A program made the translations under genes and the position numbers. Shown here piece by piece: positions 1 to 64,000 of a stretch of DNA of 64,000 bases. This DNA is from Rhodoblastus acidophilus (GTDB lineage: Bacteria > Pseudomonadota > Alphaproteobacteria > Rhizobiales > Beijerinckiaceae). Below the pieces are notes generated by a model. That model searched no databases and was not told the DNA's origin. It worked only from the letters and a program-made list of their open reading frames with translations. Within the stretch, counting starts at the first letter, position 1; each line of letters begins with the position of its first letter. The stretch covers positions 1 to 64,000 of the forward strand of contig NZ_FYDG01000001.1 of assembly GCF_900187365.1 (NCBI RefSeq), in the 5' to 3' direction.

Positions 1-423
1 GACTTTGTCTCCTACAAGGACCGGCGCGCCGTCGCCTCGGCGCTGAAGCAGATCTATCGCGCCAAAGACGCCGCTGCGGGCGAGCGGGAGCTCGACGCCT
101 TTGCCGACGGGCCCTGGGGACGAAAGTATCCGGCGATCGCCCAATCCTGGCGGCGTCACTGGAGCGAAGTCATTCCATTCTTTGCGTTTCCCGACGACGT
201 GCGCCGGATCATCTACACAACGAATTCCATCGAGTCCTTGAACGCGAAATTGCGTCGCGCGGTGCGCGCTCGCGGGCATTTTCCGACCGACGACAGCGTG
301 ACGAAGCTGCTGTATCTCGTGTTGAACCTGGCGCAAAAAGAATGGAAAATGCCGCCGCGCGAATGGGTGATGGCGAAAGCTCAATTCGCCATCCTGTTCC
401 CGGATCGGTTCAGCTTGGCATGA
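1..423 (+). CDS. IS256-family (Mutator-type) transposase, C-terminal part
   Basis: This is a DDE transposase that would catalyse movement of the surrounding insertion sequence. Frame 1 is open from base 1 to the TGA at 421-423, giving 140 visible residues; the N-terminal two thirds, including the first two catalytic aspartates, lie outside the window. The visible block TTNSIESLNAKLRR is the conserved IS256 C-terminal region that carries the catalytic glutamate (the E of SIESLN). It is followed by a basic stretch and a KLLYLVL helix typical of this family. Whether the complete element is intact cannot be judged here. The family assignment is firm from the motif. Confidence 0.9.
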   Translation, partial: DFVSYKDRRAVASALKQIYRAKDAAAGERELDAFADGPWGRKYPAIAQSWRRHWSEVIPFFAFPDDVRRIIYTTNSIESLNAKLRRAVRARGHFPTDDSVTKLLYLVLNLAQKEWKMPPREWVMAKAQFAILFPDRFSLA

Positions 424-464
424 AAACGGAACCCGCCTTCACACGGAATTCCTGACAGTCTCCC
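1..464 (+). mobile_element. Right end of an IS256-family insertion sequence
   Basis: The transposase frame is open at the left window edge and is followed within about 40 bp by a tract (about 424-464) containing TTCACACGGAATTCCTGACA. That tract resembles the terminal inverted repeats of IS256-type elements, which read GACTGTCAGGAAT...GTGTGAA inward from the tip. The left end lies outside the window, so the exact tip and target duplication cannot be defined. The right boundary is approximate. Confidence 0.7.
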
Positions 465-864
465 ATTCGAGATATTCGTGTCTGCTCACGGCCATTCGGT
501 TCTAATCCTCGGTACCTCATCAGTACCCCAGACAAGTACCCCACAGCGTAGCCCTAGGCAATTGAATTTCAAGGATTTCATTGGGTTAAAGCATGAGCTA
601 CGGAGTTTCCAGGTTCCCCAGCCACTACTGACTTAGACTCCTGACATTCAAAGTCTTTCTCAGATGCCTCACACGGCATCTCCGAAGCGCGGCCTTAACG
701 CTCCCACATCACCCGGAAGCGAGGCGTCTAAACACCTGGCGCACCTTTAAAAGCAAATCTCGAGATGCGCTATGCCAAAGCCTCCATCCCCCTGAAACTA
801 CACAAAGAACACGCATCGCAGCCGCGAGGCGAGCGGCCAGATCCGGCCGCCCCTCCCCGATGCG
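465..864. other. Non-coding stretch downstream of the IS end
   Basis: About 400 bp without a convincing gene on either strand. It is less GC-rich in its first half than the rest of the window. It contains three spaced GTACC motifs (512-540, listed separately). Short reading frames here lack ribosome binding sites and recognisable content. It probably represents remnant DNA around an insertion or integration site, but nothing in it proves this. Confidence 0.4.
512..540. repeat. Three spaced GTACC motifs
   Basis: GTACC occurs at 512-516, 523-527 and 536-540, the last two in the context AGTACCCCA. Spacing is 11 and 13 bp, close to one helical turn, so a protein could bind all three on similar faces. 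Arm-type integrase sites sometimes look like this, but no integrase gene is visible in the window. Function is unknown. Confidence 0.3.
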
Positions 865-1365
865 TCAGTCGCGCCTGGCGCCACCGAACAACAGCGCCAT
901 GGCTTTGCTCTGGGCTTCGCGCCCTTCGGCCACGCTGGCCAGATTCGCCTGTGGTCCGGAAACGGCGAAGCCCGCGCCCTGCAATTGCGCCACCAGCGAC
1001 TCGACCGGGCGCCCGGTCAGCGGCGCCACCGCCGTAAGCGGCGCTTTGGCGATGGCGTTCATCGCCAGAACCGGCGGCGGCGCGCTCTTGCCGCCGCCGA
1101 GCGGCAGAAACGAAGCCAAAAGCAGCACGGCGAACCCAGCGATGACGCCGCGGCCGGCCGCGCTGGATACGAAATAGCGCTTGAACGCGCCCCAGTTGGC
1201 CCAGGCATGAAAGCCGACGCCGCCCACGAACGCCCAGCCCAGCCATTCATGCGCCAGCTTGTTCAGCCCGGCCGCTTGGTGAAAAAACATCAAGACGCCG
1301 GTGACCGCCATCAGGCCGAAGGCCCCGATGGTCACGGGCGTGGCCCATTCACGCGAAATTTTCAT
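865..1365 (-). CDS. DUF4405-like small membrane protein
   Basis: A 166-residue protein with three predicted membrane segments (about residues 9-31, 41-60 and 74-92), followed by a soluble C-terminal tail of about 70 residues. Histidines lie in or next to the helices (FFHQ, LAHEW, GFHAW), an arrangement seen in DUF4405 and cytochrome-b-like membrane proteins that may bind heme. No ligand can be proven from sequence. The ATG is preceded by GGAAGGA at a good distance, which supports this start. It stands alone between the insertion-sequence remnant and a divergent rRNA methyltransferase gene. The family call is by resemblance; the role is unknown. Confidence 0.6.
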   Translation of the reverse strand: MKISREWATPVTIGAFGLMAVTGVLMFFHQAAGLNKLAHEWLGWAFVGGVGFHAWANWGAFKRYFVSSAAGRGVIAGFAVLLLASFLPLGGGKSAPPPVLAMNAIAKAPLTAVAPLTGRPVESLVAQLQGAGFAVSGPQANLASVAEGREAQSKAMALLFGGARRD

Positions 1366-1650
1366 GACTTTCCTTCCCGTCGGATTCCCGCCCGTCGCGC
1401 AACCGCGCGCAAACAGGCCTGCAAGCGAGGCGCACCATCGCCCGTTTTGCTGACCGCCATCTGAAGCGGCGGGCGATCGCCGTTCAGCTCTCTGTCAGCT
1501 TGCCGCGACGCGGCGCAGGGCCGCCGCTGCAAACGGCCAAAAAAACGATGAAATCGCCGTGAACTTGCCCTATGTACGGGCGAATGTCGTCTTCATGCCC
1601 CTGAATGGCGCGCAATTTGCTAAACTCCGAGCGGTCCTTCAGGAACGTCC

Positions 1651-2550
1651 ATGCCCTTCGATAATGTTTTCGGCGCACCGCCGTCGGAACTCGCTGAACT
1701 TTCGCCCCATGTCCGGCAATTCTCCCCGCTCAGCCCCGGCGCCGAGCGGCTGGAGGAGGCTGTTGGCCTCGACAATGTCGCCATGCTCGCCCCGCCTGGG
1801 GCTATCGAGCGCCGCGCCGTGCTGGCGATGGCTCTGCGGGCCTTGCAGCCGGGCGCGCCGCTGCTGGCGATGGCGCCCAAGGACAAGGGCGGCGGACGCT
1901 TGGCCAAGGATCTCGCCGATCTCGGCTGCGCCTGCGTCGAATCGGCCAAGCGCCACCATCGCATCTGCCTGACGCGGAACAGCGGCGACGCCGAGGCCAT
2001 CGAGGCCGCGATTCGCGCCGGGGCGCCGCGCCTGTCCGAAACGCTCGGCCTGTGGACCCAACCAGGCGTATTCTCCTGGGACCGGCTCGATCCCGGAACC
2101 GCCCTGCTCGCCGACCATCTCCCGCAATTTTCAGGGCGAGGCGCCGATTTCGGCTGCGGCCTCGGCGTGCTGGCGCATCGGATTCTGGCCTCGGCGCGGG
2201 TCAAGTCGCTGCTGATGGTCGATGTGGACCGCCGCGCCGTCGATCTCTGCGCCCGCAATGTCGCGGATTCACGGGCGCGAATCGTCTGGGACGACGTGCG
2301 GCGGCTGAAAAAGCCCGAACCGCTGGATTTCGTGGTGATGAACCCGCCCTTCCACGACGCCGGCCGCGAAAACAAGGGCCTGGGCCTCGCCTTCATCGAA
2401 CGCGCCGCCGAAGTGCTGCGCTCGGGCGGCGCCTGCTGGCTGGTCGCCAACCGCCACCTGCCCTATGAGGCGGCGCTCGAAGAAAAATTCCGCTCGGTGG
2501 CGCCTGTCGCCACAGCCGCCGGCTTCAAAGTGATCGAGGCGGTGAAGTGA
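1651..2550 (+). CDS. rsmC: Class I SAM-dependent methyltransferase, RsmC-like (16S rRNA guanine-N2)
   Basis: A 299-residue protein matching the two-lobe RsmC/RlmG layout. A degenerate N-terminal lobe (about 1-130) precedes a catalytic Rossmann lobe with the SAM-binding motif DFGCGLGVLA (about 167-176) and the catalytic NPPFHD motif (about 231-236). NPPF is the signature of N-methyltransferases acting on exocyclic amino groups, and the RsmC family modifies G1207 of 16S rRNA. The ATG is preceded by AGGAA. The stop overlaps the start of the next gene, an RsuA-type pseudouridine synthase, by 4 bases. The two therefore look like a small rRNA-modification operon. The exact target base is inferred from the family. 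Confidence 0.8.
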   Translation: MPFDNVFGAPPSELAELSPHVRQFSPLSPGAERLEEAVGLDNVAMLAPPGAIERRAVLAMALRALQPGAPLLAMAPKDKGGGRLAKDLADLGCACVESAKRHHRICLTRNSGDAEAIEAAIRAGAPRLSETLGLWTQPGVFSWDRLDPGTALLADHLPQFSGRGADFGCGLGVLAHRILASARVKSLLMVDVDRRAVDLCARNVADSRARIVWDDVRRLKKPEPLDFVVMNPPFHDAGRENKGLGLAFIERAAEVLRSGGACWLVANRHLPYEAALEEKFRSVAPVATAAGFKVIEAVK

Positions 2551-3275
2551 AAACCGTCCGACTCGACAGGCTGCTGGGCAATCTCGGCTATGGCTCGCGC
2601 CGCGAGATCGCGATGCTCGCGCGATACGGCCGCATCTGGCTCGACGGCGCCGCCCTGCGCGATTCCGGCGCGAAAATCGCCCTCGACGCCGCCGCCGGGC
2701 TGGAAGTGGACAGGGAAAAGCTCGATCCCCTGCCCGGCCTGACGCTGATGATGCACAAGCCGGTCGGCGTCACCTGTTCGCATAAGGAGGCGGGACCGCT
2801 GGTCTATGGCCTGCTGCCCGAGCGCTGGCGCCGCCGCGATCCAGCGATCTCGTCCGTCGGCCGGCTCGACAAGGACACGTCCGGCCTGCTGCTGCTCACC
2901 GATGACGGCGCGCTGCTGCACAGAATCATCTCGCCCAAAACCGAAATCGCCAAAACCTATCGCGCCACGCTCGCCCGCGACCTTTCAGGCGCGGAAGCCG
3001 CGCTGTTCGCCTCGGGAACGCTGCTGCTGGAGGGCGAGGCCAACCCGGTCCTGCCGGCCCGCCTCGACGTTCTCGGACCGCGCGAGGCTTTGCTGACCCT
3101 GGTCGAGGGCCGCTATCATCAGGCCCGCCGCATGTTCGCGGCGGCCGGCAACCATGTCGAGGCGCTGCATCGCGAGCGAATCGGCGGCCTGGCCCTGCCG
3201 CCCGACCTCGCGCCGGGCGAATGGATCGTCCTGTCGCAGGACGAGATCGACGCGGCGCTGAACGGCGCGCTTTAG
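2547..3275 (+). CDS. rsuA: 16S rRNA pseudouridine synthase, RsuA/RluE family
   Basis: A 242-residue enzyme converting uridine to pseudouridine in rRNA. An N-terminal S4 RNA-binding domain (about 1-60, RLDRLLGNLGYGSRREI) is followed by the catalytic domain. That domain carries the motif GRLDKDTSGLLLLTDDG, whose aspartate is the nucleophile, and a C-terminal EGRYHQARRMFAAAGNHVEALHRERIGGL block typical in RsuA for position 516 of 16S rRNA. The start overlaps the preceding methyltransferase stop (ATGA), so the two are probably translationally coupled. Its TAG stop overlaps the stop codon of the convergent carboxypeptidase gene. RluE/RluB-type 23S specificity cannot be excluded. Confidence 0.85.
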   Translation: MKTVRLDRLLGNLGYGSRREIAMLARYGRIWLDGAALRDSGAKIALDAAAGLEVDREKLDPLPGLTLMMHKPVGVTCSHKEAGPLVYGLLPERWRRRDPAISSVGRLDKDTSGLLLLTDDGALLHRIISPKTEIAKTYRATLARDLSGAEAALFASGTLLLEGEANPVLPARLDVLGPREALLTLVEGRYHQARRMFAAAGNHVEALHRERIGGLALPPDLAPGEWIVLSQDEIDAALNGAL

Positions 3276-4477
3276 CGTGCCTCGGCCGACGCTTCCACCG
3301 TCGCCGGCTTCTTGCCGGTCTTGCTGAAGGCGTAGTTCAGCGCCTTGTGGAACACCTGCAAGCCCAGTTCGAACGCCGCGTCCTTGGCGCGCTGGCTCAG
3401 GTCGCCCAGCTCCACCGATTCGCCGGTCTTCAACGGCGCGTCCAGCGCCAGCGTCGCGCCATGGTAGATTTTCAGCCGCGCCACGGTCCGGCCGGCCTCC
3501 ACCGGAGCCAGCAGCGGGCCTTCGTAAACGATCTTGCCGGTCAACTTTTCCGCAGAACCGCGGGCGGCCATCAATTGCACCGGCGCCTCGGTCACCAGCG
3601 GAACATCGCTCGCGGCGCCGCCATAGACGCGGGCCACGCCCACCTCCTCGCCAGCCGCGAACAGGTCGCGCACCTCAAAGCCCCGGAAACCCCAGTTGAA
3701 CAGCTTGCGCGACTCCTCGGCGCGATCCTTGGCGTTTTTCGCGTCGAGCACGACCACGATCAGCCGCCGTCCGCCGTTCACCGCCGAGCCGACCAGATTG
3801 AAGCCGCCGTCCGGCAGATTGCCGACCTTCAGCCCGTCGCCGGCGACCTCGTTGAACAGAATGGGGTTGCGGTTGAGCTGCCGCACCTTGCTCCAAGTGA
3901 ACTCCTTCTCGCCGAAGAAGTGGTAATAATCGGGATAGGCGGTGATGATGTTCAGGGCGAGCGCGGCGAGATCGCGGGCGCTCACCGTCTGCGCGGCGTT
4001 GGGCGAGCCCCAGGCGTCGATGAAATGACTGTGCGTCATGCCCAGTTCGCCGGCGCGCTTGTTCATCATGGCGGCGAAGCTTTCCTCCGAGCCGCCCAAG
4101 CCTTCCGCCAGCGCGATCGCCGCGTCGGCGCCCGACTGCACAATCAGCCCGCGCAGCAAATCCTCGACCCGCACGCTGGAGCCGAGCCGCGCGAACATCG
4201 AGGCCCCGCCCTGCGCGGTCTTCCAGGCGTGTTCGGAAATCGGGAACGCCGTGTCGAGCGTGATCTTGCCGCCCTTGAGATCGCGGAATACCAACTCCGC
4301 CGTCATCAGTTTGGCGAGTGAGGCCGGCGCGGTGGGCTCGTCGGCGGCCTTGTCGAACAGCACGGCCCCGGTGCCGACGTCCATCACCAGCGCGCGCGGG
4401 ACAATAGTGGAGACGGACTGCGCGGCGGCGCCGGCCACAGCCCAGAACATCAAAAACAGGACGGCGATCGTTCTCAC
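3272..4477 (-). CDS. D-alanyl-D-alanine carboxypeptidase family protein (PBP5-like) with altered active-site motifs
   Basis: A 401-residue exported penicillin-binding protein of the DacA/C/F family, which trims the terminal D-Ala from peptidoglycan stem peptides. A signal peptide occupies about residues 1-19. The nucleophile motif SLAKLM (SxxK) is intact near residue 53. The second motif, normally SGN, reads SGA (in QSGADAAIALAEG). The third motif, normally KTG, reads KVG (in DGLKVGNLPDGG). A C-terminal PBP5-type beta domain and an amphipathic tail follow. The GTG start is chosen because GAGGG lies just upstream and the signal peptide begins there. The motif changes may reduce or retune activity; the fold assignment is firm. 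Confidence 0.85.
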   Translation of the reverse strand: MRTIAVLFLMFWAVAGAAAQSVSTIVPRALVMDVGTGAVLFDKAADEPTAPASLAKLMTAELVFRDLKGGKITLDTAFPISEHAWKTAQGGASMFARLGSSVRVEDLLRGLIVQSGADAAIALAEGLGGSEESFAAMMNKRAGELGMTHSHFIDAWGSPNAAQTVSARDLAALALNIITAYPDYYHFFGEKEFTWSKVRQLNRNPILFNEVAGDGLKVGNLPDGGFNLVGSAVNGGRRLIVVVLDAKNAKDRAEESRKLFNWGFRGFEVRDLFAAGEEVGVARVYGGAASDVPLVTEAPVQLMAARGSAEKLTGKIVYEGPLLAPVEAGRTVARLKIYHGATLALDAPLKTGESVELGDLSQRAKDAAFELGLQVFHKALNYAFSKTGKKPATVEASAEAR

Positions 4478-4596
4478 GCGGCCCTCGATCTCGCAATCGT
4501 TGCAATCGGCCGCGCCATGCTGCGAAGCAGCAGGCGCGCTCTATCTTTACGCGATTGCGAAGGCCACGCCAACGCCGGAAATCGCCAATCGCGCGA

Positions 4597-5577
4597 TCAG
4601 CGCCGCGATACGCGAATCGGCGTATCGGCCCCCGGTGTCGTTCCGAGGTAAAGCGGCCGCTGCGGCGGGGCCGGCGGATGCGAGGGAAGCTGGGCCAGCG
4701 GGCGCAGATCGTTCAGCGTCAACGGCTGTTCGGTCGCAGGTTTCACCGGCGGCGTCGGCGGCGCCGGATGAATGGAAGCCTGCCGCTCGGGACGCGGCGG
4801 CGGCGGCGGGACTTCCGCCGCACGACGCTCCGGCTGGACCGATTCGCGCGGCGCCGTCGCTTGTTGAATCATGGCGACGCGCTCGATCTCGCGCGCGGTC
4901 TGCGCCGGCGCCGGCTGTTCCGCCGGCGGCTCGGCGCGATCGGCCACCATGGTCGGCGACAGCGCGAAATCGTCGAGGCGCGCCGGGGCGCCGTCGGTGC
5001 GCAGCGTCGCCATCAGCTTCTCGTCGTCCGAACCGCCCAGCGACGCCTTGCCGACATATTCGACCTTCACCTTGGCGGTGCCGAATCGGCGGTAGTCGAG
5101 CGCCTCGGCGGCGCGCGAGGACAGATCCATGATGCGGTTGTCGTGATAGGGGCCGCGGTCGTTCACGCGCACGATGATGGAGCGGTGATTGCGCAGGTTG
5201 GTGATGCGCGCATAGCTCGGCAGCGGCATGGTCGGGTGGGCGCCGCTGACCGAATCCTTGTCGTAAACCTCGCCATTGGCGGTGCGCCGCCCATGGAACG
5301 CGTCGCCATACCAGGAGGCCAGACCGACGCCGGCGAACTTGCGCTCGCTCGGCACATACGTCTTGCCGGCGACCGAATAGGGTTTCCCGACCAGATACTG
5401 GCCGCCGCCCTTCGGCACGTCCTCGCCGTCGGCCACTACGCGCGGGCTGGCGCGGCCATAGGTGGATTCCGGGAAATATTCTTTGCCATGGGTCTTGAGC
5501 TGCGCCTGCCGCTGCTGCGCGCAACCGCCAAGGCCAAGAACGGCGACGACAAGGCTGAGGGTGACGAAGCGATTCAT
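4597..5577 (-). CDS. rlpA: RlpA-family septal-ring lytic transglycosylase lipoprotein
   Basis: A 326-residue envelope lipoprotein. The RlpA family cleaves naked glycan strands lacking stem peptides, often at the division septum. The chosen ATG opens a lipoprotein signal ending in the lipobox LGGC (about residue 19); longer in-frame starts would bury this signal. The double-psi beta-barrel follows with ASWYGDAFHGRRTANGE and VRVNDRGPYHDNRIMDLS, the conserved RlpA motifs. The C-terminal half is proline/alanine-rich and disordered, and no SPOR peptidoglycan-binding domain is evident. It sits just upstream, on the same strand, of the carboxypeptidase gene that would remove stem-peptide D-Ala, which fits a shared cell-wall role. 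Confidence 0.85.
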   Translation of the reverse strand: MNRFVTLSLVVAVLGLGGCAQQRQAQLKTHGKEYFPESTYGRASPRVVADGEDVPKGGGQYLVGKPYSVAGKTYVPSERKFAGVGLASWYGDAFHGRRTANGEVYDKDSVSGAHPTMPLPSYARITNLRNHRSIIVRVNDRGPYHDNRIMDLSSRAAEALDYRRFGTAKVKVEYVGKASLGGSDDEKLMATLRTDGAPARLDDFALSPTMVADRAEPPAEQPAPAQTAREIERVAMIQQATAPRESVQPERRAAEVPPPPPRPERQASIHPAPPTPPVKPATEQPLTLNDLRPLAQLPSHPPAPPQRPLYLGTTPGADTPIRVSRR

Positions 5578-5805
5578 CCGGATCTGACATCCCCGTTGCG
5601 CCGCGCCGCCCATTGCGCGGGAGTTTAGTCTCATATTCCCTTTCGGCACCATGCGGTGCGAAAAGTTACCAAAAGGTTAAGACGCCTTTCCGGCGCACGC
5701 CCCCTAGGGATCACGGACTTGTGATCGTCACGGATTCTCCAGCAGATTGCGGCGGAAGTGCGACGCAGCCCCTGCGTATAAAGACGCATCCCCCAGCGGC
5801 GCCGG

Positions 5806-6261
5806 TCATGCCTGCTTGCGCCAGCCGCCCTCTTCGGTCTCGGCCCAATAGGCCGGAGCGACGCCAATGCGGCGCAAATCCTTCCATTGCGCCCGGGCGT
5901 CGTCGAGAAAACCGGGATCGCGCCCGTCGAACAATATGATCAGCCTTTGGTAACCTTGTTCGACGAAAGGCGCCGCGGCGACGCCTTCGAGCAGGAAACG
6001 GACCTGCGCGTCATTGGGATTGTCCGCCCCGAGCGTCAGCCAGACCGGCTGCAGCTCGGGGTCGCCATCCTTGGCGGCGCCGTGGGGCAGGAAGGAATCC
6101 TCGGCATAGGTCCAGAGCAGATCGTCGATCGCGGCCAGCCGCTCCGGCGTCGCCGCCTGCAGCACGGCGCGCCAGCCGCGCTGGCGCACGCGTTCGACCA
6201 GACTGGGCAGCGCCTGTTCCAGCCGGCGGCGCTGCAGCTGGTAGAACCAGACTTCGGTCAT
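5806..6261 (-). CDS. holC: DNA polymerase III subunit chi
   Basis: A 151-residue protein matching HolC, the clamp-loader accessory subunit that connects the replicase to single-strand binding protein. It begins MTEVWFYQLQRR and contains the family's LWTYAEDSFLPHGAAKDGDPELQPVWLT block, followed by RLIILFDGRDPGFLDDARAQWKDLR near the C-terminus. The pairing with pepA immediately upstream (27 bp apart, same strand) is the usual alphaproteobacterial pepA-holC arrangement and supports the call. Confidence 0.9.
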   Translation of the reverse strand: MTEVWFYQLQRRRLEQALPSLVERVRQRGWRAVLQAATPERLAAIDDLLWTYAEDSFLPHGAAKDGDPELQPVWLTLGADNPNDAQVRFLLEGVAAAPFVEQGYQRLIILFDGRDPGFLDDARAQWKDLRRIGVAPAYWAETEEGGWRKQA

Positions 6262-6288
6262 GTCGCCCGCGTGTCCCGTCGCGAAGGC

Positions 6289-7803
6289 TCAGCCCTCGTA
6301 AAAATCCCGCACGAGACGATCGAGCAGGCGCACGCCCCAGCCGGAGGCCCAGCTCTGGTTGAGGTCGCCGGCCGGCGAGCCCATCGCCGTGCCGGCGATG
6401 TCGAGATGCGCCCAGGGCGTGTCGTTGACGAAATGCTGCAGGAAATGCGCGGCGGTGATCGACCCGGCGTAGCGCCCGCCGGTGTTCTTGATATCGGCGA
6501 ATTTCGACTCGATCATCTTCTCGTAGGCGGCGCCCATCGGCATCCGCCACACTTTTTCGCCGGTGGCCTCGCCAGCCTTTTTCAGGTTTTCGGCGAGCGC
6601 GTCATTGTTGGAGAACAGGCCGGCGTAATCCTGGCCGAGCGAGACCAGAATGGCGCCGGTCAGCGTCGCCAGGTCGATCATGAAGGCCGGCTTGTAGGCG
6701 CTCTGCACGTGCCACAGCACGTCGGCCAGCACCAGCCGCCCTTCCGCGTCGGTGTTGATGATCTCGATGGTCGCCCCGGACATGGCGGTCACGATGTCGG
6801 ACGGACGCTGCGCCGCGCCGTCGGGCATGTTCTCGACCAGACCGAGCGCGCCGACCACATTGGCCTTGGCCTTGCGCAGAGCCAGCGCGCGCAAAAGGCC
6901 GGTGACGGCGGCGGCGCCGCCCATGTCGCCCTTCATGTCCTCCATGCCGGCGCCTGGCTTGATCGAAACGCCGCCGGAATCGAAGCACACGCCCTTGCCG
7001 ACGAAGGCGAGCGGCGCGTCGCCGGGCTTGCCGCCGTTCCAGCGCAGGATCACCACGCGGCTCGGCCGCGCCGAGCCCTGGCCGACGCCGAGCAGCGCCC
7101 GCATCCCCAGCTTCTCCATCGCGGGCACGTCGAGAATCTCGACCTCGACCCCGAGGCTTTCCAGCGCCTTGGCCTCCTCGGCGAAGGATTCGGGATAGAG
7201 CAGGTTCGGCGGCAGATTGACCAGCCGGCGCGCCAGATCGACGGAATCGGCGAGATCGGCGGCGGCGCCGATCGCCGCGCCGATCGCGCCGGCGTCCGGC
7301 CCGGCCAGCGCCACCTCGACCGGATCGTCGTTCTCCGGTTCGTCCTTCTTGGCCTTCTTCGTCTTGAACTGATCGAATTTATAGGAGCGCAGCCGCAGGC
7401 CCAGGGCGAAATCGCCCACGGCGGCCGCATCGGGCTGGGCGGCGAAATCGAAAATCACCCGAGCCAGCTTGGCCTTGCCGAGTTTCGCGGCGGCCACGCC
7501 GCCGAGGCGCAGGTAATCGACGGCCTCGCCGTCCTTGTCGGGCGCGGTTCCCAGCACGATCAGCTTTTGCGCGGCGAGGCCGGCCGGCGCGAGAAACTCC
7601 AGCGCCGTCCCGATCTTGCCCTTGAAGCCGGCGAATTCGGCCGAACCCGCCACCAGCCCGGCGGCGTCGCCGAGCAGGCGGGCGGTCTCGGCGCCGAGCG
7701 CCAAGTCCTTGCCCGCGAAGGCAATCAGGGTGAGAGCGCCCTTTTCGGGCGCGGCCAGGACGTCGGACAGCGGCAGAGCGCCGACGGAAAGCGCAGCGGA
7801 CAT
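6289..7803 (-). CDS. pepA: Leucyl aminopeptidase (M17)
   Basis: A 504-residue cytosolic metallopeptidase that removes N-terminal residues from peptides using two metal ions. The C-terminal catalytic domain carries the metal-binding and catalytic blocks [26 protein letters not shown] and the M17 signature NTDAEGRL. The N-terminal domain (about 1-170) includes a charged insert rich in K, D and E near residues 143-160. The ATG at 7803 is preferred over an upstream in-frame start because GAGG lies about 8 bases before it and the protein then aligns with family N-termini. It forms a pair with holC downstream. Confidence 0.92.
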
Positions 7804-7904
7804 TGCAACCTCGCAGCAGGGGCGGATTTCAGGAGTCGCGCCACTATGCGCGGGGGGGCGAGAGGGGTCAATGGCGCGCGGGTTCAAACGCGCGCCGGAA
7901 AAAC

Positions 7905-9743
7905 TCAGCGCGGATCGAAGCGCACGCCGCTTTCCTCGTCGCTGGTCCAGACCACCACGCCCGCGCGCGTCTCGGTTCCCGTGTCGAGCGTGACGCGCTC
8001 GCCTTTTTCCAGGACCCCGAAGGCGCCGATCCGCGCGCCGCCTTCGGAAATATCCTGGATGATCACATTGCGCGGCCCGGACCCCGTGGTCGCCACGCCC
8101 AGACGGCCGCTGCGGCGACGCTCATAAGCGCGGCGGTTGACGCCGCCGCGCTCGTCTTCCAGAGCATGGGACAATTGGTCGAGCAGGTCGAGCATTTCGA
8201 CGGTGGCGCGGTCGAGATCGTTGAGGAGGGCATGGGCGCCGCCGTCGTCGTCGGCCTCGAATTTGGCGAGAATCTCGCGGCCGAGCTCGTGGATGCGCGC
8301 GTGCGGCGCGGCGATGGCGATGAAGGCCGGCGTTTCGCGCAGGATCGGAATCCGCACGGAATCATACCATTGGCCGAACCGGCACTGATGGCCGTCCGGC
8401 ACATCCGCCGACCGCCATTCCGTGCGGCCGAGCAGCGTGTCGACCACGCGCTTCTTGAACAGCATGTGGTCGATCTTGGCCATTTCGCACAGGGAGCGCG
8501 GCGCGTTCGGCTTGAACCAGTTGTTGGCCTTGTCGTTGAAGCGCTCGTTCATTTGCTGCACGCGGGCGGCCATGACGTCGAGCATGGCGTCGTTGTCGCT
8601 GGCGCGCTTGGCGCTCGCTTCGGAATTCGCGGCGATTTCCGCGCTGGTCTGGCGCTGGTAGTCGAGCACCGCCGCGATGGCCTCCATCCGCTCGGAGGCG
8701 GCGACCACGGTGTCGCATAGTCCCTCCATGCGGGCGGAGACGCCGCCGATCGCCTCGCCGCCCTGCGACACCGCCGCGTCGGTGCGGCCAATCGCGCCGG
8801 TCATGCCGGCGATGGCGCGGCGCATCTCGTCGATGCGCGCGGAAATCTCCACCGTCGCCTTGCCGCTCTGGCCCGCCAGGGTCTTGACCTCATTGGCGAC
8901 CACGGCGAAGCCCTTGCCGACTTCGCCGGCCCGCGCCGCCTCGATGGTGGCGTTGAGCGCGAGCAGATTGGTCTGGCGGGCGATGGCCTCGATCGCCTGC
9001 AGCGAACCGGCGATCTGGTCGAAGGCGCGCTCCAGCGCGCCGACCTGCGCGGAGGATTCGCCGGCGGCGGCGGAAATATTGGTCATGGCGGCCGACAGCG
9101 TGGCCATGGCGCCGACTCCCGCCCGCGCGCTCGCTTCCGCCTCGCGCGCCAAATCCTGCGCGTCGCGGCCGGAGCGGGAAATCTCGTCGATGGCGGTCAC
9201 GAGGTCGTGGGTCGACTCGGCGATGGCGTGCGAACTCTGCGCTTCGATGCTGGTGTTGTGCGACAGATGCGCAATCTCGATGGCGATGCCGTTCACATCG
9301 GCGACAATGCCGGCGAGCACCTTCAAGTTCATCAGATCCGCCTCGCGCGAAAGATCTTCGGCGATGTCGTTAAGCGCGGCGTCGGTGACCTGCGTGTGAA
9401 TCATGCCGATCACGGCGACGAAATGGGCGCCCAGCGCCGGCAGGCTGGCGGCCGCGCCCGAAAGCACCGCCGCCCGCCGCGTCAGGCTGCGCGCGGTCGC
9501 GCCCATCGCCGTCTCGAGCGCGTCGAGCAGGGCCGGCGCCGGCACGCCCTCGGCGAGAATGGCGGCGACGTCCTTGCCGGTCGCCGCGCCGGAAAACAGG
9601 TGGCGGAACAACGGGTCGAGCCGGTCGGCGATCGGCGTGAGGCCGGGATGGCGCGCGAGCAGGCCCGCGCAATCGACGACGAGCGCCGACATGCCCCCGG
9701 CGGGCGCTCTGGTCTCAAAGGCGTCGTTGGCGAAAGCGGGCAT
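7905..9743 (-). CDS. Soluble methyl-accepting chemotaxis protein with CZB and PilZ domains
   Basis: A 612-residue cytoplasmic receptor-like protein; no membrane segment is visible. An N-terminal region of unknown fold (1 to about 200) precedes an MCP signalling domain containing the conserved hairpin tip [21 protein letters not shown] (about 248-270). A CZB zinc-binding domain follows (about 420-495), with the ligand pattern H in KIDHMLF, C in CRFGQWYD and H in [11 protein letters not shown]-terminal PilZ domain (about 530-612) has an arginine-rich start ([11 protein letters not shown]) and DISEGGARI, matching the c-di-GMP-binding RxxxR and DxSxxG motifs. The ATG is preferred to an upstream TTG. 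The protein may integrate zinc or redox and c-di-GMP signals into the chemotaxis array. Confidence 0.88.
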
Positions 9744-9949
9744 GGACAAGGCGGCGGCTCCCAAAACAGGCTGGCGGCGACAGGCGCCAGGACAGTCGAC
9801 CGTCTAGCTCCCCCGCTCTCGTGCAAACTTGCCTGAAACAGGCCGGTCGCATTTTACCCAAAGCCCTGCGTCAGGCGCCGGCGCCCCAGCGCATCGCGCG
9901 AAGCGGTGAACGCGGCGCAGCCTCGCTCGCTAAAATTTCGCCGATTTCC

Positions 9950-11572
9950 TTAATGGCGCAGGCCCGGCGCCTCCTGCCCGGTCGAGGCGACATATTCGGC
10001 ATAGCCGCCGGGATAGAGATGCGGCCCTTCCGGCGTCAATTCGAACACCCGGTTCGACAGCGCCGCGAGAAAATGCCGGTCATGCGAGACGAACAGCATC
10101 GCCCCCTCGAAGGCCGACAGCGCCTGAATCAGCATTTCCTTGGTGGCGATGTCGAGATGGTTGGTCGGCTCGTCGAGCACCAGGAAATTCGGCGGATCGT
10201 AGAGCATTTTCGCCATGGCCAGCCGCGCCTTCTCGCCGCCCGACAGCACCCGGCATTTCTTTTCGACATCGTCGCCGGAAAAGCCGAAGCACCCGGCCAG
10301 CGTCATCAGCGAACCGCGCCCGGCCTGGGGAAAGCTCGACTCGAGATCCTCGTAGATCGTCGCCTCGCCATCGAGCATCTCCATGGCGTGCTGGGCGAAA
10401 TAGCCCATTTTGGTGGCCGAACCGATGGTGACGGCGCCAGCGTCCGGCTCGGCCGCGCCGGCCACCAGCTTCAGCAGCGTCGATTTGCCGGCGCCGTTCA
10501 CCCCCATCACCGCCCAGCGCTCCCTGCGCCGCACCTGAAAATCGAGGCCGTCATAAATGCGCTTGGCCCCATACGCCTTATGCACGCCCTTGAGGGTGGC
10601 GACGTCCTCGCCGGAGCGCGGCGCCGGCGGAAAATCGAACGCCACGCTCTGGCGCCGGCGCGGCGGCTCGACCTTCTCGATCTTGTCGAGTTTTTTCACG
10701 CGGCTTTGCACCTGCGAGGCATGGGAGGCGCGCGCCTTGAACCGCTCGATGAACTTGATTTCCTTGGCCAGCATGGCCTGCTGGCGCTCGAATTGCGCCT
10801 GCTGCTGCTTCTCGTTCAGCGCGCGCTGCTGCTCGTAGAATTCGTAATCGCCGCTGTAGGAATTGAGCGAACCGCCGTCGATCTCGATGATTTTTCCCAC
10901 GATCCGGTTCATGAAGGCGCGGTCGTGCGAGGTCATCAGCAGCGCGCCGTCATAACCCTTGAGAAAATCCTCCAGCCAGATCAGGCTTTCGAGATCGAGA
11001 TGGTTGCTCGGTTCGTCGAGCAGCATGGCGTCGGGCTTCATCAGCAGAATCCGGGCGAGCGCCACGCGCATCTTCCAGCCGCCGGACAGCTTGCCGACGT
11101 CGCCGTCCATCATCTCGTCGGAAAAATTAAGGCCCGCCAGCACTTCGCGGGCGCGACCCTCCAGCGCATAGCCGTCCAGCTCCTCGAAGCGATGCTGGAC
11201 TTCGCCATAGCGCTCGATGATCTCATCCATCTCGTCCATCTTGTCGGGGTCGGCCATGTCGGCTTCCAGCGCCTTCAGTTGCGCCGCGACCTCGCTCACG
11301 GGACCGGCGCCGTTCATCGCCTCGGCCACCGCGCTGTGGCCGGCCATTTCGCCGACGTCCTGGTTGAAATAGCCGATGGTCACGCCGCGATCGATCGAGA
11401 CCTGGCCTTCGTCGGGCGCCTCCTGCCCGGCGATCAGGCGGAACAGACTGGTCTTGCCGGCGCCGTTCGGCCCGACCAGCCCGACTTTCTCGCCGCGCAA
11501 TACGGACGCCGAGGCCTCCACGAACAGGAGATGCGTGCCGCTTTGCTTGCTGATGGCGTCCAATCGAATCAT
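9950..11572 (-). CDS. ABC-F family ATPase
   Basis: A 540-residue protein with two ABC domains in one chain and no membrane segments, as in ABC-F translation factors that act on ribosomes. The first domain has Walker A GPNGAGKTS, signature LSGGWKMR and LLDEPSNHLD; the second has GVNGAGKST, LSGGEKAR and LVLDEPTNHLD. Between them lies a charged helical linker (about 250-320, EKQQQAQFERQQAMLAKE...) corresponding to the P-site tRNA-interaction motif of the family. Subfamily (Uup, YheS or EttA-like) cannot be fixed without alignment; LSGGW in the first domain suggests the Uup/YheS side. It is a single gene with its own start at an ATG. Confidence 0.85.
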   Translation of the reverse strand: MIRLDAISKQSGTHLLFVEASASVLRGEKVGLVGPNGAGKTSLFRLIAGQEAPDEGQVSIDRGVTIGYFNQDVGEMAGHSAVAEAMNGAGPVSEVAAQLKALEADMADPDKMDEMDEIIERYGEVQHRFEELDGYALEGRAREVLAGLNFSDEMMDGDVGKLSGGWKMRVALARILLMKPDAMLLDEPSNHLDLESLIWLEDFLKGYDGALLMTSHDRAFMNRIVGKIIEIDGGSLNSYSGDYEFYEQQRALNEKQQQAQFERQQAMLAKEIKFIERFKARASHASQVQSRVKKLDKIEKVEPPRRRQSVAFDFPPAPRSGEDVATLKGVHKAYGAKRIYDGLDFQVRRRERWAVMGVNGAGKSTLLKLVAGAAEPDAGAVTIGSATKMGYFAQHAMEMLDGEATIYEDLESSFPQAGRGSLMTLAGCFGFSGDDVEKKCRVLSGGEKARLAMAKMLYDPPNFLVLDEPTNHLDIATKEMLIQALSAFEGAMLFVSHDRHFLAALSNRVFELTPEGPHLYPGGYAEYVASTGQEAPGLRH

Positions 11573-11638
11573 ACGCGCGAGGCCCCTCTGGAAGTTGAGG
11601 GCCTTCTAGCGCAAATCGCCGCGAAGGATAGGCTAATC

Positions 11639-12598
11639 TCAGCCGAACAGCGCCACCACCGGGTCGAGCGGCGCATCCGGCGCGCGCCAGTACGGCCCGC
11701 CCGGCGCGAGATCGACGATCACGCAGCGCGCGCCGGGCCGAAGCCGCGCCGCGCCGCGGGTCCAGCGCCGCTCCGGGGCGCCGGCGGCGCCTTCCGGCGC
11801 ATGCCAGCCCTCGTCCAGCTCCGTCGAATCGAGCGCGATCTCGTCGCCGTCGATCTGCAGCCGCGTCACGCACAGGCCAAGCGCCCGGTCGTCGGCGCTG
11901 GCCGGCAGCACATGCGCGGGCGTGAACACGCGCGACGTCAGCACGAGATCGTCGCGCGGCGCCGGCGTGATGAACGCCAGTCGGCCCTGCGAAAGCCGAA
12001 CCGGCTCGATCCGCGCGCCATCGGCCATCAGGCAGGGGTCGGCGTCGTCGGTCAGACCATGGCCCTGCGCCAGCACGGCCTCGATCAGACGCGTTTTCAG
12101 CCCCTCGACCACGGCGCCGCGCCCCGGCGCCAGCGCGCGATCCGCGCGCGCGGCGCCCGCCTCCACCGGCAAACCTTCGGCGAACACGATGTCGGGACCA
12201 TCCAGCTCAAGACCATAAGCTTCCGCGCGCCCCGACGCCTCCCGCCGCAATGTGACGCCGTTGGCCAGCGCCGCGACGGGAATCAGCGCGCCCTCCGCCG
12301 CTACGCCATGGCCTGGGCCAAGCCAGAGATCGCGGCGCGGCGTCTCGCCAAACGCCCGCGCCAGGATTCGCACGGGATCGCCGCCATTGAGGCCGCGACG
12401 CTCGATCCGCGTCACCGGACGCAGCCCCGAAGCCGTCACCGCGAGATCGCCGACGCGCAGCGCCTCCACCTCGACCTCGCCGCGCACCGTGGCGATCCGC
12501 GTGCCGCGCAGGAAACAGGTTTGCGCGCCAAACGGAGCGTCAGTCGGCGCGGCCGCCTGCGGCGGCAAACAATCGGAAGGGTCCAGGCGCAATGACAT
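11639..12598 (-). CDS. Hint (hedgehog/intein) domain protein
   Basis: A 319-residue protein with a short leader (about 30 residues) before a Hint_2-type domain beginning at a cysteine (TCFLRGTRIATVRGEVEVE). It continues with LRVGDLAVTASGLRPVTRI, the conserved block of hedgehog/intein autoprocessing folds. The Cys directly following QT would be the splice or cleavage nucleophile. A WLGPGHGV segment resembles the block B histidine region. The ATG at 12598 is preferred over upstream extensions because GGAG precedes it and the upstream sequence is low-quality coding. Such stand-alone Hint proteins are widespread in alphaproteobacteria, with mostly unknown substrates. Function here is unknown. Confidence 0.75.
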   Translation of the reverse strand: MSLRLDPSDCLPPQAAAPTDAPFGAQTCFLRGTRIATVRGEVEVEALRVGDLAVTASGLRPVTRIERRGLNGGDPVRILARAFGETPRRDLWLGPGHGVAAEGALIPVAALANGVTLRREASGRAEAYGLELDGPDIVFAEGLPVEAGAARADRALAPGRGAVVEGLKTRLIEAVLAQGHGLTDDADPCLMADGARIEPVRLSQGRLAFITPAPRDDLVLTSRVFTPAHVLPASADDRALGLCVTRLQIDGDEIALDSTELDEGWHAPEGAAGAPERRWTRGAARLRPGARCVIVDLAPGGPYWRAPDAPLDPVVALFG

Positions 12599-12728
12599 GG
12601 TTTCCGCTCCAGCTCTGGGGAGCCAATAAATTGACGAGGCGATTTCAGTTGAGGCCTCGAATGACCTGAAACAATTTATAACAAATCTGCGAACGCAACG
12701 GCAAGTTGCGGATCGCCGCAGCTCCGAT

Positions 12729-13547
12729 TCAGCCGAACGCCGCCTCGGCGAATGTTTTCGACCGCGCGGCGATGTCGCTATTTTCGAGCCGTGACAGTAT
12801 GTCAAGGAAGGCGACGCGGAAGCTGCCCGGCCCCGCGCTGGTCTCGGCGGCGATCTCTCCGGCGATGGCGTACGCCTCCAGCGCCGCAACCGCCGCCGCG
12901 AAACGGTCGGGCGTCGCCGCCGCGAAGGCGCCGACCGCCGCCGACAGCGCGCAGCCGCAGGCGGTGACGCGGGTCATGACTTCGGCGCCATTGGCGATGC
13001 GCGTCACCCGCGCGCCATCGGTGACGAGATCGACCGCGCCGGTCACGGCGACCACGCAATCGAGCCGCCGCGCCAGCGCCACGGCGGCGTATTTCGCCGC
13101 CCCGGCCTCGTGCAGGCTGTCCACGCCCTTGGGCGCCGCCGCTTCCGCGCTCAGGCCGGCGACGCGCGCCACCGCAAGGATCTCCGAGCCATTGCCGCGA
13201 ATGATCGACGGCCGCGCTTCGAGCAGCGCGGCGACGACCTCGTCGCGGTAGCGCGTGGCCCCCGCCCCCACGGGGTCGAGAACCCAAGGTTTTCCCGCCG
13301 TGCGCGCGGCGGCGGCGGCGGCGCGCATGCCCTTGAAAAAGGTCTCGGAAATCGTGCCGATATTCACCACCAGCGCGTCGGCGATCATGGCGAATTGCGC
13401 CGCCTCCTCGGGCGCGTGGATCATCGCCGGGGCGGCCCCGAGCGCCAGCAGCGCATTGGCGGCGAGATCCATCGACACGTAATTGGTGATGACCTGCACC
13501 AGAGGGCGCGCGCGGCGCATGTCGTCCAGAAGATGGGTTTCGCTCAT
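12729..13547 (-). CDS. thiM: Hydroxyethylthiazole kinase
   Basis: A 272-residue enzyme phosphorylating 4-methyl-5-(2-hydroxyethyl)thiazole for thiamine salvage. It shows the ThiM N-terminal block PLVQVITNYVSMDLAANALLALGAAPAMIHAPEEA and the central VLDPVGAGATRYR segment. The catalytic ACGCALSAAVGAF region carries the conserved cysteine. The ATG at 13547 is used rather than a TTG four codons upstream, although the best purine tract (AGAGGA) lies slightly far from it. It is divergent from thiE with only 67 bp between starts, so the two salvage and condensation steps probably share a control region. No TPP riboswitch fits in that gap. Confidence 0.93.
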   Translation of the reverse strand: MSETHLLDDMRRARPLVQVITNYVSMDLAANALLALGAAPAMIHAPEEAAQFAMIADALVVNIGTISETFFKGMRAAAAAARTAGKPWVLDPVGAGATRYRDEVVAALLEARPSIIRGNGSEILAVARVAGLSAEAAAPKGVDSLHEAGAAKYAAVALARRLDCVVAVTGAVDLVTDGARVTRIANGAEVMTRVTACGCALSAAVGAFAAATPDRFAAAVAALEAYAIAGEIAAETSAGPGSFRVAFLDILSRLENSDIAARSKTFAEAAFG

Positions 13548-13614
13548 ATTGCTGTCCAATTCCTCTCGCCAACGGACTCTTGCGGGGCGGCGGCGGCGGC
13601 GCTACAGCCGCGCG

Positions 13615-14220
13615 ATGACCATCGACCCGCTCTATCTCGTCCTCGAAAATTCGGCCTGGGTCGAACGCATGCTCGCCTGCGGCGTCAAGCTGATCCAGTT
13701 GCGCGTCAAGGGCGCGGAGGACGAAGCTCTGCGCGCCGAAATTGTCCGCGCAAAAAACCTTTGCGCGCGGGCTGGGGCGCGATTCGTGGTCAACGACCAT
13801 TGGCGCCTCGCCCTCGAGCTCGGCTGCGCCCATGTCCATCTTGGCCAGGACGATCTGGCGGGCGCCGATCTCGCCGCGCTCCGCGCCGCCGGCCTCAGCC
13901 TGGGCGTCTCGACCGAAACCGAGGACGATCTCGACCGCGCGCTGGCGCTCGGCGCCGACTGGATCGCGCTGCAGCCGATCTTCGCCACCGCCTCGAAAGC
14001 GTTTGAGCGGGCGCCGCAGGGGCTGGCCCGGTTGCGCCAGTGGCGCGAACGGCTGAACGGACGGCCGCTGATCGCCATTGGCGGAATCAAGCTCGGGAAC
14101 GCGAACGCCGTCTTCGCCGCCGGCGCCGATTGCGTGGCGCTGATCAGCGATGTGACCCGCGCGCCCGATCCCGAGCGTCGCGCCCGCGACTGGCTGGCCG
14201 CCACCCGCAGGCGCCTCTAA
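13615..14220 (+). CDS. thiE: Thiamine phosphate synthase
   Basis: A 201-residue TIM-barrel enzyme joining hydroxymethylpyrimidine diphosphate and thiazole phosphate to make thiamine phosphate. Visible motifs include KLIQLRVKGAEDEALRAE near the N-terminus, FVVNDHWRLALELGCAHVHLGQDDL in the middle, and LIAIGGIKLGNANAVFAAGADCVALISD near the C-terminus, all typical of ThiE. The start MTIDPLY is chosen because upstream in-frame sequence overlaps thiM and is not conserved-looking. It is divergent from thiM; its partner substrate is supplied by that kinase. A strong hairpin terminator follows about 65 bp after the stop. Confidence 0.93.
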   Translation: MTIDPLYLVLENSAWVERMLACGVKLIQLRVKGAEDEALRAEIVRAKNLCARAGARFVVNDHWRLALELGCAHVHLGQDDLAGADLAALRAAGLSLGVSTETEDDLDRALALGADWIALQPIFATASKAFERAPQGLARLRQWRERLNGRPLIAIGGIKLGNANAVFAAGADCVALISDVTRAPDPERRARDWLAATRRRL

Positions 14221-14266
14221 AGCGTTTTAAGCGAAGCTGAAGCACGGCTCACGCGAAAAACGCTTT
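14219..14266. repeat. Extragenic inverted repeat AAAGCGTTTT / AAAACGCTTT
   Basis: AAAGCGTTTT at 14219-14228 pairs perfectly with AAAACGCTTT at 14257-14266 across a 28-bp spacer. It begins inside the thiE stop codon. Between the arms lies AAGCTGAAGCACGG (14234-14247), which recurs with one change at 27449-27462. It may be an extragenic palindromic element or part of the thiE terminator. Confidence 0.45.
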
Positions 14267-14284
14267 GAAACAATAGTCTAGCGC

Positions 14285-14314
14285 CCCTTCGGCGAACTGA
14301 GGTTCGCCGAAGGG
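14285..14314. terminator. Bidirectional hairpin between thiE and rnfB
   Basis: CCCTTCGGCGAAC (14285-14297) and GTTCGCCGAAGGG (14302-14314) form a perfect 13-bp stem with a TGAG loop. It lies between the convergent thiE stop and the last gene of the nifJ-rnf operon. There is no clear U-tract on either side, so termination efficiency is uncertain. Confidence 0.7.
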
Positions 14315-14322
14315 ACGCTCAA

Positions 14323-15222
14323 TCACACCCCGGCGTCGGCGCGCACGGGCAGATCGTCCTTGCGCAGGATTTTCTTGGCCGCGGCGCCGCGCTCCGGCCG
14401 GCCCTGGTCGTCGAACCAAACGATGGCGCCGGTGGCGCAGCGGTCGATCACTTCGCGGCGCCCCTCGCTGATGCGGCCGATGTCGATCTCCGCGAGATTG
14501 TTGCGCACGGTGATCAGGCCCGGCGCGGCGTCGGCCACGCATTTGCCGCAGGCGGTGCAGGCCACTTCGCAGGCGGCTTCGGCGAGATCCGCCTCCGCCC
14601 GGCTCTTGCAGGCCACGAACAGCTTGTCCTTGACCAACTGCAGCGAGAACAGCCCCTTGGGACAAGCGACCACGCAATCGTTGCACGCGGTGCATTTCTC
14701 CTGATCGACCACCGGCAGGCCGTGCTCGTTGAGCGTGATGGCGCCTTGCAGGCAGACCGAGGCGCAATCGCCGAGCCCCAGACAGCCCCAGCCGCATTCC
14801 TTGCCGCCGCCGCTGACCACAGCCGCGCCGCGACAGGTTGAAAGCCCGACATATTTCGCGCGCAAAAACGCGACATGACGGCCGCCGGCGCAGGCGAGCC
14901 GCGCCACGCGCTTGTCCACAGCGCCGGCCTCGACGCCAAGATAACCGGCGATGGCGGCGATCTGCGCCGGGCTGCTCACGGTGCATTTGGCGGCGACCAC
15001 TTCGCCCGCCACCAGCTTTTCCGCGAAATCGTGGCAACCGGCGAGACCGCAGGCGCCGCAATTGCTCTTGGGCAGCAGCCCGTCCACTTCCTCGATGCGC
15101 GGGTCCTCGTAAACGAACAGGCTTCTGTTCGCCACGGCCAGCATCAGCGCGAGCAAGCCGCCGAGGCCCGCCATGAAGGCGCCGGCCATGCCGACGACTT
15201 CCCACTGCCCAAACTGCTCCAC
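14323..15222 (-). CDS. rnfB: Electron transport complex subunit RnfB (long, multi-cluster form)
   Basis: A 299-residue iron-sulfur subunit that takes electrons from reduced ferredoxin into the Rnf complex. An N-terminal membrane anchor (about 10-32) precedes SNCGACGLAGCHDF with a distant Cys (the 4Fe-4S domain unique to RnfB/RsxB). A Cys-rich block follows (ECGWGCLGLGDCASVC), then CTACNDCVVACPKG and ACTACGKC. This is longer and holds more cluster motifs than the roughly 190-residue proteobacterial RsxB and resembles acetogen-type RnfB. The GTG start is supported by GAGGGGG upstream. It is the last gene of the operon, 17 bp after apbE. Confidence 0.92.
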   Translation of the reverse strand: MEQFGQWEVVGMAGAFMAGLGGLLALMLAVANRSLFVYEDPRIEEVDGLLPKSNCGACGLAGCHDFAEKLVAGEVVAAKCTVSSPAQIAAIAGYLGVEAGAVDKRVARLACAGGRHVAFLRAKYVGLSTCRGAAVVSGGGKECGWGCLGLGDCASVCLQGAITLNEHGLPVVDQEKCTACNDCVVACPKGLFSLQLVKDKLFVACKSRAEADLAEAACEVACTACGKCVADAAPGLITVRNNLAEIDIGRISEGRREVIDRCATGAIVWFDDQGRPERGAAAKKILRKDDLPVRADAGV

Positions 15223-15239
15223 GATCCGTCCCCCTCAGC

Positions 15240-16250
15240 TTAGGCTGTCAGCGCGGGCAGGCCCGGCGTGCGGAAAGTCTGCCCGTTCTTGCCGATCAGC
15301 AGCGCGTCGACGCCCGGCAGCGTCGCGGCCAGCGCCAACGCGCGTTCCGCGCCCAAAACCATGAAGGCCGTGGACAGGCCGTCCGCTTGCAGCGCGGTCG
15401 GCGCCAGCACCGACGCGCTCGACAGCTCCAGCGGCGAATGGCCGGTGGCCGGATCGAAAATGTGGTGGTTGACGAAATCGGGCGTGAAATAGGTTTCGTA
15501 GTCGCCGGAGGTCGCCAGGGCGCGGCCGTCCATGGCCAGCCGCATCACGATCTGCTCGGATTCGCGCGGATGCTGCACGCCGAGCACCCAGGGCTTGTCC
15601 TGCTGCTTGCGGCCGAGCGTGTCGAATTCGCCGGCGTCGATCAGCGCGTGTTCGATTCCATGGCGGCGCACGGCGGCCAGCGCGCGGTCGGCGGCGTAGC
15701 CCTGCGCCACGCCGTTGAGCGTGATCGCCATGCCGGGACGCCGCAACCGCGCGGCTTCCTCGGACAGGTCGAGATCGCGCCAGCCCACCAGCGCGCCGGC
15801 CGTGCGCACAGTGTCGGCGGACGGCAGCCCGCCCTGCGCCTTGGCCTGGGTATAGGCGTCCCACAGCGGCTGCACCGTCACGTCGAACGCGCCATGCGTG
15901 CGGTCCGCCAGGTCCTGCGAATAGCGCAGCACTTCCAGCAGCCGAGCGTCGGGGCGCGCCAGTTCGCCGGCGCGGTTGAGCGCCACCACTTGGCTGTCGT
16001 CGCGATAGAGGCTCATCACCTTGTCGACGCCCTGCACTTCCGCCAGCGCGTCGGACAGCGCGGCCTGCGCTGCGCCCTCGTCATTATGCAACACCAGCAG
16101 CGAAACCTTCGTGCCGAGCGCGCGGCCCGACAGCGTGAACGGCTTCAACTCGCGGGCGTGAGCGACCGAGGCCACCGCGCCGAACCCGGCCAGGGCGGCG
16201 ACCGAGCCGAGGCCCAGCGAGGACCAGATCATCTTGCGGCGATTCATCAT
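15240..16250 (-). CDS. apbE: FAD:protein FMN transferase
   Basis: A 336-residue exported flavin transferase that attaches FMN covalently, through a phosphoester, to a threonine in RnfG and RnfD. The N-terminus (MMNRRKMIWSSLGLGSVAALAGFG...) is a signal peptide or anchor. Family motifs include TLNGVAQGYAADRAL, ALIDAGEFDTLG, HIFDPATGHSP and ADGLSTAFMVLG; the last carries the Mg2+-binding aspartate. Two ATGs are adjacent at 16250 and 16247, with GAGGAT upstream. Its place in the rnf operon matches its substrates: the operon encodes RnfG and RnfD with SGxT acceptor motifs. Confidence 0.93.
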   Translation of the reverse strand: MMNRRKMIWSSLGLGSVAALAGFGAVASVAHARELKPFTLSGRALGTKVSLLVLHNDEGAAQAALSDALAEVQGVDKVMSLYRDDSQVVALNRAGELARPDARLLEVLRYSQDLADRTHGAFDVTVQPLWDAYTQAKAQGGLPSADTVRTAGALVGWRDLDLSEEAARLRRPGMAITLNGVAQGYAADRALAAVRRHGIEHALIDAGEFDTLGRKQQDKPWVLGVQHPRESEQIVMRLAMDGRALATSGDYETYFTPDFVNHHIFDPATGHSPLELSSASVLAPTALQADGLSTAFMVLGAERALALAATLPGVDALLIGKNGQTFRTPGLPALTA

Positions 16251-16270
16251 CGAACTATCCTCATCTCAGC

Positions 16271-17113
16271 TCAGTAAAGCACGTCGCGCCATTGGCCGGC
16301 GGCTTGAAGTTTGGCGCGGCAGGCTTCCCAGGTCTCGGCCGAGCCGACCACCCGCGCCATCGCCTTGTCGAGCATGGGCAGCATCGCCTCGGGACCGGCG
16401 ATGAAAACATGGGTGCGCTTGTCCTGCAACATGTCCCAGACCTCGCCGGCATGGGCGAGCAGCGCCTCGTCCAGCGCCGGCGGCTCGTCGAAATGCGGGC
16501 GCGGGCTCACCGCCTCGAACGCCTTGAACGTCGGCTGGTCGTAATACAGGCCGAGGTCGCCGTTCTCCTGGTTCTGGTAAAGCATCTCCAGGCCGCTGCG
16601 CGCGCCGTGGAACAGCCGCACCGGGCCTTTCCAGCCGCCCAACTCGTCGTAGATGCGGCGCACCAGCCCACGGAACGGCGCGATGCCCGTGCCCATGCCG
16701 ATCATCAGCAGGCCGGCTTCGCGGTCGGCGGGAATGGCGAAGGGGTGGCCGAGCGGGCCGACGAATTCGATCTGCCCGCCGACCGGCAGGTCGCACAGAT
16801 AGTTCGAGGCGACGCCGTCATAGCGCTCGCCGTTGAAATCGTCGATCACATGGCAACGCCGCACCAGCAACTCAACCGCGAGCCGGCCGCCGGCCGGCTC
16901 CAGGTCGGCGATGGAATAGAGCCGCTCGTGAAAACGCTGGCCGAACTGGCCGGGGGCGCGCACGCGCAGGCACTGGCCGATCTGGCCGGAGAAACCGCCA
17001 TCCGCCGAAAAGCGCAGACGGCGCACGTCTTCGGGGGAATTCGCCGGGGTGATGCGGGTGTTGGCGACGAGGGTCGCCGTCCAGAGCCGGTCGGTCGCTT
17101 CTGACAGGGACAT
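16271..17113 (-). CDS. Plant-type ferredoxin-NADP+ reductase
   Basis: A 280-residue flavoprotein transferring electrons between ferredoxin and NADP(H). The FAD-binding part shows RLYSIA (the RxYS motif). The nucleotide-binding part has GMGTGIAPFRGLVRRIY, and the protein ends in an aromatic tyrosine (WRDVLY), as plant-type FNRs do to stack on the flavin. THVFIAGPEAM is the late NADP-binding block. There is no fused ferredoxin. It lies inside the nifJ-rnf operon between the small Cys protein (8 bp) and apbE (20 bp). This suggests that ferredoxin reduced by the first gene product can feed NADP+ as well as Rnf. Direction in vivo is inferred. Confidence 0.85.
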   Translation of the reverse strand: MSLSEATDRLWTATLVANTRITPANSPEDVRRLRFSADGGFSGQIGQCLRVRAPGQFGQRFHERLYSIADLEPAGGRLAVELLVRRCHVIDDFNGERYDGVASNYLCDLPVGGQIEFVGPLGHPFAIPADREAGLLMIGMGTGIAPFRGLVRRIYDELGGWKGPVRLFHGARSGLEMLYQNQENGDLGLYYDQPTFKAFEAVSPRPHFDEPPALDEALLAHAGEVWDMLQDKRTHVFIAGPEAMLPMLDKAMARVVGSAETWEACRAKLQAAGQWRDVLY

Positions 17114-17121
17114 GACGCTTC

Positions 17122-17457
17122 TCAGTGAGAAAGAATTTCAGGCGCCGCCGCCGGCAGAACGCCGGGCTTGCAAGCAGTGTTGGTGCAGGCGGCGCAGCCT
17201 TCGGCCGGTTTCGCGGCGGCTTTGGCCTCCCCGCATTTGGCTTCGGCGGCTTTGGCTTCAGCGAATTTCGCCTCGGCCGATTTCGGCGCCAGCGGCGAAG
17301 GCGCGTGGCCATGACCGCCGCAGCCGCCGCCAACCAGACGCAAGGGGCCAGCTTCCGGATGCTGCTCGGCCACATGCCGCGCCATGCGCTGCACTTCGAT
17401 CCAGGCCATCATCAAGCCGAGCAGCAGGATGAAGGCGGCGATCAGGGAGACGATCAT
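17122..17457 (-). CDS. Small membrane-anchored Cys/His protein in the rnf operon
   Basis: A 111-residue protein with one N-terminal membrane helix (about 1-24). It continues with a GGGCGGHGH cluster, a low-complexity Ala/Glu/Lys segment made of repeated AEAK-type units, and a C-terminal CAACTNTACKPG motif. It overlaps rnfA by 4 bases and precedes the reductase gene by 8 bp. The layout (one helix, then a CGG motif, then closely spaced cysteines) recalls NqrM, which helps insert iron between the two six-helix subunits of Na+-NQR, close relatives of RnfA and RnfE. I do not recognise it as a named family. The maturation role is an inference. Confidence 0.6.
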   Translation of the reverse strand: MIVSLIAAFILLLGLMMAWIEVQRMARHVAEQHPEAGPLRLVGGGCGGHGHAPSPLAPKSAEAKFAEAKAAEAKCGEAKAAAKPAEGCAACTNTACKPGVLPAAAPEILSH

Positions 17458-18041
17458 GCCCCGCCCCCCAATCCCGCGAAGCCCATGAAGGCCAATGATA
17501 GAACGCCCGCCAGCATCAGCACGAGCACCGTGCCCTGCACCGATTCCGGCACGTCGGCGAGTTCGACGCGCTCACGCACGCTCGCCAGCAGCACCAGAGC
17601 CAAAGTGAAGCCGACGCCGCCGCCAATCGCAAAGGTGATCGACTGCATGAAGTCATAATCGCGCGCGGTCTGGAACAGGGCGACGCCGAGCACGGCGCAA
17701 TTGGTGGTGATCAGCGGAAGATAGATGCCCAACGCCCGAAACAGCGGCGGGTAATTCTTCTTCACATACATTTCAACCAGTTGCACCGCCGAGGCGATCA
17801 CCACGATGTAGCAGATCAGCCGCAGGAACTCCAAATGCGCGAGTCCCAGCACCCAGTTCAGCAGATAGGCGCTGAGCGAGGCGATCACGATGACGAAAGT
17901 GGTGGCGAGGCCGAGGGGGAACGCCACGGAGACGCTGTGGGTGACGCCGAGGAACGGACACATGCCCAGAAACATCGCCAGCACGAAATTGCCGGAGAGG
18001 ATTGTGGTGAGCAGGATCTGCCAGAGAGATTCACGCGCCAT
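17454..18041 (-). CDS. rnfA: Electron transport complex subunit RnfA
   Basis: A 195-residue, six-helix integral membrane subunit. Conserved half-helix motifs GNFVLAMFLGMCPFLGV and LITTNCAVLGVAL each carry the cysteine that ligates the iron or 2Fe-2S centre shared with RnfE. The ATG at 18041 opens MARESLWQILLTT and is preferred over a longer start that would overlap rnfE further; it overlaps the rnfE stop by 11 bases. The gene is part of the continuous rnfCDGEA run. Confidence 0.93.
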   Translation of the reverse strand: MARESLWQILLTTILSGNFVLAMFLGMCPFLGVTHSVSVAFPLGLATTFVIVIASLSAYLLNWVLGLAHLEFLRLICYIVVIASAVQLVEMYVKKNYPPLFRALGIYLPLITTNCAVLGVALFQTARDYDFMQSITFAIGGGVGFTLALVLLASVRERVELADVPESVQGTVLVLMLAGVLSLAFMGFAGLGGGA

Positions 18042-18720
18042 GACAGGCTCCCGAAGTTTCAGCGGCGGCCCGGGCGCGCTCATTCTCCTGCGCGCGCATC
18101 TGGGCGCGACGGCGCACGATGGAGAACAGCAACAGCCAGCCGGCCATCACGAAGAATCCGCCCGGCGGCAGCACCATCACCACCCAGGGCTGGAAGTTCG
18201 GCCCGAACAGCGAGAAGCCGAAGAAGGCCCCGGCGCCGAGAATTTCGCGCACGCCGCCGATCATCACCAGGCTCAGCGTGAAGCCGAGGCCCATGCCGAT
18301 GGCGTTCATCGTCGCCGCCAGCGGCGGATTGCGCGCCGCATGGGCTTCGGCGCGGCCGAGCACCAGGCAGTTGGCCACGATCAGCTGGATGTAGGCGCCG
18401 AGCGCTTCATAGAGGTCGAGGCTGATCGCCTGGATCGCATAGTCGGTGACGGTCACGAAGGTGGCGATGATCACGATATAGGTGGCGATGCGCACCTCTT
18501 TCGGGATCAGTTTGCGCAAGGCCGAGACCAGAAAGCACGAGGCCGCGAGCACGAAAGTGGTGGCGACGCCCATCGACAGCGAATTGACCGCCGAGACCGT
18601 GACGGCCAGCGTCGGGCACATGCCCAGCACCATCACGAACACCGGGTTGCGCTTCCACAGCCCTTCCGTGAACTCCTCCCAGGTGCTGGGCGGAGCCAAC
18701 AGGGGAGACGACTCGCTCAT
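18031..18720 (-). CDS. rnfE: Electron transport complex subunit RnfE
   Basis: A 229-residue membrane subunit homologous to RnfA with inverted topology. It contains FVMVLGMCPTLAVTVSAVN and IVANCLVLGRAEAHA, the paired cysteine motifs of the metal centre between RnfA and RnfE. The GRAEAHA continuation is typical for RnfE/NqrD and distinguishes it from RnfA. The ATG overlaps the rnfG stop by 4 bases. The C-terminal tail is charged and short. Confidence 0.93.
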   Translation of the reverse strand: MSESSPLLAPPSTWEEFTEGLWKRNPVFVMVLGMCPTLAVTVSAVNSLSMGVATTFVLAASCFLVSALRKLIPKEVRIATYIVIIATFVTVTDYAIQAISLDLYEALGAYIQLIVANCLVLGRAEAHAARNPPLAATMNAIGMGLGFTLSLVMIGGVREILGAGAFFGFSLFGPNFQPWVVMVLPPGGFFVMAGWLLLFSIVRRRAQMRAQENERARAAAETSGACHGA

Positions 18721-19418
18721 TGCTTCTCCAATCGGTCGATTTTGGGAACGAGGCGCGGCAGCAGGATTTGCGCCGCGTCGTTGATGCCCTTGCCCACGGC
18801 GCGCGAGGTGACGGTCGAGCCGGAAATGGCGTCGATCTGCCAGCCTTGAGCCTTCGTGCCGTGCTTGACCACCTTGACCTCGTTGGCGAGGCCGGCCAGA
18901 TCCTCGGTCAGCTTGACGTCCAGCGCCTTGAAATTGGCCAGGAAGTCCTTGTCGGTGATGATCTTGTCGCCGATGCCGGGCGTCTCGCGCATGGAGACGA
19001 CGCCAAAGCCGACGATGCACTGGCAGGCCTTGCGATAGCCGAACATCACGCGCACCGTGTCGGCGTAGCCCTTGGCGGCGCCTTCCGCCGCCACGCCGTC
19101 GAGATGGCCGTTGGCGTCGTAGGCGGCGTAGAACCGAACGGCGCCGGTCGGCGGATCGCCCTCTCCGGCCGGAACCACGTCGCCATTGGCCAGCGCCAGC
19201 CAGGGTTTGACGGACTTGGCGTCCGGCAGCACCTTGATCACCGCGCGTTCGGAGGCGAGCCGGCGGTTGTCCTTGGCGCGGTCGAGCGTCAGCAGATAGC
19301 TGCCGACGATGATCAGGCCGCAGATGGCGGAAACGACGCTCAGGGCGCGCAGCAGGGTGAAGGTCGGCGTCGCATGGGCCGCTGCATCAACCTGCGGGGT
19401 GTTGTCCGACGCGCTCAC
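18717..19418 (-). CDS. rnfG: Electron transport complex subunit RnfG (FMN-binding)
   Basis: A 233-residue subunit with one N-terminal membrane helix (about 24-46) and a periplasmic FMN-binding domain. The motif ISGSTVTSRAVG contains the SGxTxT threonine that receives FMN from ApbE. ETPGIGDKI is a second family landmark. The start is GTG, in a GTGA overlap with the rnfD stop, and is supported by AAGGAG nine bases upstream. An insertion around YRKACQCIVGF contains two cysteines, which is not typical in the RnfG proteins I know. Confidence 0.9.
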   Translation of the reverse strand: MSASDNTPQVDAAAHATPTFTLLRALSVVSAICGLIIVGSYLLTLDRAKDNRRLASERAVIKVLPDAKSVKPWLALANGDVVPAGEGDPPTGAVRFYAAYDANGHLDGVAAEGAAKGYADTVRVMFGYRKACQCIVGFGVVSMRETPGIGDKIITDKDFLANFKALDVKLTEDLAGLANEVKVVKHGTKAQGWQIDAISGSTVTSRAVGKGINDAAQILLPRLVPKIDRLEKQ

Positions 19419-20458
19419 GCTCTCGTCTCCTTGGTCGGTTCCGTGCCGAACGCTTTCGGCTGGGTGATCCGTTCGATCATCGGCGTCGCGGCGTTGCCGA
19501 TCAGGATGGCGTACATGACGCCCTCCGGCAGCCCGCCGGAATAGCGGATGATCACCGTCAGCGCGCCGATCAGCGCGCCATAGAGCCACATGCCGAGCGG
19601 CGTCACCGGCGAGGTCACCATGTCGGTCGCCATATAGACCGCGCCCAGCATCAGGCCGCCCGAGAACAGCACGAAGCCGGGATCGGGGAAGTGCTGCGGG
19701 TTGAGCGGATAGAGCGCAGCGGCGAGCAGCGCGGCGCTGCCGAGCACGGCGACGGGAATGCGCCAGTCGAGATAGCCGCGATAGGCAAGGTACAGGCCGC
19801 AAGCGAGGATCAGCAGCGGCGACGGGCCGACCGGCAGATGACCCGACAGCGACGTCAGCAGGTCCCAGTTGCTGGCGATCACGCCCTCGAACTTCCACCG
19901 CGCCAGCGGCGTTGCGCCGCTCACGCCGTCGATGTTCAAACCGGCCACCCAGGAGGCGGTGTCGGCCGGCGTCATGAACGGCAGCGCCAGGCTCGACGGA
20001 ATGAAGTCGGTGAAGCGGTCGGGCAGGAACGAGGGGGTGTAGGTGGCGATGGCGGTCGGGAACGCCGCCTGCGCGAAGCCGCGTCCCACCAACGCCGGAT
20101 TGAACAGATTATGGCCGATGCCGCCGAAAATGGCCTTGCCCAGACCGATGGCGACGAAGCCGGCCATCGCGCCCATCCACAGCGGAAAGCCCGGCGGCAG
20201 GGTCAGCGCGAGCAGAAGCCCGGTGATGGTCGCCGACCAGTCGCCGAGATCGCCCGACTGCCGGCCGAGACGCAGGAAGAACTCTTCCGCCGCGAGACAG
20301 GCGCAGGTGACGACCACCAGCGAGGCCAAAGCGGACACGCCATATTGCCAGACATAGAAGCCGCAAATGGGCAGAAGCGACCACACGACATTGCGCATGA
20401 TCTTGACCACGCCAGCGTCGTCCTTGATGTGTGGCGCGGAACGAATTTCAACGGTCAT
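19415..20458 (-). CDS. rnfD: Electron transport complex subunit RnfD (FMN-binding)
   Basis: A 347-residue polytopic membrane subunit with about nine to ten helices. The motif DGVSGATPLARWK carries the threonine for covalent FMN attachment. GGIGHNLFNPALVGRGF and FSGGLMLGAVYMATDMVTSP are strongly conserved RnfD/NqrB blocks. The start overlaps the rnfC stop (ATGA). Together with RnfG, RnfA and RnfE it forms the membrane ion-pumping part of the complex. Whether H+ or Na+ is moved cannot be read from the sequence by eye. Confidence 0.93.
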   Translation of the reverse strand: MTVEIRSAPHIKDDAGVVKIMRNVVWSLLPICGFYVWQYGVSALASLVVVTCACLAAEEFFLRLGRQSGDLGDWSATITGLLLALTLPPGFPLWMGAMAGFVAIGLGKAIFGGIGHNLFNPALVGRGFAQAAFPTAIATYTPSFLPDRFTDFIPSSLALPFMTPADTASWVAGLNIDGVSGATPLARWKFEGVIASNWDLLTSLSGHLPVGPSPLLILACGLYLAYRGYLDWRIPVAVLGSAALLAAALYPLNPQHFPDPGFVLFSGGLMLGAVYMATDMVTSPVTPLGMWLYGALIGALTVIIRYSGGLPEGVMYAILIGNAATPMIERITQPKAFGTEPTKETRA

Positions 20459-21804
20459 GCCGCCTTCTCCGGCTTGCCGCGCAGCACCTGTTTGGCCACG
20501 CGGAACTGCTGCACCAGCGGAATGTTCGCCGGGCAGACGTAAGAGCAGGTGCCGCATTCGAAGCAGGCGCCCAGGCGATAAGTGTCCGCCATCGTGTCAT
20601 ACTGGCGCTTGGCCGCGAGCATGCCGAGGGTGGAGGGATTGAGGCCCATCGGGCAACTCTCGATGCACTTGCCGCACTTGATGCACGGGAAGCTCTTTTT
20701 CGCCGACGGCGCCGCGAGCTCGCGGGCGCGGAAGACGAGAATGCCCGAGACGCCCTTGGTGATCGGGGCGTCGAGGCAGGCCACCGCCTGCCCCATCATC
20801 GGCCCGCCATAGATCACCTCGATGGCCTCCTGCGGCGCGCCGACGTAATCGAGCAGGAAGCGCAGCGGCGTTCCCATCGGGACCAGATAATTGCCGGGCC
20901 GCTCGACGGCGGTGCCGGCGACCGTGATGACGCGCTCGATAAAGCCGCGTCCGCGCGGGGCCAGCGCGCCCATATAGGCGAGCGTGGCCACGTTCTGCAC
21001 ATAGGCGCCGACCGAATAGGAGCGCGCGTCCGGCGGCACCTCGCGGTTGAGCAGCGTCTTGATCAGCATTTCGCCCGCGCCCTGCGGATATTTGGTCGGC
21101 ACGGCCTCGACCGTGACCTCGCCGCTGGCGGGCAGCGCGGCGCGCAGCGCCTCGACGGCGTCGGGCTTGTTGTCCTCGACGCCGATAATGGCGCGGGGAT
21201 TGCCGAGCAGCCGCCGCGACATTTCAATGCCGATCATGATGTCGCGGGCGCGCTCGACCATGATGCGATGGTCGCTGGTGAGGTAGGGCTCGCATTCGCA
21301 GCCGTTGACCACCAGCGTGTCGACCGGGAATTCCTTCGGCACTTTGAGCTTGGCGTGGGTCGGGAACACGCCGCCGCCCAAACCGACGATGCCGGTGCGC
21401 TGCACCGCCGCGATCACGCCGGAATCGTCGAGAGCCGCGAGATCTTGCGGCTCCTCCCATTCCACCGCCTGGGTGGAGCCGGCGTGCGCCTTGATGACGA
21501 CCGATTCGGTCCAGACGCCGGTGGAGGTCGGGTTGAGGCGGATCGCCTCAACCGTTCCGCTGACCGGCGCATGGTGCGGCACCGACACGAAGCCGTCGGC
21601 CTCCGCCAGCGGCTGGCCGCGCACCACGTCCTGGCCGACCTTGACGAGCGGCTTGGCCGGGCGCCCGACATTTTGCGACAGCGGCACGATCAGGCGCGGC
21701 GCGAACGGCAATCGCGTAATCGGCTGATGCGCCGTGCCCTTGTGCTCAGGCGGATGAATGCCGCGGGCGAACGCCTCGCCGCGAAGAAAGGTGAAAAGTT
21801 TCAT
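20455..21804 (-). CDS. rnfC: Electron transport complex subunit RnfC
   Basis: A 449-residue peripheral subunit that binds FMN and NADH/NAD+ and links RnfB to the NAD pool. The N-terminal barrel-like region includes GIHPPEHKG. The flavin/NADH region has GIVGLGGGVFPTHAKL and VNGCECEPYLTSDHR. Two 4Fe-4S motifs, CIKCGKCIESCP and CFECGTCSYVCP, lie near the C-terminus (about residues 370-425). Its length matches the short anaerobe-type RnfC, without the long repeat tail of E. coli RsxC. It starts 7 bp after the nifJ stop. Confidence 0.94.
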   Translation of the reverse strand: MKLFTFLRGEAFARGIHPPEHKGTAHQPITRLPFAPRLIVPLSQNVGRPAKPLVKVGQDVVRGQPLAEADGFVSVPHHAPVSGTVEAIRLNPTSTGVWTESVVIKAHAGSTQAVEWEEPQDLAALDDSGVIAAVQRTGIVGLGGGVFPTHAKLKVPKEFPVDTLVVNGCECEPYLTSDHRIMVERARDIMIGIEMSRRLLGNPRAIIGVEDNKPDAVEALRAALPASGEVTVEAVPTKYPQGAGEMLIKTLLNREVPPDARSYSVGAYVQNVATLAYMGALAPRGRGFIERVITVAGTAVERPGNYLVPMGTPLRFLLDYVGAPQEAIEVIYGGPMMGQAVACLDAPITKGVSGILVFRARELAAPSAKKSFPCIKCGKCIESCPMGLNPSTLGMLAAKRQYDTMADTYRLGACFECGTCSYVCPANIPLVQQFRVAKQVLRGKPEKAA

Positions 21805-21811
21805 CGCGCCC

Positions 21812-24800
21812 TCAATTGTACTTCTTCGCGCGGTTGATCAGCTTGTCCAGCTTGGGCTCCTGCTCCCAGGGCATACCGGGATGCAGACACTCGGCCGGGC
21901 ACTTTTCCGCGCTCTTCACAATGTCGCTGAACTTGTTCCCCTTGGGGTCCTTCACGGTGACCTGCTTGGAGGCGTTGTAGACGAACACGCCCGGCGCCTG
22001 ATCGATGCACTCGCCGCAGGCGGTGCAATCGGGCGAATCCACCCAGACCGGCTCATAGTCCGGCAGGGGAATTTCGACGCTGGAGGCGGCGGCCTTCGCC
22101 TTGGCGGCCGGCTTGGCCGGAGCGGCGGGCTTCGCCGCCTCGACCGGCTTGGCCGCCTCGGCAGGCTTCGCCACCTCGACGGGCTTGGGCGCTTCAATGG
22201 GCTTGGGCGCTTCGACGGGCTTGGCGGCCTCGACGGGCTTGACCGGTTCCGCGGCGGCGGGCGCCGTCACCGGAGCGGCGGCGAGCGTCGCGGCCAGTCC
22301 GGCCAGCGTCGAGGGAATCGGCGCCGGAGCCGCAGGCGCGGCGGCGACGGGAGCCGGAGCAGGCGTCGCGGGGACCGGAGCCGGCGCCACAGGCGCAGCG
22401 GCCTTGGCTTCGGCGACGGCGGCGGCGACCGCTTCGGCCTGAGCGGCGGCGAAGCTGGCTTCCAGCTCCTCGCGCACCTCCTCGCGAACTTGCGCCTCGA
22501 TCGCGGCGGCGTCGACCGGCTGGGCGACGACGTCCTTGAGCTGACGCCAGAACTGCATCCGCTCCTCGCAGGAATTCACCAATTCCTGCGACACGATCAG
22601 CCGCATCAAACGGCCCTTGGCGTCGGTCGCCCAGATATACGGGAAGCGGCCGTTGCGCTCGTCGGCGGGCAGATCCAGCAACTCGGCCAGCGGCAGCATG
22701 GCGTCGTTCCAGGTCTCCGGCGGCGCCTTGCGGAAGTTCTTGGAGAAGCGCGCTTCCGTCGCCGCGAAATCGGCGAAGGTCACCGGCAGGTCGAGCGTGG
22801 CCTTCGCGCCCTTCTCGTCGACATATTGCAAGGAATAGGTCGGCCAGTCCTGATCCAGCGCCGGGTTGCCTTCCAGGCTGGCGCAGGCGGAGAATTCCAC
22901 GCCGGCGTCCGGATCGTAGCGGAACAGCGGATAGGCGCGGCTTTCCACCGCAAGCTTGCTCTGGGACACCGTGCGGTCGTCGCCGACGCCATGTTCGGGC
23001 GGGCACACCGCATAGATGTTGAACAGGGCCGGCCGGCGCGAGTTCAAACCGTCGATATAGCCTTCCAGCAGGTGCGACACATGGGCGACCGTGGACTGCA
23101 GCACGAAGCTGCTGCGGTGCGCCATGCCGATCAGGCTGATTTCCTTGCGGATTTCGCTCTTGCCGTGACGCGCCGCGCCATAGGGCGCCATATCCGACAC
23201 CTGGGCGATGAAGCCCGAGGTGCAGGCCTGGCCGCCGGTATTGGAATAGACTTGCGTGTCCACCACCAGCACCTTGATCGGCTTGCCGGCCATCATCATG
23301 CGCGACAGGTTCTGGAAGCCGATGTCATACATGGCGCCGTCGCCGCCGAGGCTGACCACCGGCGGGCACAAGGCCCATTCGTCGTCGGAGAACTGCTCGT
23401 AGGTGAAGCGGTTGAAGAAGGCGCGGTCGCGCTCCTCGACGAAATCGCCCTTCAGCTCCATCTCGGCCATGCGGACGATCTTGAAGCCCTCGGCCATCTT
23501 GGCCATGTGGCCTTCGAACAGGCCCATCGCGACCGACGGCGAGTCCTGGAACAGATGCGAGGTCCAGGGGAACGGATAGGGATGGTACGGATAGGTGCTG
23601 CCCCACACGGACGTGCAGCCGGTGGAGTTGACCATGCCCATATTGGCGCGGCCGCGACGGGTCGGGCCTTCGACATAGCGCCAGCGCAGATCCTTCAACG
23701 CTTCCAGCAATTGCGCGCAACGCTTGACCCAGTTCGGATCGAGCGGCTGCGACGGCTTGCCGTCATTGAGCTTGGAGGCCAGCGACGACAGGGTGAGATC
23801 GTGCGGGGCCGAGGAATCCACCGCGCGGGCGACCGCGCTCGCGTCCGACAGATCCACCGCCTTGGCGAGGCTCAGCCGCACATGCTGCTCCAGCTTCTGG
23901 ATCAGGCCGTCGAGTTTGCCGATAAAGGCTTTGACGCGCGGCTGCATCAGCGCGGAAACCGTGCTGGTGAACAGGTGGATCGCGGTCTTCTCGCCGCAGC
24001 CAAGGCAGGCGCCGTCGCCGCAGGTCATGGCGTTGTAATTGGTCTTGTCGAGCAGCAGCGTGTCGAGCGCGCCGATCTTCTCATCAAGATCCTCGATGCG
24101 GCTGTATTCCTTGCCGGTGGTCGGCAGGTCGAGCCAAAAACTCCAGTCGCGGCGCAGCGCGGCGACGCTGTCGTCGGTCTGCGTCACCATTTTCAGCGCA
24201 TTGTCGTCGCAGACGTCCACGCACAGAGCGCAGGCCTTGCAGGTCAGCGGATTGACCGTGATGGAGAACAGGCCGCCGCCGCCGCCCTTCTTTTCCTTCG
24301 AACTCCAGTACGGCTTGGTCGCGGAGAAGGCGAAGGTTCCGATCTCGGCCTTGAGCAGGTCGAATTCGGCGGCGAGCGCGGCGCGCTCGGCTTCCGGCGC
24401 CTCGGCGACCGTGGCTTCAAAAGCCTTGTCGATCAATGGACGCACGGCGACGCCGTCATTGGGGCCGACCAAACCGCGCAGCTTCTTCTCGGCGCCGCGC
24501 AGGGCGCGCCGCAGCAATTTGGTGGGCGTGCCCGCGCGCTCGACGCGCGCCAGCGCGGCGTTGAACACTTCGCTGACCGAATTGACCAGGCCGGGAATCG
24601 CGCTGTCGGGGCAGACCGTGTAGCACTTGCCGCAGGCCGTGCAGTTTTCGGCGACCCATTCCGGATGCTCGAAGCGGATGCCGGTCATGTCGCGGAACAT
24701 GCCGGACGCCGCCGGGATCAGCGAGGCGCCGATGAACGGATCGAGCAGATTGTCGTTGCCCTTGCCGGTGGCGTAGAAATGGCCGGTCTGCTCCCAGAAG

Positions 24801-27043
24801 CGATGCAGGTCGGCGACAGGCGACAGGCTCTTGTCGCTGGAGGGGCAGCCCTTGAGCATGATCGGCAGGCTGGTCTTGGCGATGACCGGCGCCGACTCGC
24901 CCACCACCTTTTCCTTGATCTCGAAGATCTCGGTGTAACCGCGCTTCACCACGGTCAGGTTGTTCTGAACGACCCGCGCGCCCTTGGAGCCGAACTTGGA
25001 CTCAAGCTGCTTCTCGATGGCGGTGAACAGCGTCTGCTCGCTCAGGCCGGCGTTCTGGCGCACCGACGACGCCGCGAAGAACGCGCCCTGGAAGGCGTTG
25101 CCCTGCATGCGCAATTGCAGCTCGGCGCTGCCGGCCTCCTCGCGGGCGATCTTGAACGCGTCGAGATAGAAGACGCGCAGCTCCTTGTCGACGATCTCCT
25201 GCTGCGCCCAGCGCGGGAAAGCGGCCCAGGTCCCCTCGCCCAGATTGCTCTGGATGATGAACACGCCGCCCTTCTTCAGGCCGGACAGCGGGTTGGAATG
25301 GCCGAACACCGCCGGATCGGGCGACAGAACCACGTCCACATAAACATATTCGCAGTTGACGCGAATCGGCTCCGGCGCCGCCGACAGATAATAAGTCGTC
25401 GGCTGGCCCTTCTTTTCCGAGCCATATTTCGGATTGGCCTTGATCTCCCAGCCGAGCAGCTCGAACAGGGTCATCGCCAGATTCTTGCCGGTGGTGATCG
25501 CGCCCCAGCCGCCGATCGAATGCATGCGGACGGTGATCGCGTCCTTGGGCATCAGATTGGGGTTTTCGCTGCCGCGCACCACCATTTTGGCGGCGTTCGG
25601 ATAGGCGGACTGGAACGCCTGCTGATGCAGCTCATCCTTGGGATGATCCGGCTCGCGCGCCACATCCACCGACAGATAGAAGAACTTCCGCTTGTCGCCG
25701 TCGGGCAGCATGTTCTCGATCGCGCCGATCAGCCCTTCCGGCTGCAGGTCGCGCGAGCCCAGCCCGTAGCAGCCGGAATAGAGACGCGGCATGTCGCTCG
25801 GCGACAGCGAGGGATAACCCGGATGCGGCGGCTCGCCGGCATAGGCGGCCTCCATGGCGTTTTCCAGCGCCTTCTGCAGCGCCGAGCGCACTTCGCGCAT
25901 CAACGGCAGATCTTCGGCCAGCGGCTGGTCGGTGCGCTCCAGCACCGCCACGCCCTTCTTGCCCCGCAGCGCGGCGGCGACGAGATCGCCAGGGAAGGGA
26001 CGGAACATGGTGAGATTGACCACGCCGACGCGCAGCCGGCGGGTGGCGCGCAGATAATCGGCCACGGCCTCGGCCTGCACCACCATGCTGCCCATGCCGA
26101 AAATCACATAGTCGGCGTCATCGCAGCGGTAGCAGCTCAGGCGGGAATATTTGCGCCCGGTCAGCTCGGCGAATTCGTCCATACAGCGGTCGGCGAGCGG
26201 CTGCACCTCATTGAAGAAATACGGGCGCTGCGCGGCCACCGCCTGCATATACGCGTCCTGATTCTGCACCGAACCGGAGGCCATGGGAACGTCCACGTCC
26301 CAGATCGAAGGCACGCGGCGGCGCTTCGGGCCGTAGAGCATTTTCTGCGCCGGGGTCGGCGTCTCGATCATGTCGTCGGGCTTGCCCAAAAATTCCGCGA
26401 CGAGTTCGCGCTCGGGCAGCGTGACCGATTCGATCAGATGGGTGGTGAGAAAGCCGTCCTGGCCGACGATGGCCGGGGTCAGCGACAATTCCGCCAGCCT
26501 GCGGACGATCAGGTTGAGATCGGCCGCTTCGGTGGCGCTCTTGGCCATCACCTGAATGAAGCCGGTGTCGTCGATGCAATGGTAGTCGTCATGGCCGGCA
26601 TGGACGTTGAGGCTGGCCTTGGTGATGGCGCGGCAGCCCATGTTCAGCACGTAGGGCAGACGCTTGCCGACCGTGGCGTAAAGGCTCTCGTGCATGAAGG
26701 CGATGCCCTGCCCCGACGAGAAATTGGTGGCGCGCAAGCCGGTCATGGCCATGCCGGCGGTCACCGCGGCGGCGGCGTGCTCGGATTCCGGCTCGACGAA
26801 GATCAGCGGACGGTCGCTGACATTAAGATGCCCGCGCGCGGCTTCTTCGGCCCAGTATTCGCCCATCTGGGTGGAGGGGGTGATCGGATAGGCGCCGGCG
26901 GCGTCGGAGGCCTCGCGCTCGACATGGATAATGGCGGTGTTGCCGTCAACGGCGTCACGAACGCCCGGGTACTTCACCGAAGGCTGCTCCGGGGCGCGGG
27001 CGGCGGCGCCCGTCAGTGTCTCCATAATCTTCTTCAGCATCAT
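21812..27043 (-). CDS. nifJ: Pyruvate:ferredoxin oxidoreductase with fused C-terminal ferredoxin domain
   Basis: A 1743-residue homodimeric-type PFOR, which oxidises pyruvate to acetyl-CoA and CO2 and reduces ferredoxin; usual length is about 1170-1230. Residues from about 30 hold the pyruvate domain (ASDAAGAYPITPSTQM); the gamma domain has MHSIGGWGAITTGKNLA. Ferredoxin-like cluster motifs are CTACGKC (801-807) and CKACALCVDVC (934-944), far more widely spaced than normal. The TPP domain includes GDGACLGCGEKT and GDGAMYDIG (about 1235). An Ala/Pro/Lys linker (about 1530-1655, repeats like KPVEA) leads to an extra 4Fe-4S domain with Cys 1673, 1676, 1679 and 1715. The ATG at 27043 follows GAGGACAGG. 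It is the first gene of the rnf operon. Confidence 0.93.
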   Translation of the reverse strand: MMLKKIMETLTGAAARAPEQPSVKYPGVRDAVDGNTAIIHVEREASDAAGAYPITPSTQMGEYWAEEAARGHLNVSDRPLIFVEPESEHAAAAVTAGMAMTGLRATNFSSGQGIAFMHESLYATVGKRLPYVLNMGCRAITKASLNVHAGHDDYHCIDDTGFIQVMAKSATEAADLNLIVRRLAELSLTPAIVGQDGFLTTHLIESVTLPERELVAEFLGKPDDMIETPTPAQKMLYGPKRRRVPSIWDVDVPMASGSVQNQDAYMQAVAAQRPYFFNEVQPLADRCMDEFAELTGRKYSRLSCYRCDDADYVIFGMGSMVVQAEAVADYLRATRRLRVGVVNLTMFRPFPGDLVAAALRGKKGVAVLERTDQPLAEDLPLMREVRSALQKALENAMEAAYAGEPPHPGYPSLSPSDMPRLYSGCYGLGSRDLQPEGLIGAIENMLPDGDKRKFFYLSVDVAREPDHPKDELHQQAFQSAYPNAAKMVVRGSENPNLMPKDAITVRMHSIGGWGAITTGKNLAMTLFELLGWEIKANPKYGSEKKGQPTTYYLSAAPEPIRVNCEYVYVDVVLSPDPAVFGHSNPLSGLKKGGVFIIQSNLGEGTWAAFPRWAQQEIVDKELRVFYLDAFKIAREEAGSAELQLRMQGNAFQGAFFAASSVRQNAGLSEQTLFTAIEKQLESKFGSKGARVVQNNLTVVKRGYTEIFEIKEKVVGESAPVIAKTSLPIMLKGCPSSDKSLSPVADLHRFWEQTGHFYATGKGNDNLLDPFIGASLIPAASGMFRDMTGIRFEHPEWVAENCTACGKCYTVCPDSAIPGLVNSVSEVFNAALARVERAGTPTKLLRRALRGAEKKLRGLVGPNDGVAVRPLIDKAFEATVAEAPEAERAALAAEFDLLKAEIGTFAFSATKPYWSSKEKKGGGGGLFSITVNPLTCKACALCVDVCDDNALKMVTQTDDSVAALRRDWSFWLDLPTTGKEYSRIEDLDEKIGALDTLLLDKTNYNAMTCGDGACLGCGEKTAIHLFTSTVSALMQPRVKAFIGKLDGLIQKLEQHVRLSLAKAVDLSDASAVARAVDSSAPHDLTLSSLASKLNDGKPSQPLDPNWVKRCAQLLEALKDLRWRYVEGPTRRGRANMGMVNSTGCTSVWGSTYPYHPYPFPWTSHLFQDSPSVAMGLFEGHMAKMAEGFKIVRMAEMELKGDFVEERDRAFFNRFTYEQFSDDEWALCPPVVSLGGDGAMYDIGFQNLSRMMMAGKPIKVLVVDTQVYSNTGGQACTSGFIAQVSDMAPYGAARHGKSEIRKEISLIGMAHRSSFVLQSTVAHVSHLLEGYIDGLNSRRPALFNIYAVCPPEHGVGDDRTVSQSKLAVESRAYPLFRYDPDAGVEFSACASLEGNPALDQDWPTYSLQYVDEKGAKATLDLPVTFADFAATEARFSKNFRKAPPETWNDAMLPLAELLDLPADERNGRFPYIWATDAKGRLMRLIVSQELVNSCEERMQFWRQLKDVVAQPVDAAAIEAQVREEVREELEASFAAAQAEAVAAAVAEAKAAAPVAPAPVPATPAPAPVAAAPAAPAPIPSTLAGLAATLAAAPVTAPAAAEPVKPVEAAKPVEAPKPIEAPKPVEVAKPAEAAKPVEAAKPAAPAKPAAKAKAAASSVEIPLPDYEPVWVDSPDCTACGECIDQAPGVFVYNASKQVTVKDPKGNKFSDIVKSAEKCPAECLHPGMPWEQEPKLDKLINRAKKYN

Positions 27044-27643
27044 CCTGTCCTCGACGCGCACGCCACGCGCAGTTGATTTTTTACTATGCAGAGTTTGATC
27101 AAATTCATCTGCGACATATGGGCGCACGACTTAAGACGTACACGACCCATTCCCCCCGATTAAGCCGATAACCGAGGGGTGAAGCGCGTTACAAAGTTGA
27201 CGCATTCCAAGCCGCCGCACCATGACGAAGATCAATTTGCTGATTAACTTTGGCGCGCCAGCCCGCCGCCGACCGAACGCGCTCCGCTTGATTCGAGGAC
27301 AAGCGCCGGCCGATCCTTCCGCCGCGCGGTTCACTTCGTTCTCGGCTTCGAGGCGCTCTCCGCAATGCTACAGAGACGCGCCGCAAAAGCTGAAGCAAAA
27401 CAATAATGCGCAAGAAAGCGCGCAGATCGCGCCCCTCCGCCAAAGGCAAAGCTAAAGCACGGATAAGCCTGATGAATGGCCAATATCTAGCAACACAGCT
27501 TGGTCTGCGCCATTGTTACGAGGCATCGCCCTGCGTACTCGGTAGCACTACGTAAAAACATCTTGCCGCACATTTCATTTTAGCCGCTCCCGGTGTATGG
27601 TGGCGACGTTCACAAATTCGTTACGCCCGCCAGGAGCTCAAGA
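27044..27643. other. 600-bp intergenic region upstream of nifJ
   Basis: No convincing gene on either strand; short frames here lack ribosome sites and recognisable content. It must hold the promoter of the minus-strand nifJ-rnf operon and probably that of the plus-strand small gene at 27644. It contains a 16-bp near-palindrome (27091-27106), a weak FNR-type 14-mer TTGACGCATTCCAA (27197-27210), and a copy of the AAGCTxAAGCACGG motif (27449-27462). I found no clear sigma-54 or NifA site. Confidence 0.5.
27091..27106. promoter_or_regulatory. Near-palindrome upstream of nifJ
   Basis: GAGTTTGATCAAATTC is a 16-bp palindrome with one mismatched pair, centred 56 bp upstream of the nifJ ATG. It is AT-rich relative to its surroundings and located where an operator would be expected. 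It contains TTGAT and ATCAA half-sites, but these overlap instead of being spaced by four bases as in a normal FNR/FixK box. Confidence 0.4.
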
Positions 27644-27889
27644 ATGTCCACGAATGTCGTCAGACTGAACGGCGAGCATTTTCCCGGCCCCGAGCCTGTC
27701 GAGGACGTGATCGAAACGCTCACCCGGTGGCTTGAGAACGCCAAGGCGGGCCGTTTGCGCCAGGCGGCGCTCGTCGGCGTCGAGGCGGACGGAACCACGG
27801 TGCTCGCCTGGTCTGGCGGCCATCGCGATCTCGTCGGCTCGCTCGACTACGCCAAGCATTGCCTGCTGCGCGACTGGGACAGCGCCTGA
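27644..27889 (+). CDS. Small hypothetical protein, 81 aa
   Basis: I do not recognise this gene. The 81-residue product starts MSTNVVRLNGEHFPGPEPVEDVIETLTRWLENAKAG and ends with AKHCLLRDWDSA. It looks soluble and globular, with an N-terminal helix and a strand-rich middle (AALVGVEADGTTVLAWSGG). AGGAG sits 8 bases before the chosen ATG, which is better than the upstream in-frame start. Codon use matches its neighbours. It is convergent with nnrS (22 bp apart). Similar short proteins near phage-like or regulatory loci exist, but no function can be assigned. Confidence 0.7.
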   Translation: MSTNVVRLNGEHFPGPEPVEDVIETLTRWLENAKAGRLRQAALVGVEADGTTVLAWSGGHRDLVGSLDYAKHCLLRDWDSA

Positions 27890-27911
27890 TCGGCGCGGTC
27901 TCCCGCCCTCC

Positions 27912-29099
27912 TCACGACCGGGGGCGCAGCAAGGCGCCGGCGTAAGCCAGGATAAATCCCCCGAAGGCGGCCAGCCAGCACAGGGCCGCGACATGCAGCA
28001 GCGCGAAGGCGCGATCAGGCGCCAGGGCGGCGGCGATCCGCGCCAGCGCCGCCAGCAGCACGGCCGCGTAAATCGCCTGGGTGGCTCGGCCCGCGCTCAG
28101 GCGCTGGCCGGTGTGGCCGAGACTGGCGCGCGTCATCACCGCCAGCGTCATCGCGCCGATCGCCCCCACGCCCCAGGCGTGCACGCCGGCGCTGATCGGC
28201 AGCGCGCCGGTCGCGGCGGCGACGCCGTTCAGGAGAAAGCCCAGCGGCACGAACAGATAGGCGAGATGCAGGATGGCGACCAGCGGTTCGCCAGCGGCGC
28301 GCTCGCCCGCCCAGCGCGCCAGCCGCGCGGAATTGAGCAAACCAGCGGCGATCAGCGCCGCGCCGACGGTCGCGTTGTCGGGCAGACACCCCCAGCCGAC
28401 CAGCGCCGGAACGGATACGGCGAGGCAGACCGCGTCGAAGCGGTCGAAAGTCTGCGGCAGCCGTCCCGGCCCGCGCCGCGCCAAAAAGGTGTGGGTAAAG
28501 CTCGGGATGACGCGACCGCCGATCAGCATCACCAGCGCAACCAGCGCGGCCAGCCCGAAGCGGCGGGCGTGCGCGGCGTCGCCGTCGACATGAGCCTCGA
28601 TGTGGAAGGCGATATTGGCGCACGCGATCAGGCCGACGAAGATCAGCACCTTCAAATTGCGGGTATTCTCGCCGGCGACGATTTCGCGGGCGATCACGCC
28701 GCAGACCGTGAGCAGGAAGGCGCAATCGACCAGCGCCGGCGCCGCCCAGCCGATCTTCGCCGACAGCAGCACGGCGGCGCGCCCGGCCAGCCAGAGCAGG
28801 ACCAGACCCGCCAGCCCCCTGCCCTGAATCGGCAGCCGTCCGGTCCAGTTGGGCACGGCGGTCAGCAAAAAGCCGGTGACGACGGCGCCGCCATAGCCGA
28901 ACAGGGTTTCATGGGCGTGCCAGTCGAGCGGATGAAAGGCGGTGGTCAGCGTGAGTTCGCCGAAAAATTGCGGCAGCCAGACCAGCACCGCCACGACGGC
29001 CCACAGCGCCCCCGCCAGGAAAAACGGGCGGAACCCCATGCTGAACAGGGCAGGCCCGGCGAAAGAACGACGTGTGGATTCCGAGTGGCGCGCGGTCAT
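27912..29099 (-). CDS. nnrS: NnrS family membrane protein
   Basis: A 395-residue, roughly twelve-helix membrane protein. NnrS proteins bind heme and copper and relieve nitrosative stress during denitrification. It starts with a conserved FRPFFLAGALWA segment, then FHPLDWHAHETLFGYGGAVVTGFLLTAVPNWTG, in which the histidines are likely metal or heme ligands. GGRVIPSFTHTFLARRG and AGVHAWGVGAIGAMTLAVMTRASLGHTG are further family blocks. It is divergent from a Crp/Fnr regulator gene with an 86-bp shared region containing an NnrR-like box, which is the usual arrangement for nitrogen-oxide-responsive control. Confidence 0.93.
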   Translation of the reverse strand: MTARHSESTRRSFAGPALFSMGFRPFFLAGALWAVVAVLVWLPQFFGELTLTTAFHPLDWHAHETLFGYGGAVVTGFLLTAVPNWTGRLPIQGRGLAGLVLLWLAGRAAVLLSAKIGWAAPALVDCAFLLTVCGVIAREIVAGENTRNLKVLIFVGLIACANIAFHIEAHVDGDAAHARRFGLAALVALVMLIGGRVIPSFTHTFLARRGPGRLPQTFDRFDAVCLAVSVPALVGWGCLPDNATVGAALIAAGLLNSARLARWAGERAAGEPLVAILHLAYLFVPLGFLLNGVAAATGALPISAGVHAWGVGAIGAMTLAVMTRASLGHTGQRLSAGRATQAIYAAVLLAALARIAAALAPDRAFALLHVAALCWLAAFGGFILAYAGALLRPRS

Positions 29100-29159
29100 G
29101 GCCTCTGCTCCCTTGGTGGAACGGGTATCCTCTGATAAACCCTCGAGAAAACGACGAAT

Positions 29160-29173
29160 TTGCGCGTCGACAA
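29160..29173. promoter_or_regulatory. NnrR-like box between nnrS and the Crp/Fnr regulator gene
   Basis: TTGCGCGTCGACAA fits the NnrR-type consensus TTGCG-N4-CACAA at nine of ten defined positions. It lies 12 bp upstream of the regulator ATG and 61 bp from the nnrS start. The site could serve nnrS activation and regulator autocontrol. A similar site lies upstream of nirK (42286-42299). Confidence 0.55.
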
Positions 29174-29185
29174 ACGGGAGGACAG

Positions 29186-29887
29186 ATGCACCATCTCGAC
29201 CGCTCGCTGATCGCCGAAGCGCCGTCCTTCGAGGGACTGGACGCGGCGGCTCTCGACGACATTCTGGGCCACGCGCAGCCGTTTCGCATCCCCAAGGGCG
29301 ACGTCGCCTTCCGGCAGGGCGAGCCGGCGGAAAAATTTTTCCTGCTGCTGCACGGACGATTGAAGGTCAACCGGCTCAACGCGCATGGGCAACAAATGGT
29401 GGTGCGATTCGTCAATCCCGACGACATGTTCGGGGTGGCCATGGCCATCCAAAGCCCGACCTATCCCGGCACCGCCACGGCGGCGGTGGATTCGCTGGCG
29501 CTGGTCTGGCCCAATTCCGCCTGGGTCGGGATGATCTCGCGCTATCCCGCACTGGCGGTCAACACGATGCGGGCGCTCGGGGCGCGGCTGCAGGATTCGC
29601 AGCAGCGCATTCTCGATCTTTCGACGCAGAAGGTGGAGCAGCGCATCGCCGGAGCGGTGCTGCAACTGGCGCAGCAGGCCGGACGCAAATCCAGCGAGGG
29701 CACCAGGATCGACTTCCCGCTGTCGCGCCAGGATCTCGCGGAAATGACCGCTTCGACCCTGCACACGGTCAGCCGCACCCTGAGCGCCTGGGAGGCGTTC
29801 GGCCTGGTGGACTGCGGCCGCCAGAGCCTGGTGGTGCGCGATTCCGCCGGCCTGCAGGCCATCGCCAACGGAATCGAGGCGGAATGA
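29186..29887 (+). CDS. Crp/Fnr family transcription regulator, probably nitrogen-oxide responsive (NnrR/DNR-like)
   Basis: A 233-residue regulator. The N-terminal cyclic-nucleotide-binding-like domain (about 20-130, FRIPKGDVAFRQGEPAEKFFLLLHGRLKV) is followed by a dimer helix and a C-terminal helix-turn-helix (LSRQDLAEMTASTLHTVSRTLSAWEAFGLV, about 180-210). There is no N-terminal Cys cluster, so it is not an O2-sensing FNR with a 4Fe-4S centre; this matches DNR/NnrR. The ATG is preceded by GGGAGG. Context (divergent nnrS, nap cytochromes, nirK with a matching box) argues for control of denitrification by NO. The exact effector is inferred. Confidence 0.85.
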   Translation: MHHLDRSLIAEAPSFEGLDAAALDDILGHAQPFRIPKGDVAFRQGEPAEKFFLLLHGRLKVNRLNAHGQQMVVRFVNPDDMFGVAMAIQSPTYPGTATAAVDSLALVWPNSAWVGMISRYPALAVNTMRALGARLQDSQQRILDLSTQKVEQRIAGAVLQLAQQAGRKSSEGTRIDFPLSRQDLAEMTASTLHTVSRTLSAWEAFGLVDCGRQSLVVRDSAGLQAIANGIEAE

Positions 29888-29915
29888 CGCGGCCGTCGCC
29901 GGCCGCGCCGCGCCG

Positions 29916-30623
29916 TCATTTGGCCGGCTGTTCCTTTTCCTTCAGCGCCTTGAGATAAGCGGCGATTCCCTCGCCCTTGCCGGCGAGTTCGTCGTCGAGA
30001 ACCTGCCCCGCCTCCTGCGCGTGATCGGGCAATTGATGCGCGATGCCCTTGTGGCAGTCGATGCAGGTCTTGCCGGCGGCGAACGCGGCCTGATGCGTCT
30101 CGGCGGCGGCCTTCGCCTGCACCGAATAATCCATATGCTTGAAGTTGTGGCAGTTGCGGCATTCGCGGCTGTCGGTGGTCTTCAGCCGGCGCCATTCGTT
30201 GGTGGCGAGTTCGAGCCGCTTGGCGGCGAATTTCTCCGGCGTGTCGATCGTGCCGAGCACTTTGCCCGGCAGCTCGTGGAGCGTCGCCTGGATCTTGCGC
30301 TGGACCTTCCAAATCCATTCATGCGGCACATGGCAATCGGCGCAGCCGGCGCGCACGCCGGTGCGGTTGCTGTCATGGATCGTGCCGCGCAATTCCTGAT
30401 AAACATTGTCGCGCATTTCGTGGCAGGAAATGCAGAATTCCTGCCGGTCGGCGAGATCGAGCGCGGTGTTGAAGCCGCCCCAGAAAATCACGCCGGCGCC
30501 GAAACAGGTGATGGCGATGGCGCCCAGCGACCAGCGCGCCGTCGGCGACCAGAACCAGCGCCACAGCCGCGCGATTTTTCCACTCGGCGTTCCGCCCGCG
30601 TCGGGGGTTTTGCTATCGATCAT
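29916..30623 (-). CDS. napC: NapC/NirT-type tetraheme cytochrome c
   Basis: A 235-residue membrane-anchored quinol dehydrogenase. One N-terminal helix (about 35-57) is followed by a periplasmic domain with four heme motifs: CISCH, CADCH, CRNCH and CIDCH. It passes electrons from the quinol pool to periplasmic reductases. The start overlaps the napB stop by 4 bases. No napA, napD or napE lies nearby, so its terminal partner is not encoded here. The C-terminus is charged and helical. Confidence 0.92.
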   Translation of the reverse strand: MIDSKTPDAGGTPSGKIARLWRWFWSPTARWSLGAIAITCFGAGVIFWGGFNTALDLADRQEFCISCHEMRDNVYQELRGTIHDSNRTGVRAGCADCHVPHEWIWKVQRKIQATLHELPGKVLGTIDTPEKFAAKRLELATNEWRRLKTTDSRECRNCHNFKHMDYSVQAKAAAETHQAAFAAGKTCIDCHKGIAHQLPDHAQEAGQVLDDELAGKGEGIAAYLKALKEKEQPAK

Positions 30624-30979
30624 GGCCGGTCTCCGGTCGCAGCGAGGGGCTTGGCGTCCGGCGCCGGCAGATGGCACTGGTTGCAATAGACGCGCGTGGC
30701 CAGCAGCTTGTCGATGCGGGCGCCGTCGCGGTGGACGAAATGCGCGTCGGACGCCGCTTTCGTCGCCGCCTTGGCGGCAGTGGCCGGTCCATGGCAGGTC
30801 AGGCAATCGTTGACGGTGGGGCTCATCTTGTAGCCGGCGAGCGCGTGGGGAACCAACGGCGGCTTCGGCGCGGGCGCCTCGCCGGTTTCGGCGGCGGCCC
30901 CGGAGGCGATCAGCGCCAGCAGCGCGGCGGCGAGCGCGACGACAGGAAAAATCCTGAAAAATGAACGAAATCTGGCCAA
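30620..30979 (-). CDS. napB: NapB-type diheme cytochrome c
   Basis: A 119-residue exported cytochrome. The signal peptide is about 1-30 (FFRIFPVVALAAALLALIASGAAA). Two heme motifs, CLTCH and CNQCH, with PLVPHALAGYKMSPTVNDCLTCH and DAHFVHRDGARIDKLLATRVYCNQCHLPAPDAKPL, match NapB, the electron-transfer subunit of periplasmic nitrate reductase. The start codon is TTG, chosen because GGAGG lies six bases upstream and the signal peptide begins there. It is shorter than most NapB proteins. It is upstream of napC in the same transcript, but napA is missing. Confidence 0.88.
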   Translation of the reverse strand: MARFRSFFRIFPVVALAAALLALIASGAAAETGEAPAPKPPLVPHALAGYKMSPTVNDCLTCHGPATAAKAATKAASDAHFVHRDGARIDKLLATRVYCNQCHLPAPDAKPLAATGDRP

Positions 30980-31137
30980 CGCGCCCTCCGTGCCGGGTCA
31001 GCGCGCCGGAGAAGCCGGTGGCGACGCTGACGCAGGCAGGGCTAGGGCGTCGATATGGCCAAATGAAGGCTAGAGCCGCGCCGCCGGGCGCCTGGGCTGC
31101 TTTGTCGCACCTTTTTACGCGCTGCGCCGCCCGGTCG

Positions 31138-31563
31138 CTAGTCGAGCCGGCCATGATCGTGGCTCTCATCCGCCAGCGACTCGATCACGCGACATTGGCG
31201 AATGCCGCCATGCCCGTCGCAGGCGATCATATGGGAGAGTTCGACCTTGAGCGCGGTGAGACGCGCGATGCGGTGTTCGACTTCGGCGAGGCGCGCGCGG
31301 GCGATGGCGTCGGCCTCCTTGCAGGGCTGGTCGGGCGCATCCTGAAGCGTCAGCAGGGTGCGGATCGCCTCGACCTCGAAGCCGAGTTCCCGCGCGTGCC
31401 GGATGAACGAGAGGCGCCGGAGGTCGTTTGTGGAATAATGGCGGCGGTTGGCGTCGGTTCGCGGCGGCGGCGGGAGCAGGCCGATCTGTTCGTAATAGCG
31501 GATCGTCGGCGCCTTCACGCCGGTGATCCGGGCCGCTTCGCCAATGGCCGCATGTTTTTTCAT
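31138..31563 (-). CDS. MerR-family heavy-metal-responsive regulator (CadR/PbrR/ZntR-like)
   Basis: A 141-residue regulator that twists promoter DNA to activate transcription when metal binds. The N-terminal winged helix (AIGEAARITGVKAPTIRYYEQIGLLPPPPR) is typical of MerR. The long dimer helix follows. Metal-ligand cysteines appear at QPCKEAD, IACDGHGG and RQCRVIESL, the three-cysteine pattern of the Cd/Pb/Zn subgroup. The C-terminus is His-rich (DESHDHGRLD). It is divergent from the P-type ATPase gene, with a palindromic operator inside a 19-bp spacer promoter between them. Confidence 0.88.
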   Translation of the reverse strand: MKKHAAIGEAARITGVKAPTIRYYEQIGLLPPPPRTDANRRHYSTNDLRRLSFIRHARELGFEVEAIRTLLTLQDAPDQPCKEADAIARARLAEVEHRIARLTALKVELSHMIACDGHGGIRQCRVIESLADESHDHGRLD

Positions 31564-31571
31564 GATGGCGC

Positions 31572-31602
31572 TTGCTCCTCTAGCGACTAGAGGATGTAGC
31601 TT
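31572..31602 (+). promoter_or_regulatory. MerR-type promoter/operator for the metal ATPase gene
   Basis: TTGCTC (31572-31577) as -35 and TAGCTT (31597-31602) as a weak -10 are separated by 19 bp, the extended spacer used by MerR-controlled promoters. The spacer contains CCTCTAG-CGA-CTAGAGG (31577-31593), a perfect 7-bp inverted repeat. It lies between the divergent merR-like and ATPase genes. Confidence 0.65.
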
Positions 31603-31639
31603 CCCTGCTCCGAAGACAAGAGGCCCGGGGAATCAGCCT

Positions 31640-33853
31640 ATGGAGCAATCGCTTACGCAAAGCCGCTACCGAGTCGAGGGCATGGATTGCGGGGGCTGCG
31701 CCGCCAAGATCGCAACGGCGGTGCGGCGCTCCCCCGGCGTGACGGAGGTCGCCGTTTCGGTCGCGTCCGGGACCATGGTGATCCACCATTCGGCCGAGAG
31801 CGATCTCGCAATGCTGGAAAAGCGCGTCACTGCGCTCGGCTATGGCCTTGAGCGTCTGGCGCAAGACTCTCCAAAGCCAAATCTTGAGGATCACGACCAC
31901 AGCCAATGCTGCGGCCATGGACACGGCCACGATCATGACGACGGGCGCGTTTCCGCCAATCCTGAAGCCGGTCCGGCGAAATCGTCGCCCTTTCGACTTT
32001 CGCGCAAGGGCGTCCTGACTCTCTCCTGCGGTCTGGCGCTGATTGCGGCCTATGCTCTTGGCAAGGCCGCGCCCGGCGCCGCGCCCTACGCGTTCCTGGC
32101 CGCGCTGCTGGTTGGGCTCGCGCCCATCGCGCAGCGCGCTTTTGTGGCCGCGCGCCAGGGAACGCCGTTTTCCATCGAAATGCTGATGACTGTCGCCGCG
32201 ATCGGCGCCTTCGTCATCGACGCGCGTGAAGAAGCCGCCGCCGTCGTCTTCCTGTTCCTCGTCGGCGAAATGCTGGAGGGGCTGGCGGCGCGCCGGGCGC
32301 GCGCCAGCATCCAATCGCTGGCCGCGCTCACGCCGGCGACGGCGCAACGCGAACGCGGCGGCGTCCTGACCGAAGTCGCTTCCGCGAGCCTGCGCCCCGG
32401 CGATGTCATTGTGGCGCGTCCCGGAGATCGCATCTCCGCCGATGGCGTGATCCTCTCCGGCGACAGCCGCATCAACCAAGCGCCGGTGACCGGCGAAAGC
32501 CTGCCCGTGCACAAAATGGCGGGCGCCAGGGTTTTCGCCGGATCGCTCAACGGCGAGGGCGTCTTGCGCGTCGAGGTGACCGCCGCCGCCGCCGACAACA
32601 CCATCGCGCGGGTGGTGAAGCTCGTGGAGGAGGCCCAGGAATCCAAGGCGCCGACCGAGCGTTTCATCGAGCGTTTTGCGCGCATCTACACCCCGGCGGT
32701 GGTCGGCGTCGCCGCGCTCGTCGCCGTGGTTCCGCCGCTGGTCGCGGGCGCGTCCTGGCAGGAGTGGATCTACAAGGCTTTGGCCGTGCTGCTGATCGGC
32801 TGCCCCTGCGCGCTGGTGATTTCCACGCCGGCCGCCATCGCCGCCAGCCTTGCGGCGGGCGCGCGGCGAGGCCTCCTGCTCAAGGGCGGCGCCGTGCTCG
32901 AAACGCTCGGACGCGTCAACATGGCGTGTTTCGACAAGACCGGCACGCTCACCGAGGGCAAGCCAAAAGTCACGGACGTGATCGGCTTCGACCGCGACGA
33001 AAACGAGGTTTTGGCGCTGGCGGCGGCGGTGGAGGCGACCTCGAACCATCCTTTGGCGGGCGCCGTGCTGGCTGAAGCCCAGGCGCGAGGCTTGCGCGCG
33101 CCGGCCGCCATCGCTGCGGCGGGATTGAGCGGCAAGGGAGTCTCGGCGACCGTCGACGGCCAAAACGTGTTTCTTGGCTCGGCGCGCGCGGCGGGGGAAC
33201 GGGCCGTGCTGACGCAGGAGCAAGCGGCGCGCATCGCCGTTTTGAACGCGGAGGGCAAAACCGTTTCGGTTCTCGTGGTGGGCGCCGCCGCCGCCGGCGT
33301 CCTTGCGCTGCGCGACGAGCCGCGCGCGGACGCCGCCGCCGGCGTCGCCGCGCTGAAGCGCGCGGGAGTCCGGGTGGCGATGCTGACGGGCGACAATCGC
33401 CGCACGGCTGAGGCGGTGGGCGCGAGCCTCGACGTCGAAACGCACGCCGAACTGATGCCGGAGGATAAGCAACGCATTGTGCGCGATCTGCAAAAGCAGG
33501 GCTTGGTGGTCGCCAAAATTGGGGATGGCGTCAACGACGCGCCGGCGCTCGCCGCCGCCGACGTGGGCGTCGCCATGGGCGGCGGCGCTGACGTTGCGCT
33601 GGAAGCCGCGGACGCCGCCATTCTGCACGGCCGGGTCGGCGATGTGGCGGCCCTGATCGCGCTGTCGCGGCGAACCCTACGCAACATCAGGCAGAATGTC
33701 ACGATTGCGCTCGGCCTGAAGGCCGCGTTCCTCGTCACCACCCTCGTCGGCTTGACCGGCCTATGGCCCGCCATTCTCGCGGACACGGGCGCGACGGTGA
33801 TTGTGACGGCGAACGCTTTGCGGCTGTTGCGCGTTAACGGCGATCACACGTGA
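31640..33853 (+). CDS. zntA: Heavy-metal translocating P-type ATPase (Zn/Cd/Pb/Co type)
   Basis: A 737-residue P1B ATPase exporting divalent metals. An N-terminal HMA domain carries GMDCGGCAAK. A His-rich loop follows (DHDHSQCCGHGHGHDHDD, about 85-105), and then eight membrane helices. The transmembrane CPC motif (IGCPCALVIS), phosphorylation motif DKTGTLTEGK, SNHPLA and GDGVNDAPAL are all intact. The ATG at 31640 is preferred because the upstream in-frame extension overlaps the MerR gene. Cys-Pro-Cys with these flanks and the adjacent CadR-type regulator favour Zn/Cd/Pb over Cu. Confidence 0.92.
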   Translation: MEQSLTQSRYRVEGMDCGGCAAKIATAVRRSPGVTEVAVSVASGTMVIHHSAESDLAMLEKRVTALGYGLERLAQDSPKPNLEDHDHSQCCGHGHGHDHDDGRVSANPEAGPAKSSPFRLSRKGVLTLSCGLALIAAYALGKAAPGAAPYAFLAALLVGLAPIAQRAFVAARQGTPFSIEMLMTVAAIGAFVIDAREEAAAVVFLFLVGEMLEGLAARRARASIQSLAALTPATAQRERGGVLTEVASASLRPGDVIVARPGDRISADGVILSGDSRINQAPVTGESLPVHKMAGARVFAGSLNGEGVLRVEVTAAAADNTIARVVKLVEEAQESKAPTERFIERFARIYTPAVVGVAALVAVVPPLVAGASWQEWIYKALAVLLIGCPCALVISTPAAIAASLAAGARRGLLLKGGAVLETLGRVNMACFDKTGTLTEGKPKVTDVIGFDRDENEVLALAAAVEATSNHPLAGAVLAEAQARGLRAPAAIAAAGLSGKGVSATVDGQNVFLGSARAAGERAVLTQEQAARIAVLNAEGKTVSVLVVGAAAAGVLALRDEPRADAAAGVAALKRAGVRVAMLTGDNRRTAEAVGASLDVETHAELMPEDKQRIVRDLQKQGLVVAKIGDGVNDAPALAAADVGVAMGGGADVALEAADAAILHGRVGDVAALIALSRRTLRNIRQNVTIALGLKAAFLVTTLVGLTGLWPAILADTGATVIVTANALRLLRVNGDHT

Positions 33854-33936
33854 GGACGCCGCCTCCCTTATGCGGTTCTATACGCTTGCCCACATTCCGG
33901 CTCATTCACGCTTGATAAGCTTTGATTCAGGTTTGA

Positions 33937-34356
33937 ATGCAAGATGGTCCTATGACCCGCGCCTCGCTGTTCCGATTCGCTCGTGTTGCGCTCGCGACCG
34001 TTATGGTCGCGCTGGCGGCGCTTGGGCATATTTTCGGCGAGGCGCATCACGATGTCGGCCAACCCGCCCAGGCCCTCGCCTGGACAGACGCCGCGACGCC
34101 CGATGCGGCAGGTTCTGTCTCCGGCCCGCTCGAGTTCTTCCAGCCTTCGGCGTCGCAGGCGGATAGCGTGGTCAAAAAGTACGTTTGCGGTTGTTTTTCC
34201 GGCTGTGGCTGCTGCTCGACGGGGCTTTGGCGTCAAGCCGAGGCTTTGGCGCCTCCGGCGTTGATCCTCGCGGAATCGCTGGTCGCGCCACAACCGGATG
34301 TTCCCTCGGGGCTGCGCCCGAAATCGCTGTTCCGGCCGCCTCGGCTCACGGCCTGA
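33937..34356 (+). CDS. Small membrane or secreted protein with CGCFSGCGCC motif
   Basis: I do not recognise a named family. The product is 139 residues (or 134 from the next ATG at 33952). It has a hydrophobic N-terminal segment (FARVALATVMVALAALGHIFGEAHH) that could be a signal or anchor and a cysteine cluster VCGCFSGCGCCSTG near residue 85. A proline-rich tail follows, ending RPPRLTA. The upstream AGG favours the first ATG. Location between the metal ATPase and czcBA suggests a metal-related periplasmic role. Proteins with this layout occur near Czc systems, but this is inference from context. Confidence 0.6.
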   Translation: MQDGPMTRASLFRFARVALATVMVALAALGHIFGEAHHDVGQPAQALAWTDAATPDAAGSVSGPLEFFQPSASQADSVVKKYVCGCFSGCGCCSTGLWRQAEALAPPALILAESLVAPQPDVPSGLRPKSLFRPPRLTA

Positions 34357-34471
34357 ACCTGCGCGCGGCGTCACGCGCCGCATTTCCCAAACGTCCAGTC
34401 CCCCTCAAGCGCCTTCGGCGCGAACGTCGCTGCGCACCAATGCGCATCGCGCGGCGTTGGAGTTCATGATC

Positions 34472-34729
34472 ATGAGCCGATCTTCCCTGGCCCTGTTCGC
34501 CATTCTGACTTTCTCCGTCGCCTCGCAGGCGCGGGCCGACGAGAGTTTTCTCCCGGACGCATCCGGCCGTCTCACCCGCGCCGACCATGTCCAAAGCTGC
34601 GAGAGAAACAAATGGGCCTGTTCGCAGCAATTCGGCCCGTCGTCTGAAGTGCTGCATGAGCTTGCCCATTGCCGCATCAAATACGACCAGTGCCTGAACC
34701 GCGGCGACGGCGCGTCCACCTTTCACTGA
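34472..34729 (+). CDS. Small secreted protein with paired cysteines
   Basis: An 85-residue product beginning with a clear signal peptide (MSRSSLALFAILTFSVASQARA). It leaves a mature domain of about 63 residues with four cysteines (SCERNKWACSQ and HCRIKYDQCL), spaced as two CxnC pairs that could form disulfides. GGAG lies nine bases before the chosen ATG; another ATG two codons upstream is possible. It sits between the preceding Cys-rich protein and czcB, all in one direction. Function is unknown. A periplasmic metal or stress role is suggested only by the neighbours. Confidence 0.65.
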   Translation: MSRSSLALFAILTFSVASQARADESFLPDASGRLTRADHVQSCERNKWACSQQFGPSSEVLHELAHCRIKYDQCLNRGDGASTFH

Positions 34730-34835
34730 AGCCTTCGCGACCCCCGCCACACGCTCGGGGCGACATCCTGCGCCCTGCTCCCCTCTATCCGATGGCGCGC
34801 GTTCGCCGCGACGCCTGAGCGATTGGACGCGATCC

Positions 34836-36014
34836 ATGTCCCGTTTTTCCCTGAGGCCCGCCCTGCTGGCGCTGGCCCTATGCTTGTCGCCCGCCCTCAC
34901 GCTCGCCAAATCGGCGGAGGCCGTCGAGGCGCGCGAAGCCCCTCCCGCCCATGGCGAAGTCCCCCTGGCGGCGGAGCAGATCGACAAGGCCGGCGTCGCC
35001 GTGACGCGGGTCGAACCCGGCGTCATAGCGGAGCAACTGTCCGCCCCTGGCGTCGTCATCGCCGATCAGGACCGCATCGCCCGCGTGCCGGCGCGGGTGA
35101 TCGGCTCGGTGGCGGAATTGCGCAAGCGGCTCGGCGAGACTGTCGCCAAAGATGAAGTCGTCGCCATGCTCGACAGCCGCGAAGTCGCCGACGCCAAGAG
35201 CGAATGGCAGGCGGCTCTGGTCAATTGCGATTTGCAGAAGACCTTGTTCGAGCGCGCAGAAAAACTCTGGGCCAAGCGCATCAGCGCCGAACAGGTCTAT
35301 CTTCAGGCGAAGACGACGGCGGCCACGGCGCAATTGCGACTCAATCTGGCCCGGCAAAAACTGCGGTCGCTCGGCGTCAGCGACGGCGAAATCGACGCCC
35401 TGCGCGCCGACGACGCTTCGGCCAATCTCGGACTTTATCCCGTGCGCGCGCCGATCGCCGGACGCGTGATCGAGCGCAAGGTGGATGTCGGCGCGTCCGT
35501 CGGCGGCAACAACGACCCGTCGGAACTCTACGCCATCGCCGATCTCAGCCGCGTCTGGATCGACCTCGCCATTCCCGCCAGCGAGCTGAACGCCATCCGC
35601 GAGGGACAGAAGGTTTCCTTGCGCGCGCCCAATGAGGAAACGCTGTCCGGCCAAATCATCTTCATCGGGCCGGTGCTCAACCCGGAAACACGCGCGGCGC
35701 GGGTTCTGGCCGCCGTCGACAATCCCGGCCTGGCGCTGCGTCCCGGAGGCTTCGTCACCGCGGCCATCGCCGTGCGGGAAACGCCGGTGGCGCTGCGGGC
35801 GCCGAAAACCGCGCTCCAGACCATCGAGGGCAAGACCAGCCTGTTCGTGCGCAACGACAAGGGTTTTGTCGCGCGCGCCGTCGGGCTTGGGCGCTCCGAC
35901 GCGCAATTTGTCGAAATCACCGAGGGGCTGACGGCGGGCGAGACCATCGCCTCAGAAAACTCCTTCATTCTCAAGGCGGAACTCGGCAAGGCCGAGGCCG
36001 CGCACGACGATTGA
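34836..36014 (+). CDS. czcB: RND efflux periplasmic adaptor, CzcB-like
   Basis: A 392-residue membrane-fusion protein linking an inner-membrane RND pump to an outer-membrane channel. Signal peptide about 1-24. The order is barrel, lipoyl half, helical hairpin (KSEWQAALVNCDLQKTLFERAEKLWAKRISAEQVYLQAKTTAATAQ), second lipoyl half (YPVRAPIAGRVIERKVDVGASVGG), then barrel and membrane-proximal domains. This matches the CzcB/CusB adaptor family. It is followed 7 bp later by the RND pump. No czcC outer-membrane factor is present in the cluster. Confidence 0.9.
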   Translation: MSRFSLRPALLALALCLSPALTLAKSAEAVEAREAPPAHGEVPLAAEQIDKAGVAVTRVEPGVIAEQLSAPGVVIADQDRIARVPARVIGSVAELRKRLGETVAKDEVVAMLDSREVADAKSEWQAALVNCDLQKTLFERAEKLWAKRISAEQVYLQAKTTAATAQLRLNLARQKLRSLGVSDGEIDALRADDASANLGLYPVRAPIAGRVIERKVDVGASVGGNNDPSELYAIADLSRVWIDLAIPASELNAIREGQKVSLRAPNEETLSGQIIFIGPVLNPETRAARVLAAVDNPGLALRPGGFVTAAIAVRETPVALRAPKTALQTIEGKTSLFVRNDKGFVARAVGLGRSDAQFVEITEGLTAGETIASENSFILKAELGKAEAAHDD

Positions 36015-36021
36015 GGCGGCC

Positions 36022-39000
36022 ATGATCTCGCGCATCCTCGAATTTTCGGTCCATCAACGCTGGGTCGTCGTCTTCCTCAGCCTGATGGCGGCGGCTTTTG
36101 GCGCGTTCGCCTTGCAAAAGCTGCCCATCGACGCGGTCCCCGACGTCACCAACAACCAGGTGCAGATCAACACGGTCGCCCCCTGGCTTTCGCCGCAGGA
36201 CATAGAGAAACAAGTCACGCTCCAGATTGAGACCGCGCTCGCGGGGGCGACCGGCCTCGACTACACCCGTTCGCTGTCGCGCAACGGGTTCTCGCAGGTG
36301 ACGGCGGTCTTTTCGGAAAAGACCGACATCTATTTCGCGCGCCAGCAGGTCAACGAAAGGCTGCGGGAGGCCAAGGCGGCGCTGCCCGGCGGCGTCGAGC
36401 CGCGCATGGGGCCGATTTCGACCGGCCTTGGCGAAATCTACATGTGGACGCTGTCCTACAAGCCCAAGCCTGAGAAGATCGAATCCAATCCGCCGGCCGG
36501 CTGGCAAGCGGACGGCGCCTATCTGACGCCGGAAGGCCAAAGCCTGCGCACGGACATTGAACAGGCGGCCTATCTGCGCACGGTGCAGAACTGGATCGTG
36601 CGCCCGCAGGTCAAGATGGTTCCGGGCATAGCGGGCGTCGATTCCATCGGCGGCCAGGAAAAACTCTACCAGGTGCAGCCCGAGCCGAACAAGCTGATCG
36701 CCGCCGGCGTGTCCTTCGCCGATCTCGCCGCCGCGCTCGAAACCAATAATTCCAGCCGCGGCGCCGGTTATATCGAACGCAACGGCGAGGCCTATGTCGT
36801 GCGCGCGATCGGGCGGCTGGAAACTGTGTCCGACATTGAAAATGTCGTCATCGCCTCGCGCGGCGGCGTTCCCGTTCGCGTCAAGGATGTCGCCAATGTG
36901 TCGGTGGGCGCCGATCTGCGCACCGGCAGCGCCAGCGCCAATGGCGAAGAAGTCGTGGTCGGCTCCGCGCTGATGCTGATCGGCGGCAACAGCCGCACGG
37001 TCGCCGCCACTGTGGACGCCAAAATCGGCGAGATCGCGCGCAACATGCCGCCGGACATCGCGCTGACGCCCGTGCTCAACCGCATGCAGCTCGTGGATGC
37101 GACGGTGCGGACGGTGGCCAAAAACCTCGCCGAGGGCGCGCTGCTGGTGATCGCCGTGCTGTTCCTGCTGCTCGGCAATTTACGCGCCGCCTTGATCAGC
37201 GCGCTGGTGATCCCCTTCGCCATGCTGATGACTTTTGCGGGCATGGTCGAGACCAAGGTCAGCGCCAATCTGATGAGCCTTGGCGCGCTGGACTTCGGCC
37301 TGATCGTCGACGGCGCGGTGATCGTCACCGAGAACGCCTTGCGCCGGCTGGCGGAACGCCGCCACGCTTTGGGCCGCGCCCTGCGTCAGCCTGAGCGCAT
37401 GAGCGTGGTGATCGGCGCGGCGCAGGAGATGATCCGCCCGTCGCTGTTCGGCCAGGCGATCATCATGCTGGTCTATGTGCCGCTGCTCAGTTTTACGGGT
37501 GTGGAAGGAAAAATGTTCCAGCCGATGGCGCTGACCGTCATCATGGCGCTGGTCGCGGCCTTCGTGCTGTCGCTGACGCTGGTTCCGGCGCTGATCGCCA
37601 TCGCCATTCCCGCGCCTGAGACCGAGGAGGATAATTGGATCGTCCGCGCGATGCGGCGGCTCTACGCGCCGACGCTCGCCTTCGCCATGAAGGCGCCGAT
37701 CCGCATGGCGGCGGGCTCGGCTTTCCTGTTCCTGCTGGCGCTGCTGCTGTTCGGTCGTCTCGGCCAGGAATTCGCCCCGACGCTCGATGAGAAGAACATT
37801 GCGATGAACGCGCTGCGCATCCCCAGCGCGTCGCTGAAGCAATCGCAGGCCATGCAGGCGCAGGTGGAAAAGACCATCGCCGAATTCCCGGAGGTCAAGC
37901 TGGTCTTTTCCAAGACCGGCACGGCGGAGGTCGCCTCCGACCCCATGCCCGTCAACAGTTCGGATACGTTCATCATCTTGAAACCTCAAGAAGAATGGCC
38001 CGATCCGCATGAAAGCAAGGCGGCGCTGCAAGGCCGGATCTCGGAGGCTGTGGCGGCGCTGCCGGGCAACGTCACCGAGTTCTCGCAGCCGATCCAGATG
38101 CGCTTCAACGAACTGCTGGCCGGCGTGCGCGGCGACGTCGCGATCAAAGTGTTTGGCGACGAGTTCGAACCGATGTTGCGCGTCGCCAATCAGATCGCGG
38201 GCGTCGTGCGCGCGACCAAGGGCGCGGAGGATGTGAAGGTCGAGCAGATCAACGGGCTGCCGTTCCTGGAAATCTCGATCGACAAGGAGGCGGCGGCGCG
38301 GTTCGGCCTCAGCGTTTCGGCGGTGCAGGATGTGATCGGCGCCGCCGTCGGCGGCCGCGAAGCCGGTTATGTCTTTGAGGGCGACCGGCGGTTTGCGCTC
38401 ACCATCCGGCTCGGCGAAAACCTGCGCTCGGACATCGAGGCGCTGAAAAACCTGCCCGTGCCGTTGCCCGGCGCCGGAGCGAAGGCGCCTGTGGTGCTGA
38501 TGAAGGAGATCGCCCGGTTCGACGAGCGCGACGGGCCAAACCAGATCTCGCGCGAGAACGGCAAGCGCCGCGTGGTCGTCACCGCCAATGTGCGCGGCCG
38601 CGACGTGGCGTCCGTCGTCGGCGAAATCCAGCAGCGCACGCAGGCCGAGGTGACGGTCCCGCCGGGCTACTGGCTGCAATGGGGCGGGCAGTTCGAAAAC
38701 CTGGCCGCCGCCAAGGCGCGGCTGATGGTGGTCGTGCCCGCCTGTTTCGCCATGATCCTGTTCCTGCTGTTCGCGGCTTTGGGACGGATGCGCGACGCGC
38801 TGCTGGTGTTCAGCGCCGTGCCGCTCGCGCTGACCGGCGGGATCGCGGCGCTGTGGAGCGCGGGCCTGCCATTCTCGGTCTCGGCGGCGGTCGGCTTCAT
38901 CGCCCTGTCCGGCATCGCCGTGCTCAACGGCCTCGTGCTGCTCACCTATGTGAAGCAGTTGCAGGCGGAAGGCTTGCCCCTGCCCGAGGCCCTCCGCCAG

Positions 39001-39288
39001 GGCGCGCTCACGCGGTTGCGGCCCGTGGCGATGACCGCGCTGGTCGCGGCGCTGGGTTTCGCGCCCATGGCGCTGGCGACGGGCGCGGGGGCGGAAGTGC
39101 AGAAGCCGCTGGCCATCGTGGTGATCGGCGGACTGATCAGCGCGACCTTGCTGACCCTGCTGGCGCTGCCCGCGCTCTATCTGCTGTTCGGCGAGCGGGC
39201 GGCAAGACCGACAAGGGCGTCGCCTGCCGCTCTCGACGCCCCGCCTCATGGCGAAGCCGGACCTGCGGGCGGCGCAACAAGGGCCTGA
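36022..39288 (+). CDS. czcA: Heavy-metal RND efflux transporter, CzcA-like
   Basis: A 1088-residue inner-membrane antiporter with twelve helices and two large periplasmic loops, expelling divalent metals such as Co, Zn and Cd. The N-terminus has the first helix and PIDAVPDVTNNQVQINT. The fourth helix carries DFGLIVDGAVIVTEN, the proton-relay motif of the heavy-metal RND class with the Czc-type double-charged pattern. Late helices include GFIALSGIAVLNGLVLLTYV. The length is slightly above the usual 1040-1070, with extra residues in the first periplasmic loop (KPKPEKIESNPPAG...). It forms an operon with czcB. Confidence 0.92.
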   Translation: MISRILEFSVHQRWVVVFLSLMAAAFGAFALQKLPIDAVPDVTNNQVQINTVAPWLSPQDIEKQVTLQIETALAGATGLDYTRSLSRNGFSQVTAVFSEKTDIYFARQQVNERLREAKAALPGGVEPRMGPISTGLGEIYMWTLSYKPKPEKIESNPPAGWQADGAYLTPEGQSLRTDIEQAAYLRTVQNWIVRPQVKMVPGIAGVDSIGGQEKLYQVQPEPNKLIAAGVSFADLAAALETNNSSRGAGYIERNGEAYVVRAIGRLETVSDIENVVIASRGGVPVRVKDVANVSVGADLRTGSASANGEEVVVGSALMLIGGNSRTVAATVDAKIGEIARNMPPDIALTPVLNRMQLVDATVRTVAKNLAEGALLVIAVLFLLLGNLRAALISALVIPFAMLMTFAGMVETKVSANLMSLGALDFGLIVDGAVIVTENALRRLAERRHALGRALRQPERMSVVIGAAQEMIRPSLFGQAIIMLVYVPLLSFTGVEGKMFQPMALTVIMALVAAFVLSLTLVPALIAIAIPAPETEEDNWIVRAMRRLYAPTLAFAMKAPIRMAAGSAFLFLLALLLFGRLGQEFAPTLDEKNIAMNALRIPSASLKQSQAMQAQVEKTIAEFPEVKLVFSKTGTAEVASDPMPVNSSDTFIILKPQEEWPDPHESKAALQGRISEAVAALPGNVTEFSQPIQMRFNELLAGVRGDVAIKVFGDEFEPMLRVANQIAGVVRATKGAEDVKVEQINGLPFLEISIDKEAAARFGLSVSAVQDVIGAAVGGREAGYVFEGDRRFALTIRLGENLRSDIEALKNLPVPLPGAGAKAPVVLMKEIARFDERDGPNQISRENGKRRVVVTANVRGRDVASVVGEIQQRTQAEVTVPPGYWLQWGGQFENLAAAKARLMVVVPACFAMILFLLFAALGRMRDALLVFSAVPLALTGGIAALWSAGLPFSVSAAVGFIALSGIAVLNGLVLLTYVKQLQAEGLPLPEALRQGALTRLRPVAMTALVAALGFAPMALATGAGAEVQKPLAIVVIGGLISATLLTLLALPALYLLFGERAARPTRASPAALDAPPHGEAGPAGGATRA

Positions 39289-39351
39289 GGCCGAAACAAT
39301 CTCAGGCGTTCGCGCAACGGATTTCATTCCCAAGCATTGGCAAATCTTGGT

Positions 39352-39367
39352 CGGGGGCGCGCCCCCG
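39352..39367. terminator. Perfect palindrome between convergent czcA and sco
   Basis: CGGGGGCGCGCCCCCG is fully self-complementary (16 bp) and lies in the 107-bp gap between two convergent genes. GGCCTCAGG at 39367-39375 also pairs with CCTGAGGCC at 39284-39292, so a larger hairpin across the gap is possible. There is no U-tract. A terminator role is probable by position. Confidence 0.5.
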
Positions 39368-39395
39368 GCCTCAGGGGTTCAACGGCATGGCGCGA

Positions 39396-39968
39396 CTAAT
39401 GCGGCACATGCGCGACGAAATCGGCGGGATCGACCTGCATGTCGGGTTTTTGGTAAACGACCTCGCCGTTTTCATTCAGCAGCGTCAGCAGGGCGGAATG
39501 GTCGAAGCCGCCCTCCCCGTTGGCCCGATAACGCACGCCGAGAACCGCCGCGAGATCGCGCACGGCCTTGTCGTTTCCGGCCAGCAGGGTCCAGTCGGCG
39601 GGATCGAGGCCATGCGCCTCGGCATAGGCTTTGAGCTTTTCGGGCGTGTCGCCCTTGGGATCGAGCGTGACGAAGACGAAGCGCAGGCCCCGGCCCTGCG
39701 CCGCCTTTTCGATGGCGGCCATATTGGCGACGATCAGCGGGCAGATGTCGGGGCAGGAGGTATAGCCCATCGCCACCACACTTTTCTTGCCAGCCAGATC
39801 GCGCAGCGTCAGCGCGTGACCGTTCTGGTCGGTCCAATGCGACGGCAGGTTGAACAGCGAGGCGCCGCTCGGCGCCGCCTGCGCCATCGCGGCATGATCA
39901 TGGGCCATCACAGGGAAGGACAGGGCGAACGAGATCGCCCAGGCCACCAACAAAGCGCGCAGCATCAT
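39396..39968 (-). CDS. SCO1/SenC family copper chaperone
   Basis: A 190-residue thioredoxin-fold copper protein. Signal peptide about 1-22. The Cu-binding CxxxC is in GYTSCPDICPLI, and the distant histidine is in EGGFDHSALLTL, so the full SCO ligand set is present. RFVFVTLDPKGDTPEKLKAYAEAHG is another family block. The start overlaps the nirV-like gene stop (ATGA). In this operon it most likely delivers copper to the nitrite reductase encoded by the first gene, although SCO proteins also serve cytochrome oxidase. Confidence 0.9.
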   Translation of the reverse strand: MMLRALLVAWAISFALSFPVMAHDHAAMAQAAPSGASLFNLPSHWTDQNGHALTLRDLAGKKSVVAMGYTSCPDICPLIVANMAAIEKAAQGRGLRFVFVTLDPKGDTPEKLKAYAEAHGLDPADWTLLAGNDKAVRDLAAVLGVRYRANGEGGFDHSALLTLLNENGEVVYQKPDMQVDPADFVAHVPH

Positions 39969-40750
39969 TCGTCTCCAGCGCAGCGAAAACCGAGATTGTC
40001 TTGCGTGTAACGGGCCTTCAGGCTGGCGCGCAGCGCGTAGCGCATGAGGGCGGGGTAATCGGCGGGGTCGCGCACGCCCGCCGCGCCGCCGCCGCAGAAC
40101 GCCGCATCGTCCTTGCTCGACGTGTTGCGCTGCTCCGCGCCCGAACCGGTGGCGGAGAAATCCTCCGTCCATTCCCAGACCAGGCCCACCATGTCGGAGA
40201 GTCCGTAGCCGTTGGCGGCCCCCTGCCCGACCTCGCCGAGGCGCGCGCCGTTCGGACGGGCGAACCAGTCGAGCGAGATCCGCGTCACCTGGTCCCGGCC
40301 GCGCCCCGCGTCGGCCAGCGCATATTCCCATTCGTCGGTGGTGGGCAACCGCCCGCCCCGCGCCTCGCAAAAAGCCTGCGCGGCGAACCACGACACATTG
40401 GTCACGGGCGCCAGCGCTTCCCCCGCCGCGGGCGCGCCCTCGCGCCAGCGCCTGAGATAATTGGGATCGACGAACAGGCGCGGGGCGGCCTCGCGCCGCC
40501 ATTGCGGGTTTGTCGCCAGGAAGGCGGCGAATTGCGCCGACGTCACCGGGAAGCGGTCGAGCCGGAACGCCTTGAGCGCGATCGGGCGCGGCTCCGCGCC
40601 GCGCTGGCCCTTGGCCGGAATCATCTTGAAAAAGGGGGTGAAGGCGCCGGCCGGCACCGGCGCCATGCCGGCCGGCGCGGCGCAGGCGGGAGCGAGGGCC
40701 GACGGGAAAACCGCCAGGAAAGTCGCCAGAATCGCCGCGCGCCGCGCCAT
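39965..40750 (-). CDS. nirV: SUMF1/FGE-domain protein, NirV-like
   Basis: A 261-residue exported protein with a formylglycine-generating-enzyme-type fold. Landmarks are a signal peptide (about 1-25), MAPVPAGAFTPFFK at the start of the domain, FRLDRFPVTSAQFAAFLA, PVTNVSWFAAQAFCEARGGRLPTTDEWEYAL, and GLVWEWTEDF. NirV proteins of this family accompany nirK in many denitrifiers, although their role is unresolved. It lies 5 bp after the nirK stop and overlaps sco. The reverse C-terminal NLGFRC block is conserved in the family. Confidence 0.85.
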   Translation of the reverse strand: MARRAAILATFLAVFPSALAPACAAPAGMAPVPAGAFTPFFKMIPAKGQRGAEPRPIALKAFRLDRFPVTSAQFAAFLATNPQWRREAAPRLFVDPNYLRRWREGAPAAGEALAPVTNVSWFAAQAFCEARGGRLPTTDEWEYALADAGRGRDQVTRISLDWFARPNGARLGEVGQGAANGYGLSDMVGLVWEWTEDFSATGSGAEQRNTSSKDDAAFCGGGAAGVRDPADYPALMRYALRASLKARYTQDNLGFRCAGDE

Positions 40751-40755
40751 CGCCG

Positions 40756-42201
40756 TCACTCCGCCGCCGCTTTCCTGACGGCGCGATGCGCCTTGACGTC
40801 GGCGGGGGTGACTTCGCCGCCGCCATTGCCCCAGCTGTTGTAGACATAGGTCAGCACGTTGGCGATGTCCTCGTCGGGCAGATCCCAGGCCGGCATCACG
40901 CCGTCGAACGCCTTGCCGTTGACCTTGAGCTTGCCCGACAGGCCGCCCGTCACCGTCTGGACGATCTTGGCCTTGTCGTTCTTGAGATAGTCGGACTTGG
41001 CCAGCGGCGGGAAGGCGTCCGGCACGCCGGCGCCGTTGGGCTGGTGGCAGGCGGAGCAATTGTTGGCGAACACCGCCTCGCCCGCCTTGATGCGCTCGGC
41101 CTTGTTCTGCGCCACCGGCGCGACGGCGGCCGGGGCGTCGGCGACGCGGACGCCCGCGCCTTCGGGCAGATAGACCTGATCTTCCGTCTTGCCGGAATAG
41201 ACCAGCTTGTCCTCGGGGCCGACCGACTTGAACATGCCGAGGGCGCCCTTGTTGAAGGCGCGGGTCAGCGAATGGTCGACCAGGATGAAGGTTCCGGGCA
41301 CGGTGAGCTTGAAATCGGCGATGGCCGAGCCGCCGGCCGGCACCATGGTGGTCTGCACGTTCTTGGTCGGCGTGCTCATGTTGCCTTCGGCGTAGACGCT
41401 GTCGAAAATCTGGCCGATGACATGAAAGGAGGAGGTCAGGTTCGGGCCGCCGTCGCCGATGAACAGGCGCACGGTCTCGCCGACATTGCCGGTGATCGCC
41501 TTGTCGCCGGTCATCGCGCCGACCGAGCCGTTGAACACCACATAGTCAGGCTTTTCCTGGATCGCCTTTTCCATGCTGAACGGCTGCAGGCCCTGCTCGC
41601 CATTGGCGCCCTTGGTGTAGAAGTCGCCCTGCATCACGTAATATTCCCTGTCGGCGTGAGGCAGGCCCTCCTTCGGCTCGACCAGGATCAGGCCGTACAT
41701 GCCGTTGGCGACATGCATGGCGACCGGCGCGGTGGCGCAATGGTAAACGAACAGGCCGGGATTGGTGGCCTTGAACGAGAACACCGAGCTATGGCCCGGC
41801 GCGGTGAGCGAGGCCGCCGCGCCGCCGCCCTGGCCGTTGACGGCGTGCAGGTCGATGTTGTGCGGCATCTTGTTGTCGGGATGGTTGTCGAGATGCATCT
41901 CGACCAGATCGCCCTCGCGCACGCGGATGAATTTTCCGGGCACATGACCGCCGAAGGTCCAGAATGTGTAGCGCACGCCGTCGGCGAGCCGGCCTTCCAC
42001 TTCCTTGACTTCGAGATGAACGACCACTTTGGTCGCGGTCTTGCGGGTGATCGCCGGCGGCGCGTTCGGCGCGTCGGTAAGAACAGCCTGTTCCTCGCCG
42101 ACCACCGGCTCGGCCCTGTTGTCCTCGCGGCTGGCGGCCAGCGCGGCCGTCGTCAACATGGTCGAAGCCAAAAGGGAAATCAGTATCGTTTCGCGACCCA
42201 T
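40756..42201 (-). CDS. nirK: Copper nitrite reductase with fused C-terminal cytochrome c domain
   Basis: A 481-residue periplasmic enzyme reducing nitrite to NO. Signal peptide about 1-22. Two cupredoxin domains: type-2 copper histidines in [10 protein letters not shown] and [10 protein letters not shown], and type-1 copper ligands in [22 protein letters not shown] (His, Cys, His, Met). A proline/alanine linker leads to a C-terminal cytochrome c domain (about 380-470) with heme motif [11 protein letters not shown] and distal Met in [13 protein letters not shown]. This is the three-domain heme-CuNIR layout known from Ralstonia pickettii. GGAGGG precedes the ATG. It is the first gene of nirK-nirV-sco. 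Confidence 0.94.
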
Positions 42202-42285
42202 CGCCCGCGCCCTCCAGAAGCCTGAGCGGCGCGGAACAACCGCGCCTTTGCGACGAGGAACCTAACTTGGACCTCGCCTCGGCTA

Positions 42286-42299
42286 TTGAGGAAGCGCAA
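42286..42299. promoter_or_regulatory. NnrR-like box upstream of nirK
   Basis: Read on the minus strand, TTGCGCTTCCTCAA matches TTGCG-N4-CACAA at nine of ten defined positions. Its centre lies about 91 bp upstream of the nirK ATG, leaving room for a start site about 40 bp downstream of the box, as in class II Crp/Fnr activation. It matches the box next to the regulator gene at 29160. Confidence 0.6.
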
Positions 42300-42364
42300 A
42301 CAAATGGATGAATTTGGCCCGCCCTGCGGCGGCGTGTGAAAAAGCCCGCCGGCGAACGACCGGC

Positions 42365-43531
42365 TCAGTCGGACTCGAACAGATCGCGCGTGTAAACCTT
42401 GTCGGCGACGTCGGCCAGCACGGGGCTGCGGCGGTTGCACAGGATCAGGTCGGCCTCGCGCTTGAACGTGTCGAGATCGCGGATGACGCGCGAGCGGAAG
42501 AACTCGTCCTCTTTCAGCATGGGCTCGTAGATCACCACTTCGATGCCCTTGCCCTTGACGCGCTTCATGATGCCCTGAATGCTGGAGCTGCGGAAATTAT
42601 CCGAGCCCGCCTTCATGATCAGGCGATAGACGCCGACCACCTTCGGGTTGCGGCGGACGATGTCCTCCGCGATGAAATCCTTGCGCATCGTGTTGGATTC
42701 GACGATGGCGCGGATCAGCGTCTGCGGCACCTCGCGGTAATTGGCCAACAATTGCTTGGTGTCCTTGGGCAGGCAATAGCCGCCATAGCCGAACGACGGA
42801 TTGTTGTAATGGCCGCCGATGCGCGGATCGAGGCTGACGCCGTCGATGATCTGGCGCGTGTTCAGCCCGTGCGTCATCGCGTAGCTGTCGAGTTCGTTGA
42901 AATAGGACACGCGCATGGCGAGATAGGTGTTGGCGAACAGCTTGATCGCCTCGGCCTCGTCGGGATCGGTCAGGATGATCGAAATGTCGCGCTTTTCCGC
43001 CCCCTCCTGCAGCAGACCGGCGAAGGCCTTGGCCCGCTCCGACCGCTCGCCGACCACGATGCGCGAGGGATGCAGGTTGTCGTAGAGCGCGCGCCCTTCG
43101 CGGAGGAATTCCGGCGAGAAAATGATGTTGTCGGCGCCGAACTCGGCGCGCATGCGGCGGATGAAGCCGACGGGAATGGTCGACTTGACGACGATGACCG
43201 CGGCGGGATTGAGGGCCAGCACCTCCCTGATCGTCGATTCGACGGTGGAGGTGTCGAAATAATTGGTGGCGGGGTCGTAGTCGGTCGGCGTGGCGACAAT
43301 GACGTAATCGGCGCCGACAAACGCCTCCCCGGCGTCGAGCGTGGCGGACAGGTCGAGTTTGCGCTCCCTGAGCCATTGCTGCAGTTCGACGTCGATGAAC
43401 GGCGCCTCGCGCCGCTTCAACAATTCGACTTTCACCGCGGAAACGTCGCGAACGACGACCGTATGGTTCTGCGCCAACAAGACGGCGTTCGACAACCCGA
43501 CATAGCCCATGCCCGCGACAGCGATCTTCAT
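42365..43531 (-). CDS. UDP-glucose 6-dehydrogenase family (nucleotide-sugar dehydrogenase)
   Basis: A 388-residue NAD-dependent enzyme oxidising UDP-glucose to UDP-glucuronate for polysaccharide synthesis. The N-terminal Rossmann motif is [21 protein letters not shown]. The catalytic region has [11 protein letters not shown] and [13 protein letters not shown], with the conserved cysteine. [13 protein letters not shown] is also typical. The ATG at 43531 is preferred over a longer start because AGGA lies upstream and the glycine-rich motif begins there. It is divergent from the polysaccharide gene cluster, for which it probably supplies an acidic sugar precursor. Related dehydrogenases using other UDP-sugars cannot be excluded. 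Confidence 0.88.
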
Positions 43532-43723
43532 GCGGTTCCTCGAACGGTTGACGTATGGACAGGCAATCAATCCCACGCCGGTCTCCGCCAAGTCAAGATA
43601 TAGCTCGCAGTTGCAGCATTGACGCCTCGGCGCAAACCGGACATGAATGACGTTTGTGCAAGCCCCGGTTGCAGGACGGCGCGTGGCGCAGCACTGCTTA
43701 TCGCTGATTTGAGAGTAAATTCA

Positions 43724-44131
43724 ATGGCCAACGCTTTCTCGGGCGAACTGACCGTCCCGGTTTCCGTAGGGGAAATCGCCGACAAGATCACCATTTTGCG
43801 GATCAAGCGCGCCCGCATCGAGGATTCAGCCAAACGGGTCAATGTTTTAGCGGAACTGGCGGCGCTCGACGCCATCTTCTCCGGCGCCTTCCCCCATCTG
43901 TCGGCCGACGCCGCCGCGAAAATCGACCGGCTGCAATCCATCAACGAGAGGTTGTGGGAAATCGAGGACGACATCCGCCTGTGCGAGCGCGACGGGGACT
44001 TCGGCGCCAAATTCATCGCGCTGGCGCGGTCTGTCTATGTCACCAATGACGAGCGCGCGCGGGTCAAAAAAGACATCAATCTTCTGCTCGGCTCGAAATA
44101 TATCGAAGAAAAGAGCTACGCCGGGAGCTGA
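43724..44131 (+). CDS. DUF6165 family protein
   Basis: A 135-residue soluble protein. It begins with the block VPVSVGEIADKITILRIKRARI, which I associate with DUF6165, and continues with a helical core (NVLAELAALDAIFSGAF, INERLWEIEDDIRLCERDGDFGAKFIALARSVYVTNDERARVKKDINLLLGSKYIEEKSY). Such proteins often sit next to glycosyltransferases and TPR proteins in alphaproteobacteria, and the present context fits. The biochemical role is unknown. GAGAG precedes the ATG at a reasonable distance; longer in-frame starts overlap the upstream promoter region. Confidence 0.8.
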   Translation: MANAFSGELTVPVSVGEIADKITILRIKRARIEDSAKRVNVLAELAALDAIFSGAFPHLSADAAAKIDRLQSINERLWEIEDDIRLCERDGDFGAKFIALARSVYVTNDERARVKKDINLLLGSKYIEEKSYAGS

Positions 44132-44258
44132 GACGCCAAGTCGGCGCCCAGCCCGGGCGGCTTCGTTGTGCGCTCATGCAAAAAAATCATCTGGCTTTGG
44201 CGCGGCGCTCAAGCTAATCGAATGGGGTTTCCCCTACGTGCCCCATAGGTGAAGACGC

Positions 44259-47200
44259 ATGAGTTCCGCCGACGACATCCTGCCGCGATGGTTCGACTCG
44301 GTTTCTCCCATCGCGGGCGCCTGGCATGAAATCGACGATCATTTCGGCCTGATCGGCTGGGTGATGGACAGCCGCGACGTCGATCGCAGCTTCGCGGTGG
44401 AGGCGGTCGCACACGGGCGAACCCTCGCGCGGGCGCGGACGCGCTTCCTGCGCGAAGATCTGACCGAATTCGCCGGCCGCGCGCCGCGCTGCGGCTTTTG
44501 CATCGACTGGGGCGATTTCGACGCCGCGCTGGTCCGCGCCTGTCTCGAACGCGATGGCGTCAACGAATTCGACATCGTCATCCCCGAGACCGGCAAAACC
44601 CTGCCCCGATTCTCGACGGTGCGCGATCTGCAGGCGTTCAAGCTGGCCGATCTCTACCGGCGCCTGAACGGCGCCGACGCCGCGCCGCTGCTCTCGCTCA
44701 CCGCCGCCGAGGCGCTGTTCGGCCAGGACGCGCCGGCGGCCACGCCGGAAATCGAACGCGCGCGGCTCGCGGAGCTGGGCTTCGAGGGCTTCGTTATCGC
44801 GGCGGGCCTGTTCGACCCCGCCTTTTACGCCCTGCAATCGGGCGCGGCCTTCGCCGACGCCGCGCAGGCTTTGCAGCATTATCTGACGCAGGGCGAAGCG
44901 GCGGGCCTCAAACCCAATCCCTATTTCGATCCGGCGTGGCGGCGCCGCAAATATCCCGGCGGCGACAGCGGCTTGCGCGCCTATGTCGAAGCAGGCGAGG
45001 CGGCGGGTGAAAAACCTTGCGCCGTGTTCGAGCCGGGCTGGTATGCGCAGACCTATGGCCTCGACTTCGCGCGGCAGTCGGCGCTGGCGCATTACCTTCG
45101 CCACCGTGACAAGAACATCTTCAATCCCAACCGCTTCTTCGACATAGCCTATTATCTCGACGGCAATCCGGACATCCGCGACGCCGACATCGACGGGTTC
45201 TCGCACTGGTACGGCTGGGGCCAATTCGAGGGGCGCATCGGCTCGCCGCTGTTTCGCGTCGATTATGTCCGGCGGCGCTATCTCGGGGGCCAGCGGACGC
45301 TCAACGCCTTCGATTATTTCATGGATCTCGGCCAGGATCTCGGCTGGGAGCCAGCGCCGGGCGTCAGCGAGAAAAGCCTCCACGACCTGATCGCCGACAA
45401 CTGCGCGCCCGGCCCGCTGTTCGAGGACAAACAGCCGTTGGCGCGCCGCCCCGCCGACGCGCCGAAAATCGTCGCCTTCTACCTGCCGCAGTTCCACGCC
45501 ATTCCCGAGAACGACGAATGGTGGGGCGCCGGCTTCACCGAATGGCGCAACATGCCGCGCGGCCTGCCGCGCTACGCCGGCCATGTCCAGCCGCGCATCC
45601 CGCGCGACCTCGGCTTCTACACGCTGGAAGGCCCGGACATCCTCCGCAAGCAGGTGGAGCTGGCGCGGGCGTTCGGCCTGTCCGGCTTCTGCTTCTACTA
45701 TTACAATTTCAACGGCAAGCGCCTGCTGGAGCAGCCGCTTGAAACCTTGCTGGCGCATCAGGACATCGATTTCCCGTTCTGCCTGATGTGGGCCAACGAG
45801 AACTGGAGCCGGCGCTGGGACGGCTCGGAAAGCGAAATCCTGATGCGGCAGGATTATCGCGCCGAGGACATGCCCGCGCTGGTGGCCGATCTGGCCCGGC
45901 ACATGCGCGACCCCCGCTACATGCGCACGGCGGACGGACGGCCGCTGTTCTTCCTCTATCGCGCCGACGTCGTGCCCGACACCGCGGCGACCCTCGCGGC
46001 CTGGAAGGCCGAATTCCAGCGCCACGGCCTCGATCCGGTCATTACCATGGCGCAGACGTTCGGCGCGGCCGATCCGCGCCCGTTCGGCTTCGACGGCGCC
46101 ATCGAGTTTCCACCGCACAAGCTCGGCGGCCATATTCCCAACATCAATCACCAGATCGAGATTTACGATCCGCATTTCTCCGGCGCGATCCGCGACTATG
46201 CCAGCGTGGTCGAGGAATCGCGCAAGGCGATGTTCAACGATTTCCCGCTGATCAAGACCGCCTTTCCCAACTGGGACAATGACGCGCGCCGTCAGGGCAA
46301 GGGCATGTCCTTCGCCGGCTCCTCGCCCCGCGCCTTCCAGGACTGGCTGGCCGAGCTGCTGGCCCACGCCCGCACGCAGCGGTTTTTCGGCGAGTCGCTG
46401 GTGTTCATCAACGCCTGGAACGAATGGTGCGAGGGCGCCTATCTCGAACCCGACGTGCATTTCGGCCACGCCTATATCAATGCGGTGGCGCGGGCGCTGG
46501 AGCGGCTCTCCGGCGACGGCCTGCGCCGCATCGTGCTGATCGGCCACGACGGCTTTCCCTCCGGCGCGCAGCACCTGCTGCTGCATATCGGCGAGGCCTG
46601 CCGCCGCGCCTTCGGGCTTGAGGTCGAATTCGCGCTGATCGGCGGCGGCGCCATGGTCGAACGCTATCGCGCGCTGGCGCCCACTTTCGTCGGCGCCGAA
46701 CATGACGAGCCCTGGGCCGCGCTCGAAGCGCATTTGCGCGAATTGCGCCAGCGCGGTTTCCGCCACGCCATGACCAACACCGTGGTCTCCGGCGGCGCCG
46801 CGCCGCTGTTGCGCGATCTCGGCTACGCCTTCTGCTCGCTGGTGCATGAACTGCCGACGCTGGTGTCGTCCTGCGGCCACGAGGCGTCCTACCGGCGGAT
46901 CCTCGATTGCGCGCAGCCCGCGGTCTATCCCAACGCCTTCGTCAAGGACCGGCTCGACACGGCGTTCGGCCCGGCTTCGCATCCGGCCGCGATCCGGCCG
47001 CAGGGTTTGTACAATCTGCCCAAAGCCAGCGGCGGCGCCGCGCTGCGCGCCCGGCTCGGGCTGGGACCGCACGACAAGCTGGTGATTAACGCCGGCCACG
47101 CCGACTTGCGCAAGGGCGTCGATCTGTTCATCGCCATCGCCGACCAGACGGCGCGGCTGACCGACCGCGTGCATTTCCTGTGGCTGGGGAACATCCATCC

Positions 47201-48458
47201 CGACATCGAACCCTGGCTCAGGCTCGACATCGCCCAGCGCGGCCTGAAAACCCTGCATTTCGAGCCGTTCAATCCCGACATCGACGCCTATTTCGACGCC
47301 GCCGACCTGTTCCTGCTGACCTCGCGCGAGGACCCGTTTCCGTCGGTGGCGCTGGAGGCGCTGTCGGTCGGCCTGCCCGTCGCCGCCTTCGCCAATTCGG
47401 GCGGCCATGCCGAGCTGATCGCCTCCGATCCCCGGCTCGGCCTCGTGCTGCCCTTCGCCGACGTCCCGAAATGCGCGCAGGTCCTGCCCGATCTCCTGCA
47501 CGACCCCAAATTGTTCGCGCCCGAGGCGGCGGCGTTCCGCCGCGCCTTCGTCACTGAGAAATTCGATTTCCGGCTCTATTGCGCCGACCTGCTTCGCTTC
47601 GTGGAGCCGTCGCACCGCACCGTGTCGGTGATCGTGCCCAATTACAATTACGCGCGCTATCTCGACGAGCGGCTGACCTCGATCTTCCGCCAGACTTATC
47701 CGGTGCTGGAGATCATCGTGCTGGACGACGCCAGCGCCGACGACAGCCTCGCCGTGGCGCAGGCGAGCGCCGACGCGGCTCAACGCGCCATCCGCATCGT
47801 GCCGCGCGACGCCAATTCCGGCAATGTGTTCCGCCAGTGGAAGGCCGGCCTCGATCTGGCGCGCGGCGAATACATCTGGATCGCGGAAGCCGACGACAGC
47901 AGCGACCCCGAGTTCCTGGCCACGCTGCTGGGGCGGCTGACCGCCGAGCCGGAAGCCACCCTGTGCTTCTGCGATTCCCGCGCCATCGGCCCGGATGGCG
48001 CGCAGATCTACCCGGATTACAAGGGCTATTACCGCGAGTTTGGCGACGCCGGCCTCGACGCCGACGGGCGCTTCCCCGCCGACGAATTCCTGCGCCGCTT
48101 CCTCAGCCTGCGCAATCTGATCCTCAACGCCAGCGCCGTGGTCTGGCGCAGGGACGCGCTGGCGGACGTGTTCGCGCGGCTCGGCCCCGAGGCGTTCCAA
48201 CTGCAATGCGCCGGCGACTGGCGCATTTATATCGAGGCTTGCGCGACCGGCCGCCCCGTCCTCTATTCCAGCCGGCCGCTCAACCGCCACCGCCGCCACG
48301 ACGTCAGCGTGACGCACGCCCTCGACCGCGCGGCGCATTACCAGGAAATCGTCGCTGCGCAGGATTGCGCGCTGGCGGCGGCGCGCGCGCCCGGCGAACT
48401 GCGCGAGACGGTGCTGAACTGGCGGCGCAACCTGCGCGAATCCTGGCGTCTGGCATGA
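44259..48458 (+). CDS. Giant fusion: WbsX/GH99-like domain, GT4 and GT2 glycosyltransferase domains
   Basis: A 1399-residue protein. Residues 1 to about 400 hold an unrecognised region with repeated FDxxYY/FDPAWxxxxY-like units (PNPYFDPAWRRRKYP, NPNRFFDIAYYLDGNPD). About 403-735 is a WbsX (GH99-like) domain: AFYLPQFHAIPENDEWWGAGFTEW to NAWNEWCEGAYLEPD. About 755-1110 is a GT4-type glycosyltransferase (HDGFPSGAQHLLLHIGEA; SREDPFPSVALEALSVGLP). About 1120-1380 is a GT2 domain (SVIVPNYNYARYLDERLTSI; EADDSSDPEFLATLL). No membrane segment is evident. AGGTGA precedes the ATG. It probably assembles several linkages of one surface polysaccharide; substrates are unknown. Confidence 0.85.
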   Translation: MSSADDILPRWFDSVSPIAGAWHEIDDHFGLIGWVMDSRDVDRSFAVEAVAHGRTLARARTRFLREDLTEFAGRAPRCGFCIDWGDFDAALVRACLERDGVNEFDIVIPETGKTLPRFSTVRDLQAFKLADLYRRLNGADAAPLLSLTAAEALFGQDAPAATPEIERARLAELGFEGFVIAAGLFDPAFYALQSGAAFADAAQALQHYLTQGEAAGLKPNPYFDPAWRRRKYPGGDSGLRAYVEAGEAAGEKPCAVFEPGWYAQTYGLDFARQSALAHYLRHRDKNIFNPNRFFDIAYYLDGNPDIRDADIDGFSHWYGWGQFEGRIGSPLFRVDYVRRRYLGGQRTLNAFDYFMDLGQDLGWEPAPGVSEKSLHDLIADNCAPGPLFEDKQPLARRPADAPKIVAFYLPQFHAIPENDEWWGAGFTEWRNMPRGLPRYAGHVQPRIPRDLGFYTLEGPDILRKQVELARAFGLSGFCFYYYNFNGKRLLEQPLETLLAHQDIDFPFCLMWANENWSRRWDGSESEILMRQDYRAEDMPALVADLARHMRDPRYMRTADGRPLFFLYRADVVPDTAATLAAWKAEFQRHGLDPVITMAQTFGAADPRPFGFDGAIEFPPHKLGGHIPNINHQIEIYDPHFSGAIRDYASVVEESRKAMFNDFPLIKTAFPNWDNDARRQGKGMSFAGSSPRAFQDWLAELLAHARTQRFFGESLVFINAWNEWCEGAYLEPDVHFGHAYINAVARALERLSGDGLRRIVLIGHDGFPSGAQHLLLHIGEACRRAFGLEVEFALIGGGAMVERYRALAPTFVGAEHDEPWAALEAHLRELRQRGFRHAMTNTVVSGGAAPLLRDLGYAFCSLVHELPTLVSSCGHEASYRRILDCAQPAVYPNAFVKDRLDTAFGPASHPAAIRPQGLYNLPKASGGAALRARLGLGPHDKLVINAGHADLRKGVDLFIAIADQTARLTDRVHFLWLGNIHPDIEPWLRLDIAQRGLKTLHFEPFNPDIDAYFDAADLFLLTSREDPFPSVALEALSVGLPVAAFANSGGHAELIASDPRLGLVLPFADVPKCAQVLPDLLHDPKLFAPEAAAFRRAFVTEKFDFRLYCADLLRFVEPSHRTVSVIVPNYNYARYLDERLTSIFRQTYPVLEIIVLDDASADDSLAVAQASADAAQRAIRIVPRDANSGNVFRQWKAGLDLARGEYIWIAEADDSSDPEFLATLLGRLTAEPEATLCFCDSRAIGPDGAQIYPDYKGYYREFGDAGLDADGRFPADEFLRRFLSLRNLILNASAVVWRRDALADVFARLGPEAFQLQCAGDWRIYIEACATGRPVLYSSRPLNRHRRHDVSVTHALDRAAHYQEIVAAQDCALAAARAPGELRETVLNWRRNLRESWRLA

Positions 48459-48498
48459 GCGCATCGCGCGCCGCCCCGCCCCCGTCCGAAGGAAAAAG

Positions 48499-49629
48499 AT
48501 GAAGATATTCCTGCTTGGCGCCACGCCCCGTTTCGACCTCGCCGACGCGCCGGGCCTGCGCGACCGCCTCGGCAAGACCGGCGGCAATTCGGGCAACCAG
48601 ATCATCGCCCACGGGCTGCTCAAGCCGCTGGCGGTGGACGCGCTCGACTGGGCGCATCGTAAAGGCCCGGCGCATGTGCAGGAAAATTTCGACCACATCC
48701 TGATCGCGGCGGCCAATTTCCTGCACACCGGCTTCGATTTCGGCGGCATGGCCCGGTTCATCGAGCAGACCACCCTGCCCGTCTCCATCGTCGGCCTCGG
48801 CGCGCAATCCAGCACTTACGATCCCAAAATCGAGCTGACCGAGGGCACGCAGCGCTTCGTCAAGGTGATCGCTGAGCGCTGCGCGCGGATCGGCGTGCGC
48901 GGCCCGTTCACGGCGGAAGTGCTGGCCGGTCTCGGCGTGGACAATGTCCAGATCACCGGCTGCCCCTCCTATTACATGAACGGCGCCCAGCCCGACGGCG
49001 CGCCGGCGATCCGCGCGCTCGCATTCGATGGGGCGACGCGGCTGGCGGTGAACGGCTCGCGCGACGTGGTGCGCCACGCCTTCGATCCGCAGAAAATGCG
49101 GGCGACGCTGCACGGCCTGATCGCCGAGGCGCTGCGCTACGACGCGCTGTTCGTCGCGCAGACCGAGGCCGAGGAAATCACCATGGCCGACCATCCGGGA
49201 ACCCCGGAGGCCGAGGCCGCCGCCGACCGCCTCGTCGATTTCTTCCACGATTCCGCGCTCGATCCTTCGGCCTTGCGCGGCTGGGCGCTGCGGCGCAGCC
49301 GCGTGTTCTGGTCGGTGGACGACTGGCTCGACGCGATGCGCGAAGTGGATTTCGTGGTCGGCACCCGGTTTCACGGCGCCATCGCCGCCTTGAGCGTGGG
49401 AACGCCGGCCTTCGTGCTGTGTCACGACACCCGCACCAAGGAAATGTGTGAATTCCTCGGCCTGCCGCACAGCGACATTCGCGCGGTCGAGCGGATCGAC
49501 GCAGCGGCCCTCTACGCGCGCGCCGATTTCGCCGCCCTGCAGGCGCGGCGCGAACAGTTGACGCGCTCCTATGTCGATTTCCTCGACATCAACGGCCTCA
49601 AGCATCGTTTCGCCCCGCCCGCCGTCTGA
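48499..49629 (+). CDS. Polysaccharide pyruvyl transferase family protein
   Basis: A 376-residue cytosolic enzyme of the family that adds pyruvate ketals (or similar groups) to sugars of polysaccharides. It begins with a nucleotide/sugar-binding block (KIFLLGATPRFDLADAPG...GGNSGNQIIAHGLLKPL). The conserved late motif is FVVGTRFHGAIAALSVGTPAFVLCHDTRTKEM, typical of the family (RxHG). CARIGVRGPFTAEVLAGLGVDNVQITGCPS is also characteristic. AAGGA precedes the ATG. It lies 40 bp after the giant fusion and within the same-direction cluster, so it probably decorates the same polymer. Confidence 0.85.
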   Translation: MKIFLLGATPRFDLADAPGLRDRLGKTGGNSGNQIIAHGLLKPLAVDALDWAHRKGPAHVQENFDHILIAAANFLHTGFDFGGMARFIEQTTLPVSIVGLGAQSSTYDPKIELTEGTQRFVKVIAERCARIGVRGPFTAEVLAGLGVDNVQITGCPSYYMNGAQPDGAPAIRALAFDGATRLAVNGSRDVVRHAFDPQKMRATLHGLIAEALRYDALFVAQTEAEEITMADHPGTPEAEAAADRLVDFFHDSALDPSALRGWALRRSRVFWSVDDWLDAMREVDFVVGTRFHGAIAALSVGTPAFVLCHDTRTKEMCEFLGLPHSDIRAVERIDAAALYARADFAALQARREQLTRSYVDFLDINGLKHRFAPPAV

Positions 49630-49642
49630 TCGGAGTTCTTTT

Positions 49643-50773
49643 TTGCGCGCAAACCTCCCGGCGCTGATCCTCCTTCTGCTCGCGCTATGCCCATCGGAAT
49701 CGCGCGCGGACCCGGTCAACGCCTGCGCCATCCGCTGGGACGCCTGGTACAGCAACGCGCCCGGCGACCCCGGCCATGACACCGCCGTCACGCTGACCGA
49801 CCCCAAATTCCGCGACCTCGCGCCGCTGCACGGCGAATTCGAGGCCGACGGCGGCCTCGTCTGGCGTCCGAGTCCGGCGCGTTTCGACGCCGAGATCGAG
49901 GCGGCGCGCCGCGCCGGCCTGTGCTGGGCCTATCTCGCCTACGGCAGCGGCGGCGCTGTCGATTTAAGCCTGCCGATGATGCGGGGCCTCGCTTTCCATC
50001 GCGCCTCCGCGATCAAGGATCTCGTCCCCTATGCGCTGATCGCCACCACCTCGACCCTCGGCTCCGCCCGCGACCTGACGACAGCGGCGGGACTCATCGC
50101 CGACCTGATGCGCGAGTCCAACTACAAGACCGTGGACCTCGCCGGCGCCCGCCGCCCGCTGCTGTTTGTGTTTTACGACAAGCAGGACGTCGCGCGCCTG
50201 TTCGGCGGCGACCTCGGGTTGGTCCGCCAAGCCCTCGACAATTTGCGCGGTTTCGCGCGCGGGAACGGATCGGGCGATCCCTATGTCGTCGTGCTGGCCT
50301 CCCCGGCCGCTTTGGCCGAAACGCTGCGCGAGGCGCTCGGCGCCGAGGCCATTTCCGAATATGTCTCGGGGCGGCGGACAGGCAAGCCGGAGAGCTGGGC
50401 CGCCTTCGCGCCTTCGATGGAGCAGGACTGGCGCGCCTATGCCGCCGCAACAAAGGCGCAGGCCGCGCCGCTGGTGCGCAGCGGCGCCGACATTCGCGCC
50501 CGCTGCGAACGCCCGCCGCGCTGGGAACACCGTTTCAAGCCCGGCCAGCCTTGCGAAAACTATGTTGAAAAGCCCAGCCTCGACCAGCTCAAGGCCGCAT
50601 TCGCCCGCGCCCGCGCCTTCATCGCCACGCCGGAAGCCAAGAACCCGGCGCGGCTGCTGCTGATCTATTCCTGGTCCGAATGCGACGAGAGCGGCAATTG
50701 CCTGATGCCGACCCATGGCGATCCCGCCGGCGAGAAATTGCAGGCGGTCGGCGAAGTTTTGCGCGCGCAATAA
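49643..50773 (+). CDS. Secreted glycoside-hydrolase-like protein (GH99/GH71-like, DUF-type)
   Basis: A 376-residue exported protein with a signal peptide about 1-21 (ANLPALILLLLALCPSESRA). The mature part starts with IRWDAWYSNAPGDPGHDT and continues with RFDAEIEAARRAGLCWAYLAYGSGG, KTVDLAGARRPLLFVFYDKQDVARLF and a C-terminal ARLLLIYSWSECDESGNCLMPTHGDP. These recall TIM-barrel GH99/WbsX-like hydrolases that act on alpha-mannosides or related sugars. The start is TTG, supported by CGGAG eight bases upstream and by the position of the signal peptide. It lies 13 bp after the pyruvyl transferase gene. Catalytic residues cannot be assigned with certainty. Confidence 0.7.
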   Translation: MRANLPALILLLLALCPSESRADPVNACAIRWDAWYSNAPGDPGHDTAVTLTDPKFRDLAPLHGEFEADGGLVWRPSPARFDAEIEAARRAGLCWAYLAYGSGGAVDLSLPMMRGLAFHRASAIKDLVPYALIATTSTLGSARDLTTAAGLIADLMRESNYKTVDLAGARRPLLFVFYDKQDVARLFGGDLGLVRQALDNLRGFARGNGSGDPYVVVLASPAALAETLREALGAEAISEYVSGRRTGKPESWAAFAPSMEQDWRAYAAATKAQAAPLVRSGADIRARCERPPRWEHRFKPGQPCENYVEKPSLDQLKAAFARARAFIATPEAKNPARLLLIYSWSECDESGNCLMPTHGDPAGEKLQAVGEVLRAQ

Positions 50774-50799
50774 CCTGAATCATACGAGAAGGAAGTCCC

Positions 50800-51609
50800 A
50801 TGCCCAAAGTGGCCGTGCTGATGATCCAGAAGGACGAGGCCGATCTGCTGGAGCCTTGGATTCTCCATCATGGCGAAATCTTCGGCTACGACAATCTCTA
50901 CGTCTGGGACAACGGCTCGTCCGATCCCCGGCTGGCGGAAACGATCGAGCTTTGGTCCGACCGGGGCGTGCGGTTTTTCGACGGCGCCCGCCGGCCCGAA
51001 CGCTACCGCGACAAGGGCCGCCTGTTCGCCGACCAGATCCGCAATCTCGAACGGTTCGGCCATTACGATTTTTTCCTGCCGCTCGATTGCGACGAGTTTA
51101 TCGCCCTCAAGGCGACAGAGGGCCGGATAGAGACGCGGCGCGAAGCGATTCTGGCGGCTTTCGCGGCGCTCGACACCGGCGACGACCTGTTCGCGGTCGA
51201 TTACAACTATCCCAACAGCCAATGCACGCGAAACCGCTTCTTTGGCTGGGACTTCAACAAGAAATTCGTGCGGCGCGACGCCTTCGTCTCGATGGATCAC
51301 GGCGGCCACGCCATCGTCACCCACAGCGGCCGCCCGGCGGCGCCGACCGATTTCGCCTATATTCATTACTACTATCGCCCCTTCGCCCATATGCGCGCCC
51401 ACGCGCGGGCCAAGCTGATCCTGCAGCCGGAAATCCTGCAATTGCCGGAGGCGGCGCTGCGCCAGCACCGGCTCGGCCGCTATCTCGTGATGACCGAAGC
51501 GGACTATCTGGCCGAATTCGCGGAGATGGAAGCGAAATACCGCGCCTATTACGCGCCCGATCTCGAAGCCTTCTTCGAAAAACTTGGCCGCAAGCCGCCC
51601 TATTGCTGA
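50800..51609 (+). CDS. Glycosyltransferase, GT92/GT2-like
   Basis: A 269-residue enzyme with one GT-A fold. Motifs are VAVLMIQKDEADLLEPWILHHGEIFGYDNLYVWDNGSSD at the N-terminus, FFLPLDCDEFIAL (the DxD-type metal-binding region), and a C-terminal YIHYYYRPFAHMRAHARAKL block. This pattern matches the Glyco_tranf_2_4/GT92-like enzymes in surface polysaccharide clusters. GAGAAGGAAG precedes the ATG. The acceptor sugar is unknown. A 180-bp gap with no gene separates it from the next transferase. Confidence 0.85.
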   Translation: MPKVAVLMIQKDEADLLEPWILHHGEIFGYDNLYVWDNGSSDPRLAETIELWSDRGVRFFDGARRPERYRDKGRLFADQIRNLERFGHYDFFLPLDCDEFIALKATEGRIETRREAILAAFAALDTGDDLFAVDYNYPNSQCTRNRFFGWDFNKKFVRRDAFVSMDHGGHAIVTHSGRPAAPTDFAYIHYYYRPFAHMRAHARAKLILQPEILQLPEAALRQHRLGRYLVMTEADYLAEFAEMEAKYRAYYAPDLEAFFEKLGRKPPYC

Positions 51610-51789
51610 CCCGAGGGGCGCGCGCCAAATGAATTCCGCAAAGGAAATAAAACCGGAAGAAGGTCAAATGTTTCAATTGCGCTTGCCAATGCGCCGCCTG
51701 CGCTTAAGCTCGACCTGACTAAGAGATTCACCGCCGGACTATGCGGCTTTGTGCGTTCTCTTAACGTATATTCGAGTGAAGGCATGGAA

Positions 51790-53022
51790 ATGATCGGCGA
51801 CCCCGGCAAGATCCGTCGCGGGAAAACGGCTCTCGATCTGCTGGTTCTGCTGCCTTCCACTTCGGTAGGGGGCGCGGAAAAACATACGCTCGACCTGTGC
51901 GAAGCTTTCGCGGCGGCGGGGATGCGCGTCACGCTGCTAACCACCGCCGATTGTCTCGGCCATGCGGCGATTCGGGCCGCCGCCCTCGAAAAGATCGCCG
52001 GGCCCGTCGAATGGCGCGACGACGAGACGTTCGAGGCCAATGTCCGGCGCCAGAAACATGGCGTCGAACAGGTGATGGCCGCGCGCCGCTTCGATTGCGC
52101 CATCGTCTGCGCGCCCTGGCCGCATTACGCCTTCGGGCTGCAAAAGGCCCTCGCCGAACATGGCGCGCCGCATCTGACCGTCGCCCATCTGTTTCCGCGC
52201 CCGGAAACGCCGGAATGGAGCCGTCTGCCGATCATGCTCGGCGTCGGCGGACAGGAGCCGAGCCACGCCTGGGCGGCGGTGTCCTGGCCGGTGGCGCGCC
52301 GTCTCGAGCACATGTTCAACCTGCCGGCGCATGCGGTGGCCCATATTCCCAATGGCGTCGATGTCGCCCCGCTGTCGCCGGAAGAACGGCGGCGCCGGCA
52401 GGCGGAGGCGCGGGCGCGGCTCGGGCTGGAGCCGGAGGGCGCCCTGGCCCTGTTTCTCGGCCGGCTCGAAGCGGCCAAGGGCGCCGACCTGCTGCCTGAA
52501 CTGGCGGCGGAGCTGGCGCCGGTCCACGCGCGGATCGTCGCGGCGGGCGCCGGCTCGCTGCGCGAAACGCTCGAAGCTTCGGAGGCGGCGCGCGACGGCC
52601 GGCTGCGGCTGATCGGCCACACGCGGAACGCCTCGGACTGGCTGTTCGCCGCCGATCTCCTGCTGGCGCCGTCGCGGCTCGAAGGCCATCCGCTGGTGGC
52701 GCTGGAGGCCGCCGCGCGCCGCTGCCCGGTGGTCGCCACCGACGCCGCGCTGGAATGTTACGGCCAGATTCGCCATCAGATCGCCTGGATCGCCCCGGTC
52801 AACGACGTCGCGGCGCTGGCGGCGCAGGCGCGCGCGGCGCTGGCCGACCCGGCCGCCGCGGCGGGCCGCGTCGAAGCCGGCTACGCCATGGCGCGGCGCG
52901 ACGACAAGGCCGCCATGATCGCCGCCTACAAGTCCCTGCTGCGCAAGATCGTCGCCCATGACCGGCTGACGCGCGCGGCGATCTGGGACGCCCCAGCTTC
53001 CGAGGCGCGCCATGGCGCCTGA
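51790..53022 (+). CDS. Glycosyltransferase family 4
   Basis: A 410-residue GT-B fold transferase. The N-terminal acceptor lobe begins LDLLVLLPSTSVGGAEKHTLDLCEAFAAAG. The C-terminal donor lobe has ALFLGRLEAAKGADLLPELA and LLAPSRLEGHPLVALEAAARRCPVVATDAA, with the EG...E pattern of GT4 (ExxP-like) that binds the nucleotide sugar. The ATG at 51790 is chosen because GAAGG lies seven bases upstream; ATG 51784 and GTG 51751 are in-frame alternatives. The stop overlaps the start of the next gene by 11 bases. Confidence 0.85.
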   Translation: MIGDPGKIRRGKTALDLLVLLPSTSVGGAEKHTLDLCEAFAAAGMRVTLLTTADCLGHAAIRAAALEKIAGPVEWRDDETFEANVRRQKHGVEQVMAARRFDCAIVCAPWPHYAFGLQKALAEHGAPHLTVAHLFPRPETPEWSRLPIMLGVGGQEPSHAWAAVSWPVARRLEHMFNLPAHAVAHIPNGVDVAPLSPEERRRRQAEARARLGLEPEGALALFLGRLEAAKGADLLPELAAELAPVHARIVAAGAGSLRETLEASEAARDGRLRLIGHTRNASDWLFAADLLLAPSRLEGHPLVALEAAARRCPVVATDAALECYGQIRHQIAWIAPVNDVAALAAQARAALADPAAAAGRVEAGYAMARRDDKAAMIAAYKSLLRKIVAHDRLTRAAIWDAPASEARHGA

Positions 53023-55627
53023 CGTCGAACTGGTGGTGATCGTCCCGGCGTTCAAGCAGCCGGGCCTGCTGGTCGAGGCGGTGGATTCCGTGCTGAACCA
53101 GGACGCCGGCTTCCCCATCGCCGCGCTGATCGTCGATGACGGCTGCCCGCTGCCGGAAACCCGCGTGCTCGGCCTCGCCCTGGCCCGCGCCCATCCGGGC
53201 AAAGTGATCACACTGCGCCGCCGCAACGGCGGCCTCAGCGCGGCCCGCAATTTCGGCCTCGACCATGCGCCGCGCCTGTTTCCGCATTACCGCGCGGCGT
53301 TTTTCCTCGACGCCGACAACCGGCTGGCGCCCGGCGCGCTGCGCAAGATGGCCGCCCAACTCGACGCGGCGGAGCCGGAGATCGGCTGGGTCTATCCGGA
53401 CATCGACACGTTCGGACGGGCCGAGAGCTTTTCGGTCGCCGGCGACTATTCCGCGCTGGCGCATTTGCGCGAGAATTTCTGCGAGGCGGGCAGCCTGGTG
53501 GCGCGCCGCGTGATCGACGCCGGCGTGCGCTTCGACGAATCCATGCGCGACGGTTTTGAAGACTGGGACTTCTGGCTGCAGGCGGCGCGCAAAGGCTTTC
53601 GCGGCCAGCACGCGCGCGACTGCGGCTTCCAGTACCGGCGCCGCGCCGAAAGCATGTTGTCGGGGGCGGAGCGGCGGCGCGCGGCCATTCTCGCCGACAT
53701 GCGCGACAAGCACGCCCCGCTGTTTCAGGCCCGCAGCCTGATCCGGCTGGAAGAACGCGAGGCGCCGCGCTTTGCGAAATTCGAGCCGGGCGCGACAGGG
53801 GTCGAACTGTTCGTCGATCCGCGCCGGCGCCAGAGCCTCGACCTCGCCGAAGCCAACCGGCGTCTGGCGCGGGCGCGCCGCGCGCCGCATCAGGCATGGT
53901 TTCCCGACCTGTTCGTCTTCGCGGCGCCGGGCGCGCTGGAGCGTCTGGCCGAGGCCCGCCTCGACCGCGCCGCGCTGTGGCGCGCGCAGCGCCTGCTGCA
54001 GACCTGCGCGCTGGTCGCCGTCCGGTTTGAGGCCGACGCCAAGCGGCTGGGGCTGACGGCGGCCGAGGCGGCCGGTCCCGACGCGCTCGATGGCGCGGCG
54101 CTGCTGATCGCGCGCGCGGACGACGCGCTCGACCCGAGCCGCGCAGCATCTTCGGCGGGGCTGGCCGACCTGTTCCGCGACTCCGGCGCCGAACTGGTAT
54201 GCCGCGGCCCGGACCTGTCCGTCGCCGCCGACGGCCTGCTGGCGTTCGCCGTCGATGTGGTCGAGGATCTCGCGCAGGCGCAGCGCGCCTTCTCGCCGCA
54301 AAAATCCGACTGGCGCCGCGAATGGCGGCGGACGCGCCGCGACATCCGCGCGACCTACAGCCTGATCGAGCCGGTCGGGCCGGTGCTGCCGCATGTCGCG
54401 CCCGAAGGCGCGGGACGCGCCCGGCCGCAGGTCGGCTTCATCCTGCCGCTGGTGGCCTTCGGCGGGGTCGAAAAGGTCGTGCTGAACGCCGCCCGCGCCG
54501 TCCGCGACGCCGGCTGCGACGCGCATCTGTTCGTGATGCGCGAAAACGAGGCCGCGCTGGCCGGCGAGCTGCGCGAGATTTTCGACACCGTCGCCTTCAT
54601 GGATCATCCGGGCGCGCGCGCCGACGCCTGGGACCGCATCTACCAGACCGCCGGCGCGTCCAATTGCGCCCGCGACGATTTCATCCCCGACGGCCTCGGC
54701 CTGCTCGCCACCATGGACGTGGTGCTCAACACCCATTCGCTGGCGGCGCACAGCCTGATGGCCGGGCTGCGCCGCCAAGGCGCCCGCGCCTATGTCGGCC
54801 TGCATCTGGTCGAGCTGTCGCCGCAGGGCCATCCGATGGGCGGGCCGCATGTCGCCCTCGGCTTCGAGCATGTCTATGACGGCTTCCTGGTCGTTTCGCA
54901 GCAGTTGCGGGCCTGGTGCGTGGCGCGCGGAATCCCCGCCGACAAGATCCTGCTGGCGCGCAACGCCCCCTCTTATCCGACCGAACCGGAGGCCTTGGCC
55001 CGCGCGCTGGCGCGGCGGGCGCGCCGCCCGAGAGGCCGGCTGCGCGCGCTTTATATCGGCCGGCTCGACCCGCAGAAGGGCGTCGACCGGCTGGAGGAGA
55101 TCATGGCGGAGACCGAAGGCGCGCCTTTGGACTGGCGCGTGATCGGGCGCGCCGTGCTCGACGAGTCCACGGCGCTGGAGGCGCGGCTGGCGCGGCGGAT
55201 GGGACGCCCGGTCGAAGCGCCGCTCGACGCGCCCGCCGAGCTCGACGCCGCCTATGCCTGGGCCGACGTGGTGGTGCTGCCGTCGCGGTTCGAGGGCGCG
55301 CCGCTCACCATTCTGGAAGCCCAGCGCTTCGGCTGCGCGCCCATCGCCACCCGCGTCGGCGCGGTCGAGGAAATGATCGAGGACGGGGTGGACGGTTTTC
55401 TGATCGCCGAAACCTCGGACGCCCGCGTCGTCGAGGATTTCGCCGCGCGCCTGCGCGAACTGGCCGGCGCGCCGCAGCGGCTCGAAACGCTGGCGCGCGC
55501 GGCGGCGGCGCGGCAGGCGCAAGCCTCGTGGAGCGCCAACCTGCGCGATTGGCTGGCGCACGCCCTGCCCCCGGCCGACGCCCCCGCACCCGACGCCCCC
55601 TCAACCGGCGAGCGCATCCATGCCTGA
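53012..55627 (+). CDS. Two-domain glycosyltransferase: GT2 fused to GT4
   Basis: An 871-residue protein. The GT2 domain (1 to about 260) has LVVIVPAFKQPGLLVEAVDSVLNQ, RRNGGLSAARNFGLDHA and the metal-binding FFLDADNRL. Residues about 260-460 are a linking region of unclear fold. The GT4 domain (about 468-850) has VGFILPLVAFGGVEKVVLNAARAV, LYIGRLDPQKGVDRLEEIM and VVVLPSRFEGAPLTILEAQRFGCAPIATRVGAVEEMIEDG. The combination suggests one polypeptide making two consecutive linkages. It overlaps the preceding GT4 gene by 11 bases and the next gene by 8. Confidence 0.87.
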   Translation: MAPDVELVVIVPAFKQPGLLVEAVDSVLNQDAGFPIAALIVDDGCPLPETRVLGLALARAHPGKVITLRRRNGGLSAARNFGLDHAPRLFPHYRAAFFLDADNRLAPGALRKMAAQLDAAEPEIGWVYPDIDTFGRAESFSVAGDYSALAHLRENFCEAGSLVARRVIDAGVRFDESMRDGFEDWDFWLQAARKGFRGQHARDCGFQYRRRAESMLSGAERRRAAILADMRDKHAPLFQARSLIRLEEREAPRFAKFEPGATGVELFVDPRRRQSLDLAEANRRLARARRAPHQAWFPDLFVFAAPGALERLAEARLDRAALWRAQRLLQTCALVAVRFEADAKRLGLTAAEAAGPDALDGAALLIARADDALDPSRAASSAGLADLFRDSGAELVCRGPDLSVAADGLLAFAVDVVEDLAQAQRAFSPQKSDWRREWRRTRRDIRATYSLIEPVGPVLPHVAPEGAGRARPQVGFILPLVAFGGVEKVVLNAARAVRDAGCDAHLFVMRENEAALAGELREIFDTVAFMDHPGARADAWDRIYQTAGASNCARDDFIPDGLGLLATMDVVLNTHSLAAHSLMAGLRRQGARAYVGLHLVELSPQGHPMGGPHVALGFEHVYDGFLVVSQQLRAWCVARGIPADKILLARNAPSYPTEPEALARALARRARRPRGRLRALYIGRLDPQKGVDRLEEIMAETEGAPLDWRVIGRAVLDESTALEARLARRMGRPVEAPLDAPAELDAAYAWADVVVLPSRFEGAPLTILEAQRFGCAPIATRVGAVEEMIEDGVDGFLIAETSDARVVEDFAARLRELAGAPQRLETLARAAAARQAQASWSANLRDWLAHALPPADAPAPDAPSTGERIHA

Positions 55628-57623
55628 ACTTCTTGTCGCCACCCGCGATTTCGCCGCCTTTTTCGACGCCGCGACGCCCGCCGTTCTCGTCGCCCCCGAT
55701 CTGTTTCCCGCCTTGCGCGCCTGGGAATCCGGCTGGCGCGCCTTCGCCGCCCGACTCGACCACGCCGGCGACCTGCGGATCGCGCGCGACGTCGAGGCGA
55801 CGCGCGACGCCGCCTCGGACATGGTGGCGGATTTCTGGACGCCGGCGCCGAGCTTCCCCGCCCATGTGCTGGCGCTGCTCGGCGGCGCGCCGCCCGCGCT
55901 CGACGCGTTCGCGCCCGCCCTGCCGCCGCCGGTCATCGCCGTGGAAACCGCCGAGGCGGCGCTGGCCCGGCTGGCCGACCTGCTGGCGCGGGACGTCGCC
56001 GCCAGCGCCGCCGCGCTGGCCCAGGCGCGCGCCGCCTTGTCGGAACTGTGCCGCGAGAACGAGACGCTGCACGGAGCCATGGCGAGCGCCTTGCAGGTTT
56101 TGGGCAGCGGCCCGATCGGCGCGGCGCGCCTGGTCTATGCGTCCGGCGCGGCGGCGTCCGGCGGCCCCGTCCACGCCGCGCCCGAGGGCCGGGCGCTGGA
56201 GCGTCAAACCCTGGGCCTGCCGCTGAAAAATCTCACCGCGCTCGCATTGCGGATCGCCGAGGCGCGCTGCTCCGGCGCGGCCTGGCTCAAGGTGCGGCTG
56301 GTGGGGGCGACCGCCGGCGCTGTCCACGGCTCCTGGCTGATCGACGGCGACGCGCTGCGGCCGGGCTGGCTGCGGCTCGACTTGCGCGGCGTGCTCGGCG
56401 ACCTGCTGGAAACCGCGCAGATCGAGATCGAAACCTTCCTGCCGCGCGGCGACGCGCTGGCCCTGAGCCTCGACCCGGCCGAGACCGAACCGTTCCTCGC
56501 GCTGCGCGGCGGCGGCGGCGTCCCGCGCGGACTGGCGCTGCGCCTCCACAGCGGCGACTTCGGACGGCGCACGCTGGCCCCGGCGTTCTGGAACTGGTCC
56601 GACATCGGGCGCACCGCCACGTTTAGCCAGACCCCGCTGCATCTCGCCCCGCGCCGTTGGAGCGACGTCGGCGTGGTCGAAGGCGCGGTCGATTTCATCG
56701 CCCTCGGCGGCGAGCCGCCGCGCCCCGTGCTCGCGCTCACGCCCGAGCGGCGCGCCGCCATCCGGCTGTGCGGCCTGAGCTTCCCCGGCTGCGACGTGCT
56801 GGAGATCGGCCTGACTCTGTTGCGCAATCCGGCCCAGGCCATCCGCTTCCTGGCCGAACTGCGCGCCAACGGCGCCGATGTCGGGCTGCAGCCCTGGCGC
56901 CGGCTCGGCGGCTCGACCGATCTGAGCACGTTCAGCCTGACCATTCCCGCGGTTGACGCCGCCTTCGACCTGCAATTGACCGCCGAGTTGATCGAGGGGG
57001 CGGGACCGGCGCTGGTCGAAATGACGTCTATCGCCGGCCTGCGCCTGCCCGAACGGCAGCGCCGGCGCCTCGACCTTTTCGCACACGCGCCGGCCGCCGA
57101 CGCCCGCGGCCTCCCGGCCGGAGGCGGACAGGGCTGGAGCGAGCCGGCGGCGGCGCGCGCGCCGGCGCAGGTCTGCTCGGGCGTCGAGGTCGATCACTTC
57201 CTGCGCAACGCCGACGATTACGCGCATGTCGATCTGACGGTCTATGATCTCAATGTCGCGGACGCGTTCTATCCGGCGATCCGCTTCAAGCTGCTGAAAC
57301 GGGAGACCGCGACGGCGCTGGAGTTCCGCAAGCTGCCGGATTGGCCGGGCGGCTTCGACGTCTGGCCGGAACTCACCGCCGACGCCTATGGGCCGTATGT
57401 TCATATTCGCCCCGACGCCGAGGGCCTCGACCGGCTGTGCGCGATGATTTCCGAACGCGACCGCCGGATGCTGCGGGCGCTGGGCTGCGCCCTGCCGCAG
57501 GTCATCGCCATCGTCCTGAAGGATCCACGCCTCGCGCATGAGGATGCGGAGTCCTGGGCCAGCGCCGCGGCGCAATTCGCCGAAATGGCGCAGAGGCGCG
57601 CGGCCTCGGCGTCGGCGGACTGA
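55620..57623 (+). CDS. Large protein of unknown function at end of polysaccharide locus (possibly DUF6212)
   Basis: A 667-residue protein that I do not recognise with confidence; it resembles DUF6212-type proteins that accompany alphaproteobacterial polysaccharide genes. The N-terminal third is alanine-rich and helical with a coiled-coil-like stretch (AAALAQARAALSELCRENETLHGAM, about 130-155). The middle contains beta-rich segments (GSWLIDGDALRPGWLRLDLRG; APAFWNWSDIGRTATFSQTPLHL) suggesting carbohydrate-binding-like modules. The C-terminus is mixed. No signal peptide or membrane helix is seen. It overlaps the preceding glycosyltransferase by 8 bases, so it belongs to the same transcript. A terminator follows 60 bp later. 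Confidence 0.6.
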   Translation: MPELLVATRDFAAFFDAATPAVLVAPDLFPALRAWESGWRAFAARLDHAGDLRIARDVEATRDAASDMVADFWTPAPSFPAHVLALLGGAPPALDAFAPALPPPVIAVETAEAALARLADLLARDVAASAAALAQARAALSELCRENETLHGAMASALQVLGSGPIGAARLVYASGAAASGGPVHAAPEGRALERQTLGLPLKNLTALALRIAEARCSGAAWLKVRLVGATAGAVHGSWLIDGDALRPGWLRLDLRGVLGDLLETAQIEIETFLPRGDALALSLDPAETEPFLALRGGGGVPRGLALRLHSGDFGRRTLAPAFWNWSDIGRTATFSQTPLHLAPRRWSDVGVVEGAVDFIALGGEPPRPVLALTPERRAAIRLCGLSFPGCDVLEIGLTLLRNPAQAIRFLAELRANGADVGLQPWRRLGGSTDLSTFSLTIPAVDAAFDLQLTAELIEGAGPALVEMTSIAGLRLPERQRRRLDLFAHAPAADARGLPAGGGQGWSEPAAARAPAQVCSGVEVDHFLRNADDYAHVDLTVYDLNVADAFYPAIRFKLLKRETATALEFRKLPDWPGGFDVWPELTADAYGPYVHIRPDAEGLDRLCAMISERDRRMLRALGCALPQVIAIVLKDPRLAHEDAESWASAAAQFAEMAQRRAASASAD

Positions 57624-57686
57624 CCCCCGCAAACGAAAACGGCCCCCAGGCGAAACCGCCCAGGGACCGTCGAAAGCCGCGAAAGC

Positions 57687-57706
57687 GGGCCGCCCGAGGG
57701 CGGCCC
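57687..57706. terminator. Bidirectional terminator between the polysaccharide locus and pit
   Basis: GGGCCGCCC (57687-57695) and GGGCGGCCC (57698-57706) form a perfect 9-bp stem with a two-base GA loop, followed by TTCT. It lies between two convergent genes, 63 bp after the plus-strand stop and 8 bp beyond the minus-strand pit stop, so it can serve both. Confidence 0.75.
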
Positions 57707-57714
57707 TTCTCGCC

Positions 57715-59319
57715 TTAGAAGATGGCGCGGAACAGCCAGTACAGCCCGCCCGACAGCAGCATGGCGGCCGGCAGGGTGAGCACCCAGGCCATGGCGATGT
57801 TGCGCAGCGTGCCGCCCTGCAGGCCCGAGCCATTGGCGGCCATGGTTCCGGCGACGCCCGACGACAGCACGTGGGTGGTCGAGACCGGCAAACCAAAGCT
57901 GTCGGCGGCGGCGATGGTGGACATGGCCACCAGTTCGGCCGAGGCGCCCTGGCCGTAGGTCAGGTGGGTCTTGCCGATCTTCTCGCCGACGGTGACGACG
58001 ATGCGCTTCCAGCCGACCATGGTGCCGAGGCCGAGCGCGATGGCGACCACGATCTTCACCCAGGCCGGGATGAACTTGGTGGCCTGGTCGATCGAGCCCT
58101 TGTATTTTTTCAGCGTGTCGACGTCCTGCGCGGACAGTTCCGACTGCTTGTCCTTCATCAGGAAGCGGATCGCCTCGGAGGCCAGATACATGTCGTTACG
58201 GGTGTTGCCGACCTGGGCGTAGGGCACCTTGTCGATCGACCCATAGGTTTCGACTTGATGGGCGATGTCCTTCACCAGCACCGACAGCGCCGGATAGGTG
58301 CCGCCGGAGATTTCATGCTGCGAAATATAGGCGGTCACCACCGGGCGGGGGTCGCCGATGATGTTGTAGCCGGAGGCCTTGGAGTCCACCACCTGCGAGG
58401 CGGCGGTCGAGGACTGCACGAATTGCGCGATATGGCTGGCCGGCAGCGACTTGTTGAGCGCGTAGGAGGTCGGGACCGTGCCGATCAGGATCAGCATGAT
58501 CAGGCCCATTCCCTTCTGGCCGTCGTTCGACCCATGCGCGAGGGAGACGCCGGCGCAGGTGAAGATCAGCAGGCAGCGGATCCACAGCGGCGGCTTGGCG
58601 CCGTTCTTCGGGGCCTGATACAGTTCCGCCTTGCGGACGACCAGTTTCATCAGCTTCAGCAGCAGCGCGGCGGCGACGAAGCCGACCAGCGGCGACAGGA
58701 TCAGCGCCTGGCCGATTTCCATCGCCTTGCCCCAATCGACGCCCGACGTCCCATCGCGGCCGCGCAAAAGCGCGTTGGCGACGCCGACGCCGATGATCGA
58801 GCCGATCAGCGTGTGCGAGGAGGAGGCTGGCAAGCCCATCGCCCAGGTGCCGAGATTCCAGATGATCGCCGCGATCAGCAGCGCGAACACCATGGAGAAA
58901 CCGGCTTCCGAGCCGACCTGCAGGATCAGCTCGACCGGCAGCAGCGAGACGATGCCGAAAGCGACCGCGCCGGCCGAAGTGAGCACGCCCACGAAATTGA
59001 AGAAACCGGACAAGACCACGGCGATCGGCGCCGGCAGCGAGTGGGTGTAGATCACGGTGGCCACCGCATTGGCGGTGTCGTGGAAGCCGTTGACGAACTC
59101 GAAGCCGAGGGCGATCACCAGCGCCACGCCCAGCAGCGCGAACGGCCAGAAATGGGCGACCGACGTGTTCGGGCCGAGATCGGAATAGATCGACCACGCC
59201 GCGAACAGCAGGCCGGCGACGCCGATGGCGAACAGGATGTAGATCGTCTTGGTCTCGGAGGGATGGTCGAGCTGGGGACGCTCGACCACCTGGTCGGGCG
59301 CGGCTGACGCGATGCTCAT
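57715..59319 (-). CDS. pit: Inorganic phosphate transporter, Pit family
   Basis: A 534-residue membrane carrier for phosphate, usually as a metal-phosphate complex with a proton. Two inverted PHO4 halves each carry the signature GF-NG-HD-type motif: FEFVNGFHDTANAVATVIYT in the first half and GVSLAHGSNDGQKGMGLIML in the second. ASSSHTLIGSIIGVG and VSTTHVLSSGVAG are the paired helix repeats. A long cytoplasmic loop lies between them. AAAGGA precedes the ATG at 59319. It is convergent with the polysaccharide locus; a possible Pho box lies upstream. Confidence 0.93.
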   Translation of the reverse strand: MSIASAAPDQVVERPQLDHPSETKTIYILFAIGVAGLLFAAWSIYSDLGPNTSVAHFWPFALLGVALVIALGFEFVNGFHDTANAVATVIYTHSLPAPIAVVLSGFFNFVGVLTSAGAVAFGIVSLLPVELILQVGSEAGFSMVFALLIAAIIWNLGTWAMGLPASSSHTLIGSIIGVGVANALLRGRDGTSGVDWGKAMEIGQALILSPLVGFVAAALLLKLMKLVVRKAELYQAPKNGAKPPLWIRCLLIFTCAGVSLAHGSNDGQKGMGLIMLILIGTVPTSYALNKSLPASHIAQFVQSSTAASQVVDSKASGYNIIGDPRPVVTAYISQHEISGGTYPALSVLVKDIAHQVETYGSIDKVPYAQVGNTRNDMYLASEAIRFLMKDKQSELSAQDVDTLKKYKGSIDQATKFIPAWVKIVVAIALGLGTMVGWKRIVVTVGEKIGKTHLTYGQGASAELVAMSTIAAADSFGLPVSTTHVLSSGVAGTMAANGSGLQGGTLRNIAMAWVLTLPAAMLLSGGLYWLFRAIF

Positions 59320-59367
59320 GGTCCATGTCCTTTCATAAGGATGTGGACCTGCACTATCGTCAAGCAC

Positions 59368-59385
59368 ATTACGTTTGTATGACAC
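59368..59385 (-). promoter_or_regulatory. Possible Pho box upstream of pit
   Basis: Read on the minus strand, GTGTCAT-ACAA-ACGTAAT resembles the PhoB pattern CTGTCAT-N4-CTGTCAT: six of seven in the first half, four of seven in the second, with an AT-rich 4-bp spacer. It is centred about 57 bp upstream of the pit ATG, just before a TTGACG element. In rhizobia PhoB represses pit, so a site here would make sense. The match is moderate. Confidence 0.35.
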
Positions 59386-59417
59386 GGCCGTATTTTTGCC
59401 GCAGTTTCCCCACGAAA

Positions 59418-60359
59418 TCAATAGCGCCAGCCGCGCGTCCAGAACCGCCACGCCCAGGCGAGTTCCGCGCCGAGCGTTTCGCGCGGGCCGATGGAAATGG
59501 TCGCGGTGAGGCCGGCGCGCATCGGCGTTTCGTCAGACACCTCGCCCAAGGCGATGCGCACGGGAATGCGCTGGGCCAGCCGCACCCAGGTGAAGACGGG
59601 ATTGACGTTGGCGAGCGCGGCGCCGCCCGCGCCGCCGTCCTGGTCGGCGATGCCGCGGCTGATGCTGTCCACCTTGCCGCCGAACACCCGGTCGGGATAG
59701 CCCATCAGCACGAAATGCGCCTCGTCGCCGGGATGGATGGCGGCGAGCTGGGTCTCCTCGAAATAGCCGGCGAGCCAGTAGGATTCGCTGTCGATGACGG
59801 CGAGGCTGGCCTGACCGGCGCCGAGAAAGTCGCCCCGGCGCAGATGCAGGTTGGTCACCACGCCATTGACCGGCGACCGCACCACTGTGCGTTCGAGATT
59901 GAGTTCGGCGGCGGCCAGCGCGGCGCGCGCCTCGTCCACGCTCGCGGCGGCGGCGCGCGAATCGAGATGGTACTGCCGCTTCTCCTCGGTGGAGACGGAC
60001 AGATCGCTCAGCTGCGCCCGGCGTTTCGCCTTTTCCTCGGCGAGGTCGGCGGCGTGCTGCTTGGCCTCCAGCGCGGCCTTGGCGGCGTCCACGGCGATTC
60101 TGTACGAGCGCGGGTCGATCACGAACAGCACGTCGCCCTTGTGGACGCCCTGGTTGTCGCTGACGCGCAGGTCGGTGACAGTTCCCGCCACTTCGGGCGC
60201 GATGCTGACGGTTTCCGCGCGGACGCGGCCGTCGCGGGTCCAGGGCGAGATCATGTAGTGCCGCCACAGCGCGGTGGCGAGCAGCACGGCGGCGAGCAGG
60301 GCCGCGCCGGAAAGCGCAAAAGTGCGGAAGCGGCGAAAGAATTTGGCGTCGATGGTCAT
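59418..60359 (-). CDS. HlyD/EmrA-type membrane fusion protein (AaeA-like)
   Basis: A 313-residue periplasmic adaptor of an efflux pump. One N-terminal helix (about 13-33), then the lipoyl half (DGRVRAETVSIAPEVAGTVTDLRVSDNQGVHKGDVLFVIDP), a helical hairpin (AAKAALEAKQHAADLAEEKAKR...), the second lipoyl half (VRSPVNGVVTNLHLRRGDFLGAGQASLAVID) and a barrel. It is the last gene of the MarR-FUSC-DUF1656-HlyD operon, starting in a 4-base overlap. The gene order matches AaeXAB-type aromatic-acid efflux systems. Confidence 0.88.
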   Translation of the reverse strand: MTIDAKFFRRFRTFALSGAALLAAVLLATALWRHYMISPWTRDGRVRAETVSIAPEVAGTVTDLRVSDNQGVHKGDVLFVIDPRSYRIAVDAAKAALEAKQHAADLAEEKAKRRAQLSDLSVSTEEKRQYHLDSRAAAASVDEARAALAAAELNLERTVVRSPVNGVVTNLHLRRGDFLGAGQASLAVIDSESYWLAGYFEETQLAAIHPGDEAHFVLMGYPDRVFGGKVDSISRGIADQDGGAGGAALANVNPVFTWVRLAQRIPVRIALGEVSDETPMRAGLTATISIGPRETLGAELAWAWRFWTRGWRY

Positions 60360-60568
60360 AAGGCGGCTTGGGGTTTCGGGAGGAAGGCGATCAGGGCGAG
60401 GCAACAGGCGAACAGCAGGATTTCGGCGAACACCGGGCGCCAGAACAGGCGCAGCGCGCCGACGCGGGCGGCGAGCGCGCGCAATGGCAGAAACAGCAGC
60501 AGGGCGAGGGCGTAATCGCCGACAAAGGGCGCGAGATAGACGCCGAACAGGTTGAGTTCATGGATCAT
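60356..60568 (-). CDS. DUF1656 small membrane protein (AaeX-like)
   Basis: A 70-residue protein with two membrane helices: an N-terminal one (VYLAPFVGDYALALLLFLPLRALAA) and a C-terminal one (PVFAEILLFACCLALIAFL). It begins MIHELNLFGVYL, the DUF1656 pattern. Both its start and stop overlap neighbours by 4 bases (ATGA), between the FUSC pump and the HlyD adaptor genes. AaeX proteins have this size and position, and their role in the pump is not settled. The ATG at 60568 is fixed by the overlap. Confidence 0.88.
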   Translation of the reverse strand: MIHELNLFGVYLAPFVGDYALALLLFLPLRALAARVGALRLFWRPVFAEILLFACCLALIAFLPKPQAAL

Positions 60569-62640
60569 GACGAAGCTTTCGGCAGAGGCTCGCGAGAGAG
60601 AGCCTGGCGGAAGAAATGGCGGTGCAGCCGGGCGAGCGACTCGACCGCGGGCAGCAACGCGGCGGCGCGGCGCAGTCCGGCGGCGCGCTCGGCCTCGTCG
60701 GGCAGGTCGGCGCGGGCGTGCAGGAACAAAGCGGCGTTGGCCAGCGCCGCCCGCTCGCCGGCGATGCGGGCGACGATGGCGTCGAGCACGCGTTGCGTCG
60801 CCCAGGCGTCCCCGGCCAGCAGGAAGCGCAGCCGCAGCACGTCGCGGCCCAGGCGCAGCGCGGCGAAGCCGTTGCGCAGGGTGAGTTCGGCGGGCACGTT
60901 GGCGGCGCGCAGCCGCGCGGCCAGCAGGCGCATGCGGTCGTGCATCCGCGTCTCCCACGCCACCGCCTCCGGCTCCTGCGCCGCGAAGGCGCGGGCGAAA
61001 TCGGCGGAAATCTCCGACAGCAGATGCCGGCGCAGGGCGCGCGAATCCACCGGCAGAATGTAGCGATGCACCAGCACGGTGAGCGCCGCGCCGACCAGGG
61101 TGGCGAAGGCGGAGTCGAGGAAGAAGGCGGGGTCGTAGACCATCGGATTGCTCGGCATCAGCAGGGTGATGAAGAACACGATGAAGCCGATGGCGTAGAA
61201 CATGGTCGGCGGCGCGGTCATGGCGGCGGCGGCGAGGAACACCGGCGGAGCCAGCCACAGCGCCAGCAGCGGAAAGTCGGTGATCTGCGGCAGAACCCAC
61301 AGCAGGTAGAACAGCCCGAGCAGCGACCCCAGCGCGATGCCCCACAGCAGATGGATCGCATCGCTCGACGGGCGCTCGCGCAGCGACAGCAGCACGACGT
61401 TGGGAGTCAGGCCCGCCAGCATCATCGCGCCCGAGGGCCAGGCGGTCTCGAACCACATCGCGCCGCCGAGCATCACCGCCAGCGCGCCGCGCACGCCGTT
61501 GCGCACGGCCCATTCGGTGTCGAGATGGATGGCGTTGCGCTGCGGCCCCTCGCGCACGATGCCGTGGCGCGACACATCGAGGCCGGACAGGGCGCGCACC
61601 AGCTCGCCGAGCAGGTCGGCGAGGCGGTCGCCCACGAGAAGCGCATCGGAATCGTTGAGGGATTCGGGGGCGACCAGCGCCGCCTGGGTGCGGACGCGCA
61701 GCGCGTCGAGCCGGTCGATGGCGCCGCCTAATCCCGCGCCGTCTCGCGCGCCGCCCTCTTGGGCCGGACCCGCCTGGCCCGCAAGGCTTTGCGCCGCCAG
61801 ATCGAGCGCTTCGCGGGTTTCCGCCAGCAGCGCCGACAGCGCCGGGCCATGCGCCGGCGGGGCCTCGGTCAGCGCGGCGGCGGCGGTGATCGCGCCGAAC
61901 ATGCCGGCGGCGGCCTCACGCAGCGCGGTCGCTTGCAACGCCCGCTCCGGCATTTCGGCGGCGGCGAACTGGATCGCGGTTTCGAGCGCGCCGATTTTCG
62001 CGCCCAGCGCGTTGCGCAACGGCCGCAGCGCCTCGCCCTGCCCCGGATCGAGCCCGATCCGCGCATAGGCGACGAGATCGCGCAGCAGGCCGGCGAGCAG
62101 GCGCTCCAGGCCGCGCTCCGCCGTGGGGCGCACCAGCGCGGCGGAGACGAAGGCCGAGCAGACGATGCCGAGCGAAACCACGGCGACGCGGCGCGTGACC
62201 ACCAGGAAAATGCTGTTGGGATCGGAGACGGCGAAGGGCAGGATCAGCGCCACCGTATAGCCCGCCAGAACCGCGCCATAGGAGCGGAAGCCGCGCAGCA
62301 GCGTCGAGGCCGCGGCGCCGAGGCCGACCCAGACCGCCAGCCCCGCCAGATAGAGCCAGGGCGTCTGCGGCGCCAGCGCCATCAGCACGACCGCCGCCGC
62401 GCCGCCGAGCAGCGTGCCGCCGAGCCGCCAGAGGCTTTTGGCGAGGATCGAGCCCTGCACCGGATGCGACACGATCATCACCGTGACCATGGCCGAATAG
62501 GGCGTGTCGAGCTGCAGCGCGAAGGCGAGATAGAGGGCGAGCAGCGCCGCCAGCGTGGTGCGCGCCGCATGGGCGAGCAGCGCCGGCCGCGCCATGAAAT
62601 CCCGGACGACGATCAGTTTTTCGAGCACCCACGCGATCAT
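60565..62640 (-). CDS. FUSC-family efflux pump membrane subunit (AaeB-like)
   Basis: A 691-residue membrane protein with two six-helix blocks separated by a large cytoplasmic region (about 180-370). The N-terminal block has RTTLAALLALYLAFALQLDTPYSAMVTVMIVSHPVQGSILAKSLWRLGGTLLGGA, the FUSC signature. The second block repeats it near 380-545 (RNGVRGALAVMLGGAMWFETAWPSGAMMLAG). The family exports aromatic acids such as p-hydroxybenzoate, or fusaric acid. It overlaps the MarR gene upstream and the DUF1656 gene downstream by 4 bases. Substrate is unknown. Confidence 0.9.
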   Translation of the reverse strand: MIAWVLEKLIVVRDFMARPALLAHAARTTLAALLALYLAFALQLDTPYSAMVTVMIVSHPVQGSILAKSLWRLGGTLLGGAAAVVLMALAPQTPWLYLAGLAVWVGLGAAASTLLRGFRSYGAVLAGYTVALILPFAVSDPNSIFLVVTRRVAVVSLGIVCSAFVSAALVRPTAERGLERLLAGLLRDLVAYARIGLDPGQGEALRPLRNALGAKIGALETAIQFAAAEMPERALQATALREAAAGMFGAITAAAALTEAPPAHGPALSALLAETREALDLAAQSLAGQAGPAQEGGARDGAGLGGAIDRLDALRVRTQAALVAPESLNDSDALLVGDRLADLLGELVRALSGLDVSRHGIVREGPQRNAIHLDTEWAVRNGVRGALAVMLGGAMWFETAWPSGAMMLAGLTPNVVLLSLRERPSSDAIHLLWGIALGSLLGLFYLLWVLPQITDFPLLALWLAPPVFLAAAAMTAPPTMFYAIGFIVFFITLLMPSNPMVYDPAFFLDSAFATLVGAALTVLVHRYILPVDSRALRRHLLSEISADFARAFAAQEPEAVAWETRMHDRMRLLAARLRAANVPAELTLRNGFAALRLGRDVLRLRFLLAGDAWATQRVLDAIVARIAGERAALANAALFLHARADLPDEAERAAGLRRAAALLPAVESLARLHRHFFRQALSREPLPKASS

Positions 62641-63107
62641 GCGCCGCGCAGCCTCTCGAAATTAGCGAAGGCGCGGTCGAACACGCGGCGGCAGGCTTCG
62701 AGATCCTCCGGCGCCACGCCTTCAAGGATGGCGCGGCGCACCTCGCGCACCAAGGCGTCGGCCTTGAGGTAGATCGCCTTGCCGTGCGGGGTGAGGTGCA
62801 GGGTCTTGCCGCGCCGGTCGACCGGGTCTTCGCGGCGCTCGATCAGCCCGCCCGCTTCGAGACGGTCGAGCAGCGCCACCAGCGACGGCCGCTCCAGCTC
62901 CAGCGCCTCGGCCAAATCCTTGGCGCGGACGCCGTCGCCGAGCCGCCCCAGAAAATAGAGCGGCCGGGCGGTGGCGCTGGTGAGGCCCAGGCTCTCGACC
63001 TGAGCGTTGATGAGGACGCGGGCGCGGCGCGGCAGCACCAACGCCTGCTCGAAGAACCAGTCGGACGACATTCGTTCGCTTGCTAATAGATAGGATGCGA
63101 ACGACAT
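62637..63107 (-). CDS. MarR-family transcription regulator
   Basis: A 156-residue winged-helix regulator (or 144 from the in-frame ATG at 63071), expected to repress the efflux operon until an aromatic ligand binds. The DNA-binding part shows [70 protein letters not shown], a MarR core with the wing DRRGK. No strong ribosome site distinguishes the starts. If translation begins at 63071, a perfect 8-bp inverted repeat lies directly upstream as an operator. It is the first gene of the four-gene operon. Confidence 0.88.
   Translation of the reverse strand: MSFASYLLASERMSSDWFFEQALVLPRRARVLINAQVESLGLTSATARPLYFLGRLGDGVRAKDLAEALELERPSLVALLDRLEAGGLIERREDPVDRRGKTLHLTPHGKAIYLKADALVREVRRAILEGVAPEDLEACRRVFDRAFANFERLRGA
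63072..63104. promoter_or_regulatory. Inverted repeat at the start of the marR gene
   Basis: TCGTTCGC (63072-63079) and GCGAACGA (63097-63104) are perfect complements across a 17-bp AT-rich spacer containing CTAATAGATAG. It abuts the alternative ATG at 63071. It is a candidate MarR autoregulatory operator, but it would be coding if the longer start is used. Confidence 0.4.
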
Positions 63108-63143
63108 AGACCGATCCGGTCCGACGATCAACCCCCCTGCCGT

Positions 63144-64000
63144 TCAGGCAGCGTAGCGGTCGACGCCCAGCCCCTCCGACGAGATTTCCGGCGCGCGTCC
63201 CGACACCACGTCGGCGAGGAAGCGCGCGGAGCCGCAGGCCATGGTCCAGCCGAGTGTGCCGTGGCCGGTGTTGAGATAGAGGCCATTGACGCCGGTCGCG
63301 CCGATCACCGGAGAGCCGTCGGGCGTCATCGGCCGCAGCCCGCACCAGAATTCAGCCGTATCGACGTCGCCGCCCTGGGGGAACAGGTCGGAGACGACAT
63401 GGGCGATGGTGGCGCGGCGCTTCTCGCGCAATTCGAGGTCGAAGCCGCAGATCTCGGCCATGCCGGCGACGCGGATGCGGTCGCCGAGCCGGGTGACCGC
63501 CACCTTGTACGCCTCGTCCATCACGGTCGAGACCGGCGCGCCGTCGGGGTTGGTGATCGGCAGGGTCAGCGAATAGCCCTTGACGGGATAGACCGGCAGG
63601 GAAATCCCCAGCGGACGCACCAGATGCGGCGAATAGGAGCCGAGCGCGACCACCACCGCGTCGCCCTTGCGCACGCCCTCGGACGTCTCGACGCCGGTGA
63701 CGCGGCCGCCGTCCACAACCAGCCCGAACACGCTGGCGCCATAGCTGAATTTTACGCCGAGATCCTGCGCCAGCGCCGAAAGCCGCTGGGTGAACAGGAA
63801 ACAATCGCCGGTTTCGTCGCCCGGCAGCAGCAGGCCGCCGAGAATCTTCTCCGACACCAGCCCGAGCGCGGGTTCGTGCGCGACGCAGCCGGCGCGGTCG
63901 AGCATTTCATAGGGCACGCCGAAGGAATCCAGCACCGCCAGATCCTTGGCGAGACCGTCGATCTGCTTCTGGTTGCGGAACACCTCCAGCGTGCCGCGCG
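63144..64000 (-). CDS. dadA: D-amino acid dehydrogenase small subunit (DadA-like), truncated by the window edge
   Basis: About 285 C-terminal residues of a membrane-associated FAD enzyme that oxidises D-amino acids to 2-oxo acids and feeds electrons to the respiratory chain. Visible are RGTLEVFRNQKQIDGLAKDLAVLDSFGVPYEMLD at the edge, HEPALGLVSEKILGGLLLPGDETGDCFLFTQRL, VVALGSYSPHLVRPLGISLPVYPVKGYSLT, and the C-terminal NTGHGTLGWTMACGSARFLADVVSG. These fit DadA. The N-terminal FAD-binding motif lies outside the window. It is 36 bp from the MarR gene on the same strand, but likely a separate function. Confidence 0.9.
   Translation of the reverse strand, partial: RGTLEVFRNQKQIDGLAKDLAVLDSFGVPYEMLDRAGCVAHEPALGLVSEKILGGLLLPGDETGDCFLFTQRLSALAQDLGVKFSYGASVFGLVVDGGRVTGVETSEGVRKGDAVVVALGSYSPHLVRPLGISLPVYPVKGYSLTLPITNPDGAPVSTVMDEAYKVAVTRLGDRIRVAGMAEICGFDLELREKRRATIAHVVSDLFPQGGDVDTAEFWCGLRPMTPDGSPVIGATGVNGLYLNTGHGTLGWTMACGSARFLADVVSGRAPEISSEGLGVDRYAA

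Follow-up and report, generated by a model that had tools for sequence, protein, structure and literature searches.

In the Solemya velum gill symbiont, a PFOR gene lies between rnfB2 and rnfC2 of the rnf2 operon (rnfBCDGEA), and pyruvate has already been proposed as the electron donor to Rnf (PMC4287430). Rhodobacter-type RnfABCDGE and E. coli RsxABCDGE are homologous six-subunit pumps, with no PFOR linked in annotated loci and no small cysteine gene within 1.3 kb of rnfA. The acetogen or clostridial Rnf (rnfCDGEAB) is encoded in annotated Monoglobus and Vescimonas operons without nifJ, the small gene, a ferredoxin-NAD(P) reductase (FNR) gene or apbE. Canonical NifJ/PFOR enzymes (TIGR02176; PDB 6cin, 7plm and 1b0p) have POR_N, PFOR_II, POR and TPP domains and three sets of [4Fe-4S] cysteines. 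The locus described here belongs to a widespread, little-described nifJ-linked Rnf family, usually ordered rnfB-nifJ-rnfCDGEA-small gene-(FNR). Solemya rnf2 (locus L049) is a member of the same family; the available part of PMC4287430 makes no mention for rnf2 of a fused ferredoxin, the small protein or an FNR, and these three, the last of plant type, are what stands out here.

The window, a stretch of 64,000 nucleotides of Rhodoblastus acidophilus DNA, carries ten genes on the minus strand at 14323-27043, in the order nifJ, rnfC, D, G, E, A, small cysteine gene, FNR, apbE and rnfB. A sequence-only reading had given this row with its strand, order, coordinates and spacing (gaps of 20 bp or less, overlaps of 4-11 bp), all of which were borne out. 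With the starts chosen (nifJ 27043, rnfC 21804, rnfD 20458, rnfG 19418 (GTG), rnfE 18720, rnfA 18041, small gene 17457, FNR 17113, apbE 16250 and rnfB 15222 (GTG)), the intergenic gaps are 7 bp (nifJ/rnfC), 8 bp (small gene/FNR), 20 bp (FNR/apbE) and 17 bp (apbE/rnfB); stop and start positions give overlaps of 4 bp (C/D, D/G, G/E and A/small gene) and 11 bp (E/A). In base composition the operon is unremarkable. Pfam and NCBIfam identify all products except the small protein. One packed row encodes a PFOR with linked ferredoxin, all six Rnf subunits (A, B, C, D, E and G, with a long RnfB), ApbE, FNR and a small cysteine protein:

27036..27145, minus strand: conserved leader directly 5' of nifJ, with 94, 87 and 86% identity in three operon-bearing congeners (one match each)
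21812..27043, minus strand: nifJ, a divergent long PFOR of 1743 aa (Pfam POR_N, PFOR_II, POR, TPP_enzyme_C, Fer4_13)
22028..22546, minus strand: NifJ linker, the 173 residues (59 of them Ala and 30 Pro) that separate the PFOR core from the first cysteine of the ferredoxin
21881..22042, minus strand: C-terminal single-cluster ferredoxin domain of NifJ (Fer4_13; PDB chain 1dax_A, ferredoxin I, E 3e-6)
20455..21804, minus strand: rnfC (TIGR01945, 472.4 bits, above the cut-off of 245.95; two CxxCxxC motifs)
19415..20458, minus strand: rnfD (TIGR01946, 272.4 bits, above the cut-off of 207.05; SGAT motif)
18717..19418, minus strand: rnfG (FMN_bind PF04205; TIGR01947, 80.9 bits, below the cut-off of 102; SGST motif)
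18031..18720, minus strand: rnfE (TIGR01948, 222.7 bits, above the cut-off of 213.4; MCP and NC cysteines)
17454..18041, minus strand: rnfA (PF02508; TIGR01943, 227.2 bits, just below the cut-off of 229.3; MCP and NC cysteines)
17122..17457, minus strand: small protein of 111 aa with one N-terminal hydrophobic helix and conserved cysteines, NqrM-like in anatomy
16271..17113, minus strand: plant-type FNR of 280 aa (Pfam FAD_binding_6, NAD_binding_1; PDB 1fnb_A, ferredoxin-NADP+ reductase, E 5e-28)
15240..16250, minus strand: apbE, FAD:protein FMN transferase (PF02424, 235 bits)
14323..15222, minus strand: rnfB, long type with 20 conserved cysteines (Pfam match; nearest PDB chain 9eri_B, then 7zc6_B)

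The hallmarks of the family are all present in the window: a long NifJ with C-terminal ferredoxin, the order CDGEA, and a small gene encoding a membrane helix and cysteines. A search for operon conservation found the same layout, apart from the placement of rnfB and apbE, beyond the source genus in named genomes of several phyla, which is more than chance. The order CDGEA holds in 53/53 loci in which all five genes were found, and rnfB lies directly 5' of nifJ in 71 of 80 named loci. In the source genus, apbE-rnfB instead closes the operon at its 3' end, unlike Solemya rnf2; rnfB is displaced also in two Bacteroidota loci. The sequence-only reading had described an acetogen-like rnfCDGEAB order. 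The rnf genes do occur in that sequence, with B last as in clostridia, but three other genes separate A from B, and because relatives have rnfB first, the likeness looks secondary. The order in the window is most readily accounted for if rnfB moved out of the family's rnfB-nifJ-CDGEA arrangement. This arrangement is seen in Rubrivivax benzoatilyticus and Rhodoferax (L089, L022, L023; rnfB-nifJ-CDGEA-small gene-FNR, with apbE at one end), which are nearest to the window in the NifJ, RnfB, RnfG, FNR and ApbE trees but differ in having rnfB 5' of nifJ and an RnfC only 58-59% identical.

The window NifJ has the domains of the PFOR superfamily (POR_N, PFOR_II, POR and TPP) and cysteines for three canonical [4Fe-4S] clusters, the 12 core cysteines being kept in 23/23 and 29/29 aligned sequences. 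The 1743-aa protein, named nifJ in the sequence-only reading, is divergent: it scores 395.7 bits against TIGR02176, below the equivalog cut-off of 911.35, and is 25-27% identical to canonical NifJ among the matches listed. By homology at that level, pyruvate is its predicted substrate. Its core of ~1500 residues compares with 1167 TIGR02176 model positions, and the fused ferredoxin is an addition. Among the 52 loci whose sequence extends through the whole PFOR core, 46 have this ferredoxin, behind linkers of 64-173 residues. A structure model built from 29 sequences (mean pLDDT 68) shows the linker as a helix followed by ~124 residues (789-912) nearly all below pLDDT 50, a low-confidence stretch between folded parts, with the ferredoxin itself at only ~50-70.

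RnfA, RnfG and RnfB (TIGR01944) fall below NCBIfam cut-offs, and their Pfam matches pass. The window proteins carry the RnfA and RnfE cysteines, which we take to hold the membrane [2Fe-2S] centre, the RnfD and RnfG motifs, presumably sites of FMN attachment, and two CxxCxxC motifs in RnfC. The meanings of these motifs come in part from the available text of PMC12174285. Ferredoxin:NAD+ oxidoreduction with ion transport is predicted for this Rnf. Its RnfB had been called acetogen-like; it is indeed long and rich in cluster motifs, sharing all 20 cysteines with clostridial RnfB (9eri_B and 7zc6_B are the nearest PDB RnfB chains), but these are common to Bacteroidales as well as Clostridia, and RnfB of E. 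coli and Shewanella has 11 of the 20 in alignment.

A small open reading frame encoding a membrane helix and cysteines follows rnfA in 50/52 nifJ-type loci and in 0/16 other Rnf loci, in a scan of 1.3 kb after rnfA that a copy elsewhere in the control operons would escape. The window protein matches no Pfam or NCBIfam family. NqrM (DUF539), the Na+-NQR maturation protein, is likewise short, with one N-terminal membrane helix and a cysteine cluster, and is also encoded near apbE after membrane subunits. Similarity to NqrM was not borne out by sequence: there is no PF04400 match, and comparison with a profile of four reference proteins encoded where NqrM is expected, of which two carry that annotation, gave an hhalign probability of 13.6% over 17 columns of membrane helix only. 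One further NqrM search was weak, the control genomes giving no match either. The FNR has FAD and NAD(P) domains and an aromatic C-terminus, a Tyr in the window and in 20/34 family rows. The 1fnb stretch SREQ...KGEKMY, presumably the NADP 2'-phosphate site, aligns with SPRPHFDEPPAL; NADP+ as its partner is uncertain. Only 28/53 loci have an FNR gene no farther than 1.5 kb from rnfA; of the other 25, four have <650 bp of contig left.

We consider it probable, with moderate confidence, that the locus encodes a laterally acquired, betaproteobacterial-type PFOR-Rnf module coupling pyruvate and NAD(H) to ion pumping. The linkage and conservation of the fused ferredoxin suggest a swinging arm that would pass electrons back and forth from PFOR to RnfB; by way of Rnf, the reaction pyruvate + CoA = acetyl-CoA + CO2 would then be linked to NAD+/NADH and to ion translocation. 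Exchange of electrons between the low-potential pool and pyridine nucleotide would fall to FNR, ApbE would attach FMN to RnfD and RnfG, and the small protein probably aids insertion or protection of an Fe-S centre such as the RnfA/RnfE [2Fe-2S]. The module would be reversible, and in this purple phototroph a light-driven ion gradient may return electrons to ferredoxin in support of pyruvate synthesis, with nitrogenase perhaps supplied secondarily beside FixABCX. In favour count the ten-gene packing, CDGEA (53/53), rnfB-nifJ (71/80), the ferredoxin (46/52), the small frame (50/52) and the conserved cluster cysteines; against count the scarcity of FNR near rnfA (28/53) and the fact that a fused ferredoxin could equally serve soluble partners. 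That PFOR, Rnf and FNR act as one device, as the sequence-only reading proposed, is plausible and is strengthened by the conserved ferredoxin. Only tentatively, and short of an even chance, would we extend the PFOR-Rnf module to a single membrane-attached machine in which the ferredoxin shuttles between PFOR clusters and RnfB, bypassing the soluble pool, and the small protein, of NqrM-independent origin, serves this type of Rnf either in dedicated Fe-S maturation or as an additional redox subunit. Such a machine would pump ions as a pyruvate:NAD+ oxidoreductase and, in reverse, use the gradient to make pyruvate.

The main task might instead be pyruvate synthesis, with gradient-driven Rnf reducing ferredoxin and PFOR carboxylating acetyl-CoA during acetate photoassimilation, a possibility that we regard as doubtful. 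The fused ferredoxin would favour channelling in either direction, and carriers include Marichromatium, Thiocapsa, Allochromatium and Rubrivivax, which we take to be phototrophs. Both enzyme families are known to reverse, according to the available parts of PMC8307300 and PMC12174285, and Rhodospirillum rubrum uses NifJ for acetate assimilation (PMC8307300). However, this direction is conjectural, and separate PorA-, PorB- and PorG-like frames occur in the same genome (contig C38). The carriers Cecembia and Persicobacter, presumably heterotrophs, have no light-driven need. Equally doubtful is a looser reading in which a common ferredoxin pool is all that joins PFOR, Rnf and FNR, and co-transcription serves to regulate them together: coupling does not follow from gene linkage by itself, and rnfB-nifJ adjacency is not essential because rnfB is displaced in the source genus and the two Bacteroidota loci, but both the ferredoxin and the rnfB-nifJ-rnfC adjacency are conserved across several phyla.

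Supply of nitrogenase as the main role, with a light-made gradient reversing Rnf (NADH to ferredoxin) and PFOR adding pyruvate electrons for the Mo, V and Fe enzymes, is improbable. No second Rnf was found in the genome, which is 98.5% complete and encodes NifD, VnfD/G and AnfD/G/K above cut-offs, plus BchX. Operon-bearing G000, G005 and G006 have 4, 4 and 3 NifH matches above cut-off, G001 has one plus contig-edge fragments, and seven operon-less congeners have one each; NifH and BchL/X-like matches occur as well in two Rhodoferax and in Rubrivivax, the closest relatives by NifJ and RnfB. One of the four G000 matches (C54) may not be nitrogenase because the adjoining NifD-like protein is far below cut-off, and the multi-nitrogenase state is confounded with phototrophy in these genomes. 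Moreover, NifH above cut-off is present in 19 of 50 named carriers and absent from 31, the RnfC relatives L025 and L091 among them, and FixC-type matches occur in 11/11 congeners. The operon lies on contigs other than those of nif, vnf and anf, and the upstream region of four species has no strict sigma-54 or NifA site, with one loose match in one congener. These results weaken the dedicated nitrogenase role proposed earlier; judged from the genomes, nitrogenase is not the general purpose of the family.

The nifJ-linked Rnf sequences form one clade of 37 rows (SH-aLRT 100), separate from RnfABCDGE-type and clostridial Rnf, in which the source genus is nested within betaproteobacteria; the operon genes show mixed affinity among separate gene trees. 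Strong RnfC matches occur in 4/11 genomes of the source genus (its own included) and 0/14 sampled genomes of other genera in the family. At the level of the taxonomic order, 1/16 genomes has the nifJ-linked form and five others have weak partial RnfC matches only (E 1e-6 to 1e-3). Lateral acquisition, as proposed from sequence, is supported by this patchiness, by the betaproteobacterial nesting and by rejection of a grouping with other alphaproteobacterial nifJ-type loci (AU test, p-AU 3.6e-9). A firm affinity to Rhodobacter-type sequences would have argued against it, and since grouping with RnfABCDGE-type sequences was rejected (p-AU 0.001), no such affinity was found. An acetogen or clostridial source is not supported, grouping with Clostridia being rejected at p-AU 5e-47 with four clostridial rows, none picked as a known acetogen, and the gene order being better read as rnfB displacement. 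Betaproteobacteria, rather than acetogens, look like the donors of the module. The alphaproteobacterial background ascribed to the window has as its sole support one neighbouring ABC-F gene, whose best plasmid-record match is Methylocella tundrae (82%). Vertical descent within alphaproteobacteria with many losses and no recent transfer would suit the unremarkable base composition and the nifJ-type loci of other alphaproteobacteria (L019, same order; L075 and L092, by label) but is very improbable given the patchy distribution and the AU rejection (p 3.6e-9) of a clade of all alphaproteobacterial nifJ-type rows, a group named after the tree was seen.

If the ferredoxin wires PFOR to Rnf, a wide range of facultative bacteria, among them phototrophs and oxidisers of sulfur or iron, would possess an alternative to pyruvate dehydrogenase that conserves energy, or a pyruvate synthase driven by an ion gradient, which standard annotation divides among unrelated enzymes. 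A concrete candidate for how nifJ-linked Rnf acquires its intramembrane Fe-S centre is the small cysteine protein. Because the species has three nitrogenases and no other Rnf was found in it, mutants of the operon would also be a direct test of the way in which alternative nitrogenases receive their electrons.

The ten-gene row lies on the minus strand at 14323-27043, where the sequence-only reading had placed it, with coordinates re-derived here. It runs nifJ, rnfC, D, G, E, A, a small gene, FNR, apbE and rnfB; its intergenic gaps measure 7, 8, 20 and 17 bp, its overlaps 4, 4, 4, 11 and 4 bp, and it would be transcribed as one unit. Domain searches of the window identified RnfC, D, G, E, A and B, ApbE, one FNR and one PFOR (the nifJ product), and gave no family match for the 111-aa small protein. 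RnfA (227.2 versus 229.3 bits) and RnfG (80.9 versus 102) fall below their NCBIfam cut-offs, RnfB (64.3 versus 68.7) falls below that of TIGR01944, and the PFOR (395.7 versus 911.35) lies far under that of TIGR02176. The window has the RnfA/E cysteines, SGAT in RnfD, SGST in RnfG and the RnfC cluster motifs, although exact SGAT occurs in only 14/56 RnfD rows of the family, and SG[AS]T is seen in 30/52 RnfG rows. Twenty RnfB cysteines, by count probably five [4Fe-4S] clusters, are kept in 72/72 family rows (coverage ≥85%) and in five reference rows from Clostridia and Bacteroidales, whereas the Escherichia coli and Shewanella rows align 11 of them and the row of G035, a genome from another family of the order, aligns 10; the Fusobacterium row aligned poorly. 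Among solved structures, the RnfB chain 9eri_B comes closest (174 bits), followed by 7zc6_B (136) and, at a wide distance, 8ahx_B (29); they are from Acetobacterium woodii, Clostridium tetanomorphum and Azotobacter vinelandii, respectively.

The PFOR carries a fused ferredoxin. Its 12 core cysteines, eight in two CxxCxxCxxxC motifs and four around the TPP domain, are kept in 23/23 rows of one alignment and 29/29 of a second, and presumably form three [4Fe-4S] clusters with roles as in canonical PFOR. Four extra cysteines in the C-terminal domain are invariant in 29/29 rows of the second alignment, in which rows were chosen for full-length matches and the ferredoxin pattern was not a criterion; in the 23-row alignment, in which rows were picked by that pattern, they are conserved by construction. 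The closest PDB chain to this domain is 1dax_A, ferredoxin I, which we take to be that of Desulfovibrio africanus. Using the pattern CxxCxxC, 28-55 residues, C...HP, the C-terminal ferredoxin was detected in 46 of the 52 loci that can be read through to EER..FW, where the PFOR core ends (23/52 with a stricter pattern), a count that leaves out 34 more loci without this anchor. It is absent from L037, L039, L049, L062, L094 and L097, where frames appear to stop early or shift. At L049, from the Solemya velum symbiont (NifJ region 10001-14888), the frame stops before the ferredoxin and a ferredoxin match lies directly downstream (an assembly error or a real frameshift). The linker between core and ferredoxin spans 64-173 residues (median 79, 46 loci); that of the window is the longest, at 173 residues, and is Ala- and Pro-rich, and the congeneric loci L016 and L018 have 151 and 107. 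In an AlphaFold2 model of NifJ residues 761-1743 (29 aligned sequences, mean pLDDT 68), the linker begins as a predicted helix, pLDDT is below 50 for nearly all of model residues 789-912, and the last 70 residues of NifJ reach about 50-70; the modelled linker would fit a flexible tether. One congener encodes a second PFOR-like frame of 1526 aa (G006:C40:20682-24728).

At least 80 loci of this nifJ-linked family (nifJ-type loci) are present in the species-genome collection. Those listed, many from metagenome bins, are mostly beta- and gammaproteobacterial, with minority labels of Acidobacteria, Bacteroidota, Myxococcota, Hydrogenedentota, Verrucomicrobia, the PVC group and alphaproteobacteria. 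Among the best 20 of 43 records in a translated search of plasmid records, the leading PFOR relatives were from Persicobacter (59%) and Gemmatirosa (51%), both adjoined by rnf genes, followed by canonical NifJ-like matches at 25-27%. Among 80 listed loci, rnfB is immediately 5' of nifJ in 71, 3' in one, split or elsewhere in one and not found in seven, four of which hold <500 bp before nifJ; rnfC follows nifJ in 63, and one of the remainder had >1.5 kb of room. All 53 listed loci with complete CDGEA have the order C-D-G-E-A, and 28 of these carry FNR within 1.5 kb 3' of rnfA. The Rhodoferax order (L022 and L023, small gene matched in both) is apbE-rnfB-nifJ-CDGEA-small-FNR, and the Rubrivivax order is rnfB-nifJ-CDGEA-small-FNR-apbE. 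The window and three congeners have nifJ-CDGEA-small-FNR-apbE-rnfB, and rnfB is also 3' in the Bacteroidota relatives L002 and L100. The window order is most simply explained if rnfB left the front of the operon for its 3' end; the likeness to the acetogen order CDGEAB would then be a by-product. An excerpt of PMC4014512 gives rnfABCDGE for most proteobacteria, rnfBCDGEA for Chlorobi/Bacteroidetes and B last for Firmicutes.

The small gene is a further mark of these loci. Within 1.3 kb after rnfA, 50 of the 52 loci with nifJ and full CDGEA have a short ORF that encodes a single hydrophobic N-terminal helix and at least three clustered cysteines, compared with 0/16 Rnf loci of other kinds (Clostridia, Fusobacterium, Bacteroidales, RnfABCDGE type and others). 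Filter settings were tuned on matches of an earlier scan, whose 47 loci include three (L009, L015 and L021) that are RnfB from different operons. Within 1.3 kb the ORF was not found in Gemmatirosa (L003) or in L019, where little DNA remains. An alignment of 20 rows shows two invariant cysteines and a third that is almost invariant. The protein resembles NqrM in anatomy and operon position, but this is analogy and membership is rejected: PF04400 matched 0/20 scanned family members, and hhalign against four NqrM-position proteins gave 13.6% over 17 columns, covering the membrane helix only. A genus-wide PF04400 search also returned zero matches, a weak result because control genomes gave none either. 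By analogy with the role of NqrM in an excerpt of PMC12174285, the small protein may be an Fe-S insertion factor.

The closest PDB chains to the FNR are ferredoxin-NADP+ reductases, led by 1fnb, presumably the spinach enzyme. Its C-terminal Tyr is present in the window and in 20/34 family rows, whereas the spinach NADP-phosphate-binding stretch, the residues of which we take to contact that phosphate, is not conserved in the alignment. NADP+, named as electron acceptor in the sequence-only reading, is therefore only a candidate partner.

The distribution of the operon is patchy around its host. Strong RnfC matches occur in 4/11 genomes of the genus, the window's own included, and in 0/14 genomes from other genera of the same taxonomic family. 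Among 16 genomes from other families of the order, G038 encodes two Rnf systems, one a relative at 54% and the other canonical, and the Rnf of G035 is canonical; weak partial matches alone were seen in five further genomes of the survey. In a concatenated RnfC+D+E+A tree (53 selected rows, quick method, SH-aLRT support only), the 37 nifJ-linked rows form a single clade (SH-aLRT 100), separate from seven RnfABCDGE-type rows and nine others (Fusobacterium, four Clostridia, two Bacteroidales and the alphaproteobacterial genomes G042 and G087, which cluster with Bacteroidales). The genus sits inside Rhodocyclales-labelled rows (SH-aLRT 99-100). The sequence-only reading had inferred lateral acquisition and called the gene order and RnfB acetogen-like; AU tests reject the genus with Clostridia (P = 5e-47, rows without a named model acetogen) and also with RnfABCDGE rows (P = 0.001), both groupings being taken from that reading, and a clade with other alphaproteobacterial nifJ-type rows, defined after tree inspection, is likewise rejected (P = 3.6e-9).

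Individual genes point to different neighbours, part of these trees being quick trees under a simple model. NifJ (FastTree 99-100), RnfB (99-100 in two builds, without rows of <55% coverage, Fusobacterium among them), FNR (92), RnfG (86) and ApbE (100, nine rows only) group with Rubrivivax/Rhodoferax. RnfC groups with L025, L091 and L037 (100), RnfE and RnfA with L091, L042, L036 and L050 (93-99), and RnfD has no resolved position within a 19-member group. The window RnfC is 76% identical to that of L091 versus 58-59% to those of Rhodoferax/Rubrivivax. Judged from nearest betaproteobacterial relatives, which differ among its genes, the operon is a mosaic, a patchwork that was either present in the donor operon or arose by gene replacement following arrival.

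The surroundings of the operon in the window are as follows.
27036-27145: 110-bp leader before nifJ, 86-94% identical in three operon-bearing congeners, one match per genome
27593-27889, plus strand: 98-aa gene in divergent orientation to nifJ, also next to the operon in three congeners (identity about 86-87%), no NCBIfam match
27912-31169 and 40756-42201: NnrS, Crp-type regulator, NapC/NirT cytochrome and multicopper oxidase with a cytochrome c domain
44259-48458, plus strand: 1399-aa protein combining WbsX with glycosyltransferase domains of families 1 and 2, then further polysaccharide genes
Conservation is lower, by eye, farther 5' of the leader. A regulatory RNA there is unsupported, with zero Rfam matches at gathering thresholds in the window and a fold z-score of -0.96, no better than shuffles; sigma-70-like sites are no more frequent than in shuffles. 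The genes from NnrS to the multicopper oxidase suggest a nitrogen-oxide reduction neighbourhood. NnrS is a neighbour in 11/11 congeners, but the 98-aa gene and thiE were both not found in eight NnrS regions from seven operon-less genomes, so no clean empty insertion site can be defined; no thiE match lies beside the operon in the available flanking DNA of G001 and G006.

Earlier descriptions touch parts of this family. In excerpts of the sources, a 2014 Solemya velum symbiont study places a PFOR gene between rnfB2 and rnfC2 with pyruvate as a possible donor (PMC4287430), the Allochromatium vinosum genome has three rnf clusters of 'entirely unclear' role (PMC3368242), a study of Gallionellaceae treats PFOR in one section and Rnf in another (PMC10734482), and Rhodoferax antarcticus has a nif cluster without nifJ and another predicted pyruvate flavodoxin oxidoreductase-type gene (PMC5374385). 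Among the literature matches listed, with subscription journals thinly covered, none was found to describe the family as a whole, its small gene or its fused ferredoxin.

The host is a phototroph with three nitrogenases, as indicated by BchX and three nitrogenase sets in its 98.5% complete draft genome: NifD (L153, contig C53), VnfD/G (L154, C38) and AnfD/G/K (L152, C39) score above NCBIfam cut-offs, and the nif and vnf K frames at L153 and L154 were read by eye. Upstream of vnf lies a NifA-like activator that scores 490 bits against a cut-off of 528.85, and a frame of similar appearance precedes anf. The same genome has two nitrogenase-like sets (L155:2522-4973 and L156:7994-11483) with NifH-like and NifD/E-like proteins far below cut-offs, one adjoining a radical SAM protein. 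The operon's RnfC is the only one found in this draft. Supply of nitrogenase, one purpose offered by the sequence-only reading, is supported by the nitrogenase genes of the host and by NifH matches over cut-off, which number four in G000, four in G005, three in G006 and one plus contig-edge fragments in G001 (the operon-bearing members of the genus), and one in each of seven operon-less congeners. BchL/X-like matches occur in operon-less G009, and canonical NifJ over cut-off only in G009 and G002 (one in-frame TAG), the latter also operon-less. As a sole purpose it is weakened by FixC-type matches in 11/11 congeners (314-326 bits versus a cut-off of 610; FixC alone was searched among Fix genes), by the lack of a strict sigma-54 consensus upstream of nifJ and by NifH over cut-off in only 19/50 operon-bearing named genomes (50 loci, leaving out L063, L074 and the remaining listed loci).

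We consider it fairly probable that the operon encodes a pyruvate/NAD(H) module that pumps ions, works reversibly and has a ferredoxin tethered between PFOR and RnfB. In the forward direction, oxidation of pyruvate would drive ion export and yield NADH; in reverse, a light-made gradient would yield reduced ferredoxin for pyruvate synthesis or nitrogenases. Nitrogenase can be a customer in this host but, by the NifH distribution among carriers, is not the general purpose of the family.
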